Below are positions 1 to 38,127 of a stretch of 38,127 nt of DNA, in pieces. The notes below the pieces were generated by a model. The model worked only from the letters and a program-made list of their open reading frames with translations. It did not search any database and had not been told where the DNA came from. The stretch lies in NCBI RefSeq assembly GCF_020832205.1, contig NZ_JAFIFD010000022.1, positions 1-38,127 on the forward strand. The letters are read 5' to 3'. Position numbers and translations under genes: made by a program. Numbering within the stretch: the stretch's first letter is position 1; every line of letters begins with the position of its first letter. The stretch is from Exiguobacterium sp. (GTDB lineage: Bacteria > Bacillota > Bacilli > Exiguobacteriales > Exiguobacteriaceae).

Positions 1-1092
1 ATTTTGATTTTCCAGGCGCAACTGACAAACTTTGAAGGAGAGAGCTGGATCATTTGGGCGATTGTCGCCGGATCACTCGCCATCATCTTCTTGTTCCCGC
101 GCATCAACAAGATGATTCCAGCTCCGCTCGTCGCGATCGTCGTCATGACGATTCTGGCGATCACGCTCGGTCTTGAAACGAAAAACATCGGCGATATGGG
201 GACAATCTCAGCAACGCTACCGGAATTTTTATTCCCGAACGTCCCGTTGACGTTTGAGACGTTGATGATCATCCTCCCTTACTCGATCTCCCTCGCTTTC
301 GTCGGATTGATCGAATCGCTCCTCACGGCGCAAATCGTCGATGACATGACAGGTACGGATTCGAACAAGAACCGTGAGTCAAAAGGTCAAGGCATCTCGA
401 ACATCATCGCCGGCTTCTTTGGCGGAATGCCAGGCTGTGCGATGATCGGTCAATCGGTCATCAACGTCTCGTCAGGTGCACGCGGCCGTCTCTCGACGTT
501 CGTCGCCGGACTTGCTTTGTTCATCATGATCATGACGATGAGCGACATCTTGATGCTCATCCCGGTCGGCGCGCTCGTCGGTGTCATGTTCTTCGTCTCT
601 TACGCGACGTTTGACTGGGGCTCGCTCAAAGGCCTCCGGACGGCTCAAAAGTCGGACACGGTCGTCATGCTCGTCACAGTACTCGTGACGGTGCTCACGC
701 ACGACTTGTCGATCGGTGTATTCGCCGGGATCTTGACGGCGGCAATCTTGTTTGCTGCGAAGATTTCGAAAGTCGAACTCGATCGTAAAATTGACCAAGA
801 TCGGGCCCATTACGTCGTGAACGGTCAATTGTTCTTCGCCTCGACGTCAGAATTCGTCAATCAATTCGACGTCGAAGAAGATCTTGAAGCAGGTGTCAAG
901 CAAGTGACGATCGACTTCTCGAACACGCATCTTTGGGACGACTCGGCCATCGGTGCCATCGACAAAGTCGTCTTCAAATATCGCGCGCTCGGGATCGAGC
1001 CGGAGCTCTTGAACTTGAACAAAGATTCAGAGAAACTACTCAACACGCTCGCGCTTCATTTGAAACAACAAGATGCGAACACTGGACATTGA
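1..1092 (+). CDS. SulP family anion transporter, 5'-truncated
   Basis: The reading frame is open from the first base, so the gene starts before the window; 363 residues are visible against roughly 480-560 for whole family members. The visible part holds the later membrane helices of a SulP/SLC26 carrier (for example the hydrophobic stretches near residues 15-55, 95-110 and 165-200). A cytoplasmic C-terminal STAS domain follows at about residues 265-355, with the typical run VTIDFSNTHLWDDSAIGAID. SulP proteins move sulfate, bicarbonate or other anions through the membrane, with the STAS domain regulating them; the substrate here cannot be told. A UspA gene follows after 72 bases, a pairing that suggests stress-linked ion transport, though this is inference. 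Confidence 0.9.
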   Translation: MLIFQAQLTNFEGESWIIWAIVAGSLAIIFLFPRINKMIPAPLVAIVVMTILAITLGLETKNIGDMGTISATLPEFLFPNVPLTFETLMIILPYSISLAFVGLIESLLTAQIVDDMTGTDSNKNRESKGQGISNIIAGFFGGMPGCAMIGQSVINVSSGARGRLSTFVAGLALFIMIMTMSDILMLIPVGALVGVMFFVSYATFDWGSLKGLRTAQKSDTVVMLVTVLVTVLTHDLSIGVFAGILTAAILFAAKISKVELDRKIDQDRAHYVVNGQLFFASTSEFVNQFDVEEDLEAGVKQVTIDFSNTHLWDDSAIGAIDKVVFKYRALGIEPELLNLNKDSEKLLNTLALHLKQQDANTGH

Positions 1093-1164
1093 TGAAATTT
1101 CTGTCCGTCACGTCGGTCAATCGCATATACTAAAAAGAGAATGTGTGAAAGAGGAGGACTTGTA

Positions 1165-1578
1165 ATGGGAAAGGTATTTATCGCGGCAGATGGGTCTGCC
1201 CACTCGAAACGTGCGCTTGAGAAAGCGATTCAACTCGCCAAGGCGTCAAACGCTTCAATCGATCTCGTTCACGTCATCAGCGCGAAAGAATCAAAAGAAG
1301 CCGCGCTCAACTCAACGGGCAAGATTGACCTCGAGACAAAACGTCAACGCATGCTTCAGCCGCTCTTCGACTTGATTGAAGCGGAAGGCATCGCGTATGA
1401 GTACATCGAGCTCCGTGGTGAGCCGGATGTCGAGCTCGTCAAGTACGCCAACCACGAACCTTACGAGTACGTTGTTGTCGGATCACGCGGATTGAATGCG
1501 TTCCAAGAATTCGTCCTCGGCAGCGTCAGCCACAAGCTCGCCAAGCGGGCACTCGCCCCAGTCATCATTGTCAAATGA
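1165..1578 (+). CDS. Universal stress protein UspA family
   Basis: A single-domain UspA fold of 137 residues, the usual length. The N-terminus MGKVFIAADGS and the C-terminal run GSRGLNAFQEFVLGSVS match the UspA ATP-binding pattern G-x2-G-x9-G-S, so this is probably an ATP-binding type. The ATG at 1165 is chosen because GAGGAGG lies eight bases upstream (1151-1157); an in-frame ATG at 1141 has no such site. UspA proteins are soluble cytoplasmic dimers made under starvation, oxidative or other stress; their molecular action is mostly unknown. A T-tailed hairpin directly after the stop codon ends the unit. Confidence 0.93.
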   Translation: MGKVFIAADGSAHSKRALEKAIQLAKASNASIDLVHVISAKESKEAALNSTGKIDLETKRQRMLQPLFDLIEAEGIAYEYIELRGEPDVELVKYANHEPYEYVVVGSRGLNAFQEFVLGSVSHKLAKRALAPVIIVK

Positions 1579-1582
1579 GTAT

Positions 1583-1615
1583 ATCCCTTTCTCCGCTACG
1601 AGAAAGGGATTTTTT
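1583..1615 (+). terminator. Rho-independent terminator after uspA
   Basis: A perfect 11-bp stem (1583-1593 with 1600-1610, ATCCCTTTCTC against GAGAAAGGGAT) with a six-base loop is followed by five T residues. It begins four bases after the uspA stop codon. Confidence 0.93.
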
Positions 1616-1682
1616 GTGTCCGATACAGGAACGGCACCGTCTCTGTGGAATGAAGTATGTATTGAATAAAGGAGGAATTCGA

Positions 1683-1889
1683 ATGGAAATCGCAAACGAT
1701 CCCAATATGTTACTGCTCATCTTATTGCCCTTGCTCATCCTGCAACTCGTCTTACTGACGTTCGCCTTGATTGACTTGTTCAAACGAAGCGAGACGAACG
1801 GGCCGAAATGGGTATGGTTGCTCGTCATCATCTTTATGAACATCCTCGGGCCGATCATCTACTTCCTCTGGGGACGGACGAAACGATGA
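1683..1889 (+). CDS. Small membrane protein, PLDc_N / YxlE-like
   Basis: A 68-residue protein with two hydrophobic segments (about residues 8-30 and 41-62) separated by a short charged stretch RSETNGPKWVW. The motif NGPKWVWLLV-IIFMNILGPIIYFLWGR is typical of the phospholipase-D N-terminal-like (PLDc_N) family, which includes Bacillus subtilis YxlE. Start ATG at 1683 has GGAGG (1671-1675) at good spacing. Its stop codon overlaps the next start (ATGA at 1886-1889), so it is translationally coupled to an ABC ATPase and then a permease, the order of yxlE-yxlF-yxlG. In B. subtilis YxlE is reported as a negative regulator of sigma Y; no sigma-Y gene is visible here. Confidence 0.85.
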   Translation: MEIANDPNMLLLILLPLLILQLVLLTFALIDLFKRSETNGPKWVWLLVIIFMNILGPIIYFLWGRTKR

Positions 1890-2731
1890 ACGTCAGCCAC
1901 CTTACGAAACGGTTCGGCACGTTCACCGCTCTAGACGACGTCAGCTTTTCTTTGCGCCCGGGCTGCACATCGCTCCTCGGTGAGAACGGTGCCGGGAAGA
2001 CGACGCTCCTCAACATGATGGCGCGCGTGACGACCCCGACGTCCGGTGAACTCATCGGCCATGACAACATCCGGGTCGGCTACTTGCCGCAGCGCCCGGC
2101 ACTCTATCCGTCGCTCACTCCGGTGGAGACGATCCGGTACGCTGGCGAGCTGACCGGAACGAAACCAGATCCCATGAAACTGCTTGCCCGTGTCGGTCTC
2201 GACCCGGTCGACCGGTCGGCGGCACAACTGTCCGGCGGGATGCGCCAACGGCTCGGGATTGCCCAAGCGCTCGTCCACGACCCGGAACTGCTGCTGCTCG
2301 ATGAGCCCGTATCCGCGCTCGACCCGCGCGGTCGACGCGAAGTGCTCGATCTGTTGAGCGACTTGAAACAAGAACGGATGATTCTTTACTCGACGCACGT
2401 CTTGCCAGACGCCGAAGAGGCGAGCGACTGGGTACTGTTGCTCCGGCAAGGCAAACTGCTCATGGAAGGGACGGTCACGGACCTGCTCGGGTCAAAATCA
2501 TCGATTCAACTCCGACTGTTCGACGATCCGACGACAATTGACGTCTGGACCGCGCTGCCGGGCGTCGTACGTGTGACCCGCTCCGGGACGTCTTGGGAAC
2601 TCGAGACGTCAGCGAAAGACGTGACCGAACGAGCCATCCTAAAAACGATTCTCGAGCATGGCTTGCGTGTCCAATCGCTCCACGTCGGCCACCCTTCGCT
2701 CGAGTCACTCTTCTTGGAGGTGAACGCATGA
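1886..2731 (+). CDS. ABC transporter ATP-binding protein, YxlF-like
   Basis: A 281-residue nucleotide-binding subunit. Walker A is GENGAGKT at residues 32-39, the signature LSGGM at 115-119, Walker B LLLLDEP at 135-141, and the switch histidine in STH at 169-171. The last 90 residues form the C-terminal extension usual in ABC-2 type exporters of the CcmA/NatA class. The start overlaps the yxlE-like stop by four bases and the stop overlaps the permease start by four, so the three genes are one operon. It should power the 2728 permease at the membrane. The cargo is unknown; B. subtilis YxlF/YxlG has been tied to control of sigma Y rather than to a known substrate. Confidence 0.93.
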   Translation: MNVSHLTKRFGTFTALDDVSFSLRPGCTSLLGENGAGKTTLLNMMARVTTPTSGELIGHDNIRVGYLPQRPALYPSLTPVETIRYAGELTGTKPDPMKLLARVGLDPVDRSAAQLSGGMRQRLGIAQALVHDPELLLLDEPVSALDPRGRREVLDLLSDLKQERMILYSTHVLPDAEEASDWVLLLRQGKLLMEGTVTDLLGSKSSIQLRLFDDPTTIDVWTALPGVVRVTRSGTSWELETSAKDVTERAILKTILEHGLRVQSLHVGHPSLESLFLEVNA

Positions 2732-3486
2732 AAACCGCCATCTTTAAACAAGAATGGAAAGAGTCGTGGCGCAACAAACGGCTCATCTGGGTGCCGGTCG
2801 CCCTCATGCTCCTGGCGGCGATGCAACCGCTGACGCTCTACTTCTTACCGGACATTTTGGCAGCCGGCGGCAACTTGCCGGAAGGTGCTGTCATCGAGAT
2901 CCCGCCACCGTCACCGGCGGAAGTGCTGTTGTCAGCTGGCGAGCAGTTACGGCAAATCGGGCTGCTCGTCGTCTTGTTGTCGGCGATGCATACGTTCAGT
3001 CAAGAACGGTCGCTCGGCACGCTCGCCTGGCTGAAGTCGCTCCATATCCCGGCCACACGGATCGTCGTCAGCAAATGGGCCCATTATGCCCTTCTGTCTT
3101 CTGTCTCAATCTTGCTCGCCCAAGGTACGGCCGCCTACTACACGTTCATTTTGTTCGACAAGTTCGATGTGACGGACTTCGCCGTTTCGACGGGTTTGCT
3201 GATCGTCCATTTCCTCGTCCAACTGTCCATCTTCTTCCTGTTCGCGGCGCTGCTCGAGAGCGGACTCGTCGCGCTCGTCATCACGCTCGGTGGCCATCTC
3301 GTCCTCTCGCTCCTCATCGGTTGGCTCGAGTGGGACTGGTTGCCGTGGCGGCTCGGCGGCATGTCCGGGGAAGTGCTCCTCATGGATGTAGAACCGCTGT
3401 TTGCGCTCTTGACCGGAGTCGGAATGATCGCCGGCTGTCTCGTCGTCGCCTCGAAGCAGTTGCGATTTTTAAGTAAATCGTCCTGA
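2728..3486 (+). CDS. ABC-2 type permease, YxlG-like
   Basis: A 252-residue integral membrane protein with about six hydrophobic segments: residues 22-42, then a short outer loop with EIPPPSPAEV, 72-90, 112-132, 145-170, 180-200 and 220-240. Start ATG at 2728 is preceded by TTGGAGG (2714-2720) and overlaps the ATPase stop codon. It is the membrane half of the transporter begun at 1886, third in a yxlEFG-like order. No terminator is visible after it; a possible sigma-B type promoter for the next gene begins 34 bases downstream. Substrate unknown. Confidence 0.88.
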   Translation: MKTAIFKQEWKESWRNKRLIWVPVALMLLAAMQPLTLYFLPDILAAGGNLPEGAVIEIPPPSPAEVLLSAGEQLRQIGLLVVLLSAMHTFSQERSLGTLAWLKSLHIPATRIVVSKWAHYALLSSVSILLAQGTAAYYTFILFDKFDVTDFAVSTGLLIVHFLVQLSIFFLFAALLESGLVALVITLGGHLVLSLLIGWLEWDWLPWRLGGMSGEVLLMDVEPLFALLTGVGMIAGCLVVASKQLRFLSKSS

Positions 3487-3519
3487 ACCAAGTCCTAGAA
3501 AAATAGGTCCCGTCCACCC

Positions 3520-3544
3520 GTTCATCCCATATCATTTCGGGTAT
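3520..3544 (+). promoter_or_regulatory. Candidate sigma-B type promoter upstream of the wall-binding peptidase gene
   Basis: GTTCAT (3520-3525), a 13-base spacer and GGGTAT (3539-3544). The -10 matches the sigma-B consensus GGGTAT fully and the -35 matches GTTTAA at four of six positions, with the usual spacing. It lies 57 bases before the start codon at 3601. Confidence 0.5.
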
Positions 3545-3600
3545 AGAATGACTACAAAATAATTCCAATTTTGTCTGATGATGATGGAGGGATGAACAGG

Positions 3601-5154
3601 ATGCGATATGTATGGATGGTGGTGCTCGGTTTCGCGCTGCTCTTGCCGATTCACGCCGAGGCCGGATTCGAGACGACACCGGCCGGGACCGTGTATACGG
3701 CGGCTGACGGGACACTGTTAACCGGTTGGCAGACGATTGACGGCAAGGCGTATTATTTCGACGCAAACGGCATCATGGTGACCGGATGGCAATTGATCGA
3801 ACAGGCTACATATTATTTTAATCCGGACGGTACGCTTGCCACCGGTTGGTTCACGCTTGATGGGAAGCGCTATTTTTCACTTTCGGACGGGAAAAGCGTG
3901 ACCGGCTTCCAACAAATCGATGGGAAGACGTATTTGTTCGGCAGTGACGGTGTGATGCAAAAAGGTTGGCAGACCGTGTCCGGCAAACGTTACTTCTTCC
4001 ACTCGACCGGCGTCATGCTGACCGGATTTTGGACCGTCTCCGGTAACCGGCATTACTTCGCCCCAAACGGCGTGCTGCTCACCGGTTGGCAGACGATCAA
4101 TGGGACGCGCCACTATTTGTTCGCTGACGGCATTATTCGTACCGGCATGTACACGGTCGGCGGCCAAAAGTACTTGTTCCTCACGAACGGCAAGATGGCG
4201 ACCGGGTGGCAAACGTACGGGACGAATGTCTATTACTTCGGAGCGGACGGCGTACGCCGGCACGGACTCCAATCGATTGGCGGGAAAGTGTACGGCCTGC
4301 ACCCGACGTACGGCTATCGGTTACGCGGCAAGCAAAAGCTTGACGGCGTCTACTACCATTTCCACTCGACCGGTGTCCGTGAGACCGGTTGGAAGTATAC
4401 GACCCAATATGAATACTACGGACCGGCACTCATGAAGAAAACCGATTGGCAACTGATCAACGGCAACTGGTATTATTTCGACACGTCCGGGCTCATGTAT
4501 AAAAACAAGCGGGTCGGCAACGCCACGTTCGACAGTCGCGGCGCCTATGCGCCGGGCTTGTCCGTTTATAAGATGAACGTTCCGCTCTATCGCCAGTTCC
4601 AGATGGGCTATCCGTCCGGCTGCGAGTTCTTCTCACTCAAGATGGCACTTGAAAAGAAAGGTCGCGTCGTCAGCGCCGAGACGCTCTACCGCGAGATGCC
4701 GAAAAGCATGTGGAACGCCCGCTATGAAAACCGGCTCTATCGTTGGGTCGACCCGAACGTCATGTTCACCGGCGACCCGAAAGGTACGCTAGGCAAATAT
4801 CGCAACTACGGCATCTACCCGAAAGGCATGATCGGCTTCTCCAGTAAATATCGCCCTGTGAAAGACATCTCCGGCCAAGGACTCGCCGCGATCGAGCGAG
4901 AACTGTCGATGGGCAACCCGGTCATCGTCTGGGCGAGCGTCGACTTCAAGACGCCGTACGGCCACTTCAATTGGTACACGGCCTCGAACCAAAAGTTCAC
5001 CGGCTTCTTGAACTACCACGTCATGCTCGCGACGGGTTATGACAAATCCAATCTTTACATCAACGACCCGTACCGCGGCCGGCTCACCATTCCGAAATCA
5101 CAAGTGAGCGCCGTCATGGGCGCGACCGGATGGAAAGCGTTATCGGTCCGTTAA
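3601..5154 (+). CDS. Secreted wall-binding-repeat protein with C39-like cysteine peptidase domain
   Basis: A 517-residue exported protein. Residues 1-22 are a signal peptide ending HAEA-G. Residues about 27-300 hold 13 aromatic-rich units of about 20 residues of the type TGWQTIDGKAYYFDANGIMV, the choline/glucan-binding (CW_binding) repeat class that attaches proteins to wall polymers. The C-terminal 185 residues are a papain-fold Peptidase_C39_2-like domain: candidate catalytic Cys341 in GYPSGCEFFS, His473 in NYHVMLATGY, and Asp489 in INDPYRG. ATG at 3601 is preferred because GGAGG (3586-3590) sits ten bases upstream and the signal peptide starts there; an ATG at 3592 is too close to that site. 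Target unknown: it could cut wall peptides, secreted proteins or a peptide signal. A sigma-B-like promoter lies upstream. Confidence 0.9.
   Translation: MRYVWMVVLGFALLLPIHAEAGFETTPAGTVYTAADGTLLTGWQTIDGKAYYFDANGIMVTGWQLIEQATYYFNPDGTLATGWFTLDGKRYFSLSDGKSVTGFQQIDGKTYLFGSDGVMQKGWQTVSGKRYFFHSTGVMLTGFWTVSGNRHYFAPNGVLLTGWQTINGTRHYLFADGIIRTGMYTVGGQKYLFLTNGKMATGWQTYGTNVYYFGADGVRRHGLQSIGGKVYGLHPTYGYRLRGKQKLDGVYYHFHSTGVRETGWKYTTQYEYYGPALMKKTDWQLINGNWYYFDTSGLMYKNKRVGNATFDSRGAYAPGLSVYKMNVPLYRQFQMGYPSGCEFFSLKMALEKKGRVVSAETLYREMPKSMWNARYENRLYRWVDPNVMFTGDPKGTLGKYRNYGIYPKGMIGFSSKYRPVKDISGQGLAAIERELSMGNPVIVWASVDFKTPYGHFNWYTASNQKFTGFLNYHVMLATGYDKSNLYINDPYRGRLTIPKSQVSAVMGATGWKALSVR
3703..4503 (+). repeat. Array of about 60-bp coding repeats (wall-binding units)
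   Basis: Thirteen tandem units of about 60 bp, most opening with an ACCGG-type codon pair (Thr-Gly) followed by TGG/TTC and a conserved GGx-Tyr-Tyr/Phe core. They diverge at DNA level but keep the T-G-W...Y-Y-F...G pattern. The last units (residues 228-300) are the most degenerate: one has lost the Trp and one has TDWQ in place of TGWQ. Confidence 0.85.
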
Positions 5155-5161
5155 TCCATTC

Positions 5162-5190
5162 AAGGCCTGCTCAACCGAGCGGCCTTTTTT
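5162..5190 (+). terminator. Rho-independent terminator after the C39-like gene
   Basis: Stem AAGGCC (5162-5167) with GGCCTT (5181-5186), continued by GCTC/GAGC with one bulged T, loop AACC, and a T run to 5190. It starts seven bases after the stop codon. Confidence 0.9.
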
Positions 5191-5243
5191 AGGTATTACG
5201 AACTAAATTAAGAAATAAAATTTCCTATTTATTATAAATATTA

Positions 5244-5271
5244 TTGAATTAAAAATACAAAATGTTACACT
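5244..5271 (+). promoter_or_regulatory. Candidate sigma-A promoter of the NamZ-like gene
   Basis: TTGAAT (5244-5249), a 16-base AT-rich spacer and TACACT (5266-5271). Each hexamer matches the consensus at four positions, and it lies in a locally very AT-rich stretch 48 bases before the start codon. Confidence 0.4.
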
Positions 5272-5283
5272 TCGGGATAAGTA

Positions 5284-5297
5284 GTGAAGCGCTTACA
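5284..5297 (+). promoter_or_regulatory. cre-like half-palindrome downstream of the NamZ promoter
   Basis: GTGAAGCGCTTACA carries a perfect CcpA-type half site CGCTTACA and an imperfect left half. It lies just downstream of the presumed transcription start, a position where CcpA can block elongation. It matches about 7 of 10 defined consensus positions, so it is only suggestive. Confidence 0.3.
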
Positions 5298-5318
5298 TTT
5301 TCTGAAGGAGGAACACTT

Positions 5319-6554
5319 ATGAAAAAATGGATTGGGGGCGTCGCCGCCCTGACGCTCATCACCTCGTCGCTCGTCATGCTCGAGACGGACGCCAAATCGG
5401 TGCCGAAGAAACCGAAAGTCGAACTCGGCGTCGAGCGACTCCTCGACAACCCGGAACTGCTCGCCGGGAAGCGCGTCGGCTTGATCACGAACCCGACCGG
5501 TGTCGATTCGTCGATGACGAGCATCGTCGACTTGTTCCACAACTCGGACGACTTTGACTTGACCGCGCTCTATGGCCCGGAGCACGGCGTCCGCGGTGAC
5601 GCCCAAGCCGGCGCCACGGTCAGTTCGTACATCGATGACGTGACCGGCCTGCCGGTGTACAGCCTATACGGCGCGACGCGGAAGCCGACTCCGGAGATGC
5701 TCGCAGACGTCGACGTGCTCGTCTTCGACATTCAAGACGTCGGCACACGCTACTACACGTACATCTACACGATGGCGTATGCGATGGAAGCGGCAGCGGA
5801 GAACGACATCCCGTTCGTCGTCCTTGATCGCCCGAACCCGCAAGGCGGACTCCGTGTCGACGGACCGGTGCTCGATCCGGCCTACTCTAGCTTCATCGGC
5901 CTCTACCCGATCCCGCTCAAACACGGCATGACCGTCGGCGAGCTCGCCGGCTTGTTCAACACGGAGTATCAGATCCAAGCCGACCTCGAAGTCGTCAAGA
6001 TGAAGGGCTGGAAACGGTCGATGCTGTACGAGGATACGGGACTCCCGTTCGTCATGCCGTCACCGAACATGCCGACGACGGACACGGTCAACGTCTATCC
6101 GGCGACCGGGTTATTTGAAGGAACGAACTTGTCGGAAGGCCGCGGTACGACAAAGCCGTTCGAGTTGATCGGCGCACCGTATATCAAAGCGCATGAGTAC
6201 GCCAAGACGCTGAACGACCTCGACCTTCCTGGCGTGACGTTCCGCGCCGCTTCGTTCACGCCGACGTTCTCGAAGAACGCGGGCAAACTGTCGCATGGCG
6301 TCGAAGTGTACGTCACGGAACCGACGAAGTTCGAGGCGGTCAAGACCGGCATCGCCATGGTGAAGACGGCGCACGACTTGTATCCGGACGACTTTGAGTT
6401 CCTCGCGAACGACTTCATCACGAAGTTGACCGGCAACGCCTACGTGAAAGACATGATCCTCGCCGGTGAGCCGCTCGAGGCGATCATGACGAAAGTCAAT
6501 GCCGAGCGCGACGCGTTCTTGCCGATTCGGAAAGAATATCTGTTGTATAAATAA
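5319..6554 (+). CDS. namZ: Secreted exo-beta-N-acetylmuramidase, NamZ/DUF1343 family
   Basis: A 411-residue protein with an N-terminal signal peptide (residues 1-25, MKKW then a hydrophobic core). Family DUF1343 blocks are all present: YGPEHGVRGDAQAG, VFDIQDVGTRYYTYIY, VLDRPNPQGG, PSPNMPT and NLSEGRGTTKPFELIGAP. B. subtilis NamZ (YbbC) removes N-acetylmuramic acid from the non-reducing end of peptidoglycan fragments, outside the cell, for muropeptide recovery. Start ATG at 5319 follows AAGGAGG at 5305-5311. The usual partners (MurNAc transporter, NagZ, amidase) are not next to it, so here it is a single-gene unit with its own promoter and a strong terminator. A cre-like site suggests carbon-source control. 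The family call is firm; the exact specificity is inferred. Confidence 0.9.
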   Translation: MKKWIGGVAALTLITSSLVMLETDAKSVPKKPKVELGVERLLDNPELLAGKRVGLITNPTGVDSSMTSIVDLFHNSDDFDLTALYGPEHGVRGDAQAGATVSSYIDDVTGLPVYSLYGATRKPTPEMLADVDVLVFDIQDVGTRYYTYIYTMAYAMEAAAENDIPFVVLDRPNPQGGLRVDGPVLDPAYSSFIGLYPIPLKHGMTVGELAGLFNTEYQIQADLEVVKMKGWKRSMLYEDTGLPFVMPSPNMPTTDTVNVYPATGLFEGTNLSEGRGTTKPFELIGAPYIKAHEYAKTLNDLDLPGVTFRAASFTPTFSKNAGKLSHGVEVYVTEPTKFEAVKTGIAMVKTAHDLYPDDFEFLANDFITKLTGNAYVKDMILAGEPLEAIMTKVNAERDAFLPIRKEYLLYK

Positions 6555-6581
6555 GTACCAATTATTTCAGCGCTAATTATG

Positions 6582-6618
6582 AAAAGGGCATCGAAGCCGT
6601 TCATTCGATGCCTTTTTC
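6582..6618. terminator. Bidirectional terminator between convergent genes
   Basis: A long stem (about 6582-6596 with 6604-6618) around GGCATCGAA/TTCGATGCC, with A residues on one side and T residues on the other, so it can serve the NamZ gene on plus and the SUKH gene on minus. Confidence 0.92.
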
Positions 6619-6621
6619 ATG

Positions 6622-7275
6622 CTATATCTCAAGTGCTAGCCACGACCTGAATCGAATGGCCGCTTCACCTTCTGTTTGGATTCCGCTCGTCGAACTCGTC
6701 GTGAATGGGAGCCATCGAAAATCTTCACACCCAACAAAACCTAGCCTAGACGAGTTTTCGATAAATTCGATAAAGTTGTTGGCTAATCGATAGCCGTGCC
6801 CTTCCCCATCATCATGGCTCAGATAAACAATCGGCGCATCATCGACACCGTCACTCAAATCAAAAGCCAAATAATCTCCATTTTCTACTTCGCAAAAGGC
6901 GAGCTTATTGTGCCAGATGACGTCGTACGGATCGTTTACATCTGGAAAAACTACGTTGATCCACTCTTTTCGTTCTTCTTCAAGTCGAGGTAGGGATTTC
7001 AAACCCCACTGAACGGTTCCGCTAGATATTTTTCGAAATTCATGCGGTTGCTCCATGTCATCAGGTAAAGACCAATAAAAGCAGAATTCCCCGGAAAATT
7101 CTAGTAGAACGCGCTTATAACTCTTGGGTAAACTGACCCCTAAACGCTTTTCCATTTGTAAAACTTCATCAGAGGAAGCAGGCTCTGCAATCGTAACTTC
7201 CCCTACTTCTCCACCAAGCTGTTCAACTCTAGAAGCGATGGTATGTACTCGCTTTTTGAATGACACGTAATTCAT
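6622..7275 (-). CDS. SMI1/KNR4 (SUKH) family protein
   Basis: A 217-residue soluble protein with no signal peptide. The SUKH pattern is visible: EVLQMEKRLGVSLPKSYKRV near residues 38-57, a central FCEVENGDYLAFDL, and PIVYLSHDDGEGHGYRLANN before a C-terminal helix. SUKH proteins are often immunity proteins against polymorphic toxins, while others act as cytoplasmic scaffold-like regulators. No toxin gene is beside it, so it is an orphan. Start ATG at 7275 has AAAGGAGGAGA upstream. The gene is more AT-rich than the flanking genes, which may point to later acquisition. Confidence 0.85.
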   Translation of the reverse strand: MNYVSFKKRVHTIASRVEQLGGEVGEVTIAEPASSDEVLQMEKRLGVSLPKSYKRVLLEFSGEFCFYWSLPDDMEQPHEFRKISSGTVQWGLKSLPRLEEERKEWINVVFPDVNDPYDVIWHNKLAFCEVENGDYLAFDLSDGVDDAPIVYLSHDDGEGHGYRLANNFIEFIENSSRLGFVGCEDFRWLPFTTSSTSGIQTEGEAAIRFRSWLALEI

Positions 7276-7461
7276 ATGATTCTCCTCCTTTCATTTATCT
7301 GACTCATCGATACAACTAGTATATCAACTGTTCAATAATAGAGATGCATGTGTTATGTTCACACGAAGCTAGCTACACTTTTTGTAATGAAATGGTAATA
7401 CCCATGATTCTCCTCTTCAATATATTATGAAAGTAGATTATTTGAAAAGGAGTTCTCCATC

Positions 7462-8388
7462 TTGAAAAAACCAATCGCTTTCCTTACATCCGCGGCACTC
7501 GCGGCGACGCTCACGTTCACCCCGTCGACGTCCCCGCTCCCGCTTGAACCGGTAAGTGTCGAGGCCGCTTATACAGAAACCGCCGTCAACACGAAAGGGA
7601 GCGTCACCGGCATCAGCCAGCTGCCCGTCCGCAAAACCCCGTCACTCTCGGCCGCGAGGCTCGGCCTCATCCCGCGTGAAGGCACGATGACGGTGCGGAC
7701 CTCGTTCAACGTCAACGGCTCAACATGGTACAAAATTCAGTGGGGCGCCGGGTTCGCTTACGTTCCTGCCGCTTATGTGAAGTTGTCGACTGCCGAGGTC
7801 GCTTATAAACAGACGGCTTACGTCGCCCCATCGAGCGTGTACTTGAAGTCAGGCGCCTCGACCGTATCATCGAACCTCGCCTTCCTCCGTCAAGGCACGA
7901 CGTTCGAGACGATCAGCTACCGCTACACCGGGCCGACGCGTTGGTATAAAGTGAAAGTCGGGACGCAGACCGGCTACTTGATGGCGAAACACGTCACGTT
8001 CACGTCTCCAGTGTCGGCCTCCGTCTTGAGCGAGACGAATAAAGAACGCCAGGCGGCCGGTCTGTCGGTGCTCGGTGCCTCTGCGGAAGCGAACCGCGTC
8101 GCCCAAGTCCGGGCCGACGAGATGGCGCGCACGGGCCAGTTCTCCCACCAGCTCCGTGAGAACGGGAGCCCAGGCGACACGCTCGACGCCTATAACGTCA
8201 GCTATCGCGGTTGGGGCGAGAACATCTACATGGGATCAAGCGACCCGGCTGCGGCCGTCCGTGCGTGGATGAACTCGAGCGGTCACCGGGCCAACATCTT
8301 GAATTCCCGTTTCACCCACCTCGGTACGGGTGCCGCTAAAAATGCACAAGGCCAGACGATCCACGTCCAAGTATTTTTGACCAAATGA
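7462..8388 (+). CDS. Secreted SH3b-CAP domain protein (YkwD-like)
   Basis: A 308-residue exported protein starting at TTG 7462, with AAAAGGAG at 7445-7452. Residues 1-36 are a signal peptide (KKPIAFLTSAALAA, then a likely cut after VEA). Two bacterial SH3 domains follow (about 45-105 and 112-180; QLPVRKTPSLSAARLG and VYLKSGASTVSSN mark their starts), which usually bind wall peptides. The C-terminus (188-306) is a CAP/SCP domain with GQFSHQLRENG, GENIYMG and SGHRANILNSRFTHLG. CAP domains of this class occur in spore and wall proteins, and their activity is mostly undefined. It is a single-gene unit, divergent from the SUKH gene. Its stop codon touches the terminator of the opposite csbD gene. 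Confidence 0.92.
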   Translation: MKKPIAFLTSAALAATLTFTPSTSPLPLEPVSVEAAYTETAVNTKGSVTGISQLPVRKTPSLSAARLGLIPREGTMTVRTSFNVNGSTWYKIQWGAGFAYVPAAYVKLSTAEVAYKQTAYVAPSSVYLKSGASTVSSNLAFLRQGTTFETISYRYTGPTRWYKVKVGTQTGYLMAKHVTFTSPVSASVLSETNKERQAAGLSVLGASAEANRVAQVRADEMARTGQFSHQLRENGSPGDTLDAYNVSYRGWGENIYMGSSDPAAAVRAWMNSSGHRANILNSRFTHLGTGAAKNAQGQTIHVQVFLTK

Positions 8389-8411
8389 AAAACGGGCTCA
8401 TCGTGAGCCCG
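8388..8411 (-). terminator. Terminator of csbD (minus strand)
   Basis: Perfect 8-bp stem CGGGCTCA/TGAGCCCG (8393-8400 with 8404-8411) and a three-base loop. The A run at 8388-8392 becomes a T run on the minus strand, so it ends csbD transcription. It overlaps the last base of the CAP gene stop codon. Confidence 0.85.
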
Positions 8412-8417
8412 CTTGAA

Positions 8418-8618
8418 TTAACGGCGATCGTTTTTCAGACTGTCCAGGTTCTGCTGAGCCTGGCCGGTCTTTTCTTTTGCCGTGCCTTTCACTTGGTCTT
8501 TCTTCCCTTCACGCTCGAGCGAACGGTTGTCCGTCGCTTTACCGGCTGCTTCTTTCGCCTTGCCGGCCGCCTTATCGATCAATCCATCAACTTTTTTGTT
8601 CAATCCGTCTTTACTCAT
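8418..8618 (-). CDS. csbD: CsbD-like general stress protein
   Basis: A 66-residue, highly charged, Lys/Ala/Gly-rich protein: MSKDGLNKKVDGLIDKAAG and repeated KAKEAAGKA, then KKDQVKGTAKEKTGQA, the CsbD signature. It is predicted helical or disordered, soluble and without Cys. CsbD proteins are induced by general stress, in Bacillus under sigma B; the molecular role is unknown. ATG at 8618 follows AAGGAGG. A sigma-B-like promoter lies 38 bases upstream, overlapping the stop of the neighbouring gene, in keeping with the family. Confidence 0.93.
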   Translation of the reverse strand: MSKDGLNKKVDGLIDKAAGKAKEAAGKATDNRSLEREGKKDQVKGTAKEKTGQAQQNLDSLKNDRR

Positions 8619-8655
8619 GTGTGATGTCCTCCTTGTGGTATCTTGTCTAATTCAT

Positions 8656-8680
8656 GTACCACTATGAGGAAAACTCAAAC
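8656..8680 (-). promoter_or_regulatory. Candidate sigma-B promoter of csbD
   Basis: Read on the minus strand: GTTTGA (8680-8675), a 13-base spacer and TGGTAC (8661-8656), against the consensus GTTTAA and GGGTAT with a spacer of 12-15. The -35 matches five of six and the -10 four of six. It overlaps the stop codon of the 8675-9073 gene. Confidence 0.5.
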
Positions 8681-9073
8681 ATAGTGCTCTTTGACGAGCA
8701 CTCGAAACCGCGGCCGTACCGTCAGCTCGATCGTCGTCACCGTCCGCTCGCGGTCCTCGTTCATGACGATTAATAGTTCGCCGTGGTCGCGCCGGTCCTC
8801 GAGCACCTCGACTTTGCCGACGGTGCGGAGCAGTTGATAGTACAGCAGTTCGCCGGTCGCGTCTTTGACGTTCACCTCGAACTCGTGATAACTCGGTGAC
8901 ACTTTGAAGTAGAACGACTCGCTCCCGTTTGAGAACCGGAACACCGACTCGTCATAATAAAACGGGAGCGTCGCGTCCATCCGCTTCGGCTCGACCGTAC
9001 AAAACAATGCCCACGCCATCTCGTCCGGGAATTTCTCCCCCGACCCTTCTTTATTGAACTGCCAACCTTTCAT
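8675..9073 (-). CDS. Unrecognised 132-residue protein
   Basis: I do not recognise a family. The protein is soluble-looking, rich in aromatic and beta-forming residues (FRFSNGSESFYFKVSPSYHEFEV) and ends in a basic stretch RPRFRVLVKEHY. There is no signal peptide or membrane segment. The ATG at 9073 has only a weak site (GTGAGGG). It precedes csbD on the same strand, with the csbD promoter overlapping its stop. Base composition and codon use fit the neighbourhood and the frame is uninterrupted, so it is probably a real gene. It could be a small beta-sandwich protein; function unknown. Confidence 0.6.
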   Translation of the reverse strand: MKGWQFNKEGSGEKFPDEMAWALFCTVEPKRMDATLPFYYDESVFRFSNGSESFYFKVSPSYHEFEVNVKDATGELLYYQLLRTVGKVEVLEDRRDHGELLIVMNEDRERTVTTIELTVRPRFRVLVKEHYV

Positions 9074-9209
9074 GCCGATCCCTCACTTCATCTTCCATTA
9101 GTTGTCTGAATACTCCGACTATTATTTTTCATTCGACGGGGCGTTCAAAATCCCTGCAAACGGGAAGAAATCTCTGTATGGGTTTCCACTTGAAAGGAGT
9201 TGCGTTATC

Positions 9210-10142
9210 GTGTCCATTATCGCGCTCGACCACGTCACGAAGCGGTTCGGGGAAACGGTCGCCTTGGACGACTTTTCCCTCCACGTCGAAGAAGGGGCAT
9301 TGTTCGGCCTGCTCGGTCCGAACGGCGCCGGCAAGACGACCGCCATCTCCGTCATGCTCAACTTGTATCCGGCCGACAGCGGCTCCATTCGCATCTTTGA
9401 CCGATCGATGCCAAAAGATGAGCTCGCCATCAAACAGCGCGTCGGCATCGTCCCGCAACACGTCTCCGTCTACGATCAACTCACCGTGTTCGAGAACATC
9501 CAATTCTTCGCCGAGCTGTACGGGTTCAAACCCGACGAGGCGAAACAGAAGACCGCGGCCGCCCTCGACTTCGTCGAACTGAGCGGTCATCAGAAGAAAC
9601 GTCCGCCGGAACTGTCCGGGGGGCTCCTTCGTCGTCTCAACATCGCTTGCGGCATCGTCCATGAGCCCGAGCTCATCTTCATGGATGAACCGACCGTCGC
9701 CATCGACCCACAGTCGCGGAACACGATTCTCGAGAACATCCGTGAACTGAACCGGCGCGGGGCGACCATCATCTATACGTCCCACTACATGGAGGAAGTC
9801 GAGCTCCTCTGTGACCGTATCGCCATCGTCGACGAAGGGAAGATCATCGCCGAAGGGACGCAAGACGAGTTGAAAGACCGCGTCATGACACTCGAGACGG
9901 CCCGCATCAAAGTCGACGCCGTCACACCAGGCCTTCTCGCCCGGCTCGAATCGCTCGAACGGGTACGAAAAGTCGAGTACCATGAACCGTTCCTCGAAGT
10001 GTCGCTCGAGAAAGACACTCCGCTCGCTCCGCTCCTCGATGCGCTCCATGAGACGCGGACCCGCTTCACCTCGATCACCGTCGACCGGCCGTCGTTGAAC
10101 ACCGTCTTCCTCGCCTTGACCGGGAAGACGCTCCGGGAGTGA
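9210..10142 (+). CDS. ABC-2 exporter ATP-binding protein
   Basis: A 310-residue ATPase beginning at GTG 9210 (MSIIALDHVTKRFG), chosen because GAAAGGAG lies at 9192-9199; the frame extends further upstream without another good site. Walker A GPNGAGKT is at 36-43 and Walker B LIFMDEP at 155-161, with a SH motif after it. The signature reads LSGGL (135-139), with Leu replacing the usual Gln. The C-terminal 90 residues are the domain common in DrrA/CcmA-type exporters. It is followed without a gap by two ABC-2 permeases, forming a three-gene exporter for an unknown compound, possibly a drug or lipid-like molecule. Confidence 0.93.
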   Translation: MSIIALDHVTKRFGETVALDDFSLHVEEGALFGLLGPNGAGKTTAISVMLNLYPADSGSIRIFDRSMPKDELAIKQRVGIVPQHVSVYDQLTVFENIQFFAELYGFKPDEAKQKTAAALDFVELSGHQKKRPPELSGGLLRRLNIACGIVHEPELIFMDEPTVAIDPQSRNTILENIRELNRRGATIIYTSHYMEEVELLCDRIAIVDEGKIIAEGTQDELKDRVMTLETARIKVDAVTPGLLARLESLERVRKVEYHEPFLEVSLEKDTPLAPLLDALHETRTRFTSITVDRPSLNTVFLALTGKTLRE

Positions 10143-10147
10143 TGACG

Positions 10148-11287
10148 ATGAAGACGTGGACGTTCATCAAATACGATGTCAAACAACAGCTCCGTGACCG
10201 GTCGACGATCTTTTGGATGCTCCTCTTCCCGATCGTGCTCATCTTCGGGCTCGGCACGATGCTGTCGGCCATCTTCAGTACCGAGTTCTCTCTCCCGGTC
10301 ACGGACGTCGCCTACGTCGAGACGTCGACCGAAGAATATCGGGCCCCGCTCGAGTCGTTCCTCACGTCGGACGATTTGAGCGACTTTCTCACGCTTCGCC
10401 CATACGACTCGGTCGCCGAGGCGGAACGGGCCGTGAACGACGGGGACGCCGACGTCATCCTCCTGCTCGACGGCCCGGACGTCACGCTCTTGTACGAAGA
10501 GCCGACGACAGTCGAGTTCGACGTCTTAGAGGCGGTGCTCACGCAATATACCGCCATCGCCAATCAACAGATCACGCTCGCCGAGGCCGGTGTCTCCGCC
10601 CCGTTCGAGAGCATCGCTTTTCTCGACAGCACGAGTGTCGACTTGTCGGGCCGTACCCCAACGTCGCTCGAATACTTCACCGTCACGATCTCGATCATGA
10701 CGGCGCTGTTCGGTGCTTTCTATATCACGGGGATGTTGAACGAGGAGCGGCCGATGCGCGGGAGCTACCTCCGCATACAAGCCGCCCCGGTCCGATTGAT
10801 CGACTATCGGCTCGCCCGCACCGTGAGCCGGTACACGCTCATCTTCCTTCAGCTCGTACTCGTGTTTTGGTTCAGCCACTTCGTCTATCGCAGCTTCTCG
10901 CTCGACCACGTCCGTCTCGAACTCCTCGTCATCGGCTGGGGCGCACTCGCCTTGTACGGGACGGCGTTCGGCTTCTTCATCTCGAGTTTGCCGCGCCTTG
11001 CTTACTCGACGAAAGACGCGATCGTCAACGGCTTTGTCGCCATCATCATGATCCTCTCGGGCGGTTACGTCCCGGGCTTCGACCAAGTGACGCTCCATTA
11101 CGCGCCGTGGGCCCGTTACGTCTTCATGCCAATCTTCATGCGGGACGGCCTGCTGTCGATTTTGCTGCGCGGCGGTGACATGTCCTTGTTTTGGCAAAGC
11201 CTCGGCTGGCTCTCGCTTCACGTCCTCGTCTTCGCCGTACTCAGCTTGTTGCTTTGGAAAGGGGTGACGCGCCGTGGTGCTCTTTAG
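10148..11287 (+). CDS. ABC-2 type permease (first membrane subunit)
   Basis: A 379-residue permease of the ABC2_membrane_3 type. One N-terminal helix (about 22-46) is followed by an extracytoplasmic domain of about 130 residues, then five C-terminal helices beginning near YFTVTISIMTALFGAFYITG. ATG at 10148 has GGGAG eight bases upstream; an ATG at 10142 overlapping the ATPase stop is possible too. It pairs with the next permease, which overlaps its 3' end by 14 bases and starts with GTG, so the two are translationally coupled. The architecture matches YhfI/DrrB-like or antibiotic-resistance exporters; cargo unknown. Confidence 0.9.
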   Translation: MKTWTFIKYDVKQQLRDRSTIFWMLLFPIVLIFGLGTMLSAIFSTEFSLPVTDVAYVETSTEEYRAPLESFLTSDDLSDFLTLRPYDSVAEAERAVNDGDADVILLLDGPDVTLLYEEPTTVEFDVLEAVLTQYTAIANQQITLAEAGVSAPFESIAFLDSTSVDLSGRTPTSLEYFTVTISIMTALFGAFYITGMLNEERPMRGSYLRIQAAPVRLIDYRLARTVSRYTLIFLQLVLVFWFSHFVYRSFSLDHVRLELLVIGWGALALYGTAFGFFISSLPRLAYSTKDAIVNGFVAIIMILSGGYVPGFDQVTLHYAPWARYVFMPIFMRDGLLSILLRGGDMSLFWQSLGWLSLHVLVFAVLSLLLWKGVTRRGAL

Positions 11288-12377
11288 ACATGTCGCCAAA
11301 CGGATGCTCCGGAAGAAAGGGCTATGGGTGTTCACGTTCGTGGCGATGTTCGGCTTCGCCCTCGTCTTGTCGTTCTTCAACTCGACGTCGACGCTCAGCG
11401 CCTCGATCGGCATCCTCGACCGGGACGGCGGGATCCTCGCCGAACGGCTCATCGCGGAAGCCGAGCGGTTCGGCCCGGTGACGCGGATCGAGACGACCGC
11501 CGAAGAAGACACGTTCCTTGAAGGACAAGACATCGTCCTCGTCATCCCGGAACGTTTCACCGAGGCGATGTTTCAAGGCAAGACACCGAAACTCGCGTTC
11601 TCCGCGACAGAAGGAAGTGACGCCGCCCTCATCGAACAGGCGTTGAACGCTCACTTGTCGCGGGAACGTCAACTCGTCATCGCGAGCGGGTACGACGAGA
11701 CCGATTTTCCAACGCTCGCCGAACGGGAGACGGAGCGCGGCTACACGATCTCGAGCGAACCGTTTCAAGAGAGCGTCACGACGACCGCCCGCACGCAAGC
11801 GTTCCTCGGCTTGCTTTCGTTCGTCATGATGTCGGCGTTCCTCCAGTTCATCCCGCTCTTCGTCGCAGACGACCGGGACGAGTTGATTTATGCACGTCTG
11901 TTCGCCGCCCCCATCACACCGCGCCGGTACGTCGGCTCGCTCGCCTTGTCGTTCTTCGCGGTCGGCTTGTTTTATGTGCTCATGCTCCTCGCGTTCAGCT
12001 CCGTCCTTTATGCGGACGACATCATCGAACACTTGCCTGTCCTGTCGCTCTTGTTCATCACCTACTTGGGCAGTTGCCTCGCCATCGGCGCGCTCATCGC
12101 CGTCGCGGCGTCGAACCGGGAGAAGGCGAACATTTGGCAGATTTCCGTGACGATGGCGGCCGCGATCACCGGGGGAGCCTTCATCGCGCTCACGTGGCTC
12201 CCTGATTCGCTCAAAGTCGTCGGTCGGCTGCTTCCGACATATTGGTTCAACGCGGGCGTCGCCGACATGTACGCCGGGCGTTTCCCGCTCTTGTCGCTCA
12301 CCGTCCTCGTCGTCATGACGCTTGTCCTCTTCGCCGTCACCGTGCTCTTCCTGAAAAGAAAACCGCTCACGACATGA
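11274..12377 (+). CDS. ABC-2 type permease (second membrane subunit)
   Basis: A 367-residue permease with the same layout as its upstream partner: a first helix at about 16-36 (GLWVFTFVAMFGFALVLSFF), a large extracytoplasmic domain to about residue 180, then a cluster of helices from TQAFLGLLSFVMMSAFLQFI onwards. It starts at GTG 11274 with AAAGGGG upstream and overlaps the previous gene by 14 bases. One ATPase plus two different permeases gives a heterodimeric membrane part. The operon ends at a strong hairpin immediately downstream. Substrate unknown. Confidence 0.9.
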   Translation: MVLFRHVAKRMLRKKGLWVFTFVAMFGFALVLSFFNSTSTLSASIGILDRDGGILAERLIAEAERFGPVTRIETTAEEDTFLEGQDIVLVIPERFTEAMFQGKTPKLAFSATEGSDAALIEQALNAHLSRERQLVIASGYDETDFPTLAERETERGYTISSEPFQESVTTTARTQAFLGLLSFVMMSAFLQFIPLFVADDRDELIYARLFAAPITPRRYVGSLALSFFAVGLFYVLMLLAFSSVLYADDIIEHLPVLSLLFITYLGSCLAIGALIAVAASNREKANIWQISVTMAAAITGGAFIALTWLPDSLKVVGRLLPTYWFNAGVADMYAGRFPLLSLTVLVVMTLVLFAVTVLFLKRKPLTT

Positions 12378-12378
12378 C

Positions 12379-12416
12379 AAAGCGAGACGCCCACAAGTTA
12401 GGGGCGTCTCGCTTTT
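12379..12416 (+). terminator. Terminator of the ABC exporter operon
   Basis: Perfect 14-bp stem (12379-12392 AAAGCGAGACGCCC with 12402-12415) and a TTTT tail. It sits between convergent genes, but its T tail favours the plus strand. Confidence 0.92.
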
Positions 12417-15100
12417 CATTGTTGCAGCGTCGGTACGACTTTCTCGAAGAACACGTCGACGACCATCGGGTCGAACTGCTTGCCCGCTTCTTCCCGGATG
12501 ACGGTGAGCGCCTCGTCGATCGTCTTCGCTTGACGGTACGGGCGGCCGGTCACCATGACGTCGAACGTGTCGGCGATCGAGATGATGCGTGAGGCGAGCG
12601 GTATGTCGTACTCCTTCACTCCTTTCGGATAGCCTTTCCCGTCCCAACGCTCATGATGCGCAAGCACGATTTCCGAGAGTACCCCGTACTCGGGCACGGT
12701 GCTCAAAATGTTGTAGCTCACTTCCGGGTGCCGCTTGATTTCGCGCCACTCGGCTTCAGAGAGCGGTCCCGTCTTGTCGAGAATCTCGTTGCTGATGGCG
12801 ACTTTGCCGATGTCATGCAAGACGGCCGCCGTCTTCAGCTCGCTCACTTCCGAACTCGTGAAGCCCATCGCCTCACCGAGCTTCCCAGCGAGTTCCGCGA
12901 CCCGTTCAGAGTGCGCTTCTTCACGCGGGATCTTCTCATAAAGCGTCCGCATGATGAGCTGGATCGAGTGATGGCGCCGGCTCTGTTTCTCAGACACTTT
13001 ATGGTGGTACATCCGGTCTTCCGCCAAGTTGTACACTTCCACGATCGACATCGTCTCGTCGATCTTCACAGCTTCCCCGAACGAGGCCGAGATCGGCAAC
13101 CCTTCGATCGACCGTTCATGGAACAACCGGTTCAACCGGTCCGACAATTGTTTCGCCTCGCGCGGTGACGTCTGCGGCAAGATGAGGACGAACTCGTCGC
13201 CGCCGATTCGCGCGACGGTGTCTTTGCCGCGGATTTCTCGTTTCAAGATATTCGTCGCCTCGATCAACAACCGGTCCCCGACAAGGTGGCCGAATGCGTC
13301 GTTCGTCAACTTCAAGCCGTTGACGTCGACGACGATGAGCGCGAGCGGGTAATGTGCCGGATCATCGTACGTGATGAGCGCCTCGTCGAAATAGCGCCGG
13401 TTCTTCACGCCGGTCAACTGGTCGTGATAGCTCAAATACTCGATTTCCATCTCATACTTTTTCTTCTCGGTCACGTCACCGATGTAGCCGTGCCAGAGCA
13501 CGTGATCGTCCGCGAGTTTTTCCGGACGAGACGAGCCTAAAATCCAAGTCGTCCGGCCGTCCGGCATGATGACGCGGAACTCGGCGTCCCAAATCGTCAA
13601 GTTGCGATACGACTCGTCAATCGTCGCCATGACGTCCGGATAGTCGTCGGGATGGATCTTCGTGAAGACGAGCCCAGGATCTTGATTGATCTCTTCGAGC
13701 GTGATACCGGTCAACACTTCGAACCCGCGGCTGAAGAACGGAAAGTTGAACGACCCGTCCGGCCGGCGCTCAAACTGATAGATCGCGCCCGGCACTTGAT
13801 CGGACAGCTTCGTCAAGAGACGATCCCGCTCGGCGAGTTCTTCTTCAAGCTGGACCCGTTCGGTCACGTCTTTAGCGACGGCGTAGATGTAACTGCCTTG
13901 CACTTTGCAATGCCACTCGATCGAGCGGTAATCGCCATCCACTGTCCGGTAGCGGTTGACGAAACGGAACAGCTCGCGTGCCGTATCGAGTTCGGCGAAA
14001 GCGCGTTCCGTCTTCTCGACGTCGTCGGGATGAACGAGCCCGATGAAGTCCGTGTTCTCGAGTTCCTCGAGCGGGAAACCGAGCACACGCTCCCACGATT
14101 TGTTCAAGTGAAGAACGTCGCGCTTGTGGAGCGACATGATGCACTCGAGGTCGACCGTCGCGAACCCTTCGAACATTGAGTCTTTCGTTTCTCCGACTTG
14201 CTGGTCGGCTTTCGTCATCTGTTCGAGAATATGAACGATGTATAGCTCGACGAGGCCGAGCCGGCTCGCCCGCTTCTGCCCTTGCATCACGATCGTCAAG
14301 TCGCCGTAAAACACACCGTCCTTCTCGATTTTGAAGAGGACGACTTGACCGAGGTCAAAGATACGTAAAATGTTTTTGACGAGCCGTTTCGGCAGCGCCC
14401 CATCAATGAGCGGTTCGATCTCGTCAAAGATAATCGGGCTACCCGCCTCGAGCAGTTCACGCCGCTTCTCGGTCATCGGCCACTTCTTCCCGACCGGATG
14501 GAAACCGAGCACGTCGAGGCTCCGTTCAAGCAACTCATCGATGCCGGATAAGGCGACCGTCGAGTACGACGCACCGTCCTCGTTCATCAAGTTGAGCGTC
14601 ACTGCCTTCGCACCCGTGAAGTCACGGATCTGGTCGAGGAAGTGTTGGTTGATGAGCAAGTCCCGTCCTGTCGCGACGAACCGGTGCGACACGTTGACGA
14701 GCTGTTTGAGTGCGTTGTTCTCTTGGACGTGGGGGGTGATGTCGTTGAAGAGCGTCGACACATAGCCGGGCCGCTCGCTGAAGACGGACAGCTCATACCA
14801 CGCCTTGTTGCGTCGCGAGAAGTGTTCGAACGTAATGGCCTCGCCGCTGCTCACCGCCCGGGCGACTTGAACGATCCATTCCCGCTCGCTGTATTCGAAA
14901 TCTTTCAGTTTCTCGGTGATGCGACCGCCGAGAAACTGTTCACGTTTCGCTTTCATGATCTGCTCGAAGGCGGCGTTCACTTCGAAAAATTCATAGTCGA
15001 CCGGTTCCCCGTTCTCGTCGTAAACGACTTTGAACTCGACATAGCCTTGGGGCATATGGCGCAACAAGGATTGGTATTTCGTCTGGTCGCGTTCTGTCAC
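12416..15100 (-). CDS. PAS-GAF-PAS-PAS-GGDEF-HD-GYP c-di-GMP signalling protein
   Basis: An 894-residue cytoplasmic sensor-enzyme. From the N-terminus: PAS (about 10-125), a GAF-like region (135-285), two further PAS domains (300-415 and 420-540, each ending in DVTE), GGDEF (545-705) and HD-GYP (715-885). The cyclase site GGDEF at 633-637 is intact, and a product-inhibition RxxD (RGKD) precedes it by five residues. The phosphodiesterase part keeps H762-D763 (HDIGK) and HHERWDGKGYPKG. It can therefore in principle both make and break cyclic di-GMP. It starts at GTG 15100 after AGGAGGG. A promoter with a palindrome at the -35 lies upstream, divergent from padR. No membrane segment is seen, so the signal is probably intracellular (redox, small molecule). 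Confidence 0.93.
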   Translation of the reverse strand: MTERDQTKYQSLLRHMPQGYVEFKVVYDENGEPVDYEFFEVNAAFEQIMKAKREQFLGGRITEKLKDFEYSEREWIVQVARAVSSGEAITFEHFSRRNKAWYELSVFSERPGYVSTLFNDITPHVQENNALKQLVNVSHRFVATGRDLLINQHFLDQIRDFTGAKAVTLNLMNEDGASYSTVALSGIDELLERSLDVLGFHPVGKKWPMTEKRRELLEAGSPIIFDEIEPLIDGALPKRLVKNILRIFDLGQVVLFKIEKDGVFYGDLTIVMQGQKRASRLGLVELYIVHILEQMTKADQQVGETKDSMFEGFATVDLECIMSLHKRDVLHLNKSWERVLGFPLEELENTDFIGLVHPDDVEKTERAFAELDTARELFRFVNRYRTVDGDYRSIEWHCKVQGSYIYAVAKDVTERVQLEEELAERDRLLTKLSDQVPGAIYQFERRPDGSFNFPFFSRGFEVLTGITLEEINQDPGLVFTKIHPDDYPDVMATIDESYRNLTIWDAEFRVIMPDGRTTWILGSSRPEKLADDHVLWHGYIGDVTEKKKYEMEIEYLSYHDQLTGVKNRRYFDEALITYDDPAHYPLALIVVDVNGLKLTNDAFGHLVGDRLLIEATNILKREIRGKDTVARIGGDEFVLILPQTSPREAKQLSDRLNRLFHERSIEGLPISASFGEAVKIDETMSIVEVYNLAEDRMYHHKVSEKQSRRHHSIQLIMRTLYEKIPREEAHSERVAELAGKLGEAMGFTSSEVSELKTAAVLHDIGKVAISNEILDKTGPLSEAEWREIKRHPEVSYNILSTVPEYGVLSEIVLAHHERWDGKGYPKGVKEYDIPLASRIISIADTFDVMVTGRPYRQAKTIDEALTVIREEAGKQFDPMVVDVFFEKVVPTLQQ

Positions 15101-15159
15101 GTCATTCCCTCCTACATAGTCATATCTATTCCTCAGTTTACCTCATTCCCGATAAATCC

Positions 15160-15188
15160 CCTATATTTTCCGAATCAATTCCTCTCAA
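15160..15188 (-). promoter_or_regulatory. Candidate sigma-A promoter of the GGDEF/HD-GYP gene
   Basis: On the minus strand: TTGAGA (15188-15183), a 17-base spacer, TATAGG (15165-15160). The -35 matches five of six and the -10 four of six. The 5' end of the -35 lies inside the palindrome at 15187-15200. Confidence 0.45.
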
Positions 15189-15200
15189 TGTGCGCACATT
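15187..15200. promoter_or_regulatory. 14-bp perfect palindrome, likely operator
   Basis: AATGTGCGCACATT is a perfect palindrome overlapping the -35 of the minus-strand promoter. ATGT and ACAT half sites are typical of PadR-family operators, although the usual spacing (eight bases) is four here. A dimeric repressor or activator site is likely. Confidence 0.5.
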
Positions 15201-15216
15201 AAGTTTCTGTAAACTT
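15201..15216. promoter_or_regulatory. Second inverted repeat, AAGTTT-N4-AAACTT
   Basis: Perfect 6-bp half sites around CTGT, abutting the palindrome at 15187-15200 in the padR/GGDEF divergent interval. It could be a second operator or a small hairpin. Confidence 0.4.
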
Positions 15217-15269
15217 ACGCTCAAAACTCTTGCCCCGCAGCGATTCGATTGCTAGACTGATGTCGATAA

Positions 15270-15287
15270 CCGATATCGGAATCCGAT
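15270..15287. promoter_or_regulatory. Nested palindromes before padR
   Basis: CCGATATCGG (15270-15279) overlaps ATCGGA-A-TCCGAT (15275-15287), both perfect inverted repeats sharing ATCGG, directly before the padR ribosome binding site (15291-15296). A likely autoregulatory PadR operator. Confidence 0.5.
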
Positions 15288-15305
15288 TTCAAGGAGTTGA
15301 TGGTG

Positions 15306-15614
15306 ATGGAAGACCGCATTTTGCGGAAACTGTTCCTTGGCTTCATCCATATCCACATCTTGCACCATGCGTCCGAGCATCCGGTGTACGGAGCTTGGAT
15401 GGTCGAAGAGCTGCGGGAACATGGGTATACGATCAGCGCCGGCACGCTCTATCCGATTTTGCACGGGATGGAGAAAGACGGACTATTGATGCGTTCGAAC
15501 GAGAACGTCGACGGCCATATCCGCAAAAACTATACGACGACCGACAAAGGGCTCGTCGTCTTGGCGGAAGCCCGCCAAAAGGCGTATGAACTTTTCAAAG
15601 AGATTAAGGAGTGA
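15306..15614 (+). CDS. PadR family transcriptional regulator
   Basis: A 102-residue winged-helix protein. The PadR core is clear: HPVYGAWMVEELREHGYTIS, GTLYPILHGMEKDGLL and a wing KNYTTTDKG, followed by a helix for dimerisation. PadR proteins are repressors released by a small ligand. Start ATG 15306 is nine bases after AAGGAG (15291-15296); GTG 15303 is an alternative. The stop is five bases before the chrA ATG, so it is co-transcribed with the chromate transporter and probably controls it. Nested palindromes lie directly upstream of the ribosome binding site. Confidence 0.92.
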   Translation: MEDRILRKLFLGFIHIHILHHASEHPVYGAWMVEELREHGYTISAGTLYPILHGMEKDGLLMRSNENVDGHIRKNYTTTDKGLVVLAEARQKAYELFKEIKE

Positions 15615-15619
15615 ATCAC

Positions 15620-16804
15620 ATGGAGAAACAACGCGTAACATTCAAAACGTTACTCGAAATTTTATTCGTCTCGACCCGGCTCGGGTTGACGTCGTTCGGC
15701 GGTCCAATCGCCCACCTCGGCTATTTCCATGAGGAATACGTCAGGCGCCGGAAATGGATCGACGAGAAGGCGTACGCCGACCTCGTCGCCCTCTGTCAGT
15801 TCTTGCCGGGACCGGCGAGCAGCCAAGTCGGGATTGGCATCGGGATTGTCCGGGGCGGCATCCTCGGCGGCATCACGTCATTCATCGGCTTCACGGCCCC
15901 GTCGGTCATCGCGCTCATCTTGTTCGCCCTCTTCGTCTCAGGACTTGACGTCTCGGACGCGGGCTGGCTGTATGGGTTGAAAGTCGTCGCCGTCGCTATC
16001 GTCGCCCACGCCATCCTTGGCATGGCCGGCAAGTTGACACCGGACGCGAAGACGCGCTCGATTGCTTTCTTCGCCTTAGCCGGCGTCTTGCTCGTCCAGA
16101 CCGCGTATAGTCAAGTGCTCGTCATCTTGCTTGCCGCCTTGGCCGGGTTCTTGATGTTCAAGCCACAAAACTTAGACGTCAAATCGGCGACGTTCCCGCT
16201 ATCGAAACGGCTCGGGGCTGTCCTGCTCAGCCTGTTCGGCGCGCTGCTCGTCATCTTGCCGATTTTGCGCGAGACGATTGAGAGCCAGTCAATCGCGCTC
16301 TTCGACAGCTTTTACCGGGCCGGGGCGCTCGTCTTTGGCGGCGGTCACGTCGTCTTGCCGCTCCTTGAGCGTGAACTCGTCCCCGCCGGTTTCTTGAGTG
16401 AAGAGGCGTTCCTCGCTGGTTACGGGGCGGCCCAGGCCGTACCGGGACCGCTGTTCACGTTCGCGTCTTACCTCGGTACGGTCATTGACGGCGTCCCGGG
16501 CGGACTGCTCGCGACGTTCGCCATCTTCTTGCCAGCGTTCTTGTTAATACTCGGAGCGCTCCCGTTCTGGAACGCGCTTCGGCGCAACCCGAAAGTCGGC
16601 GGTGCCCTCATCGGGGTGAACGCCGCCGTCGTCGGTATTTTGATCGCGGCGTTCTATCAGCCGATCTTCACGAGCACGGTGAACGGGGCCGTCGACTTCG
16701 TCTTCGCCGCCTTCTTGTTCGTCATGATCGCCTACTGGAAACTGCCGCCGTGGGCGCTCGTCATCGCGGGTGTCATCGGCGGCTCGATCATCGGTATGCT
16801 ATAA
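15620..16804 (+). CDS. chrA: Chromate transporter ChrA family, fused two-domain form
   Basis: A 394-residue membrane protein with two homologous CHR halves (about 10-185 and 200-390). The N-terminal half begins TSFGGPIAHLGYFHEEYVRR and contains CQFLPGPASSQVGIGIG; the C-terminal half repeats the theme with FGGGHVVLPLLERELV and GYGAAQAVPGPLFTFASYLG. ChrA proteins export chromate, lowering its entry via sulfate systems. Some homologues have other or unknown substrates. Start ATG 15620 follows AAGGAG at 15606-15611. It is second in a padR-chrA operon ended by a strong hairpin. Confidence 0.93.
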   Translation: MEKQRVTFKTLLEILFVSTRLGLTSFGGPIAHLGYFHEEYVRRRKWIDEKAYADLVALCQFLPGPASSQVGIGIGIVRGGILGGITSFIGFTAPSVIALILFALFVSGLDVSDAGWLYGLKVVAVAIVAHAILGMAGKLTPDAKTRSIAFFALAGVLLVQTAYSQVLVILLAALAGFLMFKPQNLDVKSATFPLSKRLGAVLLSLFGALLVILPILRETIESQSIALFDSFYRAGALVFGGGHVVLPLLERELVPAGFLSEEAFLAGYGAAQAVPGPLFTFASYLGTVIDGVPGGLLATFAIFLPAFLLILGALPFWNALRRNPKVGGALIGVNAAVVGILIAAFYQPIFTSTVNGAVDFVFAAFLFVMIAYWKLPPWALVIAGVIGGSIIGML

Positions 16805-16808
16805 CATC

Positions 16809-16832
16809 AGGGGCTCTCGGGCCCCTTTTTTT
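16809..16832 (+). terminator. Terminator of padR-chrA
   Basis: AGGGGC (16809-16814) pairs with GCCCCT (16821-16826) around a six-base loop, followed by a long T run, five bases after the stop codon. Confidence 0.92.
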
Positions 16833-16963
16833 ATTTCCTGTTTTTCTCCACTTCCTTTTGGAAAATGTTAATCGTTTGAAACTTTTTCTAGCAGTCGTCT
16901 CGCTATACTGAGAAGATAGATTCCATTTAAACAATAGGGAAACGTTCGAAAGGAAGTGGAAGC

Positions 16964-18733
16964 ATGCAACCGTTGCGCCACTCACACACATACATGCCCG
17001 GTCTCGACGGACTGCGCACGTTCGCCGTCTTGGCCGTCATCTTGTTTCATTTGAACACACCATACATCACCGCCGGCTTCCTCGGGGTCGACGTCTTCTT
17101 CGTCTTGTCCGGCTACTTGATCACCGGCATCCTCTTACGCGAATGGACGGTCAACGGACGTCTCGACTTGAAAAAATTCTACATCGCCCGGTTCCGGCGT
17201 CTATTGCCGGCGCTCGTCTTCATGCTCGCCGTCGTCATGGCAGTCGTCTGGCTGTTCGAGCCAGATCTGCTCAACACGGTGCGCCAAGACACGCTCGCCG
17301 CGCTCGTGTACGTGAACAACTGGTGGTACGTCTTCCATGACGTGTCGTACTTCGAGAGTTTCGGCAAGCCGTCGCCGCTCCAAAACTTATGGTCGCTCTC
17401 AATCGAGGAACAGTTCTACCTCGTCTGGCCGCTCCTCTTGCTTTTCGGTTTGAAGTCGAAGCGCCGTCTGCTCCAACTCGTCGGTGTGACACTGTTCGCC
17501 TCGGCGCTCTGGATGGCGTTCAGTTTCACGCCAGGCACCGACCCGAGCCGGGTGTATTACGGGACGGACACGCGTTTATTCGCTCTCCTCATCGGAGCCG
17601 TCCTCGCCTTCGGCTGGCGGCCGGACGCGTTCAAGCATGACATGCCGGACATAGGTCGGCGTATCTTGAACGTCGGCGGTGCCGTCTCACTCGCGACGCT
17701 CCTCATCGTCATGATGATTACGAGCGCGTACGGCACGTTCCTCTACTATGGCGGCTTCTTCGCTGTCGCCGTGGCATCGGCTATTTTGATCGCCGCGACG
17801 GCCCACCCGTCGACCGTCTGGTCCCGTCTGTTTGGCAGCGCTTGGCTGCGCGTGATTGGGACACGGACGTACGGCATCTATCTGTGGCACTACCCGGTCA
17901 TCATCTTGACGACCCCGATCGAACAAATCGGCACGTTCGAGCCGCTCCGGGCGCTCGCTCAAGTCGCTGTGACGCTCCTCGTCGCCGAGCTGTCGTATCG
18001 TTTCATCGAAACTCCTGTGCGGCGCCACGGCTTTAAAGGAGCGCTCCGGCTGCTCGTCCCGGCTGTCAGCCCGGGACGGATCGTTGCGCTCAGTGGCGCG
18101 ACGTTGCTCTCGCTCGTCCTCGTCGGCAACTTGACGATCCTCGCCTTTACCGATGTGAACGACCGGACCGAAACGATCCCGGTCGTCAAACCCGACCCGG
18201 CACCGGAGCAACCAGCCGAAGAGATGAATCCGGAGACAGAACGCCCGATCGACTCTTGTCCGCCGGCACTCGCCATCGGCGATTCGGTACTGCTCGGCTT
18301 GAACGAGTATTTAGGGACTGCATTCCCGAACCTCGAGATCGATGCCGAGCTCGGCCGCCAAGTCCGGGACGCCCAGGATGTCGCCGACGCCTACGGGACG
18401 TATAATGCGCCCGGACACGTCGTCTTCCTCCACCTCGGGACGAACGGCGCTTTCAAGACGGAGCAACTCGACACGCTCCTCGACCAATTCGCCGGCGCCG
18501 ACCACGTCTACTTGATCAACACACGCGTCCCGCGCCCGTGGGAGCAAGAAGTGAACGATAAGCTCGCCCGTGCGAGCAAACAGCGCGACAACGTCTCGCT
18601 CCTCGACTGGCACGCGGCGTCCGCCGGCAAAGGCGACTATTTCGAAGGCGACGGCGTCCATTTGACGATCGACGGCGCCGAGGCGTTCGGACGGTTGCTC
18701 GAAGAAGAGATTGGATGCACGAACGAGAAATGA
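16964..18733 (+). CDS. OatA/YrhL-like membrane acyltransferase with C-terminal SGNH domain
   Basis: A 589-residue protein. Residues 8-350 are an acyltransferase-3 membrane domain of ten or so helices: PGLDGLRTFAVLAVILFHLN with the family His29, FLGVDVFFVLSGYLITGILL, FYIARFRRLLPAL and WSLSIEEQFYLVWPL. After a helix and a Pro/Glu-rich linker (about 400-430) comes an extracytoplasmic SGNH hydrolase-type domain (435-585) with GDSVLLG (Ser441), HLGTNG and the D563-x-x-H566 pair in GDGVHLT. This is the OatA layout, in which acetyl groups are flipped out and moved to the 6-OH of MurNAc, giving lysozyme resistance; other wall sugars are possible acceptors. Single-gene unit. Confidence 0.93.
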   Translation: MQPLRHSHTYMPGLDGLRTFAVLAVILFHLNTPYITAGFLGVDVFFVLSGYLITGILLREWTVNGRLDLKKFYIARFRRLLPALVFMLAVVMAVVWLFEPDLLNTVRQDTLAALVYVNNWWYVFHDVSYFESFGKPSPLQNLWSLSIEEQFYLVWPLLLLFGLKSKRRLLQLVGVTLFASALWMAFSFTPGTDPSRVYYGTDTRLFALLIGAVLAFGWRPDAFKHDMPDIGRRILNVGGAVSLATLLIVMMITSAYGTFLYYGGFFAVAVASAILIAATAHPSTVWSRLFGSAWLRVIGTRTYGIYLWHYPVIILTTPIEQIGTFEPLRALAQVAVTLLVAELSYRFIETPVRRHGFKGALRLLVPAVSPGRIVALSGATLLSLVLVGNLTILAFTDVNDRTETIPVVKPDPAPEQPAEEMNPETERPIDSCPPALAIGDSVLLGLNEYLGTAFPNLEIDAELGRQVRDAQDVADAYGTYNAPGHVVFLHLGTNGAFKTEQLDTLLDQFAGADHVYLINTRVPRPWEQEVNDKLARASKQRDNVSLLDWHAASAGKGDYFEGDGVHLTIDGAEAFGRLLEEEIGCTNEK

Positions 18734-18756
18734 CCTAGCGTCCGCTAGGTCATTTT
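18728..18756. terminator. Hairpin between convergent oatA-like and DUF218 genes
   Basis: A 13-bp inverted repeat (18728-18740 with 18743-18755) that includes the acyltransferase stop codon. T tails are short on both strands, so it may work in both directions, weakly. Confidence 0.75.
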
Positions 18757-18757
18757 G

Positions 18758-19258
18758 TCATGGCCACCACTTCCAGCGCATATAGTTGAGGAACAGCTTG
18801 ATATAGGCGAGCTGTTCGCGGATGACGTACTTCGGTTTGACCGCAGCCGGTGTCCGTGCATAGAGCGCGTCCGTTTTCAGCCCGAAGTAGAGATGCGCGA
18901 CGAGACGTGCCCTTCGGACGTGAAAATCGTTCGTCACGACGGTGAGTCCCGTCTCCCCGTCCCAAATCGTACGGCTGAGAAGAAAATTCTCATACGTGGA
19001 CGTCGACGCGTCCTCGACGTGGATTCGCTCCTCGTTGACACCACGGGCCACAAGTTCCTGTTTGATGACGAGCGCCTCGGCCATCCCCTCATCCGGTCCT
19101 TGTCCGCCCGTCGCGATCAATTCCACGTGCGGGAAGCGCGCCGCATACGCAGCCGCCACCTCGATCCGGTGCCGGAGCGCTTTTGACGGCTTGATCCCGT
19201 TTACTTTCGCGCCGAGGATGAGGACGTATCGATACGTGCCGTCTGGTTGTCGTTTCAT
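18758..19258 (-). CDS. DUF218 / YdcF-like protein
   Basis: A 166-residue protein of the DUF218 family: YVLILGAKVNGIKPSKALRH near the start, ELIATGGQGPDEGMAEA (about 60-76), DASTSTYENF and VVTNDFHVRRA. Relatives (YdcF, SanA, ElyC) bind nucleotides or act in envelope polymer metabolism, but no clear reaction is settled. Most relatives have an N-terminal membrane segment, absent here, so this is the short cytoplasmic form. The ATG at 19258 has AGGAG directly against it, which is unusually close; the exact start is less certain. Confidence 0.85.
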   Translation of the reverse strand: MKRQPDGTYRYVLILGAKVNGIKPSKALRHRIEVAAAYAARFPHVELIATGGQGPDEGMAEALVIKQELVARGVNEERIHVEDASTSTYENFLLSRTIWDGETGLTVVTNDFHVRRARLVAHLYFGLKTDALYARTPAAVKPKYVIREQLAYIKLFLNYMRWKWWP

Positions 19259-19279
19259 CTCCTGTACCTGCCTATTAAC

Positions 19280-19322
19280 AAATAAGAACCTAACTAAATC
19301 GTAATTAGTTAGGTTCTTATTT
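19280..19322 (-). terminator. Terminator of the 5'-nucleotidase-like gene
   Basis: A perfect 18-bp stem (19280-19297 with 19305-19322, core AAGAACCTAACTAA) and a seven-base loop, followed by TTTGTT on the minus strand. It separates the nucleotidase from the DUF218 gene downstream on the same strand. Confidence 0.9.
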
Positions 19323-19339
19323 TCATTTTCTTTGCTTCA

Positions 19340-21238
19340 TTACTGTTTAACGTCTACCACGCGACCTTCGACAGAAGGTGTCACCGATTCGAGTTTAACG
19401 AGGTAATCTCGCATGATTTCCCAGTCGATAATACCTAAATCATTTACTCGACCTTCTTCATAAGCTTTTTTAAACTCTAAGTAGTTATCCCCACCTTTAG
19501 CTGCGAAGAAATTAGTCGCTATCTTGTAAGTGTTATTTGGAATGACATCTACATATTGTCCGCCTTGTAATACTTGCGCTTTCACGACTCGATTATTTGT
19601 AGGTTTAGAGCTGTCAAACTCAAGCTTCATACCAGCCATATGCAGGAAGCCTCCACTTTCAATCGGATACACACTGACACTCCGTTCTAATGCAGCCAGC
19701 AGTTCACTTCCTTGTAGTGACATAATCGCAAGTGTGTTTCCAAATGGTAACGTCGTCAACACCTCACCGGTTGTAATTGGACCAGCATTGATTGGCGCGC
19801 GAATACCACCGGCGTTTTGAATAGCCGCGACTACTTCACTATCGGCTTGTTTTGCCCGCTCAAGCATACCATCTGTAATCAAGTTCCCAAGCGCCGTTTC
19901 ATTTTTGCGAACACTAGGGTTTAAAACATTGCCTGCATCTCGTGGATTATCAAATGCTGCAGTAGCTACCGCACCAATCTCCGTGTTCTTGATTGTTTCA
20001 ATTTCTGCTGCGAACGGCGCTAAAATGCTTACAGCAGTAGGGTCAGCTGTATAAGACTTTACATCAATCAGCTTACCGTTGTGTGCTACTACTTTCCCAT
20101 CTTTATCAAATGTAACATCGAGTGTCCCTAAGAAATCTCCATATTGATAAGCCTGGACAATTACTGTAGGTTCTTCCCCTTCATGAATGACAACTGGTGC
20201 GTCAAGACGAGAATGGGAATGGCCACCGATAATAACATCAATTCCGTCAACCTGTTTAGCCAACTCCAAGTCATTGTCGATTGCAGGATTGTCATCAAAT
20301 CCAAGGTGGGAAATTGCTACAATTTGATGTACACCCAACTTTTTAAATGCTTTTACTGCTTTTTCTGATTCCTCAATGTAATTCTGGAATTGGATTGGGC
20401 CTGGACTTGCAATATTAGCTGTGTCTTCTGTCGTCAAACCAAAGAACCCAACTTTTTTTCCGTCGATTACTTTTATGATTCCTTCGTAGAGTTTTCCATC
20501 AGCAGGGTTACGTTTGACATTCCCATGGTAAAGTTCGTTCAAGTATTGATCTTGACTATAATCAACATTAGAACTAACAAAAGGAAATTCTGCATTTTTA
20601 ATAAACTCCGCGAATTCCGGGTGTCCTGTTTCAACACCCAAGTCAAATTCATGGTTTCCAGGCACCATCAAATCATACTGCATATAATTCATCAAAGCCA
20701 AATCTGCTTGGCCTTTGAATGTATTGAAATAGAGCGACCCTGAGAAGACATCACCTGCATCAACTAATAGACGATCGTTGTTCTCTTCGCGTAACTGTTG
20801 GATGACAGTAGCACGCTTTGGCGCAAAATCTAGAGAGGCATGCGTATCATTCGTATGCATAAAAGATAGCTCGTATCCTTTTATTTCATATGGTACTTCT
20901 AATTTCACACTTTTACCCTTGTGTGTGTATGTAGCTGTTGCAACGTGATTACCAATATGGTCAGTCGATAAATTTGTCCATTGAACAGGTTGTTGGCGAA
21001 CTTGATTTCCAACCTTCACCATTAGATGTTTATCTTGCCCCGTGATTTTTTCCCCTTGCTTAAAAACTAACTGTTGAGTCGGCTGAAGAATCTCAATTGC
21101 TTGCACATTACCTTTTACTTCGTTTACAACTTTTGAACTTTTTTCAGCCCCTACTGTAATGACTGGAGCTACTGCTGAAACAGCCAACACCGTAGCAATC
21201 ATACCCGTAAATAAACGTTCCGACTTTGATGAAAACAT
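19340..21238 (-). CDS. Secreted 5'-nucleotidase / UshA-family metallophosphatase
   Basis: A 632-residue exported protein. Residues 1-31 are a signal peptide; 45-120 look like a small Ig-like domain (LVFKQGEKITGQDKHLMVKV...YEIKG). The metallophosphatase domain (about 122-400) has FMHTNDTHA, DAGDVFSGS, PGNHEFDLG, ISHLGFDDN and GGHSHSRLD, giving all metal ligands. The C-terminal 5'-nucleotidase domain has NAGGIRAPINAGPITTGE and TLPFGNTLA. Such enzymes release phosphate and nucleosides from nucleotides or UDP-sugars outside the cell. There is no LPxTG, so it is probably released. Codons are notably AT-richer than in upstream genes. ATG 21238 follows AAAGGGG. Confidence 0.92.
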   Translation of the reverse strand: MFSSKSERLFTGMIATVLAVSAVAPVITVGAEKSSKVVNEVKGNVQAIEILQPTQQLVFKQGEKITGQDKHLMVKVGNQVRQQPVQWTNLSTDHIGNHVATATYTHKGKSVKLEVPYEIKGYELSFMHTNDTHASLDFAPKRATVIQQLREENNDRLLVDAGDVFSGSLYFNTFKGQADLALMNYMQYDLMVPGNHEFDLGVETGHPEFAEFIKNAEFPFVSSNVDYSQDQYLNELYHGNVKRNPADGKLYEGIIKVIDGKKVGFFGLTTEDTANIASPGPIQFQNYIEESEKAVKAFKKLGVHQIVAISHLGFDDNPAIDNDLELAKQVDGIDVIIGGHSHSRLDAPVVIHEGEEPTVIVQAYQYGDFLGTLDVTFDKDGKVVAHNGKLIDVKSYTADPTAVSILAPFAAEIETIKNTEIGAVATAAFDNPRDAGNVLNPSVRKNETALGNLITDGMLERAKQADSEVVAAIQNAGGIRAPINAGPITTGEVLTTLPFGNTLAIMSLQGSELLAALERSVSVYPIESGGFLHMAGMKLEFDSSKPTNNRVVKAQVLQGGQYVDVIPNNTYKIATNFFAAKGGDNYLEFKKAYEEGRVNDLGIIDWEIMRDYLVKLESVTPSVEGRVVDVKQ

Positions 21239-21568
21239 TTACTTTTCCCCTTTCGATATCCCAACATTAACGACAACAATTCATGATTGAGATTCGTAAA
21301 AACTCTCTTCTTAAAAATATAAGACAATTCAAAGACAAACAAGCTTTTTTTTAAAACAAGTGAGTATTTTATAAAAACAAAATATAAATTCAATAAACAT
21401 TTTCTTTCTCTCATACTAAAACATGCTAAAATTAATGTAGTTTCATCGTCTTTCTTTATTATTTATAAATAGCTTGTTCTCGAAATATAGCTCTTATTTT
21501 TTAGGAATATTAAATCAGTAATCGCCAACTTTTTCATCACTCTTACAAAGAGAGGACCTTCGTTAAAT
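21239..21568. other. AT-rich divergent intergenic region
   Basis: A 330-base gap between two divergent secreted-protein genes. It holds a possible minus-strand promoter, listed separately. I see no small gene, hairpin terminator or RNA structure. The rest is A/T-rich sequence with homopolymer runs. Confidence 0.6.
21366..21393 (-). promoter_or_regulatory. Candidate sigma-A promoter of the nucleotidase gene
   Basis: On the minus strand: TTGAAT (21393-21388), a 16-base spacer, TAAAAT (21371-21366). The -10 matches five of six. The region is so AT-rich that chance matches are likely. Confidence 0.35.
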
Positions 21569-22873
21569 ATGTTTAGAAAAAGAAAAATCATTGGGCTTAT
21601 ATTGGTCTTGTTTGTTGGTATCCTTCACCACCATACATATGCTACAGCCACAGAATCCAATACTCGTTTACAATTAACTGTCTCTGCACCCACTACAAAG
21701 TCAACACAACTCGAGATTACCGGTACACCAAATTCATTAGCGAAGATTGATTTTGGATTCAAAGTATACGAGCGTAGACTCGATGCCAATGGTAAAGCGG
21801 TTTTCTTCATGAATCCCCAACCTATCGGAAAAAAAATCAATGTGACACTTGTCTCAAGTAACTTATCTAACGTCTCTGTAACAGTTACTGTCAAACTAGA
21901 CCCACACACCCTTCTCGCTCCGAAAGTTACTACAGTTTTTAATACTTCAAGGCATATCATATTTACAGGGCCTCCTGGAGAACAGATTCATTTTTCAGTC
22001 AACCGCGGTAAATTTAGTGGCACTTTTGACTCAAAAGGTATCTATAAGTTTAATATGTTGCCGCAACGCACTGGATCGATTATCCGCGCCGTAACAGTGA
22101 CAACGGCTCAAAAAAGTTCTGAAACAATCACTGTTGTCAAAGAAGACATAACAGCACCGGCAACCCCTGTCACTACGAGCATCGTCAAAACTACATCAAC
22201 TTCTGTGAAAGGAAAAACAGAACCTTTCGCGACACTCATTCTTACAATAGGATCAGAGACTTATCGCGCCCAAGCGGAGGCATCCGGACTGTTTACCGTC
22301 ACGTTCCCCCGTCAACCAATTAATCGTAAGCTAACATTACAGGCGATGGACGCGGCACGTAATATAAGCTCACCTCGAATTATTATCGTGCAAAGTGCGC
22401 TGTATGAGAATTTCTACCGAATTAACACTGATACTTTCGACCGGCTTCTTCTTCACAAAGATACATTTAATATTTTTGGAGTTCCCCGTCAATCACAATC
22501 AGTAGCACCTATATTTTTTGGCAGTCCAACAAAAGGTCAAATGGCAGTCGAAATGAATATACGCATTGCTGGTAATAAATTTATTGATGCAACCCATCTT
22601 CGCTTTATTGTTGATGGAATAGCACATTCATTCCCTTTTGATGAGAATAACGTTATGTACTACAATGCGGAGATTGCTGATGATGATTCCTATAACCGCG
22701 AAACAGTCCTTATGACCCCAGAGACTCGTTTGATTATCGCTCTCAAGGCTATTCGTCATTCAGCAAAGCCAGTCACAGTTGTTGTAAATGGAAAAAATGG
22801 CAATACAACGTGGTTTTTAAGCGCCTCTGAGCGAAGAGCAATTCGAGATGCTCTACAATACGCTGGTTATTAA
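21569..22873 (+). CDS. Secreted protein with bacterial Ig-like domains, unknown function
   Basis: A 434-residue exported protein: signal peptide 1-27 (KIIGLILVLFVGIL...ATA). Three beta-sandwich segments follow: about 35-110, 115-190 and 195-275. The last begins ITAPATPVTTSIVKTTSTSVKG and has the Big_6-like pattern VKGKTEPFATLIL...FTVTFPRQPINRKLTLQAMDAA. The C-terminal 155 residues (280-434) match nothing I recognise; they contain an acidic stretch IADDDSYNRE and end AIRDALQYAGY. There is no sorting signal. AGAGAGGA (21549-21556) precedes ATG 21569 at rather long spacing. It is AT-rich like its divergent neighbour. Possibly an adhesive or matrix protein; the C-terminal domain sets its role. 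Confidence 0.82.
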   Translation: MFRKRKIIGLILVLFVGILHHHTYATATESNTRLQLTVSAPTTKSTQLEITGTPNSLAKIDFGFKVYERRLDANGKAVFFMNPQPIGKKINVTLVSSNLSNVSVTVTVKLDPHTLLAPKVTTVFNTSRHIIFTGPPGEQIHFSVNRGKFSGTFDSKGIYKFNMLPQRTGSIIRAVTVTTAQKSSETITVVKEDITAPATPVTTSIVKTTSTSVKGKTEPFATLILTIGSETYRAQAEASGLFTVTFPRQPINRKLTLQAMDAARNISSPRIIIVQSALYENFYRINTDTFDRLLLHKDTFNIFGVPRQSQSVAPIFFGSPTKGQMAVEMNIRIAGNKFIDATHLRFIVDGIAHSFPFDENNVMYYNAEIADDDSYNRETVLMTPETRLIIALKAIRHSAKPVTVVVNGKNGNTTWFLSASERRAIRDALQYAGY

Positions 22874-22960
22874 ATACTACGCTAAGTTAATTTCTTTCAA
22901 TCACATAGAACATATGTATTCCATTTTTTATTAACTAGTAAAACTAATTAAGAACACATG

Positions 22961-23000
22961 AAAAAGGATGATGTCCATTTGATGGAACATCATCCTTTTT
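22961..23000. terminator. Bidirectional terminator between the Ig-like and epimerase genes
   Basis: AAAAAGGATGATGT (22961-22974) pairs fully with 22987-23000, extended by CCAT/ATGG, with A and T tracts on either side so that it can work for both convergent genes. Confidence 0.92.
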
Positions 23001-23064
23001 CATTCAAAATAATATTTAAAAGTCGAAGAGAGCTTTTTTTAAAATCGGCTCTGTTTCTCTCGTT

Positions 23065-24177
23065 TTACTTGGTTTCAAATCTATTACTGATGGCATCGAC
23101 AATACGGCGTGAGGCCTCGCCATCCCCGTATGGGTTTGACGCTTTCGCCATCGCCTCATGGGCAGATGGATTTGACAACAACTCGTCCGCGAGACCGAAG
23201 ATGGTCTCTTCCTCGACACCAGCAAGCTTGAGTGTACCGGCAGCGACGCCTTCCGGACGCTCCGTCGTATCACGAAGCACGAGGACCGGTACCCCGAGCG
23301 AAGGAGCCTCTTCTTGCACGCCCCCTGAATCGGTCATAATCAAGTGCGAGCGTGATGCATAGTTGTGGAAATCAAAGACATCAAGCGGTTCAATCAAGTG
23401 CACGCGGTCAAGTCCGTATAAAATCTCGTTTGCGAGTTCGCGGACGACAGGATTCATATGGACCGGATACACGACTTCGATATCGTCGTACTTCTTAATC
23501 AAGCGGCGAACAGCGCGGAACATGTTGCGCATCGGCTCACCGAGGTTTTCTCGGCGGTGCGCCGTCAGTAAGACGAGACGCTTTTCATCCGAAACAATCG
23601 CATCGAGCAATTCATTCTTATAATCGTCACGTACCGTCGTTTTAAGCGCATCGATTGCCGTGTTCCCCGTTACGAAAATGTCGGCTTCCGTCTTGTTCTC
23701 ACGCTTCAAGTTATCGGCTGACGTCTCAGTCGGCGCGAAGTGAAGGTCGGCCATGACACCCGTGAGCTGACGGTTCATCTCTTCCGGATACGGTGAATAC
23801 TTATTGTATGTCCGCAATCCCGCTTCGACGTGCCCGATCGCGATTTGATTGTAAAATGCGGCAAGTGAGGCAGCAAACGTCGTCGTCGTGTCGCCATGGA
23901 CGAGGACGATGTCCGGTTTCGCCTCTTTCATGACCTCGTCTAACCCATGAAGGACACGTGTCGTCACATCAAATAACGTTTGCTTGTCTTTCATAACGTC
24001 TAAATCGTAGTCCGGCTTAATCTCGAAAAGCGAAAGGACTTGGTCGAGCATTTGGCGATGTTGTGCCGTTACGACCACAATTGGTTCGATATTTGAACGT
24101 TTTTTTAATTCCAAGACGAGCGGAGCCATCTTGATTGCTTCAGGACGAGTCCCAAATACCGTCATTACTTTAATCAT
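23065..24177 (-). CDS. mnaA: UDP-N-acetylglucosamine 2-epimerase (non-hydrolysing)
   Basis: A 370-residue cytoplasmic enzyme converting UDP-GlcNAc to UDP-ManNAc. Diagnostic motifs: GTRPEAIKMAPL at the N-terminus, GDTTTTFAASLAAF, GHVEAGLRT, YPEEMNRQ, TAHRRENLG, and DSGGVQEEAPSLGVPVLVLRDTTERPEG. Length is normal. ATG 24177 is preferred, nine bases after AAGGGA; an in-frame TTG at 24183 is too close. UDP-ManNAc feeds linkage-unit synthesis of teichoic acids and, with the dehydrogenase at 32499, gives UDP-ManNAcA. It has two tandem promoter-like sequences of its own, so it may be expressed apart from the rest of the cluster. Confidence 0.96.
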   Translation of the reverse strand: MIKVMTVFGTRPEAIKMAPLVLELKKRSNIEPIVVVTAQHRQMLDQVLSLFEIKPDYDLDVMKDKQTLFDVTTRVLHGLDEVMKEAKPDIVLVHGDTTTTFAASLAAFYNQIAIGHVEAGLRTYNKYSPYPEEMNRQLTGVMADLHFAPTETSADNLKRENKTEADIFVTGNTAIDALKTTVRDDYKNELLDAIVSDEKRLVLLTAHRRENLGEPMRNMFRAVRRLIKKYDDIEVVYPVHMNPVVRELANEILYGLDRVHLIEPLDVFDFHNYASRSHLIMTDSGGVQEEAPSLGVPVLVLRDTTERPEGVAAGTLKLAGVEEETIFGLADELLSNPSAHEAMAKASNPYGDGEASRRIVDAISNRFETK

Positions 24178-24238
24178 TTTCAAAAATCCCTTCTTTACTA
24201 TATGAAAGCCGAATATGCCGCGTCAGTCATACAGTGTC

Positions 24239-24268
24239 GTTATACGTTTGGAAAAATTAACCGTTCAA
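24239..24268 (-). promoter_or_regulatory. Second candidate promoter of mnaA
   Basis: On the minus strand: TTGAAC (24268-24263), an 18-base spacer, TATAAC (24244-24239); four and five of six matches. Confidence 0.45.
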
Positions 24269-24277
24269 TCCATGAGC

Positions 24278-24307
24278 ATTATACGCCTATTTTCGCAACT
24301 GAATCAA
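24278..24307 (-). promoter_or_regulatory. First candidate promoter of mnaA
   Basis: On the minus strand: TTGATT (24307-24302), an 18-base spacer, a perfect TATAAT (24283-24278). The -35 overlaps the stop codon of the upstream glycosyltransferase gene. Confidence 0.55.
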
Positions 24308-25839
24308 TTACAGGTTGATGACATTTTTGAAAACCAGGCGATTTCTTCAGCCACGACACGATCAATCCCGCATTTCGCTTGGATATGACGGCTCGCCGCT
24401 GCGGAAACCTGTAAAAAAAGGTCCTCGTCTTCAATTAGGCTTTTCAGATGGGCTGCAAGGGCTGCAACGTCTTCCGCCGGTGCCAACTGACCCGATTTCC
24501 CGTCCTCGACGAACTCTGAGATAGCGGCCACGTCGTTCGTGACCGGTACGAGTCCGCTGCTCATCGCCTCACACATCGAAACACCTTGCGAGTCTAGGCG
24601 TGTCGGGCATAAGAAGATGCCATTTGCTTGATGCAACTCATAAATCTTCTCACTCGACAAAAAGCGTCGCTCGACGATGATATTCGGAAGTTTCCTGATT
24701 TCGGCGAGCGTCTCGTCAAATAACGGACCATCTCCATAAAAAGAGAATGTCACGTCGTTGAACCAAGGTTCATTACGCAACGCGAGCACAGCCGCGACGG
24801 CCAGGTCATTTCCATACTTCGTCGTATGATAAGGACGAATCGACAAAACGTGAAACCGATGTTCAGGCGTCTTAGGCGTATATTGAAAATGCCGATCATC
24901 AATCGGGTTCGGAATTGTCGCACTTCGGGTCGTCACTTGTTTCGCATCGACCTCTGCCACATGTGACTTGAACCATTCGGAGACGTGAATGAACGACACG
25001 TTCTCATCGTCGCCCCGATACAATCGGGCCATCAAATCGAGTTGACGTTCTTTCCGCTCTTTCAAGCGAATGGCTTCACGTAAATCTTTCGCATTATCTA
25101 AATATTGAAACCAACGACGATACCACGCTTCCGTCTCCACCCCGTGCACCCACACGACTGCCGGGATACGCGGTTCAAACTGACGAATCATCTCATAAAT
25201 CGTTTCATTCAAAAAATGGATGAGCAGTGAAGTCGCACCGCTTTTACGGGCAATCCACTCACCGTAAAGCGGAGCCGCCTCGATGACGTCAATCCCCTCG
25301 TGTTCATACGTACGGATGACGTCCGTCTCAGAACGGACGATATGGACGAGCGGCCGAACGCCTCGACGGGCATACTCGAGCAGACGGGTGTGGATAAAGC
25401 CATGACGATACAAATGGCTTTCATGAGGATAGGCGGTCGAGATGACAAGTGTATTTGCTTCTGGGGGGGCGAACGGTTTTGTATCGGTCACCCCTTGAAG
25501 CCGAAGCGGCGTGACCCGCATCGTTCCCTCCCCACTTAGACGGTAATGCACTCGAACATGCGTTGCATCTTGGATTTTCACCCAGTTTGTTTTTGCAGGC
25601 TCAAGAGCAGTCGTATGCACCGTGTCATCTGCAAGGGTTTGTTCCAGTAAGAATCGGGCCGATAACGTCTCATCACAAGTCGCTTCAAACTCGAGCGCAA
25701 TCCAACTTAGACCGCTCTGCGGAATATCCTCAAAACCATGGTCGACTGTCGTCACTTCTACCTTCTTGAACTCGAGCTCGCCGTCAAGGCTGAGGCGGTA
25801 CAGTAGAGTACGTCCTTGGACGTGTACGTGCCGTCTCAT
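24304..25839 (-). CDS. Glycosyltransferase (GT4-like) with N-terminal beta-sandwich domain
   Basis: A 511-residue cytoplasmic protein. Residues 1-118 form a beta-rich accessory domain ending in RLSGEGTMRVTPLRLQG. The rest is a GT-B glycosyltransferase: VISTAYPHESHLYRHGFIHTR starts the acceptor half, and the donor half has HVLSIRPYHTTKYGND, FYGDGPLF and CPTRLDSQGVSMCEAMSSGLVPV (the E-x7-E-like site of GT4). Donor and acceptor cannot be told. ATG 25839 overlaps the stop of the coiled-coil gene (ATGA), so the two are translationally coupled; an upstream in-frame ATG lies inside that gene and is less likely. The N-terminal domain shares a motif with the 26380 protein. Confidence 0.87.
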   Translation of the reverse strand: MRRHVHVQGRTLLYRLSLDGELEFKKVEVTTVDHGFEDIPQSGLSWIALEFEATCDETLSARFLLEQTLADDTVHTTALEPAKTNWVKIQDATHVRVHYRLSGEGTMRVTPLRLQGVTDTKPFAPPEANTLVISTAYPHESHLYRHGFIHTRLLEYARRGVRPLVHIVRSETDVIRTYEHEGIDVIEAAPLYGEWIARKSGATSLLIHFLNETIYEMIRQFEPRIPAVVWVHGVETEAWYRRWFQYLDNAKDLREAIRLKERKERQLDLMARLYRGDDENVSFIHVSEWFKSHVAEVDAKQVTTRSATIPNPIDDRHFQYTPKTPEHRFHVLSIRPYHTTKYGNDLAVAAVLALRNEPWFNDVTFSFYGDGPLFDETLAEIRKLPNIIVERRFLSSEKIYELHQANGIFLCPTRLDSQGVSMCEAMSSGLVPVTNDVAAISEFVEDGKSGQLAPAEDVAALAAHLKSLIEDEDLFLQVSAAASRHIQAKCGIDRVVAEEIAWFSKMSSTCN

Positions 25840-26240
25840 CCCTGCACTTCCTTCCGAATGAAACGCGCCCATATAGAAGACTCATACTGATTCAATGCCG
25901 CTCGTAACGTGGCGTTCTCGCGCTCGAGTCGCTGTACGTCCGCGATTGCGGTGTCACGTACATTGACGCTCTCTTCGTAGCGCGCATGGAGCCCTTTATA
26001 TTTTTGCTGTTGCTGTTCGAGTTGGGTAGCGGTTTCTTGTTCAAGCGCCGCCCTTTCTTCCGTAAGTTGTTTGATGTCACGGGCATATTGACCGACTTTT
26101 TTCGTCAAGTCGCTGATCGTCTCGTTCAGTGTTTCGACCTCAGCTTCATACTTCTCATAGCGGATCAACGTTTTTTGCATCATGTTCTCGATCTCACGTT
26201 CTAGCGACTCATATTCAAGTTTCCAATCGATGTCACGCAT
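25836..26240 (-). CDS. Free-standing coiled-coil protein of the polysaccharide cluster
   Basis: A 134-residue soluble protein, nearly all one predicted coiled coil (residues 8-118, rich in Glu, Gln, Lys, Leu heptads such as QLTEERAALEQETATQLEQQ). It ends in a short aromatic-basic tail SSIWARFIRKE (121-131). That tail loosely resembles the S-x-x-W-R-x-x-x-x-(L)R segment often found after coiled coils in multi-domain glycosyltransferases. ATG 26240 has AAGGAG eight bases upstream; an earlier frame extension has no good site. Its stop overlaps the start of the 24304 glycosyltransferase, implying a physical partnership. I infer a scaffold or chain-length spacer; no enzymatic domain is present. 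Confidence 0.8.
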   Translation of the reverse strand: MRDIDWKLEYESLEREIENMMQKTLIRYEKYEAEVETLNETISDLTKKVGQYARDIKQLTEERAALEQETATQLEQQQQKYKGLHARYEESVNVRDTAIADVQRLERENATLRAALNQYESSIWARFIRKEVQG

Positions 26241-26273
26241 ACGTTTATCTCCTTCATCGTTGTCGTCTCTTCT

Positions 26274-26302
26274 ATTATGCCAAACAAAGCAGTCGATGTA
26301 CA
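26274..26302 (-). promoter_or_regulatory. Candidate extended -10 promoter inside the polysaccharide cluster
   Basis: On the minus strand: TGTACA (26302-26297), a 17-base spacer, CATAAT (26279-26274) preceded directly by TGG, an extended -10. It would start transcription of the coiled-coil and glycosyltransferase pair. Confidence 0.45.
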
Positions 26303-26379
26303 AAAGATGTTGAGATGGCACGAAAGGACCTCCTCTGTAACGAGTTCGGCCCTTTCATCCTATCTATTCTCATTTCCCC

Positions 26380-28881
26380 TTATCGATGGACACGTAAGTT
26401 TTGGTTGTCGATGCTAAGCATACGGTAGCCCTCAACGCCATATTCAGCCGTCGATTGTCCTGTCGTAATCTTCTCGAACGATTCATTGATCGATTCTTTT
26501 AAGAAAATGTCCATTTTTGCCACAGCCTTGTCGAATTGGAGTGCTGGTACATACGCGAATTCCGACTCTTCATTGATCATGTGCGCCTCACCGGCCTCGA
26601 CGACCGTGTATGACGCTTTCCCGATCAACTCCGCCGTGCTGTACTTCGTCGCCAGCATCAAGTCTTTCAAATAATCGTCTCCGTACTGATACGCCGCATT
26701 GAAGCTTGTGACATACTCTGTCCCAATCATCTTTCCAAGCGTTTGATATTTCGCCAAGCTCTCTTTCCAATACACCTGAATGGTCGCATCGTCCTCAAAG
26801 CGTTTGTACAAGTCCTTCATGTCTTCGTTTGCCTCGACAATCAAATAGAGTGTCTTGGCCTCATAACTCTGACGTTTGAATTGTTCGATGAGCCGGTCGA
26901 CATCGCTCATCTGCGCTTCTTGAACGACTGCCACGGTCGGGACATGCACACGATATGGAATCTTCGCCTTGTCCAAAATATACGTCAAGCGATGCTCGTA
27001 CGTATGATGTTCAAGTACTTCCCGAATCCCGCGCACTTGTTTGTCATGATATACCGCCTCATCGGTCATTAGTTCTTTGAGTGCAGCCTCCATCTTCTCC
27101 TCATCTTCGGTGACACTGACGAGCTCACCAAACATTTGCTCGACACCTAACGAATACGTACTGATAATCGGCGTCCCGCACAAGAGGCCTTCAAATACAC
27201 GACGTGAGAACATCGTCGGCGATTGTTTGACCGTGTTGATGTTCAGCATGATTTTGTAGCCTTTATACGCCTTATCAATCTCGTAAAACTCGAGCACGCC
27301 CTCGATATTCTCTTCGAACTCTTGAGGGAAGCGGTGGTTAGGCATCAAGTTGAATTGGTTCTTCTCGTAGTTGCGATCGTAAATCGTCAATCCGTAAGGC
27401 TTTGCGACGCGGAGAAGCCTGTCCATGTCACGTGCCCGCTCTTCATGGAGTGAGTAATAAGATCCCGCGAAACACGCTTTTGGAATACGTCCTTCCTTCA
27501 AGTTGATCGGGTTTTGCAACTTCGGTTGTCCAGCGAATGGCAGGGCATACACACGTCCGTGGCCACAATCTTCTTTATATGATGGGACGCGATTCTCGTC
27601 CGTCGTCATGACAATGTCCACAAGTTTCGCCGTTTCGATGAAACGATCATAGTGAACTGGATCTTCTTTGTTCCAGAACACGGTCGGGATGTTACGACGC
27701 TTACACCACGCGACGAGATTTCGGATCGTTTCTGCGTTCGTCTCCCCGTAATACCCAATCTTTTTATTCCAGAGACCGTTGTTGCCTTCCCATGCCGATT
27801 CGATGAAGATGAGGTCCGGTCGCTCCGTCATGATTTGTTCTTTCCAATAATCCGGGTGGAGCGGCAACAAGTCCGCCTCGAGCCGATAGTTTTCAAACGT
27901 AAATTTATCCATGATCACACCGATCTTGATGCGACCCAGGTCACGCGGTGCGAGATACCCCGTCTGATAAGCCTCGTGATCGTTGATCCACTCTTTCTCT
28001 TGATTGTTCACAGAAATCTCCTCTTCAATCTTTGATAGTTGTATTTCTCGAATCGTGAACGTGCCGCTACCTTTAACGTTCAAGGCGAGGCGCCACGTAT
28101 CGACGTCCCGATTCGGGCGCACACGTGTCACACCGTTGAACATCAAGTTCACAATCTCGACTTTCCGCTTCGTTTTCGATTCATATCCGACAAGCATCGG
28201 TATGACATCGATATCCGGTGAACGAGACCCGAGAATCGAGAACTCGTAGTAACCGTCATGTGTCACGTCCGCAAACGGTTCGGTCGGAAGTAGCGCATAG
28301 TTGTTATTTGTCTCGCGAAAAGAGATGTACTTCTTCTTGCCGCTTGGCAAGTTCACCATCGCATGCAACTCCCCGTCCTCGTCGTGGAGGCGGTAGTTCG
28401 CATTGTAAGTCCCGCCGTACCACTGACGGGCATCGATTGGGAGGCTGATTCGTTCATCCGGCAAGACAGCGATGTTTTGATACAGTGCCTCGACTCGCGT
28501 GTACGTCCCTTCTCCGTGCAATCGTACTTTGAGCGTGAACATGCTGTCGAGCGCTCCGAACTGCAGTGTCCGTGGTTCTGCCGCTTCGATGATGTGGCGT
28601 TTCGTGCTCCCGTTCGTCGCCTTTACTTCGACGACCAAATCGATACCTCCCGCATCAGACACTTCACCTTCAAGACCACAGACGATCGACATCTCTCCTA
28701 GAACCGGAATCGGTGTCTTTGTCAATTCGATATATGTGTAGGCATCTTCCCCGAGCGAAGCGGTCACTGTGTCGCCATCGACGCGTAACGCCTCAGACGG
28801 ACGGACATGCGCAATGAGGGGGAAACGCTCCGGTAAGAAAATCATCGGGCAGCTCAATCGTGTTGTTGTCATCGTGTTCAT
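26380..28881 (-). CDS. Large CgeB-type glycosyltransferase with accessory beta domains and GT2-like tail
   Basis: An 833-residue cytoplasmic protein in three parts. Residues 1-290 are two beta-sandwich domains, each ending in a similar motif (RLHGEGTYTRVEAL at 120-133; NVKGSGTFTIREIQL at 268-282). Residues 318-640 are a CgeB/DUF3880-like GT-B glycosyltransferase: RPDLIFIESAWEG, VFWNKEDPVHYDRF, CFAGSYYSLHEERARD and SRRVFEGLLCGTPIIST. Residues 647-800 look like a GT-A (GT2) domain, VAVVQEAQMSDVDRLIEQFKRQ to FNAAYQYGDDYLKDLML, but the DxD metal site is replaced by NAA. ATG 28881 follows GGGAGG and overlaps the upstream stop (ATGA). It probably builds the exported glycan; sugars unknown. Confidence 0.82.
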   Translation of the reverse strand: MNTMTTTRLSCPMIFLPERFPLIAHVRPSEALRVDGDTVTASLGEDAYTYIELTKTPIPVLGEMSIVCGLEGEVSDAGGIDLVVEVKATNGSTKRHIIEAAEPRTLQFGALDSMFTLKVRLHGEGTYTRVEALYQNIAVLPDERISLPIDARQWYGGTYNANYRLHDEDGELHAMVNLPSGKKKYISFRETNNNYALLPTEPFADVTHDGYYEFSILGSRSPDIDVIPMLVGYESKTKRKVEIVNLMFNGVTRVRPNRDVDTWRLALNVKGSGTFTIREIQLSKIEEEISVNNQEKEWINDHEAYQTGYLAPRDLGRIKIGVIMDKFTFENYRLEADLLPLHPDYWKEQIMTERPDLIFIESAWEGNNGLWNKKIGYYGETNAETIRNLVAWCKRRNIPTVFWNKEDPVHYDRFIETAKLVDIVMTTDENRVPSYKEDCGHGRVYALPFAGQPKLQNPINLKEGRIPKACFAGSYYSLHEERARDMDRLLRVAKPYGLTIYDRNYEKNQFNLMPNHRFPQEFEENIEGVLEFYEIDKAYKGYKIMLNINTVKQSPTMFSRRVFEGLLCGTPIISTYSLGVEQMFGELVSVTEDEEKMEAALKELMTDEAVYHDKQVRGIREVLEHHTYEHRLTYILDKAKIPYRVHVPTVAVVQEAQMSDVDRLIEQFKRQSYEAKTLYLIVEANEDMKDLYKRFEDDATIQVYWKESLAKYQTLGKMIGTEYVTSFNAAYQYGDDYLKDLMLATKYSTAELIGKASYTVVEAGEAHMINEESEFAYVPALQFDKAVAKMDIFLKESINESFEKITTGQSTAEYGVEGYRMLSIDNQNLRVHR

Positions 28882-29999
28882 AACGTACCTCCCGTGCCTA
28901 CAGTGTCCATCTCCATAAGAGCGACCATTTCTTCAGAAACCGTCTCAATGTCATAACGATCGCTGACGAAACGCTTCACTATCTCCGATTCGGCTTCCGG
29001 GTCGACTTTCATAATTCGGTCGGCCGCTTGCGTCACGTCCTCGATGATCCAGTCCCGGCGATAAATCGTCTCCGCTCCGTCCCAATGTCGGATGATTGGA
29101 TAGGCCCCGCTCGCCATCCCTTCGGCGACAGCGAGATGGAAGCTCTCGAAGTCACTCATCGATAGAATAAAACCGACTTGCTCATACCAAGACGCCATGT
29201 CATCCCCGTGCCCTGACCATTCGACACGGTCAGCCCAAGCCGACTCTTTCAATCGTGCTTGAATTGTTTGGTAATGATAACGCTCGTCTGCATTGTTCCA
29301 GATCCATGGCACTTGCTCCGGTCTCCGGCTCTTGATGACGAGACGGTAACGCGAATCTTGGTTCCATACTTGCTCGAACGTATCGAGTGCAAGATCGAGC
29401 CGCTTCAACGACGGCAGGACGCCGACGACACCGATTGTGAAACGTGCGTCCGCCCAATTTTTAGGGCGTGATAACCCGTCTGTGTCGACGTAGTTAGTGA
29501 TGAGTCGCATTTTTTGTGATTCGATTTTAAAGATGCGACGGAACTCTTCTAATATATAAGGCGAGATAGCGACAATCGCGTCGATATTCTCATACGTGAA
29601 CCGTTTCGGGAAGACGGTCTTCCGCTCTTGAGCGTGCATCCGGACGATCAGTTTTTGATGAGGGCGCTTGTAGCGCGAGTACCATTCGGCATTTCCGAGC
29701 CCCCACTCACAAAAGATGATGTCGGCCCACTCGATCAACTGCCGGCTCCGCGACTCGTCATGGACGCTATGGCTCGACCATTCATCGATTTGAATCTCGT
29801 AGCGGCCTTCCGACTCAAGTCGTGACAAGAGGGGACGGATAAACTTCAAGTCGTGCCCGGCGAAGACGACTTTCTTCAATGCCGCGGAAACCGCGTCCGC
29901 TGTCGACGTGATGCCGTCGAGTGCGTCGCGTCGCGCATGGGCACGTTCGAGTTCGGCTTTTACTTTTCGTTGCAAGGCGTTAAAATCCAAATCTAACAT
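28878..29999 (-). CDS. Glycosyltransferase, GT4-like
   Basis: A 373-residue protein. Residues 8-30 form a short charged helix (LQRKVKAELERAHARRDALD), then a GT-B fold: KKVVFAGHDLKFIRPLL, ADIIFCEWGLGNAEWYSR, LIVRMHAQERKTVFP, AIVAISPYILEEFRR, and a donor half with FTIGVVGVLPSLKRLDLALD and FESFHLAVAEGMASGAYPII. The last run places the acidic residues of the GT4 active site. It lies three bases after the 88-residue coiled-coil gene and overlaps the 26380 gene, so all are one translation-coupled block. Donor and acceptor unknown. Confidence 0.88.
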   Translation of the reverse strand: MLDLDFNALQRKVKAELERAHARRDALDGITSTADAVSAALKKVVFAGHDLKFIRPLLSRLESEGRYEIQIDEWSSHSVHDESRSRQLIEWADIIFCEWGLGNAEWYSRYKRPHQKLIVRMHAQERKTVFPKRFTYENIDAIVAISPYILEEFRRIFKIESQKMRLITNYVDTDGLSRPKNWADARFTIGVVGVLPSLKRLDLALDTFEQVWNQDSRYRLVIKSRRPEQVPWIWNNADERYHYQTIQARLKESAWADRVEWSGHGDDMASWYEQVGFILSMSDFESFHLAVAEGMASGAYPIIRHWDGAETIYRRDWIIEDVTQAADRIMKVDPEAESEIVKRFVSDRYDIETVSEEMVALMEMDTVGTGGTL

Positions 30000-30002
30000 A
30001 GG

Positions 30003-30269
30003 TCATTTTTTCCTTTTCTTTTTGTTTTTATAGTTGGCGACTTTCCGCTTGAATGTCCAGTAAGATCGACTCAAACGGCCAAATTTCGATCCTGCGAGCG
30101 CTTCGTACTTCTTGTCGATTTGCTCGTAATCTGCCTCGAGTTTCTGGTATTCAACCTCGAGGTCGCGCAGACGCGTCTCCGTCTCCACCACGCGTTCGAT
30201 GAGCGCCTCGTTCAGACGAAGACTTTCGATATAATCGTTCAAATACTTCCGTTCTTGTTGTCTATCCAA
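30003..30269 (-). CDS. Small coiled-coil protein with basic tail
   Basis: An 88-residue protein beginning at TTG 30269, with AAGGAGA upstream. Residues 5-58 form a coiled coil (LIERVVETETRLRDLEVEYQ). A segment GSKFGRLSRSYWTFKRKV (60-77) comes next and the end is a lysine-rich tail KNKKKRKK. It parallels the 134-residue coiled-coil protein: coil first, Ser/aromatic/Arg tail second, glycosyltransferase gene immediately after (three bases). The basic tail could bind the membrane or an acidic polymer. No catalytic motif. I infer a scaffold or ruler for the glycosyltransferases. Confidence 0.75.
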   Translation of the reverse strand: MDRQQERKYLNDYIESLRLNEALIERVVETETRLRDLEVEYQKLEADYEQIDKKYEALAGSKFGRLSRSYWTFKRKVANYKNKKKRKK

Positions 30270-30271
30270 AA

Positions 30272-30760
30272 TTAAGTCTCCTTTTTAAAAAGTTCAATCG
30301 TCGCATGTCCGAGTGTCACATCGACGGGTTTGACGTCATGCAAAATGTAGCGATAGGCAAATTTTAAGAATTTTGTTTCGGGCCGGAGCTCAAACGTCTC
30401 GTCGACATAGTACGAGTCTCCGTCTTGTTTGAGTGTACGCACATCCATGTCGAGCTTACGACGTTCATCGTATTGAAGCAAGAACAATTCGAATTCGTGC
30501 GGCTCGGTCGAGTTGATTCGGAACGAGGATTGGATTCGGACTTGATTTTCCCCGCGCACGAACAGCTCGTCTCGATAAATTTTGCTTGGCGGCAAACTGA
30601 ATGGTTGATCGAACGATTGGATGTATAGTTTATCATCGAGCGATGTCGGACGAAGCTCGAACACGGCCGTCCAATCTTTCTCGGTCGAGCGAATTTTGTC
30701 CTTGACCCCGACGTTTGGATAGTAATTATAGATAGCTGGTAGTAAGTTGATGATTCTCAT
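30272..30760 (-). CDS. Unrecognised beta-rich protein of the polysaccharide cluster
   Basis: A 162-residue soluble protein with no signal peptide or membrane helix. Hydrophobic and polar residues alternate (DWTAVFELRP, YVDETFELRPETKFLKFAYRY, DVTLGHATIELFKKE), suggesting a beta sandwich. The closing ...VTLGHATIELFK resembles the ends of the accessory domains in the 24304 and 26380 glycosyltransferases, but the GxGT motif is absent. ATG 30760 follows AAGGGGA. It is the first gene after the tagH terminator and lies two bases before the 88-residue coiled-coil gene. Possibly a free-standing carbohydrate-recognition module; no function is known to me. Confidence 0.72.
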   Translation of the reverse strand: MRIINLLPAIYNYYPNVGVKDKIRSTEKDWTAVFELRPTSLDDKLYIQSFDQPFSLPPSKIYRDELFVRGENQVRIQSSFRINSTEPHEFELFLLQYDERRKLDMDVRTLKQDGDSYYVDETFELRPETKFLKFAYRYILHDVKPVDVTLGHATIELFKKET

Positions 30761-30774
30761 CGTCTTCCCCTTCT

Positions 30775-30810
30775 CTTAAAAAAGTGCCCCTCGACGCCGA
30801 GGGGCACTTT
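30775..30810 (-). terminator. Strong terminator after tagH
   Basis: A 13-bp perfect stem AAAGTGCCCCTCG (30781-30793 with 30798-30810) and a four-base loop, followed on the minus strand by six T residues. It lies between tagH and the next gene of the cluster, so genes below depend on read-through or another promoter. Confidence 0.93.
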
Positions 30811-30841
30811 CACTGTTGATTCGCAAAAGATGCGCCACTAC

Positions 30842-31675
30842 TCATCGGGCGAGGATGGTCGTCTCCCCAAGACCCGTGTCCGCGAGGACGGTCGTGCGGA
30901 CCGCCTGTTTGGATTGTTTGAATTGTGCTTGCTGCTCTTTCGTCAAATGCCTGAACCAAAATAGAAACTTGTTATACTCTTTGATCACGTCTTTCGATGA
31001 TCCATACATCCTGACTTCCCCATACTCGAGCCACAGCACTTTCGTACAGAAGTCACGGACTTGATTGATGGAGTGGCTAATGAAGAAAATGGTTTTGCCC
31101 TTCTTCTTGAACTCATTCATCCGACGGATACACTTGTCCGTGAATGTTTGATCTCCGACCGAGAGCGCCTCATCGACAATCAAAATATCGGGATCGATAT
31201 TAATAGAAATCGCAAAGCCGAGACGGGCTTTCATGCCGCTTGAATACGTCTTAACCGGTTGATGGATGAAATCACCGATGTCGGCGAAGTCGATGATATC
31301 GGGTGTAAGAGCCTCGATTTCTTTTTTCGTCAAGCCGAGCATAAGCCCTTTAAGCTCGATGTTGTCCATTCCCGACAAGTTCCCGTTCAGACCTGACGAA
31401 ATAGCGATGAGCGATGGCTTACCGGCGAGTGTGATTCGTCCGTGCGTCGGTGGCATGACATCGGCAAGCAAGTTCGACATCGTCGATTTTCCAGAACCGT
31501 TGATACCAATGATTCCGACCACTTCACCGGGAGGTACCTCGAACGATACTTCCTTCAACGCATAAAACTGTTTGCCGCGCGCTTTACCGGTCATCATTTC
31601 CGTCAGCTTGTCCATCGGCTTGCGATAGAGCGTATAGCGTTTCGATACGTTCTCAAACTTCACATGTGCGCTCAT
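30842..31675 (-). CDS. tagH: TagH-like ABC transporter ATPase (polysaccharide/teichoic acid export)
   Basis: A 277-residue ATPase. Walker A GINGSGKST (57-65), signature YSSGM (144-148), Walker B ILIVDEA (164-170) and SVGDQTF after it are the teichoic-acid/O-antigen exporter type. It closely follows TagH in SHSINQVRDFCTKVLWLEYGE. B. subtilis TagH is about 527 residues; this one lacks the extra C-terminal membrane/outer part, so it is the short form. ATG 31675 is chosen because AGGAGG ends six bases upstream, while ATG 31681 directly abuts that site. With the TagG-like permease it moves undecaprenyl-linked polymer outward. Confidence 0.93.
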   Translation of the reverse strand: MSAHVKFENVSKRYTLYRKPMDKLTEMMTGKARGKQFYALKEVSFEVPPGEVVGIIGINGSGKSTMSNLLADVMPPTHGRITLAGKPSLIAISSGLNGNLSGMDNIELKGLMLGLTKKEIEALTPDIIDFADIGDFIHQPVKTYSSGMKARLGFAISINIDPDILIVDEALSVGDQTFTDKCIRRMNEFKKKGKTIFFISHSINQVRDFCTKVLWLEYGEVRMYGSSKDVIKEYNKFLFWFRHLTKEQQAQFKQSKQAVRTTVLADTGLGETTILAR

Positions 31676-31693
31676 AAGCATCCTCCTAACGGA

Positions 31694-32491
31694 TTAAATG
31701 TAATCGATAAAGTAACGGCGGAAACGGACGTGTACGACGGCCCCTAAGAAGAAGATCGTCAAGACGACACCCCAATAATAGAGACCATACTGCCAGTTGT
31801 CCGCGAGCCATGACGTGCCGAGGAACATCGAACGATATCCCTCGACGAGATAATAGAGCGGATTGATCATCAAAATTTTCGCAAACAGACCTGTCGGCAC
31901 CCAAAAGATCGGGGTCAAATACATCATCATCCGCATGACGGACATGAGCAGGTTTTGCAAATCGCGGACAATCGTCGTCAAAGCAGACGTGAGCAGTGCG
32001 AGCGCATACAAGAGCGCAAGCGCCGACACAATCAAGTACAGGAGCCAGAGGGAGTGAAGACCTGGCGTGTAACCGTACGCCAACATCAGCACGAACGTAA
32101 TGAGCACCATACCTAAATGTCGATAAAATAGCGAAAGAATGACGTATGCCGGAATCGTACTGATTGGAAAACTCATCTTCGAGACCATCGCAACCTTCGA
32201 ATAGACCGAGCGGGCCCCGGTCGTTATTGCCGGGCTGATGAAGAACCAGACGACAATCCCGGAGACGAGCCATGGAAGAAACGGCACACCATCGATTGGC
32301 GCGCCGCTTCGAATTCCAAATCCGAATACAAACCAGTACACCGCGACTTGTAGTGTCGGGGTGAACAGCTCCCAGAAGAAGCCAAGGTATTGCATACTGT
32401 TGTTACTTTTCGCTTCATATAAAGACAATCTGAAAATAAGGTACAGGTTCTCATATAGTTCGAGTAAGACTTGTTTCGCAGATTGCATCAT
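31694..32491 (-). CDS. tagG: TagG-like ABC transporter permease (polysaccharide export)
   Basis: A permease of about 265 residues, with six membrane segments after an amphipathic N-terminus (YLIFRLSLYEAKSNNSMQYL, FFWELFTPTLQVAVYWFVFG). Family motifs PFLPWLVSGIVVWFFISPAI, RDLQNLLMSVMRMMMYLTPIFW and NPLYYLVEGYRS are clear. It forms the channel for an undecaprenyl-linked wall polymer, energised by TagH. The start is ATG 32491, or ATG 32488, after AAGG; a GTG at 32497 also fits the frame. It begins within ten bases of the dehydrogenase stop and lies 18 bases before tagH, so these genes are one operon. Confidence 0.93.
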   Translation of the reverse strand: MMQSAKQVLLELYENLYLIFRLSLYEAKSNNSMQYLGFFWELFTPTLQVAVYWFVFGFGIRSGAPIDGVPFLPWLVSGIVVWFFISPAITTGARSVYSKVAMVSKMSFPISTIPAYVILSLFYRHLGMVLITFVLMLAYGYTPGLHSLWLLYLIVSALALLYALALLTSALTTIVRDLQNLLMSVMRMMMYLTPIFWVPTGLFAKILMINPLYYLVEGYRSMFLGTSWLADNWQYGLYYWGVVLTIFFLGAVVHVRFRRYFIDYI

Positions 32492-32498
32492 CTTCACC

Positions 32499-33782
32499 TT
32501 AAAGCGTGATATTCGCTTTCGTGTGATCGTACAAGTTACCGTAGTTGACGACCGTCACGTCCCCTTCTGCCTTGACGATGTTGCGTGTGTCAAAAATCAT
32601 CGAGCGGCGCATCGAACGTTCGAGCTCAGCGAAATCAAGTGCTTTGAACTCGTTATGGTCGACGAGGATGAGGACGAGGTCCGCTCCTTCGAGTGCTTCT
32701 TCTTTCGATACGAGCTCAAAGTGTTTCGACGATGAGACCGGGACGTGCGGATCATGGACGGCGACGTTCATGCCCTGCTCGAGCATCATTTCGATGATCT
32801 CGACGGCTGGGCTTTCACGCATGTCGTCGACGTTTCCTTTGTATGTCACGCCGAACGCCGCGATTTTCGCATCCGTTTGACTAGATACAAGTTTTTGTAC
32901 GTTCTCGACAACGTAAGCAGGCATCGATACGTTCGTGTCGCGTGAGAGCTTGATGATTTTCGCGAGCTCAGGCTGTTTCGCGACGATGAAGTACGGGTCG
33001 ACTGCCAAGCAGTGTCCGCCGACACCTGGCCCTGGGCTGTGAAGGTTGACACGCGGGTGCTTGTTCGCCATCTCGATGACGTCGAGGACGTTGATGTCGA
33101 GGGCGTTACATACTTTCGCGAGTTCGTTCGCGAGGGCGATGTTGACGTCACGGAACGTGTTTTCCATGAGTTTCGACATTTCAGCCGTCTTCGCATCCGT
33201 CTTGATGATCTCACCTTTAACGAACGTGCCGTATACTTTCGCACCGGCTTCTGCGCAGTCAGGCGTGATTCCGCCGACGATACGGTTGTTGTAAACGAGT
33301 TCATGCAAGATTTGGCCTGGGAGCACGCGCTCCGGGCAGTGGACAAGGAAGATGTCTTCGCCGACTGTGAAGCCTGCCGCTTCGACGAGTGGCTTGACGT
33401 GGTCATCCATCGTACGTGGTGCGATTGTCGACTCGACGATGATGACGTTTCCTTTCTCGACATATGGAAGGACGCGTTTCGTCGCTTCAAGCACGTACGT
33501 GAGGTCGCACGACTTATGCTCGTCATCGTTGTTTGGTGTCGGGACGGCGATGATGAACGCGTCTGCTTTTTCTGGCTCAAGTGATGCGTGGAACTTACCT
33601 TTGGCAACGACGTCTTTTACAACGTCTTCGAGGCCTGGCTCTTCAATGTGGATTTCACCACGGTTCAATTTATCGACAACTGACTGATGAATGTCCACAC
33701 CGACGACGTCGACGCCGTATTGAGCGAAGACCGCTGACGTTGGGAGTCCAATATATCCTAATCCAATCGTACAAACTTTCAT
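32499..33782 (-). CDS. wecC: UDP-N-acetyl-D-mannosamine dehydrogenase (WecC-like)
   Basis: A 427-residue NAD-dependent nucleotide-sugar dehydrogenase. The N-terminus GLGYIGLPTSAVFAQYG is the dinucleotide fold. HCPERVLPGQ (148-157), NTFRDVNIALANELAK (208-223) and GPGVGGHCLAVDPYFI (251-266), with catalytic Cys258, fit the UDP-ManNAc/WecC group better than UDP-glucose dehydrogenases (usually GGSCFPKD). Oxidising UDP-ManNAc twice yields UDP-ManNAcA, and the 23065 epimerase supplies the substrate. ATG 33782 has GGAGG nine bases upstream. It is first gene of the cluster, behind a clear sigma-A promoter. Confidence 0.92.
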   Translation of the reverse strand: MKVCTIGLGYIGLPTSAVFAQYGVDVVGVDIHQSVVDKLNRGEIHIEEPGLEDVVKDVVAKGKFHASLEPEKADAFIIAVPTPNNDDEHKSCDLTYVLEATKRVLPYVEKGNVIIVESTIAPRTMDDHVKPLVEAAGFTVGEDIFLVHCPERVLPGQILHELVYNNRIVGGITPDCAEAGAKVYGTFVKGEIIKTDAKTAEMSKLMENTFRDVNIALANELAKVCNALDINVLDVIEMANKHPRVNLHSPGPGVGGHCLAVDPYFIVAKQPELAKIIKLSRDTNVSMPAYVVENVQKLVSSQTDAKIAAFGVTYKGNVDDMRESPAVEIIEMMLEQGMNVAVHDPHVPVSSSKHFELVSKEEALEGADLVLILVDHNEFKALDFAELERSMRRSMIFDTRNIVKAEGDVTVVNYGNLYDHTKANITL

Positions 33783-33852
33783 TATTCATATCCTCCAATT
33801 TTCAATCCGTACGGCTGTCGCACGTTTACTTTCTTTGTAGCAAAGCAAACAG

Positions 33853-33881
33853 ATTATACTACCGTGTGGGTCGATAATCAA
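33853..33881 (-). promoter_or_regulatory. Sigma-A promoter of the wecC-tagG-tagH operon
   Basis: On the minus strand: TTGATT (33881-33876), a 17-base spacer, a perfect TATAAT (33858-33853). It leaves a leader of about 65 bases before the wecC start. Confidence 0.7.
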
Positions 33882-34099
33882 TACCGTCTCTCATTTACTT
33901 CTCACATAGATGAAATTTTACAGCAACGATAAAGTCGGGTCAAATTACAACATGACGACATTTAGAAATAACAATATTACATATCCATATCTTTTTTGTA
34001 ATCGAAATTATTATTAATTAATTTTTTCGAAGATGTTTACATAAATTCTATCTGTAAAAATACAAGTAAATCTTTAATTTTGAACATTACGTCTTATAA

Positions 34100-34126
34100 A
34101 AACGATCACGGATATCACCCGTGACC
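34100..34126 (-). terminator. Terminator downstream of the CotH unit
   Basis: On the minus strand, GGTCACGG pairs with CCGTGATC (one G-T pair) around a seven-base loop, followed by GTTTTTA. It lies about 100 bases after the NTF2-like gene. Confidence 0.7.
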
Positions 34127-34227
34127 GCATAAAAAGTTAATAGGATTGTCTTTTATTTTATAATTCTCGTGTTTAAGTGTATAACCAATCGCTTGAAGTT
34201 AACGATTATAGCGCATTACTCTATCCA

Positions 34228-34611
34228 CTATTCCTGCACAAGATCATTCACAAGCGTAGTTTGTCCACCCTTCCACTTCCACTTGCCATCTTCCTTCCTA
34301 TAAATGTGCAGTGCCCAAAAACGGCCTTCATACGCATTTGTGCCCAAAATAAATTTCTCTTCAGTTAGCGTATCAACAATTGCGATATTTTCATGAACTT
34401 CCTCCTGAAACGTTAACATTTGTTGGCTAATCCATTGAATCGCTTCAGGGTCGACGAAAAGGTCTAAGTACGTCTCTTTGTCAAATTGCCGTCCGCTCGA
34501 ATCCACGTAACGGAACATATCACTCATCAAGTCGCGCATTTCTCCGAGATCACCCTTCAATTGAGCTGTTAAACGTTCAGTTGCCAAGTCACGCATTGTA
34601 TAAGTGTTCAA
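34228..34611 (-). CDS. Small SnoaL/NTF2-like (DUF4440-type) protein
   Basis: A cytoplasmic protein of about 127 residues: an N-terminal helical part with LTAQLKGDLGEMRDLMSDMFRYVDSSGRQFDKETYLD, then strands ending GRFWALHIYRKEDGKWKWKGGQTTLV. The helix-then-sheet layout and the WALHIYRKEDGKWK closing strand fit the NTF2-like fold of DUF4440/SnoaL proteins, which bind small molecules or act as simple enzymes. The start is uncertain: TTG 34611 has GAAAGGGTGA eight bases upstream; ATG 34596 and a GTG at 34665 are alternatives. It follows the CotH gene by about 40 bases on the same strand, so it is probably co-transcribed. AT-richer than its neighbours. Confidence 0.65.
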   Translation of the reverse strand: MNTYTMRDLATERLTAQLKGDLGEMRDLMSDMFRYVDSSGRQFDKETYLDLFVDPEAIQWISQQMLTFQEEVHENIAIVDTLTEEKFILGTNAYEGRFWALHIYRKEDGKWKWKGGQTTLVNDLVQE

Positions 34612-34651
34612 AAGTTCATTCACCCTTTCAGCGAAAGTGTAGCACAATCCC

Positions 34652-36913
34652 CTATTCAAAGGCACGCCTCACTTGTTCACGTACCCGTTCTGGGCGCAAT
34701 TCAGCGAAAATTTTCATTTTTTCCAGTTCGGCCTCCCACGCCGTGACGGACTCGATGTTTTGCCAACGGTCAATCGAGCGCGGAAGCTCGGGCTCGATGA
34801 CGGTTTTCATCTCGTTCAATACGCGAGTCATCCGCTCCGTCTCAAACGTCTCCTCGAGCAAGGTGTCCATGATTGCTGTAAATCGTTGTTCTCCCTCTTC
34901 AGTCGAAACAAGCGACCGGAACAACACCGTCTCCGGGCGTTCTGCTAAGAAGTGGGCAATCAAGTCCTCCTCGACTCCCTCCTCAATAGGCAGGAGCTGT
35001 GAGAACCCTTGGTCTAAGTCATAGACAAGCCAGCGCCATTTTCCGTCATGCCCGTTCGGCCCTTCCGACACGGTGTTCACGGTCTTCCGCCACATCTTCG
35101 TGTTGTTGTATAACGTGTCCTTGTTTCCGAAGAACGATTGATAAGCGACGTATTCTAAGAAGTTATCGATGTCGACCCGCCCTTCGAGCTGCCGCATTCG
35201 TTCCTCGTCGGACAAAGTAGAGTCGGTCGCGATACGGACCGTCTCCCGATAATGAATCAAGTCAGCGTTTTTCCCGTGGTCGACCTCGAACCCGTCCTCG
35301 ACGTAACGGTTCGATTCGAGGATCGCGAGTTCATCAGGAGAAATACCGTATTTCTCATATAAATAATGTTCTCCATGCAGTTCTCTGACGTTTTGAATCC
35401 CCCAGTACTCTCCGTTGATCATCACGACGACAGGTTGAGAGGCTTGAATGTCGAGCGGGCGGTCAGCGACAAGGCGTTGCATATAGGCGTCACGTAACAA
35501 GGCGTGTTTCCAGTCGTTGCCGCCGTTTCGAAGCAACAACCGCTCAAATCGGTCCGCTTCAGACGTATTGAAGAACGGGTACAGGAACGTATTCTCCCCA
35601 TAATCGCTTCGGGCATAAAGACGGAGGCTCTTTTGGGCGTGTCCGCGTGAAAATCCGCCGTGGACGCGCATACCTGCGTCTTGTCGGAAAGCGACGGAGC
35701 CGTTACTTTCAAACCATTCAACCGTCACAGGCCGTTCCCATTCACGGCCACGTTGGAAGTAGTTCCCTTCCGCCCATTCCGTCCGTGCCTCGACATCCCC
35801 ACTCGTGAAGATCCCGGTCCGTTGATCGAACAAGTCAGCCGGGTCAACCGTCAGTGCCACGATCGGTAATCCGGATGCGAATGCGTCTTCCCGTAACACG
35901 AATGTGCGCGTCTCGACCGGACTAAACGCACCGTCTTGATATGTCGCGGCTCGGACAGTGAGTGCGTCCAGGACGTCCCCGGTGAACGACACAGCTTCTT
36001 CTAACGTCGTCGACTCGACAGCGAGCCGAGGTGCGTTCGGTAAATCAAGAGTGATCGGACCGTCTACTTTCGCAGAGCGAAGCGTCGGCTCGGTCCCGTC
36101 GAGCGTGTAGTAAATCGTTCCTGCTCCCGAGACGGTCAGTTGTTGACCTTCGGGATATACCCCGCTCTCAAGCGAGAATGAAGGTCTGATTGGTGACGGT
36201 TCGACGTCATGGTCATCGACTTGTGACAACACACTCGATAACACATTCAAGTCCACTGTCCCGTTTCCACTCACGTATAACCGTTCACTGATGGCTGACC
36301 CGCTCAGTGGAGAAAAGTCGCGAATTCGATTGTTACGAAGGTTGACGTCGACGAGTTGTCCGAATCCTTCTAGCTCATCAATCGAGGTCAGCTCATTTCC
36401 GCGCACATTCAAATGGGTCAAAGTCGATTGCATCGCCCCAATCGGTTCGAGCGTCTCAATCCGGTTGTCTCGGGCGTTCAATCGAATCAACTTAAGACCT
36501 TCGAGTGGTTCGAGCGACTCGAGTTGGTTGTGCTCGATATTGATTATCTCAATCCCTGGCGGCAGAGCCGGAAGCTTAGTGAGCAAATTGAAGCTGACAT
36601 CCAACGTCTTCAAATTCGACAACATGGACAAGTCAGGGAGCGTCGTTAAGACATTCTCGGATAACGTCAACGATTCGAGCGAATCGAAATACTCGATGCC
36701 CGTTAAGTCAGTCAAACCATAACCTGACAAATTGAGTTCGGTCACGTGCCGAACTTTGTTGTGGTTGAACGTCCCCAACGGCATGTTCAATTCGACAGCC
36801 AGCGCCTCTTCGAGCGCGGGAGCGGGGGTGATTCCCCGTTCGGAAATCACGTACATTCCGCCCCAAACGATGGCGAGCACGATGGCGAGCACAGTTAATT
36901 TCATTACTTTCAT
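34652..36913 (-). CDS. Membrane-anchored LRR protein with CotH kinase-like domain
   Basis: A 753-residue protein: an N-terminal helix (5-24) as signal anchor; leucine-rich repeats at about 56-220 (VTELNLSGYGLTDLTGIEYF, then LKTLDVSFNLLTKLP and more); a beta domain at 245-340 with YYTLDGTEPT, like the chitobiase C-terminal type; and a CotH domain at 348-740. CotH kinase features are present: LLLRNGGNDWKHALLRDAYM, INGEYWGIQNVRELHGEHYL, FGNKDTLYNNTKMW with Asp599 and Asn603-604, and the metal-binding YDLDQGF (D632, D634). B. subtilis CotH phosphorylates spore-coat proteins; this relative faces outward and its substrate is unknown. ATG 36913 follows AGGAGG. Divergent from the VTC gene. Confidence 0.9.
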   Translation of the reverse strand: MKVMKLTVLAIVLAIVWGGMYVISERGITPAPALEEALAVELNMPLGTFNHNKVRHVTELNLSGYGLTDLTGIEYFDSLESLTLSENVLTTLPDLSMLSNLKTLDVSFNLLTKLPALPPGIEIINIEHNQLESLEPLEGLKLIRLNARDNRIETLEPIGAMQSTLTHLNVRGNELTSIDELEGFGQLVDVNLRNNRIRDFSPLSGSAISERLYVSGNGTVDLNVLSSVLSQVDDHDVEPSPIRPSFSLESGVYPEGQQLTVSGAGTIYYTLDGTEPTLRSAKVDGPITLDLPNAPRLAVESTTLEEAVSFTGDVLDALTVRAATYQDGAFSPVETRTFVLREDAFASGLPIVALTVDPADLFDQRTGIFTSGDVEARTEWAEGNYFQRGREWERPVTVEWFESNGSVAFRQDAGMRVHGGFSRGHAQKSLRLYARSDYGENTFLYPFFNTSEADRFERLLLRNGGNDWKHALLRDAYMQRLVADRPLDIQASQPVVVMINGEYWGIQNVRELHGEHYLYEKYGISPDELAILESNRYVEDGFEVDHGKNADLIHYRETVRIATDSTLSDEERMRQLEGRVDIDNFLEYVAYQSFFGNKDTLYNNTKMWRKTVNTVSEGPNGHDGKWRWLVYDLDQGFSQLLPIEEGVEEDLIAHFLAERPETVLFRSLVSTEEGEQRFTAIMDTLLEETFETERMTRVLNEMKTVIEPELPRSIDRWQNIESVTAWEAELEKMKIFAELRPERVREQVRRAFE

Positions 36914-36954
36914 CTAAATCCTCCTGCTTATGCGTTTCAGCTTATAAGTGTGAT

Positions 36955-36983
36955 TTGCTTGTCGATTCTTGAAACAGTATACT
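36955..36983 (+). promoter_or_regulatory. Candidate promoter of the VTC-DUF4956 operon
   Basis: TTGCTT (36955-36960), a 17-base spacer, TATACT (36978-36983). The -10 matches five of six. The 140-base gap also contains a possible opposite extended -10 (TGCTATTCT on minus) for the CotH gene, so the two promoters would overlap. Confidence 0.45.
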
Positions 36984-37053
36984 AACAGAATAGCATACCT
37001 TTACAAATAATTAACATTCCTCTAAGACGGTTTAGACATAAGGGAGAGATTCG

Positions 37054-37794
37054 GTGGCGCAAGAAATCTTCAAACGTTATGAAATTAAATATTTGATCCC
37101 GTTTTCGAAATACCTCGAGTTGCGTGAGTTGATTATGCCTTATATGCATTACGACACGTACGGTAACCCGGAAGGAAAATACAATATCGTCAGTCTCTAT
37201 TTTGATTCGAGCGATAAGGCAATTTATTATGAGACGCGCAACAAGTTGCCGTTTCGGCAAAAGCTGCGTCTGCGCGTCTACGATCAGGCCAATCTTAACA
37301 GCGCTTCCTTTATCGAGGTGAAGCAGAAATTCAAAAACGTCGTCAACAAACGTCGGACAATTCTTCCACTCCATGAGGCATACGATATTTTGCATGATCC
37401 GGAGACCCCACTCGAATCAATCGATGCATCGAACCTACAAATTTTAAAAGAAGCACTTCACTTTCAACACTTATATGACTTGAAGCCGGACACGGTCGTC
37501 AGCTATGACCGTCAAGCGTTTTCGGGGACCTACGAAAAAGATTTGCGCGTCACGTTCGACTATAACCTCATGTGCCGACACGATGACCTGCGTATCGAGA
37601 ACGGTCCACAAGGTCATCACTTCATCGATCCCGGCCTCGTCGTCCTCGAAGTAAAAGTATCCGAGGTCGTCCCGTTCTGGCTCGCCCGAATTTTGTCAGA
37701 CCTCGAGTGTAACAAACAGAGCGTCTCAAAATTTTGTACGAGTGTGGAATTGTTAGAACAAGAAAACTTAAGTGAAAGTAGGATTTTATTATGA
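37054..37794 (+). CDS. VTC-domain protein, putative polyphosphate polymerase
   Basis: A 246-residue soluble protein made only of a VTC domain. Residues expected in the tunnel are present: K12 in RYEIKYLI, K70/R72/R74 in RQKLRLRVY, E88/K90 in FIEVKQK, R153 in SYDRQAF, E199/K201 in VLEVKV and K226 in SVSKFCTS. The yeast relative VTC4 makes inorganic polyphosphate from ATP; bacterial stand-alone forms are mostly untested. GTG 37054 has AGGGAGAG upstream. Its stop overlaps the start of a DUF4956 membrane protein (ATGA at 37791), so the two are coupled and probably act together at the membrane, polymer made inside perhaps being passed through or anchored. Confidence 0.9.
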   Translation: MAQEIFKRYEIKYLIPFSKYLELRELIMPYMHYDTYGNPEGKYNIVSLYFDSSDKAIYYETRNKLPFRQKLRLRVYDQANLNSASFIEVKQKFKNVVNKRRTILPLHEAYDILHDPETPLESIDASNLQILKEALHFQHLYDLKPDTVVSYDRQAFSGTYEKDLRVTFDYNLMCRHDDLRIENGPQGHHFIDPGLVVLEVKVSEVVPFWLARILSDLECNKQSVSKFCTSVELLEQENLSESRILL

Positions 37795-38127
37795 CCGATT
37801 TTTTTAATGAAGTGCGTCAACTTGCCGACGTCACTTCTCGCCTAACCGTTCTTGAAGCGGCGGCGGCCATTTTCCTCAGCTTCATCTTGACACTCTGTAT
37901 CGCCTATCTTTATAAGCGAACGCATACAGGGGCCCGCTATTCGCAGTCGTTCGTCCAGACGATCATCATCATGGGCGTCACCGTATCGGTCGTCATGATT
38001 GTCATCGGTAACAACGTCGCCGTCGCGTTCGGTCTCGTCGGGGCGTTCTCAATCATTCGTTTCCGGAGTGCGATGAGCGATCCGAAAGACATCGCCTTCA
38101 TCTTCTTCGGTATGGCGGCCGGTATCT
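37791..38127 (+). CDS. DUF4956 membrane protein, 3'-truncated
   Basis: The frame opens at ATG 37791 and runs off the window; 112 residues are visible of a usual 200-230. Membrane segments are at about 22-43 (LEAAAAIFLSFILTLCIAYLY) and from about 56 on (QTIIIMGVTVSVVMIVIGNN). The family hallmark GLVGAFSIIRFRSAMSDPKD, then IAFIFFGMAAGI, is intact. DUF4956 genes are commonly found next to VTC-domain and CotH genes; function unknown. Start-stop overlap with the VTC gene indicates coupled translation. Confidence 0.9.
   Translation, partial: MTDFFNEVRQLADVTSRLTVLEAAAAIFLSFILTLCIAYLYKRTHTGARYSQSFVQTIIIMGVTVSVVMIVIGNNVAVAFGLVGAFSIIRFRSAMSDPKDIAFIFFGMAAGI

Follow-up and report, generated by a model that had tools for sequence, protein, structure and literature searches.

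A possible Pel-independent, leucine-rich-repeat-fused version of the CotH, polyphosphate-polymerase and DUF4956 module in Exiguobacterium

The window, by which we mean the whole stretch of DNA analysed (38,127 nucleotides of an Exiguobacterium contig), closes at the contig end with three adjacent genes. On the minus strand, positions 34652..36913 encode a 753-residue protein with an N-terminal anchor, leucine-rich repeats (LRR), a chitobiase-C-type (CHB)/Fn3-associated domain and a CotH kinase domain, as assigned by Pfam, a structural model and a structure match. Divergent from it on the plus strand is the gene for a 246-residue VTC-domain (triphosphate-tunnel) protein (37054..37794; Pfam, conserved residues and a Vtc4 profile match), which overlaps a plus-strand gene for a DUF4956 membrane protein (37791..38127; Pfam), cut by the contig end after its first 112 residues. 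These open reading frames are as described in a sequence-only reading of the same DNA, and its geometry also holds: the overlap between the DUF4956 start at 37791 and the VTC end at 37794 is 4 bp, and the two divergent starts are separated by 140 bp (36914..37053). Downstream of the CotH gene lies a small DUF4440 (SnoaL-like) protein (34228..34665, minus strand; Pfam and homology), whose real start, placed by homology, is probably near 34611; a DUF4440 gene also follows CotH in the five other loci of the window type. A wall-glycopolymer-type cluster occupies 23065..33782 on the minus strand (Pfam) and includes a UDP-GlcNAc 2-epimerase, glycosyltransferases, a UDP-glucose dehydrogenase and an ABC exporter pair, which we take to be TagGH-like. 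As had been proposed, the locus adjoins this cluster rather than lying inside it, and we treat the cluster as context and not as part of the module.

Residues 1–30 of the LRR–CotH protein (36824..36913; this and the following segments are on the minus strand) form a membrane anchor or signal, with a lysine-bearing end and then a hydrophobic stretch in the sequence and a predicted helix at residues 2–25 in the model; by the positive-inside rule, the protein is probably outward-facing. Residues 31–238 (36200..36823) are leucine-rich repeats (Pfam LRR_4, E 7.7e-17) that resemble an internalin-like solenoid by structure comparison. Residues 239–345 (35879..36199) match CHB_HEX_C_1 (E 8e-9) and Fn3_assoc (E 5e-7), and this beta domain has the lowest identity of the protein's domains within the genus (37–44%). 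The CotH kinase domain comprises residues 346–753 (34655..35878; Pfam E 2.6e-46 over residues 416–742). The AlphaFold2 model of the protein has a mean pLDDT of 88 and superimposes on the Bacillus cereus CotH kinase 5jd9 with Z 30.6 and an rmsd of 2.7 over 338 aligned residues; the CotH profile matches 5jd9 at E 9e-42, and by Pfam and the model match the fold spans the whole domain, as in the PF08757 family. When used as single phmmer queries against PDB sequences, neither the CotH domain nor the VTC protein found a true relative, whereas profiles of both did match; similarly, the LRR–CotH protein retrieved no relatives from genome contigs and the VTC alignment succeeded as a query.

Residues D599 (codon 35117..35119) and D632 (codon 35018..35020) are identical in 29/29 CotH sequences and both align with Asp residues of 5jd9; beyond this pair, just five positions reach 85% identity among the 29 sequences. 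Via a 23-residue spacing counted by eye, the two were equated with D228 and D251 of Bacillus subtilis CotH, the Asp pair needed for its activity (PMC7821199). The window protein thus has the fold and the Asp pair in common with the Bacillus spore-coat kinases (5jd9, 5jda), but it is anchored, carries LRR and beta domains, and is encoded by a gene tied to VTC–DUF4956. Its LRR region is, by sequence, a separable companion of the CotH module: fused to CotH in the Exiguobacterium window, it is a gene of its own in Sutcliffiella and Salinicoccus (loci L046, L047 and L048, the first two by Pfam).

The VTC open reading frame matches Pfam VTC at E 1.6e-46, and a profile of 51 sequences (47 of the 76 VTC proteins from named loci, the window copy and three Pel-type sequences) matches yeast Vtc4 at E 1.4e-20 over profile positions 2–230 of 236. 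Fifteen positions (R8, E10, K12, K70, R72, R74, E88, K90, K99, R153, R165, E199, K201, S225 and K226) are invariant in 85/85 sequences; R72, R74, E199 and K226 align with the Vtc4 tunnel residues R264, R266, E426 and K458, with the numbering placed by eye. The earlier view that the key residues of both proteins are intact is therefore upheld. Where TTM tripolyphosphatases have Glu, R8 and K201 are basic, and K99 less surely marks a third such place in this alignment read by eye; the invariant E10 retains one Glu of the hydrolase-type motif. As judged from these alignments, the protein keeps polymerase-type tunnel residues. The resemblance to the yeast VTC complex (Vtc4 with Vtc1) extends to a triphosphate-tunnel polymerase domain and, in Exiguobacterium, a co-encoded membrane partner; in contrast to the yeast complex, the window protein has no SPX domain, its membrane partner is MgtC-like and its polymerase role is a prediction from sequence. 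Polyphosphate kinase (PPK, PF02503) is present in 19/19 genomes of the genus, which rules out VTC as the sole polyphosphate maker and makes VTC dispensable for polyphosphate production in itself.

The visible part of the DUF4956 protein matches its family at Pfam E 7.1e-13. When full-length relatives of this cut copy were compared with MgtC (PF02308) by hhalign, the profiles matched with a probability of 96.0 over 202 columns, versus 0.9 for reversed profiles and at most 1.2 in 30 column shuffles; when DUF4956 was split, its membrane half alone reached just 36.9% and its C-terminal half 47.5%. The DUF4956 alignment comprised 57 of 75 sequences from named loci plus L036. MgtC was found in 0/19 genomes of the genus, and the MgtC sequences were taken from other genera of the phylum (20 loci; L122 and L134, which were antisense ORFs, were dropped). 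The PF02308 model applied to the DUF4956 gene of one genome (G042) gave E 7.7e-4, under the cut-off, and the DUF4956 profile found nothing among PDB sequences. A Foldseek search with the DUF4956 model gave no match at E 0.001 or better, with an MgtC domain (7qa5) at rank 14 and E 0.057, and a second look confined to residues 145–228 gave ferredoxin- and ACT-like domains; because the Foldseek matches span residues 145–228 only, the membrane part is without a structural match. Sequence and model together show DUF4956 to be a membrane protein of the MgtC type that also carries an ACT-like domain, the latter modelled at the C-terminus of full-length relatives. The profile similarity and this C-terminal domain are common to both families, but DUF4956 is a separate Pfam family with a VTC neighbour and an RFR motif of its own, located where a helix is predicted to end on the cytosolic side. 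To our knowledge, MgtC is not known as a channel. The likeness to MgtC was stated earlier for SIR_1592 (PMC12345266), and for this reason we dropped it as a new link and do not claim it as one.

Part of the 140-bp divergent region is conserved in 6/6 Exiguobacterium loci of the window type; within it, AACAGTATACT is identical in all six, and a palindromic AGTATACT lies at 36976–36983. A candidate promoter on the VTC side, assigned by eye, has TTGCTT 17 nt before TATACT; a promoter scan of the region returned 2 matches versus 0.6 (sd 1.0) in shuffles, and neither is this element. The two sides of the region differ in their divergence. The window CotH is 50–52% identical to its relatives, versus a mean of 79% among the relatives, and the window DUF4440 is 56–59% identical, versus 83–98% for genome G005 and its relatives; the window VTC and DUF4956 show no such deviation. 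Agreement between the window and its relatives at four-fold sites is 35–43% for CotH, 28–33% for DUF4440 and 51–56% for VTC, a pattern compatible with a recent exchange that took in CotH and DUF4440. Yet the relatives, compared with one another, also agree less in CotH than in VTC (48–68 vs 58–81%), so fast divergence fits as well.

The sequence-only reading had taken the three genes as one unit, which a lack of co-occurrence in related genomes would have spoken against; a survey gave the opposite outcome. All three families occur in the same 8/19 genomes of the genus and none occurs in the other 11. Among 299 genomes of the phylum, VTC and DUF4956 are present in the same 46 (one of the DUF4956 genomes is below the cut-off), and CotH in 41 (including G194, which is below the family cut-off and outside the overlap); CotH and VTC overlap in 37 genomes, compared with 6.3 expected (Fisher p 3e-34, a value that ignores shared ancestry). 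DUF4956 adjoins the VTC gene in 52/54 cases in the phylum genomes, and CotH lies within 5 kb of it in 32/54, leaving 22/54 with none. A search with the VTC alignment supplied the named loci, which are the best 80 of 323, so that proportions among them are not those of nature; L036–L039, which we equated with G004, G009, G008 and G006, were counted once. Among these best 80, DUF4956 is beside VTC in 76/76 named loci, 59/76 are without CotH within 2.6 kb, and in 53/76 a protein of the Cthe_2159-containing cluster is beside VTC–DUF4956. Pfam Cthe_2159, a carbohydrate-binding family, stands there in the place of CotH (one member tested). CotH, VTC and DUF4956 remain adjacent across several arrangements of the genes. 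The three families form a real unit, with co-occurrence far above chance before any correction for shared ancestry, and since a Cthe_2159-cluster protein adjoins so many of the named loci, the secreted partner of VTC–DUF4956 looks exchangeable: judged from sequence, its secreted neighbour can be CotH or a protein from the Cthe_2159 cluster.

The set had been called uncharacterised, and this did not stand. CotH, a polyphosphate polymerase and DUF4956 are already in the literature as a group of accessory genes in the Pel operons of Gram-positive bacteria, in the order cotH–PPP–DUF4956–DUF4832 in streptococci and clostridia (PMC7112168), and each of the three genes has been deleted in Streptococcus intermedius (SIR_1592–1594; PMC12345266). 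There, loss of either DUF4956 or CotH reduces aggregation, with Pel going up in the DUF4956 mutant and down in the CotH mutant; the part of the paper available to us reports no change that we found for the polymerase-gene mutant, and states that the synteny was not found outside the Pel locus (PMC12345266, 2025). The window has the same three families in adjacency, with a predicted secreted CotH, a polymerase-type protein and an MgtC/ACT membrane protein, but its genes are divergent, LRR and CHB are fused to CotH, and its neighbour is a wall-polymer-type cluster. PelG had no match in the source genome, and PelF, PelG and PelADA had none in the window, which stops at the contig end; over this extent, the module does not have the place in or beside a pelDEADAFG operon that marks the accessory group. 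Exiguobacterium also has a co-linear version within Pel operons, and 15/16 CotH-bearing loci outside Exiguobacterium have no strong Pel match nearby. Relatives of three genes of the neighbouring cluster lie beside the Salinicoccus locus L047, another locus (L108) reads GH16–GT2–VTC–DUF4956–CotH–deacetylase, and LytR-CpsA-Psr, TagO-like and ABC exporter genes lie near some loci, these being hand-picked examples without a background rate. In Clostridium perfringens NELoc-2, VTC, 'tubulin' and CotH genes are close together, as in the window (PMC2879425, PMC11677781); the 'tubulin' genes are probably DUF4956, inferred from size and place, and NELoc-2 differs in having a glycosyltransferase and a polysaccharide deacetylase, with no LRR fusion that we found mentioned in the available text. 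Because the module is found without a PelG match, with LRR fused or separate, and beside wall-polymer or other polysaccharide genes, its job appears wider than Pel. We tentatively read the locus as a Pel-independent, LRR-fused version of the CotH/polyphosphate-polymerase/DUF4956 module. Three points go beyond the sequence-only reading, whose envelope setting for the set is borne out: the version outside Pel, the LRR as a separable fourth part, and the apparent exchangeability of the secreted partner.

The identity of the parts, judged from sequence and models, is close to certain; a joint function in surface phosphate is plausible, if short of probable. Most likely, as far as sequence can indicate, VTC–DUF4956 produces polyphosphate at the membrane, which serves the modification of the surface by a swappable secreted partner. 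VTC would polymerise phosphate from ATP at the inner membrane face, DUF4956 would dock VTC and pass or gate the product, and the secreted partner would use or receive phosphate outside the cell, with the LRR possibly picking the CotH target, be it a surface protein or a wall glycopolymer. CotH should meet little extracellular ATP, and exported polyphosphate could serve as its donor, although we consider this unlikely; the S. intermedius mutants, with opposite effects for DUF4956 and CotH and none reported for the polymerase in the text available, argue against a simple chain from polymerase to CotH (PMC12345266). In the portions of the literature available to us, no bacterial VTC–DUF4956 pair is reported to have activity. 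A somewhat unlikely alternative is a regulatory module in which no polymer is exported: VTC–DUF4956 would use the ACT domain and a small pool of polyphosphate to sense phosphate or energy state, and would tune a polysaccharide or wall-polymer exporter, a component of which CotH would phosphorylate. The ACT-like domain, the opposite Pel phenotypes and the fact that Salmonella MgtC acts on both ATP synthase and PhoR (recounted in PMC12345266) all favour such a role, as does the proposal that Pel is regulated by phosphorylation (PMC7112168). However, the N-termini of CotH and the Cthe_2159-cluster proteins, judged by eye and from the model, resemble those of secreted proteins or lipoproteins, which would place the proteins away from cytosolic ATP, and the three genes also occur in Pel-free settings and beside differing polymer genes.

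The polysaccharide synthases, LytR-CpsA-Psr proteins and deacetylases among some neighbours, the CHB and Fn3-associated domains beside CotH and the carbohydrate-binding Cthe_2159 in its place (one member tested) would suit a CotH that transfers phosphate, or a nucleotide part, onto Pel, a teichoic-type polymer or another exopolysaccharide, with VTC–DUF4956 supplying or recycling the phosphoryl donor. We know of no glycan substrate of CotH, which weighs against this reading. The targets of B. subtilis CotH, moreover, are Ser residues in the proteins CotB and CotG (PMC7821199), and we regard a glycan phosphotransferase as quite improbable. Very improbable is an extra phosphate store, in which VTC would be a second polyphosphate maker and CotH a neighbour without a functional link: VTC domain chemistry and the VTC genes that stand without a nearby CotH (22/54 in the phylum; 59/76 named loci among the best 80 of 323) agree with it, but the overlap of CotH and VTC genomes, the adjacency kept across gene orders and a PPK already in every genome of the genus do not. 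Returning to synthesis at the membrane with a swappable secreted partner, its fullest form casts VTC–DUF4956 as a polyphosphate synthase–translocase of bacteria, MgtC-type in its membrane part and a counterpart of yeast VTC, which couples synthesis to translocation (PMC9911596); secreted partners, LRR-steered CotH or Cthe_2159-type, would use or carry the exported energised phosphate to modify a wall polymer or matrix. We hold this form to be distinctly unlikely.

A module formerly tied to one exopolysaccharide, Pel, may thus be approached in a Pel-free test bed, both for the role of bacterial VTC-domain proteins beside PPK and for the source of the phosphate donor of secreted CotH kinases. 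If true, the synthase–translocase reading would answer how a secreted kinase obtains its phosphate donor.

The window is a complete contig of a draft genome of 2.78 Mb, and its open reading frames and Pfam assignments upheld the sequence-only description of the locus in every testable part. A 753-aa LRR–CotH protein (34652–36913, minus strand; Pfam LRR_4, CHB_HEX_C_1, Fn3_assoc and CotH) is separated by a divergent gap of 140 bp from the gene for a 246-aa VTC-domain protein (37054–37794, plus strand; Pfam VTC), which overlaps by 4 bp the gene for a DUF4956 protein (from 37791, plus strand; Pfam DUF4956) that the contig end truncates after its first 112 residues. The next gene after CotH encodes a DUF4440 protein (34228-34665). 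Within the gap, AACAGTATACT is identical in an alignment of 6/6 loci, and the palindrome AGTATACT could be a −10 element for both strands.

VTC residues R8, E10, K12, K70, R72, R74, E88, K90, K99, R153, R165, E199, K201, S225, and K226 (numbered as in the window protein) are identical in 85/85 sequences. The VTC profile aligns with yeast Vtc4, and visual placement puts R72, R74, and E199 on Vtc4 R264/R266/E426, the triplet changed to inactivate the enzyme (excerpts of PMC9911596), and K226 on the catalytic K458 (excerpts of PMC4641920). Superposed on B. cereus CotH, the AlphaFold2 model of LRR–CotH (pLDDT 88) scores a Z of 30.6; D599 and D632, identical in 29/29 sequences, align with two Asp of the B. 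cereus kinase structure (5jd9) that are spaced like D228 and D251 of B. subtilis CotH, whose replacement inactivates the kinase (excerpts of PMC7821199). The model of a full-length DUF4956 relative (mean pLDDT 80) has five helices, with an ACT-like domain at the C terminus. The DUF4956 profile matched 18 MgtC proteins with a probability of 96.0 over 202 columns, against 0.9 for reversed profiles and 1.2 for the best of 30 column shuffles; by itself, the membrane half scored 36.9 and the C-terminal half 47.5. DUF4956 R90 and R92, identical in 58/58 aligned sequences and in 85/86 of a wider set, are predicted, by the positive-inside rule, to sit where the third helix ends on the cytosolic side.

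Co-occurrence of the three families in related genomes, the check suggested with the sequence-only description, was borne out in 19 genus and 299 phylum genomes. Within Exiguobacterium, CotH, VTC, and DUF4956 are each found in the identical 8/19 genomes, the remaining 11/19 having none of them. Across the phylum, VTC is present in 46 genomes, DUF4956 in those same 46, and CotH in 41; VTC and CotH occur together in 37/299 versus 6.3 expected, a statistic that ignores common descent. DUF4956 lies <=2.5 kb from 52/54 VTC genes in these genomes, and CotH <=5 kb from 32/54. Divergent arrangements occur alongside co-linear ones, in which CotH comes first or last, so this closeness has been retained through rearrangement. 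CotH, VTC, and DUF4956 are a real, conserved module.

As a set, the trio is already known. In streptococci and clostridia, pelDEADAFG is adjoined by genes encoding CotH, a poly-phosphate polymerase, DUF4956, and DUF4832 (PMC7112168, 2020), C. perfringens NELoc-2 carries VTC and CotH genes (PMC2879425, PMC11677781), and the Streptococcus intermedius trio consists of a secreted CotH–FN3 protein, a predicted polyphosphate polymerase-domain protein, and an MgtC transmembrane protein whose ACT domain is intracellular (PMC12345266, 2025). The latter authors state that their own analyses fail to detect a syntenic arrangement beyond the locus for Pel, a biofilm exopolysaccharide. Neither an LRR–CotH version nor a Pel-free version was found in the accessible parts of the open-licence full-text literature on CotH/VTC/DUF4956; the window version, both Pel-free and LRR-fused, is new.

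The module exists without Pel. Exiguobacterium has two kinds of locus: type A, with LRR–CotH divergent from VTC–DUF4956 and DUF4440 behind CotH, which includes the window (G000, G004, G005, G006, G008, and G009), and type B, a co-linear trio behind a PelG gene (G002, G003, and G008). By Pfam, the G003 type B operon encodes an epimerase-type first protein, DUF2194, a PelF-like glycosyltransferase (DUF3492), PelG, CotH, VTC, and DUF4956. PelG had no match in the type A genomes G000 (that of the window) and G009; in the other four it lies away from the type A locus, on a separate contig in G004 and G006, ~420 kb off in G005, and ~485 kb off in G008; that genome also has another PelG copy within its own type B locus, ~86 kb from type A. 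PelG is present in 8/11 trio-less Exiguobacterium genomes. The genus PelG comes in two kinds, a 491-aa open frame in the trio-linked operon (G002, G003, and G008) and 522–557 aa in other copies.

Outside Exiguobacterium, 76 named loci of VTC relatives come from the best 80 of 323 matches, and proportions among them are therefore not representative. Among these, 16/76 have VTC, DUF4956, and CotH within 2.6 kb and are without a Cthe_2159-cluster gene; of the 16, only L106 had PelF/PelG/PelADA relatives at E < 1e-20 within flanks of at most 10 kb, less where contigs end, and L041 had a weaker match to a PelF-like glycosyltransferase. Another 52/76 have a neighbor <=2 kb away from a BLAST cluster containing Cthe_2159 and no CotH within 2.6 kb (L100, among them, has two CotH genes ~4 kb away); the one cluster member tested, from L053, belongs to the Cthe_2159 family of carbohydrate-binding proteins (Pfam 1.7e-95). 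L103 has both genes and 7/76 have neither. The secreted partner of VTC–DUF4956 thus looks exchangeable. The mostly clostridial loci with a Cthe_2159-cluster neighbor (L053:11354-13255 and 52 others) make up another large lineage of VTC–DUF4956, and many have response-regulator and histidine-kinase-like genes nearby; at L114:6379-10005, a tandem pair of CotH genes precedes VTC–DUF4956.

The LRR is a separable component, which is evidence for a fourth part of the module. Divergent LRR-fused CotH is found in the window and five Exiguobacterium genomes and, among the best 80 of 323 matches, in two Jeotgalibacillus, Planomicrobium, two Sporosarcina, and Halalkalibacterium (L040–L045). In two Sutcliffiella species (L046:9965-13859 and L048:10001-13875) the order is co-linear VTC–CotH–LRR–DUF4956, with the LRR as its own gene between CotH and DUF4956, encoding an anchored protein of ~200 aa, and in Salinicoccus (L047) the LRR, again a gene of its own, is transcribed divergently from VTC–DUF4956, and CotH is on the opposite side. 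Pfam supports the LRR assignment for the separate genes of L046 and L047.

Window CotH is 50–52% identical to five genus relatives that average 79% among themselves, compared with 88–91% and 92% for VTC and 97–99% (over 112 residues) and 97% for DUF4956. Fast change in the surface part, not shared by the inner pair, is consistent with a target outside that varies. CotH (34652-36913) and DUF4440 (34228-34665) of the window are both genus outliers, VTC and DUF4956 are not, and either rapid divergence or an exchange of alleles that broke close to the divergent promoter would produce this pattern.

To the left of the window locus lie genes for a UDP-GlcNAc 2-epimerase, glycosyltransferases, an ABC exporter pair that we take to be TagGH-like, and a UDP-glucose dehydrogenase; small, coiled-coil-rich-looking proteins are encoded within the glycosyltransferase cluster (30003-30269 and 25836-26321). 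Salinicoccus L047 has relatives of three cluster genes (ATPase, 52% identity; permease, 37%; glycosyltransferase, 35%), all on one side of its LRR–VTC–DUF4956 locus. Hand-picked neighbors include LytR-CpsA-Psr proteins near L040, L041, and L048, a TagO-like Glycos_transf_4 enzyme (L041), a UDP-sugar dehydrogenase (L048), and S-layer-homology proteins near Sporosarcina L043 and L045. The Anaeromonas run GH16–GT2–VTC–DUF4956–CotH–polysaccharide deacetylase (L108:7374-14249), without Pel matches, is likely an exopolysaccharide operon. The remaining Exiguobacterium type A loci lie near presumably pab-like genes and surface-type proteins (by Pfam, subtilase and Ig-like proteins at L028), so the wall-polymer neighborhood is not constant. 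An Ig-domain (Big_6) protein of the window (21569-22873) shares 33–35% identity with proteins encoded at four named Exiguobacterium loci, where they lie close behind DUF4440; in the window the wall-polymer cluster intervenes, and it may therefore have been inserted.

The arrangement is that of a near-constant pair, a cytosolic tunnel enzyme and a membrane protein, plus a swappable secreted protein. Most simply, a phosphate polymer would be made at the membrane and then used outside. A joint surface-phosphate function of the trio, as first suggested from sequence, is possible but tentative, and polyphosphate as the phosphate donor of CotH is improbable. Plain phosphate storage by VTC is unlikely because PPK is already present in 19/19 genus genomes. 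Opposing a polymer made at the membrane and used outside, the S. intermedius polymerase mutant had no reported change in the available text of PMC12345266. The main rival is that the module regulates polymer export. In that same text, deletion mutants of CotH and of DUF4956 each lost more than half of their aggregation in one medium, Pel was up in the DUF4956 mutant and down in the CotH mutant, and aggregation persisted in all four accessory-gene mutants. To the known set, the window version adds a Pel-free, LRR-fused form, and there is evidence that the module has a fourth component and can exchange its partner.
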